Source: a virus. Taken from it: a DNA stretch of 26,239 bases. The stretch covers positions 7,857 to 34,095 of IMG/VR virus record IMGVR_UViG_3300030012_004288; one strand, given 5' to 3'. Every line of letters begins with the position of its first letter. Positions within the stretch are counted from its first letter, which is position 1. Of the stretch, positions 1 to 26,239 are shown piece by piece. Position numbers and translations under genes: made by a program. Below the pieces are notes generated by a model that saw nothing but the letters and a program-made list of their open reading frames with translations, did not search any database and was not told the DNA's origin.

Positions 1-180
1 GGAGAAGCAAATTACTCTGGTCTATTCCCGCCCGGAGGTAGAAGCGTTGCAGAAAAAAATCAAGGAACCGCTGTAGGTTCTCCTTCTATTGGAGATCAAC
101 TTAATGGAACAATGTATACTCCATCTCCTCCATACTACTACTTTAGTATGCCGAATGTAACACAAGGATCATGTGGATAA
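1..180 (+). CDS. C-terminal end of a phage structural protein (partial)
   Basis: Frame 1 is open from the window edge to TAA at 178-180, giving 59 residues of an incomplete protein. The visible part is rich in Gly, Pro, Ser, Asn and Tyr (for example PSPPYYYFSMPN) and ends in GSCG. Such composition is usual for surface-exposed tail or fibre proteins. The next gene starts 9 bases downstream and shares the Gly/Asn/Cys flavour, so both probably belong to one virion module. I do not recognise the family and cannot judge its full length because the 5' end is outside the window. Confidence 0.7.
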   Translation, partial: GEANYSGLFPPGGRSVAEKNQGTAVGSPSIGDQLNGTMYTPSPPYYYFSMPNVTQGSCG

Positions 181-189
181 GGAAATTAA

Positions 190-3100
190 ATGAGCAGTAA
201 TAATAGAACTTGTTGTTGTACAAAAAAGAACAAAGCAGAGGTTGTTGAAAGTCTTTCTAGAATTGGAAAGTCATACGAAAATAATTATGGTCTTTGGGCA
301 AATGAAAGTCTTTATGGAGTGGCAGGAACATATACCACCGGTCATTACTTTAAAGATAACCAAAATCTTTGTTTTGGTCCCGTTATTACTGATCAAATGA
401 TAGATGGAGCAGATGCTAGAACGGCTGACGAAACTCCAGTAGGTGGATTGAGTTATGAATCAAATATTACCAGCCTTAATTTTAGAAATGATTCTAAATC
501 AGGTACGGTAAATTTTGCTAACTGTGAAGATTGTTTACGATATCATTTAACTCATGTTAATACATTAGATGGAGATACGTCAAGTCATACTGATTCTGAT
601 GGAGTACAGTTTACCGGATCATACGGTAGATTATATGCTGTTCTTGTACAATGCGATTGCAATGATTACTTTCAGTTTAATCAAAACAATGATGCAGCAG
701 CAGATGGCTCTGGAGGAGGAGCATCAGGTGCTGCTGCTTTTCAAAGATTTGCATGGCCTACTTGTAGAATTGAAGAAACAGCCCCTGATAACAGTCCATA
801 TGCAGTAACCAAAGATTTTTGTCCTACCGGAAGAACAAAAAAAGACCAAGAAAATTTTGATCACAAACAGTATGACGAATCATCAACAACAGTACAAGAT
901 GGTGTTCCTGATGATATGGGACATACTTATTTCTTTGTAGATTACACCCCAATGCTAGAAGAAGTAAGGGACTCCACACACCCTAATTTCTTACCACAAA
1001 ATCAAGGCCAAACGGGAGTTGCTTATAATACACCCAATCATACTTTAGCAAATCCCGGTGATAGTTCTACCAGATCTGTACCAAATAGTACACTAAAAAC
1101 AGCAGGCAAAATAACCTTTGCTTCAGATACAACCTCAAAAACAAACTTAACTCAAAGATTTACTGGAAGCGAAAGTAGAATACCAATTAACTTTTGTAGC
1201 GGAGAACAAAGAGCAAGCACATATTTTAAATTTGATTCTAGTTCTTATAATTCAATAAATAACGGAACTATTCAATTAATTGCTGGAGGAGTAACAAAAA
1301 CCTATACAATAATTAATACAGGATCTCCCAGCGGAACAGAGTTTCTTGCTACAGGAAGTGCTTCTCAGACAGCTATTAATTTTAAAACTGTAGTTGAAGG
1401 ATCAAATGGACACGGATTAGATAAATTAATGGTTGAATTACATGGCGAAGAAGTTTATATTACCCAAACTACTCCGGGGGAAGCCGGAAACACAACAGTA
1501 ACAACAGGTTCTTCTTTTGATAGTACCACTTCAAAAAATGTTACTAATTTCACCGGCGGAACAGATAAGTCAGATAATATGACTACTGCTGGAGATAATA
1601 AAGGAACTTTTGTTGTTATGAAAATAGACCCTGCTCTTGATGAAACATATGATACAAACAGAGCAGCATACAGAGCTTTTAAAGTTGTTGGTTTTTCTCA
1701 GTATAAACCATCTATTCGGGCTAATCATAGTAATGAAGCAGATTCAATAAAAGAAATACCTCTGGGACATATAGACGAAATTCATTTTAGAATGAATCCA
1801 ATTGATTCTGGTGTTTATTATGGAGCAGAATCTGCTATTGCAGAAGCAAACTCTTCTTTTTGTTTTAATCAAGGTGCCTCTAACTCTAATACAGCCCAAT
1901 TAGGAACCGGAACTATTCTAAGTGGACTAAACACAGGAGCAGCCAGTGGCGGAAATAAATGGCAGGGTGGAAACCCCTGCACTAGAAGCTCAGATAATGC
2001 CGCAGATAGTCAGGGCGCGGAAATGACAGTAAGAGATTATGGAGATTTTTGTAAAAATAGCGAGTATCTTCCTGAGTTTATTACAGTTGTAAGAGAATTT
2101 AAATTAGATGATGAAGAAAATCCATGGGCAAATGCCGCTGTATCCGACAAAAGATTTAAAGATTGCTTAGAAGAAGATAATGTATATTCTAATTATAATG
2201 AAACAGAAGATAAAATTTCAAATACGGATCTTACTAACGGAATTAGTGGACCACCTTGGGGAAGAGCAAAAGATCATGGTTTCGATGCAGAAGATGACAA
2301 TGAAACTCATTTAAGATTAGTATTTAAATATAAAAGAAACACAAAAACCACCTGCAATTTAGTATCAGCACAGCCTCTTCCTTTTACAACTGTAGATCCT
2401 ACAAAAGAATATGCATTTGAATGTCCAAAAGAAAATAATGGAGTTGGAACAAGAGGAAGCATTGCTCCTGATGACGTAGAAAACTACATGTGCCATTATT
2501 TTCTTCATAGTATTTCTGATAATCAAGGTGGAATTGTACACTGGAGTACAGATCCAGCAATATATTTAGAAGATACTCAATCTATTGGAGATGCTGGTGT
2601 TTTATTAGATAGAAGATATTTAGTAGACTCTAATGAAGCTTTAACTTCTGCACCAGATGGCACTGGAGAGCTTTTTAATACAGGAGACTCTAGTATACAA
2701 AAACTATTTATTAATAGTTTAATGAAGGACTCCGGGGGACCAAAATATACTATAGAAGAGTGTAGGCGTCAAAATAACTCAAAAACTAGTGCATGTATGA
2801 TAACCCCTAGTTTTAATAGTGTAAATAATCCTTACATCCCATCTGCCTGTCTTAATGAAAACGGAAGCTATTATTCTTATGGAGGATACTTCTTTGGATT
2901 AGGAGGATCTTATGCATTAGGCAGCAATCCTGTTGATCTTTGTGATGATCTTCCCGGTGTAAAATCGGGAACAAGAAATCTTACCGGAGACTATAAACAA
3001 GCCTCATTTGGAGGAATGAGTTTCTGCGAGTTATCAGATGCAAATGATGATGCTAATACAACTGTAATTACACAAAATCCAGAGGGTGTTTATTGTGATC

Positions 3101-5208
3101 AAGCCGAGGCAAATGGCGCAAGCCAAAGACCTTCAACAAAAGACCCTATTGATGCTGGCGGTAGATTTTATGGGAGAACAGCTTATACTGGATTAGGAAT
3201 TCCTAGTTATGCTCCCGATCATTATAATAGTCAGTCAGATTTTAAAGGAATAATTAGAGACTCTTTTGATATTTATCCTTCTGATGGTAAATATAACTAT
3301 AACAAAGTAGCAGATAATGGCGGAAGAGGTAAAAACGCAGGTGGACATACATTTATGCCTACGTTTACTATTGGATTAGCTCACACTTGTTTAGATACAA
3401 AAAAAGACAAGTTAGTTAAAAAAACAGATATTGAACCAAGCTATAATCTTCAGCCCGGAGAAAGAGATGAAATAAATGGAGAAAACTTTAAAAGATTTAG
3501 GTATGAATGCTCAACATATGTAATTCCTGCTGGACTTTATGTATTTAGAATAGAAGAAGCAGACATGTGTTCAGATGATAGCGGTGCAGGAAACTTAAAT
3601 ACAGATTCAGCAAATAACAGATGTGTATTTGGTTTATCAATGCCTATTCCTTCTAGTGTTCATGATGCACACTTTGCAAATACAAATAATAGAATTCATC
3701 CCAGATATTTACAGTGGTGGGAAGGATTTTATAGAAGTTATGCACAACCGGGAAAGAAAACCTTTGCAACTACATTTGAAAACGGAGGCGGAGAAGGAAG
3801 AAAACCACCTGCTGCTTTGGGCGATAAGACCAGTATATTTCATGGTGCTATGCAATGGAGAGACTGTAGAGATGGCAGTGATTTGCAATTAGAAAGTTTT
3901 CATGGTGATACATTATCAAACATAGGAGCATGTGCAGCCGCTAAATTAAATAATCTTATAAACAATCTAACTCTAGTTGGAAAAACAATAAACAAAATTT
4001 GCACACAAGATCAGGGAGATGAACCCTGTCTTTGTGGAGAGTTTAATTGTTCTCCGGGTGGCGGACAATGTGTAGAAGGCCAAGGAAACTTAGGAGAAGG
4101 TTTTGATTTTTGTTGCTCGATTGGAGGCGGAGAGTGTCAGGATGATCCAGATTTTGCTTTTGGTGGTTTTAGTGATCTTAGACTTACATTTAATGGTGAT
4201 CAAATAAGTGGAACAGAAAATGTTAGTCCACCACAGCGAATCAGTTGTAAAGAAGCTATAGCAATATACTTTATAGAAGAAGAAAATAATTCACAGATGG
4301 CACAAGAAGCATGGGAGTCTGAAGATTTTATAAAAGATGGCTTTGGTAATGAAGCACCTTTTTATTGTTGTTTATGTTTAGACGAGGGAGATGACAATGG
4401 CTTAGATTGGTTATCTTGTACTGATCCCAACGGAAGAGGCTTTGACGATCCTTCGGGGGGCGGTGCTGGATGTGTTAGTGTAAATCAATGTTGTGGTAAT
4501 TTAGCTGGTTGCTCAATAGGAGCAAGATATTGGGGACCAGAAATATATCCAACTACAAGCGTTGCAGAAACGCTAGATAGATGGGAAATTAGATCTGGAG
4601 TATGTCCTCCAACTGTTGCTTCTACTTTTACTGGCGGATTGTCTGGTATAACTTCTCAAGAATCTTGGGAACAGATACCCAGATTAGATGGAGTGGCCCA
4701 ACCAATTGGAGGATCTGGATTTAAGGGCAATGATAAAGAAACAACAAGAATAGGAAGATTGTTTTTCCCAAGTCAACATGATAGCCAAGATAATACTCTT
4801 ACCTTTAACTGTGATATGAGATTTATTAAAAATCCAAATCCATATTTATATACTCAGCTTATGTATGATCCAGATGACGGATTTGGTTCTGGCACAGCGG
4901 GAGAATGTGCTTTTTGTCAAAGTGTTACAGAAGCCCCCAGCGGAAATAGAACAGTAGATCTAACAAAATTATACACACAAACATTCTTTGGTAAAAAAGA
5001 ACAATTGACAGGACCAAATGCACCACAAACTCATAACTTTTCTACTACTCATGGATTAATACATGTTTCTTCGTTGGTTGATATGGGATGTTCTGACAGA
5101 GACTATACATCCAAAGGAAATGGAGAATTGGTTTGGAGAGGATCTTTTAGCCAAATTGATTTTAAAGAAATAAAAGATAATCCTAGTTTATCAATTCAAG
5201 GACCATAA
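190..5208 (+). CDS. Large cysteine-containing virion protein, 1672 aa, function unknown
   Basis: The ATG at 190 is preceded by AAGGA (179-183) with a 6-base gap, and the frame is open to TAA at 5208. No signal peptide or membrane segment is visible. The protein is rich in Gly, Asn, Asp, Ser and Thr with many aromatic residues, as in beta-rich surface proteins. It is unusually cysteine-rich: CCC at residues 8-10, CEDC near 112-115, CDC near 155-157, and about 17 cysteines between roughly 1270 and 1450, many in CC or CxC pairs beside Gly-rich turns. Its place beside another structural gene and upstream of terminase and core genes suggests a tail, collar or capsid-decorating component. That role is inference; no catalytic motif or known family was recognised. 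Its size fits large tail or adhesin-like proteins. Confidence 0.85.
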   Translation: MSSNNRTCCCTKKNKAEVVESLSRIGKSYENNYGLWANESLYGVAGTYTTGHYFKDNQNLCFGPVITDQMIDGADARTADETPVGGLSYESNITSLNFRNDSKSGTVNFANCEDCLRYHLTHVNTLDGDTSSHTDSDGVQFTGSYGRLYAVLVQCDCNDYFQFNQNNDAAADGSGGGASGAAAFQRFAWPTCRIEETAPDNSPYAVTKDFCPTGRTKKDQENFDHKQYDESSTTVQDGVPDDMGHTYFFVDYTPMLEEVRDSTHPNFLPQNQGQTGVAYNTPNHTLANPGDSSTRSVPNSTLKTAGKITFASDTTSKTNLTQRFTGSESRIPINFCSGEQRASTYFKFDSSSYNSINNGTIQLIAGGVTKTYTIINTGSPSGTEFLATGSASQTAINFKTVVEGSNGHGLDKLMVELHGEEVYITQTTPGEAGNTTVTTGSSFDSTTSKNVTNFTGGTDKSDNMTTAGDNKGTFVVMKIDPALDETYDTNRAAYRAFKVVGFSQYKPSIRANHSNEADSIKEIPLGHIDEIHFRMNPIDSGVYYGAESAIAEANSSFCFNQGASNSNTAQLGTGTILSGLNTGAASGGNKWQGGNPCTRSSDNAADSQGAEMTVRDYGDFCKNSEYLPEFITVVREFKLDDEENPWANAAVSDKRFKDCLEEDNVYSNYNETEDKISNTDLTNGISGPPWGRAKDHGFDAEDDNETHLRLVFKYKRNTKTTCNLVSAQPLPFTTVDPTKEYAFECPKENNGVGTRGSIAPDDVENYMCHYFLHSISDNQGGIVHWSTDPAIYLEDTQSIGDAGVLLDRRYLVDSNEALTSAPDGTGELFNTGDSSIQKLFINSLMKDSGGPKYTIEECRRQNNSKTSACMITPSFNSVNNPYIPSACLNENGSYYSYGGYFFGLGGSYALGSNPVDLCDDLPGVKSGTRNLTGDYKQASFGGMSFCELSDANDDANTTVITQNPEGVYCDQAEANGASQRPSTKDPIDAGGRFYGRTAYTGLGIPSYAPDHYNSQSDFKGIIRDSFDIYPSDGKYNYNKVADNGGRGKNAGGHTFMPTFTIGLAHTCLDTKKDKLVKKTDIEPSYNLQPGERDEINGENFKRFRYECSTYVIPAGLYVFRIEEADMCSDDSGAGNLNTDSANNRCVFGLSMPIPSSVHDAHFANTNNRIHPRYLQWWEGFYRSYAQPGKKTFATTFENGGGEGRKPPAALGDKTSIFHGAMQWRDCRDGSDLQLESFHGDTLSNIGACAAAKLNNLINNLTLVGKTINKICTQDQGDEPCLCGEFNCSPGGGQCVEGQGNLGEGFDFCCSIGGGECQDDPDFAFGGFSDLRLTFNGDQISGTENVSPPQRISCKEAIAIYFIEEENNSQMAQEAWESEDFIKDGFGNEAPFYCCLCLDEGDDNGLDWLSCTDPNGRGFDDPSGGGAGCVSVNQCCGNLAGCSIGARYWGPEIYPTTSVAETLDRWEIRSGVCPPTVASTFTGGLSGITSQESWEQIPRLDGVAQPIGGSGFKGNDKETTRIGRLFFPSQHDSQDNTLTFNCDMRFIKNPNPYLYTQLMYDPDDGFGSGTAGECAFCQSVTEAPSGNRTVDLTKLYTQTFFGKKEQLTGPNAPQTHNFSTTHGLIHVSSLVDMGCSDRDYTSKGNGELVWRGSFSQIDFKEIKDNPSLSIQGP

Positions 5209-5219
5209 AGGAGAATAAA

Positions 5220-5510
5220 ATGAAGGCAGTAGGAGTATTTGTTTTTTTTGATCCTGAAACAGGAGAAAAGAGAAAAGTCAAAACCCAAGTAAATGATGAT
5301 TACTCAATTCATGCTTTTTATGATGACCCAGTTTCAGTTAATACAAATGTTTATGTTTCCAAAAAGCCCAAAAAACAAATAAAACTGGGTGATTGGGTTA
5401 AAAAGACAATTGACTTTTTAACGTATAAACAAGTAAAACCATGCAATGTATGCAAACAAAGACAAGCCTTGTTAAATAGGCTTACAACAAAGGAGAAGGT
5501 AAATGGATAA
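5220..5510 (+). CDS. Small hypothetical protein with C-terminal CxxC motif, 96 aa
   Basis: A strong AAGGAG (5208-5213) sits 6 bases before ATG 5220. The N-terminal half (VGVFVFFDPETG, then KVKTQVNDD) reads like a small beta-rich fold. The C-terminus has PCNVCKQRQALLNRL, a CxxCxxR pattern followed by Leu/Asn that I have seen at the ends of many small tailed-phage proteins and that could bind zinc. The gene lies between the large virion protein and the terminase small-subunit-like gene, with its last 8 bases overlapping the next start. Function unknown. Confidence 0.75.
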   Translation: MKAVGVFVFFDPETGEKRKVKTQVNDDYSIHAFYDDPVSVNTNVYVSKKPKKQIKLGDWVKKTIDFLTYKQVKPCNVCKQRQALLNRLTTKEKVNG

Positions 5511-5715
5511 TAAACCATCAAAACTTCAGGATATGCTTTTTGAAGCTCTTATCAGAGATTTAGAAGATCCTAGTAAGTGTACCCCCGGTCTTTATCAGGT
5601 TGTTCGCGGTGTAGTGAATGATAATCGAGAAGAAGCGGGATCTATCTCAAAAGAACATCTCAGGGCTGTAGAAGAAAAAATTTCTGAAGCAGTCCCATTT
5701 AAATTCGGGAGCTAA
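5503..5715 (+). CDS. Probable terminase small subunit (T7 gp18-like), 70 aa
   Basis: The 70-residue acidic, helical protein contains DLEDPSKCTPGLYQVVRG followed by VVNDNREEAG. This matches the general pattern of T7-type DNA maturase A and small terminase subunits, where a short helix rich in L/D is followed by a 'SPxLYxxI' segment. Small subunits recognise the packaging site and hand DNA to the large subunit, whose gene (7699) lies 2 kb downstream. The ATG overlaps the preceding gene by 8 bases, and AAGGAG lies just upstream (about 5490-5495). At 70 residues it is slightly shorter than T7 gp18 (89). The assignment rests on motif memory and context. Confidence 0.55.
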   Translation: MDNKPSKLQDMLFEALIRDLEDPSKCTPGLYQVVRGVVNDNREEAGSISKEHLRAVEEKISEAVPFKFGS

Positions 5716-5717
5716 AA

Positions 5718-5900
5718 ATGGAAATGTCTAACTTCGGGGGTTTTTTACAAATTCTAATTGGATTAGGTATTGTAGCAAATCTATGGAAGATTCAACGCGA
5801 GTTAGGAGAACTTGCTGTTACTTTATCTGGTCTTAAAGGAATTGTAGAAGATCACGAAGAGAGACTAAGAGAGATGGAGAAAAACAATGCCAACAAATAA
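5718..5900 (+). CDS. Small membrane protein with coiled coil (holin- or spanin-like), 60 aa
   Basis: One hydrophobic segment spans residues about 5-22 (GGFLQILIGLGIVANLW). It is followed by a charged heptad-like helix ending in DHEERLREMEKNN. A single N-terminal membrane helix plus a cytoplasmic coiled coil is common in small phage holins and in haemolysin XhlA-like proteins. GGGAG at 5707-5711 supports ATG 5718 rather than the second ATG at 5724. The last 14 bases overlap the next small gene. A second protein of the same design is encoded at 24975. A lysis role is plausible, but no endolysin is visible nearby. Confidence 0.65.
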   Translation: MEMSNFGGFLQILIGLGIVANLWKIQRELGELAVTLSGLKGIVEDHEERLREMEKNNANK

Positions 5901-6012
5901 GTTTAAGTGTGCCTGTGGAGTGACCACGAGAAAAACAGGAGCTTCCGCCACAAAAGCCTTATTTAAGAAAACCAAAGGAGCAAACACCAATGCCAACAAA
6001 AAGAAAAGGTAA
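5887..6012 (+). CDS. Tiny basic protein, 41 aa
   Basis: ATG 5887 follows GGAG at about 5876-5879 and the frame runs to TAA at 6010-6012. The product is Lys/Thr-rich with a CAC pair at residues 8-10 and ends in NANKKKR. It overlaps the preceding gene by 14 bases and the following one by 23 bases, consistent with translational coupling. Its initiation region (AATGCCAACAAA) is repeated at the start of the next gene. It is short enough that expression is inferred from the ribosome site and the unbroken overlap pattern. Function unknown; charge suggests nucleic-acid contact. Confidence 0.5.
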   Translation: MPTNKFKCACGVTTRKTGASATKALFKKTKGANTNANKKKR

Positions 6013-6286
6013 AGGCATGAAGGGCATGTCAATTAAAAGTGGCGATAAGCGTCCTACTAAAAAGGGCGCAGGAATGACAGCCAAGGGTGTTGCTAAGTAT
6101 AGAAGACAAAACCCCGGATCTAAACTTAAAACTGCGGTAACAGAAAAAAACCCCAAAGGAAAAAGAGCCAAGCGAAGAAAAAGCTATTGCGCTAGATCTA
6201 AAGGGCAAATGAAACAACATGGTGTTAATTGTAAAAAAACCCCAAACAAAAGATTATGTCAAGCCCGAAGAAGATGGAGGTGCTAA
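5990..6286 (+). CDS. Small very basic cysteine protein, 98 aa (marine-phage family)
   Basis: GGAG near 5979 precedes ATG 5990. The product is extremely Lys/Arg-rich. Residues about 32-70 (VAKYRRQNPGSKLKTAV, then KRAKRRKSYCARS) match a motif I recall from many cyanophage and pelagic-phage small proteins. It ends in ARRRWRC, as those proteins do. Four cysteines (67, 81, 90, 98) could form a zinc site. The family is of unknown function as far as I know; copies elsewhere occur alone or fused into longer proteins. DNA binding or virion packaging is inference from charge and position upstream of the terminase. Confidence 0.8.
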   Translation: MPTKRKGKGMKGMSIKSGDKRPTKKGAGMTAKGVAKYRRQNPGSKLKTAVTEKNPKGKRAKRRKSYCARSKGQMKQHGVNCKKTPNKRLCQARRRWRC

Positions 6287-6463
6287 ATGGCTAAAAGAAA
6301 AAAGAAAGCAACAAAATCAGGTGGAAGCAAAAAGGATGCTTGCTACCATAAAGTAAAAAGTAGATATACAAAATGGCCCTCTGCCTACGCTTCTGGCGCA
6401 CTTGTTAAGTGCCGTAAAGTTGGTGCAGCTAACTGGGGAAATAAATCTAAAGGAAAGAAGTAA
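6287..6463 (+). CDS. Small basic protein with DACYHKV/WPSAYASGAL motif, 58 aa
   Basis: This gene is only 58 codons. It starts at ATG 6287 immediately after the previous stop and ends at TAA 6461-6463, overlapping the next ATG as TAATG. The core DACYHKVKSRY...WPSAYASGALVKCRKVGAANWG is a very conserved motif that I recognise from marine tailed phages, where it appears both as tiny proteins and as a domain in larger ones. Two cysteines (19 and 42) are conserved in that motif. The ends are poly-Lys. Function is not known to me; the strong conservation makes it a convincing real gene despite its size. Confidence 0.8.
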   Translation: MAKRKKKATKSGGSKKDACYHKVKSRYTKWPSAYASGALVKCRKVGAANWGNKSKGKK

Positions 6464-6687
6464 TGGCTAAAGAAGGACTAAGAAAGTGGTTCGGCAGAAA
6501 TAAAGGCAAGGGCTGGGTGGACTGTAAAACAGGAAAGCCTTGTGGAAGAAAATCTGCTAAAGGCGGAAGTAAAAGACCATACCCAGCATGTCGGCCAACA
6601 AAAGCACAATGTACTTCTGCTAAGAATCGTAAAAAAGGTCCAGCCCGTATTTCTTGGCAAAAGAAAAAAAAGAGCAAAAAGAAATGA
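6463..6687 (+). CDS. Small basic four-cysteine protein, 74 aa
   Basis: The start at 6463 overlaps the preceding stop (TAATG). The middle shows GWVDCKTGKPCGRKS and YPACRPTKAQC, placing cysteines at 21, 27, 43 and 50, a spacing compatible with a small zinc-binding knuckle. The flanks are Lys/Arg-rich, ending in a poly-Lys tail. I recall the same VDCKTGKPCGR...ACRPT pattern from marine phage small proteins of unknown function. It is part of the seven-gene basic cluster, translationally coupled on both sides. A nucleic-acid-binding role is inferred, not shown. Confidence 0.75.
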   Translation: MAKEGLRKWFGRNKGKGWVDCKTGKPCGRKSAKGGSKRPYPACRPTKAQCTSAKNRKKGPARISWQKKKKSKKK

Positions 6688-7016
6688 AACGAAAAGATCC
6701 ACCAAAAGGCACAGGCAAAAAACCAAAGGGTTCTGGTCGCAGATTGTATACCGACGAAAATCCAAAAGATACTGTTCCTGTTAAGTTTAGCAGCGTAAGT
6801 GATATTAAAAAAACACTAGGTCAAGCTAGTTTTAAATCTAAGTCTCATAAAAGACAATCTCAAATTATTAATCTTATTGAACAACGATCAAGAGTTGCTA
6901 AATCAAGAACAAAAGATCCCGCTAAAAAGAAAAGTTTAACTGCTGCTCATTCTTATATTTCTAAAAAGAAAGAAGCAAGTAAACGTAAAACCCAACAAAT
7001 GAGGAAAAAGAAATGA
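6684..7016 (+). CDS. Basic protein with RLYTDENPKDTVPVKF motif, 110 aa
   Basis: I choose ATG 6684, which overlaps the upstream TGA as ATGA. An in-frame ATG at 6654 would add ten residues but lies inside the previous gene without a better ribosome site. The product carries RRLYTDENPKDTVPVKF, then a segment with SHKRQSQIINLIEQR and a helical Lys-rich tail. These motifs recur together in small marine-phage proteins and in fusions. It ends with ATGA overlapping the next gene. Cysteine-free, unlike most cluster members. Function unknown. Confidence 0.75.
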   Translation: MKRKDPPKGTGKKPKGSGRRLYTDENPKDTVPVKFSSVSDIKKTLGQASFKSKSHKRQSQIINLIEQRSRVAKSRTKDPAKKKSLTAAHSYISKKKEASKRKTQQMRKKK

Positions 7017-7123
7017 AAAAACTATCACCAAAACAAAAGAAAATTGCATCTAAAGCAGCCCCTAAAAACAAAATTACTGGTGCTGATTTTAAAGCACTTA
7101 AGAAAAAGAAAGCTAAAAAATAA
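7013..7123 (+). CDS. Tiny basic protein, 36 aa
   Basis: The start at 7013 overlaps the previous stop (ATGA), and the TAA at 7121-7123 overlaps the next start (TAATG). The 36-residue product contains LSPKQKKIASKAAPKNKITG followed by ADFKAL and a poly-Lys end. 'Pro-rich start, then KITGADFKAL' is a short motif I recall in phage small proteins, which together with perfect coupling argues this is a real gene. Function unknown. Confidence 0.65.
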   Translation: MKKLSPKQKKIASKAAPKNKITGADFKALKKKKAKK

Positions 7124-7365
7124 TGGGAACTTCTAAGTCTTCTAAAAACTATAAAAAAAATCCAGCGTCCCGAAAGAAAAGGGTTAAAGCTCAAGCTAAG
7201 ATTAATAGAAGACCAGAAGAAAAAAAAAGAAGAGCCAGTTTAAATAAAGAGCGCAGAAAAAGAGGCATCTACGGAAAAGGCGGAAAAGATATTAGCCACC
7301 GAAAGGATGGAAGTGTCTTCTTAGAGTCGCCGAGAAAAAATCGCGCTAGAAAAGGCAAGGCATGA
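7123..7365 (+). CDS. Small basic protein with KNPASRKK / GNGKDxSH-type motif, 80 aa
   Basis: Starts at 7123 (TAATG overlap) and ends in ATGA overlap with the membrane-protein gene at 7362. It is Lys/Arg-rich and predicted mostly helical, with KNPASRKKRVKAQ, LNKERRKRGIYG, then DISHRKDGSVFLESPRKNRARKG. The last pattern (Gly-rich turn, 'SH', then 'ES..KNR.R') resembles small proteins in other marine tailed phages, where the function is uncharacterised. No cysteines. It closes the run of seven basic proteins. Confidence 0.75.
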   Translation: MGTSKSSKNYKKNPASRKKRVKAQAKINRRPEEKKRRASLNKERRKRGIYGKGGKDISHRKDGSVFLESPRKNRARKGKA

Positions 7366-7697
7366 GTAATTCTAAAGAAAAACATATTTGTGAATATTGT
7401 AATAAAAAAGAAGCCGATCATTTACAGTACGAATTAACTCAGTGCCAAAAAGCAAATAAAGCTAAAGATCAAAAAATACAAAAATTAGATAAAAAGATTT
7501 TTATTCTATTATGTATTGTTATTGGCATTGGAGCGGTGTTTGGAAAAGAAGCATTAGACAGTATCGTTGCTTGGTTAGAAACAATAAACTCTGTAAAATC
7601 CCAAGTAGATAATTTAACTGCCGCAGATATACCGGGTCCGGGTGCGTTGTGTGTATTAGCATGTACTCCGTTAATGGTCAGACCGAGAAGGAAATAA
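7362..7697 (+). CDS. Membrane protein with N-terminal CxxC, coiled coil and PEP-CTERM-like tail, 111 aa
   Basis: The N-terminus has HICEYC (C10, C13) with H20 and C28 following, a possible zinc site. A charged helix (about 30-45) leads to a membrane segment at about 46-60 (IFILLCIVIGIGAVF). A linker then precedes IPGPGALCVLACTPLMVRPRRK at residues 90-111: a Pro-Gly-Pro motif, a short hydrophobic stretch and a basic end. This resembles the PEP-CTERM sorting signal of bacterial exported proteins, especially variants with PGPGAL. PEP-CTERM substrates normally have a signal peptide, which is absent here, so the resemblance may be fortuitous. Alternatives are a holin or inner-membrane spanin. It sits directly before the terminase gene. 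Confidence 0.65.
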   Translation: MSNSKEKHICEYCNKKEADHLQYELTQCQKANKAKDQKIQKLDKKIFILLCIVIGIGAVFGKEALDSIVAWLETINSVKSQVDNLTAADIPGPGALCVLACTPLMVRPRRK

Positions 7698-7698
7698 T

Positions 7699-9378
7699 AT
7701 GAATGTTCCCCAAGAAATGTTAGATGATTTTAGAAATCACATGTGGGCTTGTTTTAAGTATTTAGGATTGGGCGAACCCACACCAGCGCAGTACGCAATG
7801 GCAGATGCTTTACAGAGTGGAGCTAAAGATATGCAGCTTCAGGCGGGCCGTGGTTTTGGTAAATCAGTTATCACTTCTTGTTTAGCATCTTGGTTTCTTC
7901 TTAAAGATCCAAATAGCACCATTATGGTTGTTTCTGCTACTGGACAAAAAGCAGTAGAGTTTATTTCTATGACCAGACGAATTATTGACTTAGTTCCTTA
8001 TTGTTTTAACATGAAGCCGGGAGAAGGAACTATTGATAATGCTTTTTCTTTTAATATACAAAATAGAACAAAAATTGGACAAGATAGATCTTGCTATGCT
8101 AGAGGTATTACTGGACAAATTACAGGATCTCATGCTGATTATTTGATTTTTGATGATATTGAAATAGAGGGGAATTGTGAAACAACTCAAGCTAGACATA
8201 AGCTACTTAATAAAGCCCTTGAGGCAGAGCAGATTAGGAATGTTGGCGGCAGGGTTATCCTTCTAGGAACCCCTCAAACTAAAGATTCAATTTATAATAT
8301 CCTGAAGGAAGGATACCCTGTTGTCAAATTCCCTGCTATTATGCCTGATCCAAATATCCCATCTGAAATTGAAGATGTATCAGAATGGATTAAGTCTTTG
8401 CAAATCGAGCCGGGAGAGCCTACTCAACCAGAAAGATTTAGCAAAGAGGTCTTAATGGAAAGACAAGCTAAAGTAGGACCAACTCTTTTTGGACTACATT
8501 ATAAGTTAGATACAAGTCTAGCAGATGCCGGAAAGTACCCTCTTAAACTAGAGGATTTGGTAGTATTAGATTTTAATCATGAACTGGTTCCAGAAAAAGT
8601 AGTATGGGCCGCTTCTACTGAAAATAAAAAAGTACCCTCATTTGGCATGTCGGGAGATAAAGTATACGAGCCTATGTGGATCTCTGAGAGCTTCATAGAG
8701 CCACAGCAGAAGTTTATGTTCGTAGACCCTTCGGGACGCGGCAAAGACGAGACGGCCTATTGTGTGGCCTCTACATCCTGTGGATACATATTTATCCATG
8801 AACTAAGCGGCATGGAGGGTGGATATGAAGAGGCTGTTTTAAAGAAGATCTGTAAAATAGCTCTAGAAAACGATGTTCAAGCAATTATAGTAGAATCTAA
8901 CTATGGCGATGCTATGTTTAATAAGCTTCTAATTCCTGTAATGCAAAAGATTTGTCCTGATATTGGTCTTATGGAAGAAAAAGTTACAGGAGCAAAAGAA
9001 GCAAGAATTGTTAGAATTTTAGAACCAGTAATGTCTCAACATCGTCTTTGTTTTAATACAAAAGCTATTAAGGAAAAAGAAACACAAATTCAAATTACTC
9101 GCTTAACAGAACGAAGAGGAGCTTTGGCACATGATGACCGGGTTGATGTTTTGTCCTTGGCCGTTAATCAATGGAAAGATCATCTCACATATGATGTTGA
9201 CGCATTGATTGAAAAGAACCAAGAAAAAGAATCTATGAAAATTGTTGAAGGATGGATGTCCGAAGATAGAGTTGGTAATTTATTTGGAGACAAAATCTCA
9301 GGGGGTTATCGTTATGTTGATAGAAAACGGGCCGACCTAAGACATAGACCTATTCTTAGGGGCCGAAGGAATAGATAA
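7699..9378 (+). CDS. terL: Terminase large subunit (T7 gp19-like packaging ATPase/nuclease), 559 aa
   Basis: This is the DNA-packaging motor: an N-terminal ATPase pumps DNA into the prohead and a C-terminal RNase H-fold nuclease cuts concatemers. Walker A is AGRGFGKS (residues about 49-56). Walker B is LIFDDIE (150-156). The coupling motif is VILLGTPQ (187-194). In the nuclease domain the acidic residues are D344 in FVDPSGRGKDE, E400 in IIVESNYGD and D481/D484 in HDDRVDVL. The length matches T7-type large subunits (about 590). AAGGAA (7688-7693) supports ATG 7699. The stop overlaps the next start (TAATG). Codons around 8640-8830 are locally richer in G+C than the rest of the gene. Confidence 0.95.
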   Translation: MNVPQEMLDDFRNHMWACFKYLGLGEPTPAQYAMADALQSGAKDMQLQAGRGFGKSVITSCLASWFLLKDPNSTIMVVSATGQKAVEFISMTRRIIDLVPYCFNMKPGEGTIDNAFSFNIQNRTKIGQDRSCYARGITGQITGSHADYLIFDDIEIEGNCETTQARHKLLNKALEAEQIRNVGGRVILLGTPQTKDSIYNILKEGYPVVKFPAIMPDPNIPSEIEDVSEWIKSLQIEPGEPTQPERFSKEVLMERQAKVGPTLFGLHYKLDTSLADAGKYPLKLEDLVVLDFNHELVPEKVVWAASTENKKVPSFGMSGDKVYEPMWISESFIEPQQKFMFVDPSGRGKDETAYCVASTSCGYIFIHELSGMEGGYEEAVLKKICKIALENDVQAIIVESNYGDAMFNKLLIPVMQKICPDIGLMEEKVTGAKEARIVRILEPVMSQHRLCFNTKAIKEKETQIQITRLTERRGALAHDDRVDVLSLAVNQWKDHLTYDVDALIEKNQEKESMKIVEGWMSEDRVGNLFGDKISGGYRYVDRKRADLRHRPILRGRRNR

Positions 9379-9878
9379 TGTTTGTAGTTACCGGAGCGGG
9401 ACCAAGAGTTGGAACTTCTTTTTTAATGCATGAGATTAAAAAAATGGGAATACCCGTTGTGGGTAAAAGGTTTCCATATTGGGCTGTTAAAGAAGAAAAC
9501 GAAAACGGCTACTACGAAATAAATCCTTGGACAAATTTATATGGAATTCATCATCAAGACTGGAAAGGGAAAGCAGTAAAGCTTTGGCCTCCCGTTTTAG
9601 AAAATACTCCAGTTGATAATATAAGCAAACTTATTATTTTAGAGCGAAAAGATCAAGATAAACAAATTAAAAGCATAGAAAGAGTTCTTCCTAAAGAATT
9701 AAAAAAACTAGGATGGGAGCTACCAGAAAACTCTCCATCTGCTTTAGAACTAATAAATAAATCTACAGATATTATCGAAGAATATCTTAGATACTATAAT
9801 TCTTCTTTTATAAATGTATATACAGAAGATTTAGATGATTCTCTTGTTTTAATAAAAAACTTTTTAAAGGAGCCATAA
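9378..9878 (+). CDS. P-loop protein, sulfotransferase- or nucleotide-kinase-like, 166 aa
   Basis: The N-terminus is FVVTGAGPRVGTS followed by FLMHEIKKMGIPVVG. A beta strand leading into GxGPRxGTS and then a helix is the phosphate-binding loop seen in the sulfotransferase superfamily (PRSGTS type) and related P-loop folds. At 166 residues it is shorter than most sulfotransferases (about 250-300), and I see no clear 3'-phosphate motif. The C-terminal INVYTEDLDD segment is acidic. The gene is coupled to terL (TAATG) and followed by the gp14-like gene, so it is cotranscribed with virion genes. It may modify a virion component or be a packaging accessory; substrate unknown. Confidence 0.6.
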   Translation: MFVVTGAGPRVGTSFLMHEIKKMGIPVVGKRFPYWAVKEENENGYYEINPWTNLYGIHHQDWKGKAVKLWPPVLENTPVDNISKLIILERKDQDKQIKSIERVLPKELKKLGWELPENSPSALELINKSTDIIEEYLRYYNSSFINVYTEDLDDSLVLIKNFLKEP

Positions 9879-9880
9879 AA

Positions 9881-10516
9881 ATGCCAGCGTTTATTGCATT
9901 AGGAGCAATTGGAGTTGCCGGTGGTGTCTTTAGTGGCATCTTAGGTTCTCAACAAGAAAAAGCAAATAGAGCTGCTCAAATTGCACAAATTAGATATCAA
10001 AATACTGTTCGTGGAATTCAAACAGATTTAAATAACATTCAAACGTTAGAAAAATGGGGCGCACAGTTTAAACAAGCAAAACTACAAGCCTTAGCAGCAG
10101 GAGCCAGATCTGGACAAAAAAAAGAATATCTTAGACAGGCTTTAGGAAATCAATTTAAACAAGTAGGAAATCAAACATCTTCTATTAATGCATCTTTAAT
10201 TAGTAAGGCAAACGGAAAAGGCCTTAGTTCTTCTAGTGGAACTGTAAAAGCTATTATGAGACAAAATATGTTAAAATCATCTGAGTCAAATGCAGCTATT
10301 ATTTCTAATTATAAAAAGCAGATAAAAAATATAGACTCTGAGCTTGCTGGTTCTATTAGTTCTGCTCAGTTTTTACAGCCTGCATTACAAGAATTTTTTG
10401 CCGCCTCTGAAGATATTCCAGATAATAGTGGATCAATATTAGCTGCTGGTATTGTAAATGGTATTGTGGGCGGCGTTAGTACCGGACTTAGTACAAAGCT
10501 ACAAACTGAGGGATAA
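9881..10516 (+). CDS. Internal virion protein, T7 gp14-like, 211 aa
   Basis: The product has a hydrophobic Gly/Ala-rich N-terminus (residues about 3-22), a long Gln/Ala/Lys-rich helix (RAAQIAQIRYQN onward), and a hydrophobic Gly-rich C-terminus (AAGIVNGIVGGVSTGLS). This is the layout of T7 gp14 (196 aa), the ejected protein that forms a channel in the outer membrane. The gene order, directly before very large gp15/gp16-like genes, supports the call. AAGGAG lies 8-13 bases before ATG 9881, which begins two bases after the previous stop. Sequence similarity to T7 itself is low, so the call rests on layout and context. Confidence 0.65.
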   Translation: MPAFIALGAIGVAGGVFSGILGSQQEKANRAAQIAQIRYQNTVRGIQTDLNNIQTLEKWGAQFKQAKLQALAAGARSGQKKEYLRQALGNQFKQVGNQTSSINASLISKANGKGLSSSSGTVKAIMRQNMLKSSESNAAIISNYKKQIKNIDSELAGSISSAQFLQPALQEFFAASEDIPDNSGSILAAGIVNGIVGGVSTGLSTKLQTEG

Positions 10517-10518
10517 CA

Positions 10519-11604
10519 ATGACTAAAGAAGAATCTTTACAAAAACTTGAAGAAATTGCTAGTGAGTCTGGGCAACAAAACGCAGATTATAATACACTGG
10601 ATTTACAACTAAAACAACACACTTCCAATGTTAGCATTAAAAAATCAGAAGAACTAGCTCAACAGGTTCAACGTCTATATCCAGAAGATCGACAAAAGGC
10701 TTTTGATACATGGAATGCCGGTACAAGAGACTTTGATTTGAACCCAGCAACAAAAGAATATTATTGGAAGACTTATGAAAAACTAAGTCCAGATCCTTCA
10801 TTTTATAAAGAAGGATTATCAACTCAAGTTAAAGATAAATTAAGAAAACTAAAAACTACATCTGAAAAAGAATTTTATATCAGAGACAATCTTAACAAGT
10901 GGCCCAACTGGCTTTCTTCTCAGTACGAGGCTTCTCTTGCTGGTTTAATGATGGTAAATCAAACAAAAGACATGCTAAAGGGAGAGGTGTCTTATAGAGA
11001 AAATACTTTAGATAGAGTAAACACCCTTTTACAAAATTCTGATCTTGGTTCAGATATCAATGAAGATGATCATGTTCAAGATATATTAAAATTAGAAACA
11101 ATGGGATTTCTAGAAGGAGCTACTATTTATGATGGAAGAATTGGAGTACTAAATAAAGAAAATGAGTTCCAACCAGCTTGGTCAATAAAAAGTTCTAAAG
11201 AAATATCAGAAGAAGTTCCTCAACCTCTACCTGCCGAAGCTTCCTTTTTAAGAGATTCTGTTCTTCCAGAAATAAAAGACTTAGTATCTGTTAATTTAAA
11301 TAACTCAAGAAATAAGATTAAAGAACAGAACGAAGAAATTAAATTTATTATGTTAAATGAAATAAGCCAAGGAAATATTTCAATGGATAAGTGGGGAGAC
11401 GTAGCCTCAATGATTGAAGAACCGCAAGAAGATAGCATTGGCTCTCTTATGTTTCTATTTAGCGAAGGAATCAAAGGAATGATTAGACAAGCTGAAGAAG
11501 AAACTGATGAACCCATGAAAGAAACTGAAATTAATGACATGATTATGCTTGCTTTTATCAAGTATGCTAATCTTTTTGGAGAACTATATAATGGCGAAGC
11601 GTAA
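10519..11604 (+). CDS. Hypothetical virion-module protein, 361 aa
   Basis: The start at 10519 follows the previous stop by two bases, with a modest GAGGGA ribosome site. The product is acidic, largely helical and cysteine-free, with repeated Leu/Lys/Glu heptad-like stretches (EESLQKLEEIASES at the N-terminus; ENTLDRVNTLLQ mid-protein) and no membrane segment. Its position between the gp14-like and gp15-like genes suggests an internal core component or a scaffold or assembly helper for the core. T7 has no gene in this slot. The 3' end overlaps the next gene by 14 bases. No known family recognised. Confidence 0.75.
   Translation: MTKEESLQKLEEIASESGQQNADYNTLDLQLKQHTSNVSIKKSEELAQQVQRLYPEDRQKAFDTWNAGTRDFDLNPATKEYYWKTYEKLSPDPSFYKEGLSTQVKDKLRKLKTTSEKEFYIRDNLNKWPNWLSSQYEASLAGLMMVNQTKDMLKGEVSYRENTLDRVNTLLQNSDLGSDINEDDHVQDILKLETMGFLEGATIYDGRIGVLNKENEFQPAWSIKSSKEISEEVPQPLPAEASFLRDSVLPEIKDLVSVNLNNSRNKIKEQNEEIKFIMLNEISQGNISMDKWGDVASMIEEPQEDSIGSLMFLFSEGIKGMIRQAEEETDEPMKETEINDMIMLAFIKYANLFGELYNGEA
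11578..11581 (+). promoter_or_regulatory. Shine-Dalgarno GGAG deciding the start at 11591
   Basis: GGAG lies 9 bases before ATG 11591. The upstream in-frame ATG at 11549 lacks a comparable site and would overlap the previous gene by 56 bases. I therefore start the gp15-like gene at 11591 (MAKRNF). Confidence 0.6.
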
Positions 11605-14600
11605 TTTTATGCAGACTCCCGAACAAAGGGAAAGAGCAAACTACTACTCAAAGAAAAGAAGACAACAAGTTTCTGGTCTACCTCTTATTCAAGAGCAGAT
11701 GGTAGAAGAACAATTTATCGAAACCCCTGAAGTTGTAGAACAAGAGCCTGTATTTGAATATGCTACCCCAAGTATGCCTTCATCCCAAGAAGTCGCTGCA
11801 ACATTTGACACAGGAACCGCTGGAATGTGGTCAGATGTAGTAGATAACATTACAGGAAGTATAATGGGTGTTACTCAAGATGTCTTTGAGTTTAATGCAA
11901 AAAGAAAAATAGAAAAAAGAAAATTAACTTTAGATAAATATAGCGCAGACACCGCTGAGTATGATGCAGTTGCGAAAAAAATTGACGATGCTTTTACTAT
12001 TAGACTAGAGGGCGGGAACGCAGAGATAATAAACATTCCTGAAGCCATTAAACGAGAAAAAATTAATGGTATGTTAGAATTAAGTAAAAAAATCTATATA
12101 CAAAACAATGGTTCAGAAGAATTGCAATCTTCAATCCAAGAAGAATTATCCGCTAGAGGAATTGAAGATTCTTTTGACAGTCTTTCTGGACAACAACAGC
12201 TAGATATTATGGAAACCATTTTTATTCAATCTGATAGTTTACTTTTTGGAGAAGCAATTAGACAAGACAGAGAACAACAGTGGTTAGATATTATGGCAGC
12301 CGTAGAAGGAAAAGACTATGGCAAGATGACAGAAAATTTAACAAAATATAGAGATAAGTTAAATCAAGCTGTATTAAGCCAAAAAGGACTTGCTGATCAA
12401 GAATTTGCAAATGATGCCCTTAACAATTCCCTGTCTTCCACAAATTTAGACCTAGCGGTTGTTGATACAGCAATGGGTGGAAACTTTGATGTTTTAGAAA
12501 ACCTTGTTACTTCTAACGGCGTACAAGCATTTAATATACAACGAAACGATCAAGGCGAAGTTGTTAGCATTGGATTTAATGGATCCCCCGAGCAGTTCAT
12601 GGCAGATGAACAGACAAGAAACATAGCATCATTAGTATTCGCCCAACAACTAAGAAGCCAGTTTCCAAGTAACAGTATTGAAAACATACCAGAACGAATC
12701 TCACTAGGATTAAAAGCACTTGCCGCAGGGGATACTGATGAGCCTTTTGCTATTACATCTTTGCTTTTTCTTTCTGATTTTGATGATGAATCTATTGAAG
12801 GTTTAGTAAGCAGAGGAGATAAGATAGGAGGCTTAGGCATTAATAATACAGATCAAAACAGATTAATGACCATGCTTACCCTTCATAAATACTTAGGTAG
12901 TGATGAGCCGGGTAAAAATAGAGATACTCAAAGAACTTTAAATGAGTTTGATAGAATCTGGGATTCTAAATCATTTAATTCTGCTTATACTTCATTAGCT
13001 TCTGCTTCTGATGAAAAAGGAATTGTAAGCAAAAGACAAGAAATTATCAAAAGCTTTCTAGGAAGAATGGGTATAGAGGACGAAGAGTATGATCCTCTAG
13101 CTTATAACTTTGAAGTTGGAGATAATCCATCTCTAGGTTCTTTAATGGTTCTTCTTTATCAAATAAATCAAAGAACTAATTTATCAGAGGAACAAAAGAC
13201 AAACATATCAAATGCAATATATAATAACGCAAGAGCAGTTCCTATATTTAGAGAAATAGACGGAGAAAGAAAACTAGTAGATCTGCAACTTAGAAATAGT
13301 ACAGATCACGCTATTTTTCAAATGGGGATTAAGAGTTTTGATGATAGAGTTTTCTACGAAGATGCGGCAGGACAATCAGAAAGAAACGATATTGAAGATG
13401 TCAATATTATTTTAAATAACCTAGCTCCAGAAACCCGAAGAGGTTTTGATATAGACGAACTTGAAGAAGCAACTATTCAAGCACTAGAAGAGACCAAGAA
13501 ACGCGAAATGAACGAACTTGATCGTCAGCGTAAACCAGTGCTAGATCCTGCTAGATATAGATTGAGTACTCTTAACTATAACGAAACAGTGTTTCTAATG
13601 ACCCCTTCGGTTCAGCAAGAATTATTTGACAATTTCCCAGAGGGAAGTGGGCTAGTAGAACCTAATTCTATTGAAAATCTTTTAGCTAACTTCGACATGC
13701 TTTCAGTTGGGCAAAGAATATCAAATATTGAATACTCTCCTAGTACTAATTTATCAAGACAAGAGAGAAACAACGCAAACTACGGTTCTTCTTCGTTTGG
13801 CTATGGAATCAAATCTATAGAATTTAACGGAGAAGTAATTAATGTAGAAGATTCTTTTGCATCTAGAAACAGAACCGGAATGGTATTTCCTTCCGTGTAT
13901 TCTGATATGTATACTGAAGATGGCGAGGTAAAAGCAGGAAATCTTCCTCCTAGACCTGTGGGAAGATCTATTGCTTTTTGGAAGTATGTTACTGGACAAA
14001 CAGGAACAATGCGAGGAGCCGGAGTAGATGAATTAACTACTGAAGATGTTTCTGAAAAAGATATGAGAGAAACTAAGATTTTAGCAGATGATCCTAAAAA
14101 TTATCAAGATATTTTATTTTATCAACAAAGCCCCGGATGGTTCGAATCATCAGTATACGAATGGTATAATTGGCTTGATGAAAAATATGAACAATCAGAA
14201 ATAGTATATGAAAAAGCTGCTCCTATTATAATGGAGACGGTTAATCAATATCTTTCTCAAGCAGAAACGGGAGCAAGAGTATTAGCAGATGTCTCTCCAG
14301 AACCAATTAGAAATGCCATAGATCAAACCTTAGATAATCTTCCAGATCAGTTTAGTCAAGTAGAAAAAGCAATTACAGAAGATTTAGTTATAGCTGCAAT
14401 AAATTCTATAGATGAAGTAATAGAAGCACCCGGTATGGTTGCGGATGCTGCATTGAGAGAAGCACCCAAGCTTTTGAGTCTACCAAATCAAATTGTAGAT
14501 GCTGTAAAAAAATCATACTTACAAACTATTAGATGGTTGGGAAGATCATCTGAAGAACAACATATAGATTTAATGATGGAAGAGGCAAGCAGATCTTCAG

Positions 14601-14974
14601 AACTTAGAGAGCATCTTACTAGCGGAGATCGAGTACAAGATTCTTTAGCAGAACCAGATTCTCTAAAAGAATCATTAAATAACTTAGGTAATAGTACTTT
14701 AGATTTTCTTGAGGATTCGGAAGATAGAAAACAAAAAAATAGAACAGAACAGAGAGAGTTTAACAAATTTAATTATTATGTATCCGAAAAACTAAAAGAA
14801 AATAGAATGTCTTTAAAAGACAAAAAGGCCATAATGGAAATGGTCCCAACAAAAGCGCAGTTTATAGTTTTATATAATAAAGTAAAAAACAATCAAGAAA
14901 CAGAACCTACCTTTTTAGATTTATATGAATCACTATTAGAAACAAGATCCCTAACTTTAATGGAGAATAATTAA
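11591..14974 (+). CDS. Large internal virion protein, gp15-like by position, 1127 aa
   Basis: Start chosen at ATG 11591. The product is long, strongly charged, mostly helical and cysteine-poor, with no clear membrane segment or catalytic motif. It begins with a Lys/Arg/Gln-rich stretch (MAKRNFMQTPEQRER) followed by a Glu/Pro/Val-rich low-complexity segment. T7 gp15 (747 aa) forms the periplasmic part of the ejection tube; this protein occupies the same slot between a gp14-like and a gp16-like gene but is about half as long again. I see neither a lysozyme nor a transglycosylase signature. The stop overlaps the next start as TAATG, so the two core proteins are translationally coupled. Exact role is inferred from context. 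Confidence 0.7.
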   Translation: MAKRNFMQTPEQRERANYYSKKRRQQVSGLPLIQEQMVEEQFIETPEVVEQEPVFEYATPSMPSSQEVAATFDTGTAGMWSDVVDNITGSIMGVTQDVFEFNAKRKIEKRKLTLDKYSADTAEYDAVAKKIDDAFTIRLEGGNAEIINIPEAIKREKINGMLELSKKIYIQNNGSEELQSSIQEELSARGIEDSFDSLSGQQQLDIMETIFIQSDSLLFGEAIRQDREQQWLDIMAAVEGKDYGKMTENLTKYRDKLNQAVLSQKGLADQEFANDALNNSLSSTNLDLAVVDTAMGGNFDVLENLVTSNGVQAFNIQRNDQGEVVSIGFNGSPEQFMADEQTRNIASLVFAQQLRSQFPSNSIENIPERISLGLKALAAGDTDEPFAITSLLFLSDFDDESIEGLVSRGDKIGGLGINNTDQNRLMTMLTLHKYLGSDEPGKNRDTQRTLNEFDRIWDSKSFNSAYTSLASASDEKGIVSKRQEIIKSFLGRMGIEDEEYDPLAYNFEVGDNPSLGSLMVLLYQINQRTNLSEEQKTNISNAIYNNARAVPIFREIDGERKLVDLQLRNSTDHAIFQMGIKSFDDRVFYEDAAGQSERNDIEDVNIILNNLAPETRRGFDIDELEEATIQALEETKKREMNELDRQRKPVLDPARYRLSTLNYNETVFLMTPSVQQELFDNFPEGSGLVEPNSIENLLANFDMLSVGQRISNIEYSPSTNLSRQERNNANYGSSSFGYGIKSIEFNGEVINVEDSFASRNRTGMVFPSVYSDMYTEDGEVKAGNLPPRPVGRSIAFWKYVTGQTGTMRGAGVDELTTEDVSEKDMRETKILADDPKNYQDILFYQQSPGWFESSVYEWYNWLDEKYEQSEIVYEKAAPIIMETVNQYLSQAETGARVLADVSPEPIRNAIDQTLDNLPDQFSQVEKAITEDLVIAAINSIDEVIEAPGMVADAALREAPKLLSLPNQIVDAVKKSYLQTIRWLGRSSEEQHIDLMMEEASRSSELREHLTSGDRVQDSLAEPDSLKESLNNLGNSTLDFLEDSEDRKQKNRTEQREFNKFNYYVSEKLKENRMSLKDKKAIMEMVPTKAQFIVLYNKVKNNQETEPTFLDLYESLLETRSLTLMENN

Positions 14975-17900
14975 TGGGCATCGGGAATAAATTCAACCTT
15001 CCTCTTCAGTATCAATCACAATACGATTTTGATGCTTATAAAGACAATATCGTTGAGTGGAGCTTTACGAGAGAAAGACCCAGACACTTTTTGTATGCAT
15101 ATTCCGACAATATGAGACCAGATGCTACTATAGATCATATTAAAGATGCTCGTAATTACTCAAGATTAAATGGATTAGAAACTCCCGATTTAGGAGAAAC
15201 TCTATCGACAGAGCTTTTTTTAGGTGCTGAATATGGATTTTCAGGATTTGTAGGAGAAGATGTTGCAGGTGCTGCCTACAGAAGATCTTATCTTACAGAT
15301 ACTTCAGAGAATGTATACGCTCCACTAGGAAGAACAGGAGATAAAGCCCCTGCTCCCACTCCAGAGGGGGCTGGAATTTTTGGTAGTGAGTTAGTAACTA
15401 AATTTACAGAGCTATTTTCTAGTGGTTCTGCTCTTGGTAATTTATTTCTAGGTACTTCTCCATATCAAGATGTTATTGATAACCTAGATTATAGAGAAAC
15501 CGATGAAAAATATTTAGATGCTGCTGGTGAATTTAAGTCAATGGAATACTTTCAAGATACATTCGCAGAAAACTATCATTTAATGTCAACTCTAGATAGG
15601 GTTGGTTTTAGTAGAGATGAAATACTACGAACTAAAAACAAAAGAACTTTAGATTATCTAGTGTTAAGAGCAGTAGCTAGATCTTCGATGGAAGACAAAA
15701 TTGCTAAGTATGATGAAGCCGCTGGTTTCTACAATGGAACTTTTGCAAGAATGATTTTAAATCTTCCCGCTCTTATCTATAACGACCCTGACTTACCTGC
15801 AACTCTTGGAGTAGGTGCTGTAGTAGGTGGATTAGTTAAAATAGGAAAAGGCGCATTAAAGGGCATAGGAAAATCACTATCCAGAGAATTCTCAGAAGAA
15901 GCTGTAGATGGTTTTACTAGACAGGCCTTGCGTCAAAAAACAGGAATGGCTGCTGCTCGTATTTTTAAACAAGCAGGTAAATCAAGTTCATTTGCAAAGT
16001 ATGTTCAAAATGGATTTAAGCTAGAGGCAAATGCTTTAAAAAGATACAAACTATTAGATCTTGGAGCTAAGGGTATTGTTATAGCTGGATTCCAAGGCGG
16101 GGTAAGTGATATTGTATCTCAGGGTAATGTCATTAATGAAGCCGGAGTACTGGGGCGAATAAACGATCAAGATTCAGAATTTGATTACAACAGACTTTTA
16201 ATGGCAACAGCCGCAAGTGCAGTATTTGGCGGTACTATTTCCGGTGTAGCTGGAGCTTTTGCAAGACCACGAAACGCATCAATTGATGCTTCTAGGAACT
16301 TATCTTCTGCCTTAACTGATGTATCAGAAGCCCAACTTGCTGCCGGACGGTCTTATGTAGAAGGAACTCCTTTACTAGAAGATCTTTCTGTATCAAAATC
16401 TGTAAATGAAGCAGAATCTAAACAAACCGTTAGAGATGTTTCTAGAACTGAAGAATCTCCTCTAATTAAAGCGGTAGATAAACGAGATCCAGAAACAAGT
16501 AGATATATTATATCAGAAGCCAAGGAAGATCCAAACGAAAAAGTATCTGATGTTATTAGAACAAAAGATGTTGCTAAAAAACAAAGGTTTGCTGCTAACA
16601 TTGATAAGTCAATTGCTAAGGTTGAAAAAAGACTACGAGAAAAAGCAGAAAAAACCGGTGAGCTATCTGCTAGAGATGCTGCATTCTTAGGTACTTTAAA
16701 AAGACAAGCAGAGAATATTAAAAGAAAAGCAGGTGTTTCTGAAAAAGCAATTGTTCCAGCAAGAGAAGCTTTGGATTCTCCTCAAAAACGAGAAGGGTTA
16801 ACTAAAAATTCTGTTGTGCTTCCTGAACAAGAACAAATAATGTTAAAAAAATCAGGTAAGACACTAAAAGAAAATAGCGTAAAAACAAGAGGAAGAACAA
16901 AAGGAACAATAGGGCAAACATTAAATAGAAAACAAAAAGCTCATGCAAAAAAAGCAATTAAAAGTAGAAAATATTTTGAAGATATAAGCCCAGAACACAA
17001 GAGACTACATGATTTCTTTGAAGAAATGGAACTACCTCCCGGTGTTATTTTAATGTTAAGAGGAGTTTTTTCTAACGAAAATAGTAGATATTTACAAAAC
17101 CTTGTCTACAAATTTGTAGATGATCCTAATGTTAATAGATTAGGATCTTTTGCACCAAGATACGGCGATGTTGATTTAGAAACCCCTGTTACTATAAGTA
17201 AATTATTAGTAAAAGGATCGGGCGATGGTGTAAGATATTTCACAGATGTAGAAATAGCTAAGGTTATAATTCATGAAATTGCTGGTCACGGTTTCATGGA
17301 TACATTTAGTATTAGTGAACAACTTTTAGTTAAAAGAGCATACGAAGATCCAGAAATTAGATCAGTGTTTAAAGAAATGATTTCAGACTATTTTGAAGAA
17401 ATAATGGGACCAAAAGCGAGATTAAGGGGTGAATATGCCATATCTAATGTAGATGAGTTTTTTGCTGCTGTTTCAGAAATGGTTCTTTTTGACAGATATG
17501 ATAGAGTAGGTCTTATTGATTATGCTATGAATTTATCGGTAGGATTAGATACTACAAAACGATTTAACCTTATTCAACTAATATCAGTTATCTATAATAA
17601 GGTAGGAGAAAAAATCTCAGAAGCACTAAACACAGTTTTAATGACAGTTGGAGATTTTGAAGAAGCTCAAAGATTCTTTAGAGATAAAGATTTTGATCCA
17701 GAACAACAAAAGGTTTTAGGACAATTAGCTGATTTAAGAAAAGAAATTGAAGATGATATGTCTTTAGTTGGTAAAGATGATAGGTATATAACCGCTACCG
17801 AATATGTTGGAGCTGCTGTATCAGCGCAGCGACACGCTATGATACAAGTTCTTGACGGAAATTTTTTGAAAAATGAACTTAAAAAACCAGCTTCTGAAAG

Positions 17901-20900
17901 ATCTCCTTTAGTAAATAAACTTTCTTCTATTACTGATAAAGTATTCAATGATGATACTTATACACTAAAAGATCTTGAACGCGAATTAAGAGAACTTGGT
18001 GATCAGTCTAGAGAATTAATAGCTAAAGATTACTCTATAGGAGACTTTCTAAAGTTTGTTCGCCTTTTACAAGATTCTACCTCTTCTTTTTCACGATTTA
18101 TAATAGCTGAAGTAGATAGCGGTGATATTACGTTTAAAGATATACTTAGTGAACGAGCATTAATGAGAGTAATTTTAGATCCTTTAAGATTAGAATACGA
18201 AATACATTATGCTGAATTAAATAAAGGCTTATCTGATGCTGAAATTAAAAAAATTGTTGATAAAGAGATGGAGTATAAAACAGATAGTATTAGACACCAA
18301 CTAGAGATAGTTCAAAGTGATAGATGGGGTTTAGAATTAGGTCATATTGAACAAGCAATGCCTTTTATGGTAGATACTGGTCTTCTTGAATTAATCTATC
18401 CCGGCGTAACAGCAAGAAGAGAAACTGTAAAATCTATAGCTAGATTAAATAGAGATCAAAGAATTAAAGCTTACTTAAACAACCAACCTGATCCCGGCAG
18501 ACGAACTGTTTTAGATAGTAAAGCAAGTGAACTTGTTGAAAGAATTAAAAAACAAGAAGACCTAGATAAAATTGAACAAACTCTTGAAGAGATTGAGACT
18601 GCTCAACTAAACGATCTTACTGGACCAAAAACAAAGTCTATTATTAATAAGGTTCATAAGCGAGGGTTTATTAGCGATAAAGAAAAAGAAGCTCTTCTTA
18701 GACAAAGAGATGAACTAGCCGCAGAGGCAAAAAGAACAAGAGAGAGGGCTGACTGGGAAGATTTTGTTAGTGAAATCGAAACAACACTTCGTTTACAAAT
18801 TGAAAAGAAAATAAATAAGTTTATTGCTAAAGGACATGAAGATCTTAAAATCAGTGACTTAATTCAGCTAGAGAATGGCATTGAAAATGGATTTATTGTT
18901 GTAGAAGATGGAAAACTAAGACGGGCAGAAGTAAAGGTTTCTGAGGTTACAGAAGCAATAACAACAGATAAGGTTATTGAAACATCAAACGAAAACCCAA
19001 ACAATCCAGTAGAAGCTGTATTAGAAAACGTAAATCAAATAGCAAAAGAAACCACAGAAATAATCGAAGATGCAGGGCTTGATTCAGAAACAACAAGAGT
19101 AATTAAAGAAGAAAATATTGCTGATGAAAGTCTTCCTCTAACAGAAGACGGTAAAATTGATGTTGTTGTTTTCTTAGCTAACGAAAAAAATCTAGGAGCT
19201 GTTAGAAGAATTATTGGATCTAGACTAAGAGATCCAAATGATGTTGATGATGCTATTGGTGGTTTATATCTTAAAGCAGCAGAAGAAAGATTTAATCCTG
19301 ATCCTGCTAATACTACAACAAAAAGTCTAATAAACTTCTTGGCTAAAGCCGGTATAAATGATACTATAAAAGCAAGCGAAAAGGTCAGGGGAGTAAGAAA
19401 GAGAAAAACAACAGATATAGATACAGGCGAAGAGGTTATAGAAAAAGTCGCTACTATCAGTTCTTTTGGCGAAGACCCAGCAGCGGCTGCTGTTAGAGAT
19501 CCCGGTGCTGTTTCTCTTAGAGGAACAGAAAGAGGAGAAAAAGTCAAAAGTAAAGTATTTGCAACAGTAGATGATTATTTAGAACAAGGCTATTTTACAG
19601 AAAGAGATGCTTGGATTATCAAAACATCTTTTGAAGCAATTGGAAATAAGAAACTAAAAGTAGAAGAATTACGAGCTAGATGGAATTCTCAATTTAATGA
19701 AAATATAGGCAGAGAAGCGTTTGCGACCGCTGTTAGAAGAGCAAAACAAAAGTTTGCAGAAGGCGATGATATTGAAGTTGATATGAATAAAACTGAAGCC
19801 TTGATCCCAGTCAAAAAGGATACAGAACCCGCAAAACCAAAGGTTGTTGAAGAAGCTGTATCTCCTGAAGATACTGTAGAAACTACTCCTATTTTTGAGC
19901 CAGAAAAAGACACCGTATCTGTTATTGAAAACGAAGCATCTACAGGAATTGTTGATGTATCAGCTAAAGATATTAAAAAGGCTAACACGGAAACAATTAC
20001 TTCTGATGACTCTGTTTCTTCTAAATCTAATAAAAATGCTGTTAAGAAAGCTAAGACTGGAGAACCAGTTGAGCTTACTATTAGTGTAACTAGAACAAAT
20101 ACAAGAAAACCAGCAAAGATAGAAATAGGATCTACAAATAAGAAAAGAGCCGAAGCAAATAGACAGGATGTAGAAAAAGTAGAAACAGGAGAAAAGAAAA
20201 CCACTGTTATCACTACTGCAACTGTAAGACCAGAAAATCCCGTTGTTACAAGAGAACCCATTACAACTGTAGAAGATCTTATTGATTTAATCCCCAATGA
20301 TTTATTAATTGTAGAAGGGGTTAGTACTGCTATTCTTAAATCTACATTACTAAAAACAGTTACCATACTAAGAGACATGGGTGAACTAAAATCAAGACAA
20401 GATCAATATGATTTTGTTATGAAATATCTTAAAGATTCTCATGGAATTGATGCTGTCATTAAGGTAGAGGGAGAAGAGGCAATAATCTTACTTCCTCCAG
20501 ATCTTCCAAGAAATAATATTTCTAATGAAGTTCACTATCCAAATGGACAAGTTAAATCGGATACCATTAAGATTGATGAAGATTCTCAACTTCTAAATGA
20601 AGACGGAACACCAAAACCACTAGACCAAAGAGATGAGCATGTAGTTCAAAATGGAGTAGAAGTTCGTGATGAGACCGTTATTGAAACAGAATCAAGTGTT
20701 CGTGATGTTGAAAAAGATTCTTTACAAGATCAGATTGAATCCTTCATTCTATCTGACAATGAGTTCTTAAATAACTTAGGTGCTGACATTCCTCTCGTAT
20801 CAAGACTTATTGCTCTCTTCCCAGACTACGTTACATCTTTCGACAGTGTATCTAGATTAGTTGGCGGTTTCTTAATGGAAACCAAAAAGATTATTGACAG

Positions 20901-23900
20901 AAACCTAGCTAACTATGGTGATGAAGGTGTTAAGTTCTATTGGCAAACAGTCCTTGAGCTACGCATGGAAAATGATGTTCTTAAACAACGAATTGCTAAT
21001 ATGAAAGAAAAAGGAGAGACTGTTGCTGCTAATCTAATTAGAAAAGTAAAAACAGTAGATGAAATTTATGAATCCGCAGCTATAATCACTACAAAGAAGT
21101 TTAAGGACAAAAAGAAGGCTGCTTTCGTTGCTCCACTAACTCCAGAAAAATATGATCCAGTAACAGGATCTAAAGTCTTTGAAACAGCCCAACAAAAGGC
21201 TGAAAGAGAAGTAAAAGAAATTGGGGGCGGAAGCAAGAAGAGAACTATTCTTAGAAAATTCTTTAATAAGAAGAGCGGAGACAACCACAGATATGTTAGA
21301 GCGCAAGGTCTAGTTGGAGCCGTTTTTGGAGGAGAAGACTCCTCTGCAAGCAACTGGTGGCGAAAGGCTATGACTAACATAGTTCTTTTCGCTCAGGTTG
21401 GTAGTGGACTAAAAGACACAGTTTATTCTCATGTTGATGTTCTTATGGCTCTGTCTAAGTTTGTAGATAATACAAAGCTGCACACAGGACACTTCATCAA
21501 CGGCGGAAAGAGACCAATTAAAACATGGATGCAATCTGACGCTTTGGTTAAAAGAAGAATGGGAAGGCTTACACAAAGAAGAGCTAGGCTTCTTCGATTG
21601 TCTAAAAAAGCGTTTCCAGTTGTAATGAAATACGTCCACGATACAAGAATAAATAAGGGTAAGATAACTAAGGGTGATTTAATAAATGCTCTTAAGGAAT
21701 CTGATGTTCCTTTAGAAAAAGTAAACCAAGTTGTAGATAAACTATTCCCCGCTTTAGAAGATTTTAATCGTGAGCTTACTGATATCTACAGACAAATCTT
21801 TGATCTTCAAGAAGAAACTGGATGGAAGTTCATTAATGAAATTGAAGGATCTGATAAACTAGACCCAGAAACTTACATTCCAATAACCTTTGATGCTAAT
21901 AGAATTGAAGGTAATCTTGAAGAAGTTGTTCAGGCAATGACTAATGTTAGAAGAAAGAGTATTAAAGAAAGAGATACTATCCACAAAAGTCTTATGTACG
22001 CACTTGGTTGGCTACCAAGCACATTTGAAGAGACAGACCCTGTATCAAATCTCTTTAAAAAAGACAGAGACATTGATGGAAAGGCGATTACAAACAACAG
22101 AGATCTATTGAGCAGAGTAGTAGAAACTCAATTAGATTCAGAAAGCTTAGACAATCTTACTTTAGCTAGAACCTTAACAAACCCCCTTGATTCTGTAGGA
22201 GCTAATGAAAGACTATACGGAAGACTCGGAAGAGCGTGGTTTGTTGTAAAACAAGAGGATGAATATCTAGTTGTAAAGATTCCTAATAAACTGGATGAAT
22301 TATCTGTTGCAGATAGAGCAAAGTATCAAAAAGCAGTAGATGGAGATGTTACTGATTATACTCCAACCCATCTTGAGATCCTAAAAAGATCTAAGAATGA
22401 TGATATTATTCAGGCAGAAATGATGGAGCTTCTTTCCTTTAAACTAGGAAGAGGCGTTTATGGTAGTGGAGTAAAAATAGGAGTAAACAATACCCCTATT
22501 CTTGGGTTAGCAGATCCAGCTAAAAAAGGAAGCGGGGTTTGGATTCAAAATATAACCCCAGAAGAAGTTGCAATGGATGGCAGCTTGGCTCAATTTATAC
22601 AAATAGATCCAACATTAACTACCCTTGACTTCATGAACGGAAGGCTCTTTGAGCTACACGCTCAGAGAGAACTAGACAGACTTTTAGGATCTAAGGGTAT
22701 TAGAATGTATGAGTTCTTATCAGAAGCAGAATCAATTGCCATCAATAGAATTGAAAATGAAGGACATTCTCCTAAAGATACTGATATGCTTGTCAAGTCT
22801 GTTAAGAATGGTATGAAGAAGCTTAGAGAGCAATATAGCATGTATTCTCAACACCTTTCACAGATTGATGATGATTATTCATCCCTTGCTGTAAATGCCG
22901 GAACACTGTCTCAAAACTTACTCACATCGGCAGTTAGCTGGGGCTTTGGTGTACTAGCTCTTACAGAAACAATCTTAGTAAAATCTGGATATGGAATAGA
23001 TAATGTTCTACATCCAGCTAATATTGTTAAAGATACCGCCCTACTGATTAGGAATATTCTTGGAGATCTTAGATATGATAGGGCCGCAGATCGAATTGAG
23101 GTTGCTGACACTATCTTTGCTTTTGATTTATTGAATAGAAACAACTCTGCTAGATTCTTATCTGAACTAGATGAAGGAGTTCAGTTAACCTCTGGTCTTA
23201 TGGAGAAGATATTTGGTCCCCGAAGAGGAGCTATTCCTGAAAGAATTGACTCAGGTCCACTGGGGTTTGTCCAAAGGCGAGTAAGTAATCTTGCGTATTT
23301 TGCTAGAGAGGTTGGTTCGCTCCAACAAGTCACTAATGCCAACCGTATGATGGCAACTCCCAAATATACTCGAATGTTCATAAAACTAATAAAGGGTAAT
23401 AAGATTGATGAACTTATTTCTGTATTAGAAACTAAAGAGGTTCGTAGTAAGATTAAAAAACTAGAAGAAGAAGCCGTAACTGATAGATCTAAACAAGCTG
23501 AACTTGTGAAGTACATCAAGGGCTTGGCAAGAGAAGTCGGTGGAATGGACTATCAAACGGTTTCGTCGCTCCTTCAATACGGACTTCTTAATAGAAAATC
23601 AATCGATGCTCTTCGCTTGGGATTCAAAGAGTCAGGACTAAGGGTCGATGGCGGAAGAATTGATCTTATGCAGCTTAACAACTTTGTTTTAGATCTTAGA
23701 ACAAACAAGAGAAAGGTTGAGGGACTTGATCCAGATGTCTTAGAAGATGCTATTGATTCTCTTACTTTTATGGTTGAACAGCTTGTTATTACAAGAGCAA
23801 TTACGGAAACACAAGGTTTAGCTCAGGGAACCGGTGTTGTAGCAAGACACCCTCTAGGTAGGCTTCTTACTTCACTCTTTGGTTGGATTAATGCATTCCA

Positions 23901-24777
23901 CTACAATGTGTTTACAAACTATGGCAATAGAACCTCGCCCAAGTATCTAATTGGTACTCTCATGATGGCAGGCATTGCTAACGCCGTAGCGATGACCTTC
24001 AGACAGTGGATTAGAGGTAGAGACCCAGAAGACATTCTCCTTGAGATGGAAGAAGATCCCCTAAGATTCCTTGCTCTATCCGTTCAAGGTATTCCCGCGC
24101 TGGGAAGATTCAACTCAATTATCGATGGCGGAGTTGCTGGTATTCAGATGATGGTCGGAAGCACTCCCCAGCATCTATTCTCACCATTTGGTGTACCGGG
24201 ACTTGAAGCACTGCCAAAAGCAGGTACTGATATAGCTAGAGGATTCAACAAGACTTACGATTATATTTCTGGACAAAATAATACAACTGGTGTGGATGCA
24301 GCCGCTGCCTTGACTAAATCCGCACAACTTGACGGAATGATCAATAACTCATTCCTTGCCCTCCCAGTTCGTATATTTGAAAGTGCAGATATTATGAAGG
24401 AAGGAAATGCCTTAAGAGAATATCTAGATACTGTTCAATACGCAGAAACCCCATATCAAGATGCCGCAAAGAGGAGTAAAACTAAGTTTAAAATTAATAG
24501 TATTGATAATATTAGAAACTCCAGCCTCAGGGAAGATATGGCAGTAATGGATGCAAAGAGAGAAAATCTCAAGAGGTCTCTTAAGATTAATAGTATTTCT
24601 CCTCAAGAAATGAAAGAGAGAGTACAGAAGAACTTCTCCATACAGACCGGAGACTTCTACAGAAGCCCTCGGAAGGCTGAGATGACCCCGGAGGCCTCTG
24701 AAACCTTAGAATCGTTTAGAGAGCCTTCTAGAGCCTCTCAGAAGCTTGCTGATATTCTAGAGGAGCAAGATGAGTAG
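14974..24777 (+). CDS. Giant ejected core protein (gp16-like), 3267 aa, with metallopeptidase-like and sigma-like segments
   Basis: GGAG (14962-14965) supports ATG 14974. Hydrophobic Gly/Ala-rich stretches lie at about 273-296, 363-385 and 408-430, and again near 2960-3060 (YLIGTLMMAGIANAVAMTF), as in membrane-inserting ejection proteins. Residues 767-772 are HEIAGH, the HExxGH zinc-site pattern, with possible third ligands E828 or E835 in DEFFAAVSE. Residues about 1395-1480 and 1524-1597 resemble sigma regions 2 and 4. About 1600-1800 is a Thr/Glu/Lys/Val-rich linker. The rest is helical. T7 gp16 is 1318 aa and carries a transglycosylase; none is visible here. Size and multi-domain make-up resemble phage large polyvalent proteins. 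G+C rises near the 3' end (24,660-24,720 about 53% by count). Confidence 0.75.
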   Translation: MGIGNKFNLPLQYQSQYDFDAYKDNIVEWSFTRERPRHFLYAYSDNMRPDATIDHIKDARNYSRLNGLETPDLGETLSTELFLGAEYGFSGFVGEDVAGAAYRRSYLTDTSENVYAPLGRTGDKAPAPTPEGAGIFGSELVTKFTELFSSGSALGNLFLGTSPYQDVIDNLDYRETDEKYLDAAGEFKSMEYFQDTFAENYHLMSTLDRVGFSRDEILRTKNKRTLDYLVLRAVARSSMEDKIAKYDEAAGFYNGTFARMILNLPALIYNDPDLPATLGVGAVVGGLVKIGKGALKGIGKSLSREFSEEAVDGFTRQALRQKTGMAAARIFKQAGKSSSFAKYVQNGFKLEANALKRYKLLDLGAKGIVIAGFQGGVSDIVSQGNVINEAGVLGRINDQDSEFDYNRLLMATAASAVFGGTISGVAGAFARPRNASIDASRNLSSALTDVSEAQLAAGRSYVEGTPLLEDLSVSKSVNEAESKQTVRDVSRTEESPLIKAVDKRDPETSRYIISEAKEDPNEKVSDVIRTKDVAKKQRFAANIDKSIAKVEKRLREKAEKTGELSARDAAFLGTLKRQAENIKRKAGVSEKAIVPAREALDSPQKREGLTKNSVVLPEQEQIMLKKSGKTLKENSVKTRGRTKGTIGQTLNRKQKAHAKKAIKSRKYFEDISPEHKRLHDFFEEMELPPGVILMLRGVFSNENSRYLQNLVYKFVDDPNVNRLGSFAPRYGDVDLETPVTISKLLVKGSGDGVRYFTDVEIAKVIIHEIAGHGFMDTFSISEQLLVKRAYEDPEIRSVFKEMISDYFEEIMGPKARLRGEYAISNVDEFFAAVSEMVLFDRYDRVGLIDYAMNLSVGLDTTKRFNLIQLISVIYNKVGEKISEALNTVLMTVGDFEEAQRFFRDKDFDPEQQKVLGQLADLRKEIEDDMSLVGKDDRYITATEYVGAAVSAQRHAMIQVLDGNFLKNELKKPASERSPLVNKLSSITDKVFNDDTYTLKDLERELRELGDQSRELIAKDYSIGDFLKFVRLLQDSTSSFSRFIIAEVDSGDITFKDILSERALMRVILDPLRLEYEIHYAELNKGLSDAEIKKIVDKEMEYKTDSIRHQLEIVQSDRWGLELGHIEQAMPFMVDTGLLELIYPGVTARRETVKSIARLNRDQRIKAYLNNQPDPGRRTVLDSKASELVERIKKQEDLDKIEQTLEEIETAQLNDLTGPKTKSIINKVHKRGFISDKEKEALLRQRDELAAEAKRTRERADWEDFVSEIETTLRLQIEKKINKFIAKGHEDLKISDLIQLENGIENGFIVVEDGKLRRAEVKVSEVTEAITTDKVIETSNENPNNPVEAVLENVNQIAKETTEIIEDAGLDSETTRVIKEENIADESLPLTEDGKIDVVVFLANEKNLGAVRRIIGSRLRDPNDVDDAIGGLYLKAAEERFNPDPANTTTKSLINFLAKAGINDTIKASEKVRGVRKRKTTDIDTGEEVIEKVATISSFGEDPAAAAVRDPGAVSLRGTERGEKVKSKVFATVDDYLEQGYFTERDAWIIKTSFEAIGNKKLKVEELRARWNSQFNENIGREAFATAVRRAKQKFAEGDDIEVDMNKTEALIPVKKDTEPAKPKVVEEAVSPEDTVETTPIFEPEKDTVSVIENEASTGIVDVSAKDIKKANTETITSDDSVSSKSNKNAVKKAKTGEPVELTISVTRTNTRKPAKIEIGSTNKKRAEANRQDVEKVETGEKKTTVITTATVRPENPVVTREPITTVEDLIDLIPNDLLIVEGVSTAILKSTLLKTVTILRDMGELKSRQDQYDFVMKYLKDSHGIDAVIKVEGEEAIILLPPDLPRNNISNEVHYPNGQVKSDTIKIDEDSQLLNEDGTPKPLDQRDEHVVQNGVEVRDETVIETESSVRDVEKDSLQDQIESFILSDNEFLNNLGADIPLVSRLIALFPDYVTSFDSVSRLVGGFLMETKKIIDRNLANYGDEGVKFYWQTVLELRMENDVLKQRIANMKEKGETVAANLIRKVKTVDEIYESAAIITTKKFKDKKKAAFVAPLTPEKYDPVTGSKVFETAQQKAEREVKEIGGGSKKRTILRKFFNKKSGDNHRYVRAQGLVGAVFGGEDSSASNWWRKAMTNIVLFAQVGSGLKDTVYSHVDVLMALSKFVDNTKLHTGHFINGGKRPIKTWMQSDALVKRRMGRLTQRRARLLRLSKKAFPVVMKYVHDTRINKGKITKGDLINALKESDVPLEKVNQVVDKLFPALEDFNRELTDIYRQIFDLQEETGWKFINEIEGSDKLDPETYIPITFDANRIEGNLEEVVQAMTNVRRKSIKERDTIHKSLMYALGWLPSTFEETDPVSNLFKKDRDIDGKAITNNRDLLSRVVETQLDSESLDNLTLARTLTNPLDSVGANERLYGRLGRAWFVVKQEDEYLVVKIPNKLDELSVADRAKYQKAVDGDVTDYTPTHLEILKRSKNDDIIQAEMMELLSFKLGRGVYGSGVKIGVNNTPILGLADPAKKGSGVWIQNITPEEVAMDGSLAQFIQIDPTLTTLDFMNGRLFELHAQRELDRLLGSKGIRMYEFLSEAESIAINRIENEGHSPKDTDMLVKSVKNGMKKLREQYSMYSQHLSQIDDDYSSLAVNAGTLSQNLLTSAVSWGFGVLALTETILVKSGYGIDNVLHPANIVKDTALLIRNILGDLRYDRAADRIEVADTIFAFDLLNRNNSARFLSELDEGVQLTSGLMEKIFGPRRGAIPERIDSGPLGFVQRRVSNLAYFAREVGSLQQVTNANRMMATPKYTRMFIKLIKGNKIDELISVLETKEVRSKIKKLEEEAVTDRSKQAELVKYIKGLAREVGGMDYQTVSSLLQYGLLNRKSIDALRLGFKESGLRVDGGRIDLMQLNNFVLDLRTNKRKVEGLDPDVLEDAIDSLTFMVEQLVITRAITETQGLAQGTGVVARHPLGRLLTSLFGWINAFHYNVFTNYGNRTSPKYLIGTLMMAGIANAVAMTFRQWIRGRDPEDILLEMEEDPLRFLALSVQGIPALGRFNSIIDGGVAGIQMMVGSTPQHLFSPFGVPGLEALPKAGTDIARGFNKTYDYISGQNNTTGVDAAAALTKSAQLDGMINNSFLALPVRIFESADIMKEGNALREYLDTVQYAETPYQDAAKRSKTKFKINSIDNIRNSSLREDMAVMDAKRENLKRSLKINSISPQEMKERVQKNFSIQTGDFYRSPRKAEMTPEASETLESFREPSRASQKLADILEEQDE
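17272..17460 (+). other. HExxGH metallopeptidase-like site within the giant protein
   Basis: The codons at 17272-17289 encode H767-E-I-A-G-H772. This spacing (three residues between E and the second H) is that of dipeptidyl-peptidase III (HELLGH) and of zincin domains I recall in phage polyvalent proteins, rather than classic HExxH. The segment VDEFFAAVSEM about 60 residues later supplies E828 and E835 as candidate third ligands, fitting a gluzincin arrangement. Activity is not shown; it could cleave peptide cross-links, other core proteins or a host factor. Confidence 0.55.
19156..19770 (+). other. Sigma factor-like segment within the giant protein
   Basis: Residues about 1395-1480 read as a region-2-like helical bundle: RLRDPNDVDDAIGGLYLKAA resembles the ECF 'D-x-E-D-LvQ-xxFL' core, followed by INFLAKAGINDTIKA and then a basic RGVRKRK end. 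After a linker with EDPAAAAV, residues about 1524-1597 resemble region 4: TERDAWII, a hairpin, then LKVEELRARW and REAFATAVRRAKQKF, like a helix-turn-helix ending in the typical 'v..RAkqKl'. The usual Gln of region 2.2 is Gly here. The match is by eye only. Confidence 0.45.
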
Positions 24778-24822
24778 AACACTAATAAATAATTGGGTAT
24801 AAAAGAGGGAGATACCTAAGTT

Positions 24823-24834
24823 TATCTATAGATA
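24823..24834. repeat. Perfect 12-bp palindrome TATCTATAGATA
   Basis: The sequence TATCTATAGATA equals its own reverse complement. It lies 45 bases after the giant gene's stop and upstream of the TATAAT candidate, a usual distance for a dimeric regulator site. Confidence 0.6.
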
Positions 24835-24843
24835 CTTATATAG

Positions 24844-24870
24844 TATAGTTAATATAGTATAATAACTATA
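24844..24870. repeat. Inverted repeat TATAGTTA / TAACTATA flanking TATAAT
   Basis: Arms at 24844-24851 and 24863-24870 are perfect 8-bp complements with an 11-base centre. A TATAAT hexamer (24858-24863) sits in the centre, as expected if a repressor overlaps a -10 element. The matching -35 (24835-24840, CTTATA) is poor, so the promoter call is weak. Confidence 0.45.
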
Positions 24871-24974
24871 GATTATTGCTGTCGATATCGCTGGTATATT
24901 CTAAAATAGTACGATATAGGGTTGAAAATAGTTATTTATTTATTTTGTACAATTAATTATGGGGATAATATTGA

Positions 24975-25178
24975 ATGGAACACTTAATTACCATTGCTAT
25001 TAGTATTGCTGGACCTGTTGTTTTAGCAATTATGGGTTTTATGCTTAGGCTTTACTCTAAAATTAGCCTGCATGAGAAAATGCTTGAAGCTCACGACAGA
25101 AGAATTAGAGATATATCCTCTAGATTACAGAAATTAGACGATAAACAGTATTCTATTGTAAAGAATATACCGAGATAA
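24975..25178 (+). CDS. Small membrane protein with coiled coil (holin-like), 67 aa
   Basis: GGGGA (24961-24965) precedes ATG 24975 by 9 bases. Residues about 4-27 form one hydrophobic helix (ITIAISIAGPVVLAIMGFML). Residues about 30-60 form a charged amphipathic coil (HEKMLEAHDRRIRDISSRL). The design is the same as the 60-residue protein at 5718, though the sequences share little beyond the pattern. A holin or membrane accessory role is plausible. The gene is the last with the composition of the AT-rich phage; the sequence becomes GC-rich immediately after its stop. Confidence 0.7.
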   Translation: MEHLITIAISIAGPVVLAIMGFMLRLYSKISLHEKMLEAHDRRIRDISSRLQKLDDKQYSIVKNIPR

Positions 25179-25285
25179 CGTAAAAATCGACTAGGGGTCA
25201 CAAATCTGTAGATACCCCCGCTGTCACGGCGTTCCAGCCGCACCCCCGTTACCCCCCACGACCACTATAACCCTCCCGCCATTGC

Positions 25286-25300
25286 GATTGAGACTCAATC
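25286..25300. repeat. Dyad GATTGAG-A-CTCAATC
   Basis: Seven-bp arms around a single central base form a compact near-palindrome just beyond the 3' end of the minus-strand frame at 25305. The tiny centre suits a protein-binding dyad better than an RNA hairpin, and no T-run follows on either strand within a few bases. Confidence 0.5.
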
Positions 25301-25304
25301 TCAA

Positions 25305-25508
25305 CTAGACGTTTTTCGGTCGATTCGGCGCGGGATGACCGATTTCGGCATCTCGGCGGTTGTCTAGTGTCCCAACCGGGACGACAACGACGAGAACCTT
25401 CCAACCCTCGTCTTCACGAACGCAGTGCCGGATGAAACCGGACGCACCGTCCTGAGACATGGTAACAAAGGCGCACCCGCGCTGGGCCTCGGTGGAACGA
25501 GAGATCAT
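25305..25508 (-). CDS. Possible small hypothetical protein, 67 aa
   Basis: Read on the minus strand, ATG at 25508 opens 67 codons to TAG at 25305. Codons are consistently of the GGT/CGT/GTT/GTC/TCC/ACC type, similar to the gene at 26038, and the product (CAFVTMSQDGASGF, then EDEGWKVLVVVVPVG) looks like a folded alpha/beta protein rather than a shadow. Third-position G+C exceeds first and second positions in the part I counted. Against it: no clear Shine-Dalgarno before the ATG, only one strand-specific start, and a plus-strand frame that is also largely open in the same codon register. I recognise no family. Confidence 0.4.
   Translation of the reverse strand: MISRSTEAQRGCAFVTMSQDGASGFIRHCVREDEGWKVLVVVVPVGTLDNRRDAEIGHPAPNRPKNV
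25359..25388. repeat. Nested inverted repeat (11-bp stem with bulge)
   Basis: GTTGTC (25359-25364) and GTCCC (25369-25373) pair with GGGAC (25378-25382) and GACAAC (25383-25388) around an AACC loop, with a four-base TAGT bulge on one side. It lies inside the minus-strand frame. Confidence 0.55.
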
Positions 25509-25544
25509 GTAGGTGTATGTTGAAGTGCGAGATTCCTATGGGAT

Positions 25545-25593
25545 GCGCCTATCAAAAGCCCGGATTCTAATCCGTGGGCTATCGAGAAGGCGC
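25545..25593. repeat. Nested inverted repeat GCGCCT...AGGCGC with inner AGCCC/GGGCT hairpin
   Basis: The outer arms are 25545-25550 and 25588-25593 (6 bp). The inner arms AGCCC-GGAT (25557-25565) and ATCC-GT-GGGCT (25570-25580) enclose a TCTA loop. On the minus strand the inner hairpin is followed by TTTTGAT, so it could also act as a weak intrinsic terminator for leftward transcripts. I tested it as a tRNA arm and it does not fit. Confidence 0.5.
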
Positions 25594-25727
25594 GAGGTAT
25601 CACGGGGAACGTATCGCTGGGCCTGCTTTTTTCGGGGCCGCGTAAGCCGATACCCTCAAACATATCCGGAGTCTATGGCTACGTTTATCGCAACGCTATA
25701 GTCTCGAACCACGAACAGTCGGGCGAA

Positions 25728-25910
25728 ATGGAATTCTCGCGTCAGGTGCAACTCCTGCAACCCCGCTATGCCAATGGTGTTTTTCCCGATGGTGCGACCG
25801 GAGGTGTCTGCTTGAACGATAGCCGACCATCCTACTCCTCCACCCGTACCGTGACGGACGAGCTTCCTGCGGACTCACATAGCGGTCGGATAGTCGATGG
25901 GTATATCTAA
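25728..25910 (+). CDS. Doubtful plus-strand frame, 60 aa, possibly the end of a longer or broken gene
   Basis: The ATG at 25728 opens 60 codons to TAA 25908-25910. The frame is in fact open from 25524 (128 codons without a usual start) and, apart from TGA at 25521 and TAG at 25365, back to about 25281. The predicted residues (GVYGYVYRNAIVSNHEQSG, then QVQLLQPRYANGVFPDGATG) look protein-like. There is no ribosome site before the ATG. It may be a decayed or recoded gene, or chance in GC-rich DNA. No family recognised. Confidence 0.25.
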   Translation: MEFSRQVQLLQPRYANGVFPDGATGGVCLNDSRPSYSSTRTVTDELPADSHSGRIVDGYI

Positions 25911-25955
25911 CGGAACGAACGACCATTCGTGGTCACGGACCCGTTAGATATACCC
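25899..25955. repeat. Perfect 15-bp inverted repeat with inner hairpin
   Basis: GGGTATATCTAACGG (25899-25913) is the exact reverse complement of CCGTTAGATATACCC (25941-25955). The 27-base centre contains GACCA-TTCG-TGGTC (25921-25934). The left arm includes the TAA that ends the upstream plus-strand frame. The right arm can pair alternatively with 25980-25995. Confidence 0.8.
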
Positions 25956-25995
25956 TTGGCATCCATCTCCGGATGGGTTCCAAGGGTGTATCTAA
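25944..25995 (+). promoter_or_regulatory. Long hairpin before the gene at 26038; alternative to the 25899-25955 structure
   Basis: TTAGATATACCCTTGG (25944-25959) pairs with CCAAGGGTGTATCTAA (25980-25995), 16 pairs with one T-G wobble. Inside, CATCC (25960-25964) pairs with GGATG (25971-25975). No T-run follows, so it is not a standard intrinsic terminator. Because it shares an arm with the upstream inverted repeat, the two folds exclude each other, as in attenuators. Confidence 0.6.
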
Positions 25996-26026
25996 TGTAG
26001 ATATGCTATCATCGAAACAGTCATTT

Positions 26027-26030
26027 GGAG
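26027..26030 (+). promoter_or_regulatory. Shine-Dalgarno GGAG for the gene at 26038
   Basis: GGAG followed by seven bases and ATG 26038. Upstream, TATGCTATCAT (26002-26012) could hold a -10 element, but no convincing -35 was found at 17 bases. Confidence 0.55.
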
Positions 26031-26037
26031 AAATCAC

Positions 26038-26239
26038 ATGACTAACGCTATCGCTCCCGTCCCTTCCCGTCTCTTCGGTCTCGGTGCTAAGGATCTCCTC
26101 GCTTACGCTGCGGATGGTCCCGAGAACCGCGATCAGGTTCTGGCCGTGTTCAAGACCCGTCTTGCGAACAATGTGAAGAATGGCAAGGATCGTCGTGCTG
26201 CGGCTAACAAGCGCAACATCGACCGTGTGGAAGCTATCA
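26038..26239 (+). CDS. Start of a highly codon-biased gene of unknown function (partial)
   Basis: ATG 26038 follows GGAG and runs open to the window edge (67 complete codons). The product begins MTNAIAPVPSRLFGLGAKDL and continues with LAYAADGPENRD and a basic helical segment (NNVKNGKDRRAANKRNIDR). Codons are nearly all of the preferred GGT/CGT/ATC/AAC/CTC/GTC/AAG type, which suggests strong expression in a host with moderate-to-high G+C. That differs sharply from the AT-rich genes upstream. The complex inverted repeats at 25899-25995 lie directly upstream and may control it. I do not recognise the family, and the C-terminus is missing. Confidence 0.7.
   Translation, partial: MTNAIAPVPSRLFGLGAKDLLAYAADGPENRDQVLAVFKTRLANNVKNGKDRRAAANKRNIDRVEAI

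Follow-up and report, generated by a model that had tools for sequence, protein, structure and literature searches.

The window analysed here, 26,239 nucleotides long, comprises bases 7857–34095 of a 34,095-bp IMG/VR virus contig from a short-tailed, probably marine phage, represented by metagenome sequence alone. Its large terminase subunit is of the T7 type and is followed by genes for proteins of 361, 1141 and 3267 aa, that is, by the gene order gp14–gp15–gp16 (table 1); the labels gp14 and gp15 are positional, as is gp16-like. The first protein of the contig is read, from its order and sequence, as a T7 tail-tubular type, and early genes are absent from the 34,095-bp contig. The window terminase matched 2611 phage records; the best cultured matches, many of them to marine and freshwater phages, are ~40% identical.

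On the 3' side of the giant gene lies a GC-rich stretch (25200–26000; GC 0.44–0.60 vs about 0.31–0.46 around it), and an Rfam search of this tail of the window returned zero matches. After the giant gene there is no ORF longer than 80 aa until 25933, and positions 25524–26238 have an 83% identical counterpart on the contig of L002, one of the two relatives described below.

Table 1. Features of the locus, in window coordinates unless a contig is named
Feature	Residues	Coordinates	Strand	Basis
T7-type terminase large subunit, 559 aa		7699..9378	+	phrog_38, E 2e-95
gp14-position protein, 361 aa		10519..11604	+	ORF, gene order
gp15-position protein, 1141 aa		11549..14974	+	ORF, gene order
Giant protein, gp16 position, 3267 aa		14974..24777	+	ORF, translation, homologues
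Hydrophobic segment, N-terminal of sigma module	408-426	16195..16251	+	hydropathy
HEIAGH zincin-like motif, invariant in 3/3 homologues	767-772	17272..17289	+	alignment, motif scan
Invariant E within EFFA	E828	17455-17466	+	alignment of three homologues
Sigma-like module	1393-1598	19150..19767	+	profile searches, alignments
Sigma region 2-like domain, three predicted helices	1396-1480	19159..19413	+	PF04542 match, L002 over cut-off, hhalign, AF2
Region 2-region 4 linker (RKRK; ATISSFGEDPAAAAVRDPGAVSLRGTERGE)	1481-1527	19414..19554	+	alignment
Sigma region 4-like helices, probable (TERDAWIIK...KVEELRARW...GREAFATAVRRAKQKF)	1528-1597	19555..19764	+	hhalign with controls
Hydrophobic segment, C-terminal of sigma module	2991-3009	23944..24000	+	hydropathy
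G008 giant ORF with RNAP-like motifs	2006, 2126, 2260	L070:4312-19731	+	motif scan

The giant protein and its relatives

Three homologous giant proteins are known, from the window (3267 aa), L002 (3235 aa) and G017 (3579 aa). L002 was the sole homologue returned by the whole-protein search of IMG/VR, and the G017 contig (65,036 bp) was found through a terminase search, its terminase protein being 100% identical to that of the window. Searches of the IMG/VR contigs with the segment, with the full-length protein, with alignments and with a conserved DNA pattern found nothing beyond these two, and among cultured phages no relative of the giant protein or of its module was found. The DNA of G017 is 96–98% identical to window positions 1–11925, a short gap excepted, and divergence begins inside the gp15 gene. 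Beyond this break at about 11925 (gp15 codon about 125), the remainder of gp15 and the homologous giant protein are 29–40% identical at the protein level, as if the gp15–gp16 module had been swapped by recombination.

Pfam MPTase did not match the giant protein, so the zincin assignment of its HEIAGH motif holds at motif level only. The G017 giant protein (P0004, L066:2602-13338, minus strand) contains an ART-PolyVal domain (PF18760, E 2e-22) at residues 1323–1485, upstream of its sigma module; a Pfam scan did not find this domain in the window protein. The ART-PolyVal family was described from polyvalent proteins, a class injected by phages along with the DNA, and the survey of those proteins never mentions sigma factors, with 0 occurrences of the word (Iyer et al. 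2017, PMC5512222). The features of that class recur here in a giant multidomain phage protein with a zincin-like HExxH motif (HEIAGH) and with effector domains, namely ART-PolyVal in G017 and the sigma module.

The original prediction called the protein gp16-like and considered what would follow if such proteins are injected. Gene position and size fit an injected gp16-like protein, and PHROG and PDB profile searches detected no homology to T7 gp14, gp15 or gp16, for which reason we infer injection from context. As in T7 gp16, the gene is third after those in the gp14 and gp15 positions and hydrophobic segments flank a long middle part; unlike gp16 (1318 aa), the window protein is 2.5 times longer, has no detected sequence homology to it, and no transglycosylase domain was found. 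Taken together, gene order, size, hydrophobic segments, HEIAGH and the ART-PolyVal domain of G017 make it very probable that the giant protein is ejected with the DNA.

Evidence for a sigma-like module

Sigma factors are the bacterial proteins that set where RNA polymerase begins transcription. The original prediction placed a sigma-like module, with ECF-like regions 2 and 4 in that order, in the middle of the giant protein; the ORF and the quoted peptides were as described, all 205 residues translating as given. A six-frame search of the entire contig with PF04542 (Sigma70_r2) produced a single match, at 19183–19308 (E 0.0035, 12.7 bits), which lies below the 24-bit cut-off and taken alone is suggestive only. 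Plain hmmscan of the window segment and the whole protein against Pfam, PHROGs and NCBIfam gave no sigma match, nor did a phmmer/profile search of PDB sequences with the module, and the window copy falls under every curated cut-off. The L002 copy, 47% identical to that of the window, scores 24.5 bits against PF04542 (E 2.4e-5), over the cut-off, and matches NCBIfam TIGR02937 (sigma70-ECF) across profile positions 8–162 of 165 (E 5.5e-7; 29.4 bits against a family cut-off of 42.9).

A reference profile of 61 ECF sigmas, 60 from eight gammaproteobacterial genomes plus Escherichia coli RpoE, aligned the L002 copy across regions 2.1–2.4, including NKVIDRVRK, with 20.4 bits. The profile-profile comparison proposed with the original prediction was run with hhalign, using a profile of the three proteins against these 61 sigmas: module windows scored 45–46 with 92–93% probability (best 92.6%), vs 20.6 and 3.6% for the best non-module window among 70 sliding control windows of the three giant proteins. 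The module sits at the same place in all three, and its descent from the sigma-70 superfamily is well supported by these comparisons. Weak TIGR02937 matches in G010 and at G001:1326-1631 were rejected, as they are short or lie antisense to a different ORF.

Of the two regions, region 2 has the stronger support, and it keeps sigma landmarks at 44% identity between window and L002 and 23% between window and G017. Helix 2 is DPNDVDDAIGGLYLKAA and helix 3 is TKSLINFLAKAGINDTIKASEKVR; D1423, D1426 and A1427 of helix 2.2 are invariant in the three copies, the canonical Gln of region 2.2 has been replaced by Gly or Asn in every copy, Phe-Leu-Ala (FLA) is kept in region 2.3 where Trp-Leu is usual, and the canonical region 2.4 of L002 (NKVIDRVRK) corresponds to an altered one in the window (NDTIKASEK). 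The RKRK peptide, at first assigned to region 2, belongs instead to the linker and is missing from both relatives, the linker being well conserved between window and L002 from ATISS onward.

Region 4 is split by an inserted coiled coil in L002 and G017. Aligned alone with hhalign it scored 26.4 (75% probability), vs 17.2 (10%) for the best of 127 control windows, and this evidence is the weaker because the L002 insertion was taken out of the alignment by hand. A Pfam search of the region 4 piece gave no r4 match, and a five-row alignment did not bring the region 4 pieces into register; we regard the presence of region 4 as probable, not proven. The module as first described thus stands for region 2, through the Pfam match of the relative and the profile-profile comparison, and for the order of the sigma regions, with region 4 on weaker footing.

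Like ECF sigmas (TIGR02937/PF04542), the module combines a region 2 profile match, a region 2-then-4 order, acidic residues in 2.2 and an aromatic-Leu pair in 2.3; unlike them, it is embedded in a 3267-aa protein, lacks the region 2.2 Gln and carries a coiled-coil insertion in two copies. Parts of the module are 42–60% identical to L002, compared with 37% for the preceding linker and 81% for the C-terminal core. With the region 2.2 Gln replaced and region 4 divergent, and interrupted in two of the three copies, core binding or −35 recognition has possibly been lost, and the module may differ from a standard ECF sigma in how it binds core polymerase, or may have ceased to bind it.

An AF2 model of the window segment, built from a three-row alignment, had an overall pLDDT of 63, with 75–88 across most of model residues 1–70 and lower values beyond, and formed region 2 with its three main helices in sigma2 order. 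Foldseek against 350,542 PDB chains ranked the ECF sigmas SigH/SigL 1–4 and RpoE 6–7, with sigma E values of 0.2–1.3 (best 0.22) that are not significant. In the L002 segment (pLDDT 68) a coiled coil dominates and sigmas appear only at ranks 12 and 27; for both segments region 2 was modelled and region 4, at low confidence, was not. The structural check suggested with the original prediction therefore returned the region 2 helices and ECF sigmas at the top of the ranking, at nonsignificant E values and with region 4 unfolded. The predicted structure is consistent with sigma2, without being proof of it, and is silent on region 4.

A putative injected sigma factor and its alternatives

We give about an even chance to the reading that ECF-like regions 2 and 4 were grafted into the middle of the protein and that the injected sigma steers host RNA polymerase to early promoters. 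Judging from gene order and architecture, the giant protein would be packed in the capsid and leave with the DNA, and its N- and C-terminal hydrophobic parts would sit in the inner membrane, like those of T7 gp16, with the middle part and its sigma module reaching the cytoplasm. There region 2 would contact the beta-prime coiled coil of the host RNA polymerase core, and the host polymerase would be guided to promoters in the part of the phage genome that enters first. Early genes, including that for the phage's own T7-type RNA polymerase, would be transcribed immediately, and such transcription would possibly pull DNA into the cell. In T7, the first 850 bp are drawn in by gp16, and after hand-over by gp16-C the host RNA polymerase imports the rest, transcribing from promoters at the leading end (PMC8954989).

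The nearest relative, G017, encodes a T7-type RNA polymerase (818–819 aa), the gene for which would be an early target of the module. The G017 phage also encodes a free 161-aa sigma-70-family protein (L068:13834-14316, minus strand; G017:C1 53834-54316; TIGR02937 E 5.7e-10, phrog_351 E 8e-8), so that phage-directed use of the host polymerase belongs to the biology of this lineage. In the intergenic DNA of G017 no shared repeated promoter-like motif was evident, the repeated words being mostly A-rich.

Several other readings of the module were weighed. It is rather unlikely that the domain, though derived from a sigma factor, has no part in promoter recognition and holds the host RNA polymerase core through the beta-prime coiled coil, either as an anchor at the ejectosome or as a decoy that shuts host transcription off. 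Such a role would suit the better support for region 2 and the coiled-coil interruption of region 4 in L002 and G017, and giant polyvalent proteins often bear host-takeover activities such as ART; against it, the profile signal of region 4 exceeds all controls and L002 retains a region 2.4-like NKVIDRVRK helix. A decayed sigma relic serving as a mere helical spacer would account for a window copy of only 12.7 bits, for the missing region 2.2 Gln and for the fast evolution of the linkers around the module. We nevertheless consider this unlikely, given that the landmarks persist in three copies at 23–44% region 2 identity, that the location is the same in all three proteins, and that the module (42–60% identical to L002) shows no less conservation than the linker preceding it (37%).

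The two remaining alternatives concern the setting of the module and its very identity. That the giant protein is made late and works within the infected host, for instance as a late sigma, would agree with the absence of sequence homology to T7 gp16 and with ejection being purely a deduction from context. We hold it to be quite improbable for a giant protein that follows the genes in the gp14 and gp15 positions, is hydrophobic on both sides of the module and has a homologue with ART-PolyVal. Helical low-complexity stretches can mimic sigma factors, and the window copy alone is below threshold; a chance resemblance is nonetheless highly improbable in view of the independent Pfam and NCBIfam matches in L002 and a profile-profile signal that is unique among 70 windows.

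Sister phages and known takeover systems

Sister phages, defined by terminases 63–68% identical, have giant proteins of 2767–5729 aa. These contain motifs resembling C (IHDS/IHDA), A (DGNFNGIHH) and B (R-x3-K-x7-YG) of T7-type RNA polymerases (RNAPs), in the order C–A–B, most clearly in G008, G018, G010 and G005 and more loosely in G022, G026 and G025; the giant proteins of G022 and G023 likewise carry RNAP-like motifs. An alignment of six sister proteins has 13 invariant columns, which include the HD of motif C, the D of motif A and the K and Y of motif B. Each motif alone aligns best with its own counterpart in the T7-type RNAPs of the phages, at low hhalign probability; Pfam RNA_pol reached just E 0.026 with the sister giant proteins, and PDB profile searches with them returned nothing significant. 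Motifs A, B and C are all missing from the window protein (P0002) and from L002, G017 is without A and C, and the window protein has no Pfam RNA_pol match. The sister giant proteins may thus hold an RNAP-like module, perhaps a permuted single-subunit virion RNA polymerase, which we present as a lead, not a result.

Two T7-type RNAP genes are found in each of G008, G015 and G018, encoding proteins of about 815–822 aa and about 595–705 aa. Near the second of these genes, small ORFs (90–112 aa) at G008:24750-24857 and G018:38201-38308 match the region 4 end only of sigma70-ECF (E 4e-5 and 8e-5).

The analogy with the N4 virion RNA polymerase drawn in the original prediction is apt, in that the sisters bear RNAP-like motifs at the same locus. 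N4 gp50 (Schitoviridae) shares with the window protein a length of about 3,300–3,500 aa, a transcription module in mid-protein and an HExxH zincin-like motif elsewhere (PMC12633501); the window protein differs in having a sigma module, not a single-subunit RNAP, and in its association with a T7-type terminase. Like the phage sigmas T4 gp55 and PHROG 351, of which G017 likewise encodes a free example, the module would recruit host core polymerase, the difference being that those sigmas are free proteins made after infection, outside any giant, probably injected protein. It is possible, at somewhat short of an even chance, that this phage injects a sigma in its ejection machine and that its sisters have a giant protein with an RNAP-like module at that locus, the ejection protein acting as a swappable carrier for transcription takeover.

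A sigma domain in a gp16-type protein had been thought undescribed, and none was found in the literature searched, nor any report of one in a virion, ejection or polyvalent protein; the scope of that search left out most subscription papers and bioRxiv, and absence from it is not proof. To our knowledge, few routes exist by which a phage secures transcription in the first moments of infection: the use of host promoters (T7), injection of a polymerase (N4, phiKZ) and injection of a host-polymerase-modifying enzyme (T4 Alt). An injected sigma, if the reading favored here is true, would be another and cheaper route, in which the host core is borrowed and the phage supplies the address alone. Ejection proteins would then become testable as transcription factors that act at the site of entry and couple transcription to DNA uptake.

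Follow-up and report, generated by a model that had tools for sequence, protein, structure and literature searches.

Genes and composition at the boundary

The stretch of DNA considered here (the window, 26,239 nucleotides, G000:C1:7857-34095) runs up to the right end of a 34,095-base virus record, called linear by IMG/VR, and its main features are collected in Table 1. A T7-like gene set is found across the window, which holds the terminase (37-40% identical to those of the closest isolates), and the relative G002, which holds the connector, primase-helicase, family A polymerase and single-subunit RNA polymerase. The giant protein, whose relatives measure 3235 and 3579 aa, is probably an ejection protein, as judged from its place after a T7 gp14-like gene. 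The 3579-aa relative (L019:2599-13338, in G002) carries an ART-PolyVal (ADP-ribosyltransferase) domain (E 2e-22) that was not found in the window's 3267-aa protein at the same sensitivity. Another long protein of the group (L010:806-6553, 1915 aa), which we take from its position and similarity to be tail tubular protein B-like, is far longer than T7 gp12 (a 2385-base gene).

Table 1. Features of the window discussed in the text
Feature	Position	Strand	Basis
Terminase large subunit, T7-like (phrog_38)	7699..9378	+	E 2.3e-95
Giant 3267-aa protein, probable ejection protein	14974..24777	+	downstream of PF24072 T7_gp14 match
67-aa gene, last late gene before the junction	24975..25178	+	8 related loci
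Conserved element, putative terminus (box 1, spacer, C-tracts)	25183..25257	+	profile match and 40 elements
Box 1, TCGACTAGGGGTC	25187..25199	+	near-invariant in alignment A1
AAT box upstream of the predicted cut	25203..25205	+	invariant in A1
Predicted terminase cut, first base of the putative terminal repeat	25217..25218	.	T3 and S2B ends at model position 38
C-tracts of box 2, CCCCCGTTACCCCCC	25243..25257	+	invariant C columns in A1
GC-rich non-coding leader, read as left genome end	25258..26037	+	84% identical to L002 from 25525
Start of putative first left-end gene, cut by the contig end	26038..26239	+	70% identity over 67 aa to L002 protein

Composition changes abruptly after the last late gene, from 36% G+C (1-25178) to 55% (25179-26239); in 50-nt windows, a value of 26% gives way to 50-68% no more than about 50 nt from the stop codon (25178). 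Measured over 1 kb, the step at 25180 amounts to +18.8 points, against a largest absolute step of 7.6 points elsewhere in the window (sampled at 50-nt spacing), and the part of the record preceding the window is AT-rich all along. An earlier note had described a sharp boundary at 25170-25215 with sparse genes and 57% G+C beyond it: the boundary is real and the genes are sparse, the G+C of the second part being 55% rather than 57%. The first 859 nt of this part hold no convincing gene, since the frames are broken by indels relative to L002, and are followed by a single truncated gene. The L002 homologue of the latter (186 aa) has weak HTH matches below cut-off, and the gene may possibly encode an HTH regulator.

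A conserved element and the diverged contigs that share it

The earlier note saw no shared short repeat at the edge, yet a conserved element of about 75 nt sits exactly there (25183-25257), reading TCGAYTAGGGG(G)TC...AAT, 36-38 nt, a C-tract and then usually NTACCCCC. In the window, itself a training member, the profile matches 25183-25268 (E 2e-16), and box 1 occurs as a sole copy where none is expected. The gathering pattern TCGAYTAGGGGN{5,6}AATN{35,38}CCCCC matched 39 viral contigs, giving with the window 40 elements (36 distinct), and had no match in the bacterial and archaeal genomes scanned; two further candidates (L040, L042), which lie outside the T7-like setting, were dropped as due to chance. 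All 36 records examined carry a single element site and none carries two (double pattern matches arising from a long C-run being counted as one), and a reversed-pattern control gave no site in the same records. The spacing is 37 nt in 30 of the 40 elements, 38 in seven and 36 in three, within the limits of 35-38 set beforehand by the gathering pattern itself; box 1 alone as query retrieved 6 and 24 contigs, all 30 with box 2 at the fixed spacing. When L004, L005, L007, L008 and L009 are left out of the profile, it still detects the element in each of them (E 7e-11 to 4.5e-9).

On one side of the element stand late genes (for the giant ejection protein or the terminase), and on the other early genes. 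G008, for example, has overlapping ends (about 1 kb) and shows the terminase first, followed by the giant protein, the 67-aa gene, the element, ThyX and RNA polymerase, and the terminase stands directly 5' of the element in L035 and L039; another long or cut reading frame precedes it in L033, L036, L041 and L043, and is giant in the last two. A T7-like single-subunit RNA polymerase was found in 30 of 40 records and a terminase in 33, the best matches being on the element's strand. In ten records (G009, G011, G019, G020, G024, G027, G028, G030, G039 and G042) a second, divergent single-subunit RNA polymerase gene occurs about 1-7 kb 3' of the element, and the main polymerase, where found, is a separate gene.

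Could the step nevertheless be the trace of a GC-rich fragment of another organism joined to a phage, in other words a chimeric contig? The size of the step and the place of the GC-rich part at the contig end would fit such an origin. However, a search of viral contigs with the 67-aa protein returned eight related loci (75-97% identical over the matched part), and in the diverged, independent contigs L002 (88%) and L006 (97%) the gene is followed by like GC-rich sequence beginning AAAATCGACTAGGGGTC, so that the junction and both its sides are common to them. Between the window and L002, identity is 82% over -211 to +71 of box 1 and 84% from +338 to the contig end. The element stands about 600 nt farther on in L004, L005, L007, L008 and L009, with one extra gene between, and L003 ends too early to cover its position. 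In L009 a gene located after the 67-aa gene (10146-10742) ends in a dockerin-like motif, DLNLDTVVDGKDLAILLAGW, and L002 shows a similar tail before its 67-aa gene, near 9900-9950.

Moreover, among the 35 loci that extend 400 nt or more to both sides of the element, 33 have a higher G+C 3' than 5' of it (the other five of the 40 being too short on one side); removal of near-copies leaves 24 of 26, with a mean of +7 points. The GC step at the element is therefore a trait of the group, of which the window is the extreme case, and a chimeric contig, which this consistency also speaks against, is very improbable. An assembly mistake or foreign DNA as the origin of the step is ruled out by the recurrence of the junction in independent contigs. 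As for an integrated element, the window contains no tRNA, and no flanking direct repeat pair was found at the edge over 24700-26239.

A transferred block, the other reading proposed in the earlier note, holds in another sense, that of a module moving among relatives and not of foreign DNA. Among 780 pairs, 114 alignments cross box 1, of which 90 are left after near-identical or truncated ones are dropped; ten of these, not independent of each other, extend more than 100 nt upstream, and seven stop at +71 to +73, one at +38 and two at about +805. Identity between L035 and L039 is 97% as far as the element, and nothing is common to them beyond +39. The alignments show a pattern of exchange of the putative left-end module between relatives, since homology is lost beyond the element though strong before it; conservation of the element alone would also stop alignments at its 3' edge.

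Leader structure and transcriptional readings

Part of the leader (25525-26037), non-coding and with frame-breaking indels relative to L002, is strongly structured in its second half (25700-26037: fold z -4.3, 0/100 shuffles), and a comparison with Rfam gave only weak, chance-level matches, with no family at the gathering threshold. Two mutually exclusive hairpins precede the truncated gene at 25899-25995: GGGTATATCTAACGG (25899-25913) pairs with CCGTTAGATATACCC (25941-25955), and TTAGATATACCCTTGG (25944-25959), which overlaps the latter, pairs with CCAAGGGTGTATCTAA (25980-25995). L002 keeps both, with compensating or G-U changes, and together they could form an attenuator-like switch.

What could the element itself do at the start of the early region? 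It might belong to a structured leader RNA with which the early transcript begins (acting for example as an antiterminator or in translation control), with no role in DNA cutting. The spacers do hold more inverted repeats beside the C-tract than shuffles (Watson-Crick score 267 vs 220.7, sd 11.4, 0/300, on 30 non-redundant spacers out of 40), and the C-tracts come just before a ribosome-binding site and start codon in L004, L005, L007, L009, L043, L063 and L065. In contrast, the consensus fold has no covarying pair, allowing G-U pairs does no better than allowing A-C (z 3.3 vs 4.2), the spacing is rigid, and known DNA ends carry the same layout, which makes a leader RNA unlikely. The folds of the spacers have a mean z of about 0, and the window's near relative L006 (element L037) shows no hairpin beside the C-tract. 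Processing of T7 concatemers includes a hairpin step, and the inverted repeats may possibly have a role of that kind.

A replication origin, or a promoter read by the T7-like RNA polymerase of the phage itself, would likewise be in place here. The element's GACTAGGGG resembles the start of T7-type promoters, and A+T-rich stretches lie directly upstream in L033 and L036. This reading is quite unlikely, however, given one copy per genome and a simple 10-mer count over the intergenic sequences of five records, in which none recurred, and it leaves unexplained the 25-nt offset seen at known ends. It is hardly conceivable that the giant ejection protein carries an injected virion RNA polymerase like that of N4 and that the element is its promoter: the hairpin-like spacer would agree with this, as would the 4728-aa frame of G008, which matches PF00940 weakly and below cut-off, but the giants have no family or PDB match and no polymerase signature (motif B), and their comparison with N4 gp50 by hhalign (probability 0.3 and 0.1 percent) showed no similarity. 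The giant protein of the window was rejected as a virion RNA polymerase on the same grounds.

A predicted terminase site and the ends of known T7-like phages

The boundary is very probably the junction of the right and left ends of a linear T7-like phage genome, that is, a terminase cut site with a collapsed repeat, a reading that agrees with the earlier remark that a T7-like genome would be expected to end here. The profile matched isolate sequences weakly, at ends that were annotated or likely, and the isolate ends themselves were therefore read. In all 13 Autographiviridae records read as ends, a run of at least four C begins 25-29 nt from the end: at 25 in Syn5 and S2B (sense strand), 26 in T7, T3, phiKMV, KP34 and JELG-KS1, 27 in P-SSP7, gh-1 and K1F, 28 in phiAB1, and 29 in SP6 and LUZ19. 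The run reaches at least five C in 10 of the 13, and the chance rate of a C-tract at this distance is about 0.5%, the isolates being related and four of them (LUZ19, KP34, phiAB1 and JELG-KS1) having been added after the rule was noticed. Positions in K1F, SP6 and JELG-KS1 were counted by eye, and the ends of K1F, SP6, Syn5 and others were taken as deposited; the respective reports give those of P-SSP7 (PMC3350473), T3 (PMC3896407) and JELG-KS1 (PMC10974468) as experimentally determined. The 13 exclude circular records (RHEph21, YIMV22061), records not cut at the end (CRP-114, HTVC019P), SIO1 (Zobellviridae), whose record end is not established as a genome end and has no C-tract at 25-29 nt, and N4, a control from another family, with C-runs at 14 and 32.

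When whole genomes were scanned with the profile, the known end ranked first in T3 and likewise in S2B, both at model position 38 and with weak scores (6.7 and 7.8 bits), and the top match was the likely end in HTVC019P and RHEph21; the ends of T7 and P-SSP7 were missed. With an ungapped matrix all of the known ends were missed, box 1 (TCGACTAGGGG) was not seen in the ends of the isolates, the relaxed exact pattern matched 0 of 8 isolate records, and blastn with the element gave only chance-level matches in isolates; a blastn match in Vibrio pVa5 was discarded as it falls within an HNH gene. Near the Syn5 end, CCCCCCGCTACCCCCC has a layout equal to that of the window C-tracts, and the CCTTCCCCCCGCTACCCCCC of Syn5 is close to the window's box 2. 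The sequences before the cut are alike in T7 (AAAAATCTGAGTGACTA) and P-SSP7 (GAAATGTCTGAGGTCATA), and similar ones precede the predicted cut in L063 (GAATTTGTCTGGGGTAG) and L043 (AAAATATGTCTGGGGTA); AAT-containing stretches lie 12-18 nt ahead of the ends in T7, T3, P-SSP7 and JELG-KS1. The part common to the element and the isolate ends is thus the C-tract, its distance and a loose AAT stretch. If the cut is placed by T3 and S2B, the offset to the window's C-tract is 25 nt, as in known ends.

From this comparison we infer a cut at the element by the terminase, and a repeat with its length. The terminase would recognise the signal in the concatemer and cut at about 25217/25218, starting a direct terminal repeat that contains the C-tracts, so that virion DNA would carry the sequence from the cut onwards both at its right end, after the 67-aa gene, and at its left end, before the early genes. 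An assembler would keep one copy of the repeat and join the ends, and the GC-rich left-end leader would therefore appear behind the last late gene; the left genome end would then comprise the non-coding GC-rich stretch and the truncated gene. The same artefact is described for P-SSP7, also a linear genome with repeats, where 728 bp belonging to the left end had come to stand behind the last ORF in a circular assembly (PMC3350473); the ends of P-SSP7 were sequenced there, and those of the window are predicted. In a further case, a contig flagged as circular was then found by PhageTerm to have 185-bp repeats (PMC10974468).

More broadly, and with somewhat less than even confidence, the ends of T7-like phages might share a readable code (an AAT-type box, a cut 12-18 nt later, a C-tract 25 nt inside and then NTA). 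In this uncultured group with large genomes the code would have grown into a terminase site that is near-invariant, has a rigid spacing and an inverted repeat, and would also be the seam for left-end module swaps. Should this be right, sequence alone would suffice to locate the physical ends of uncultured T7-like phages, left-end DNA that stands in the wrong position in metagenome contigs could be restored to its place, and terminase specificity would become testable across many different phages. It would also mean that a genome-end junction, and not a chimera, can lie behind a sharp change of composition near the edge of a contig. Among the titles and abstracts searched (older subscription literature being outside their scope), none mentions a shared end motif of this kind.

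In T3 and T7, the packaging signals pacB and pacC flank the concatemer junction, and the element can be likened to them as a junction-flanking signal, by description and not letter by letter. The direct terminal repeat ends of Autographiviridae (T7, T3, P-SSP7, Syn5, phiKMV, KP34, S2B and JELG-KS1) resemble the element in their position between late and early genes, and in a C-tract at 25-29 nt from the end, often with RTA after it; those of T7, T3, P-SSP7 and JELG-KS1 also share the AAT-containing stretch before the cut. Unlike these ends, the element has the near-invariant TCGAYTAGGGG(G)TC box upstream of the predicted cut and, in many members, a second C-tract, and the group that carries it differs from these phages in its longest records (62-82 kb) and its giant ejection proteins.
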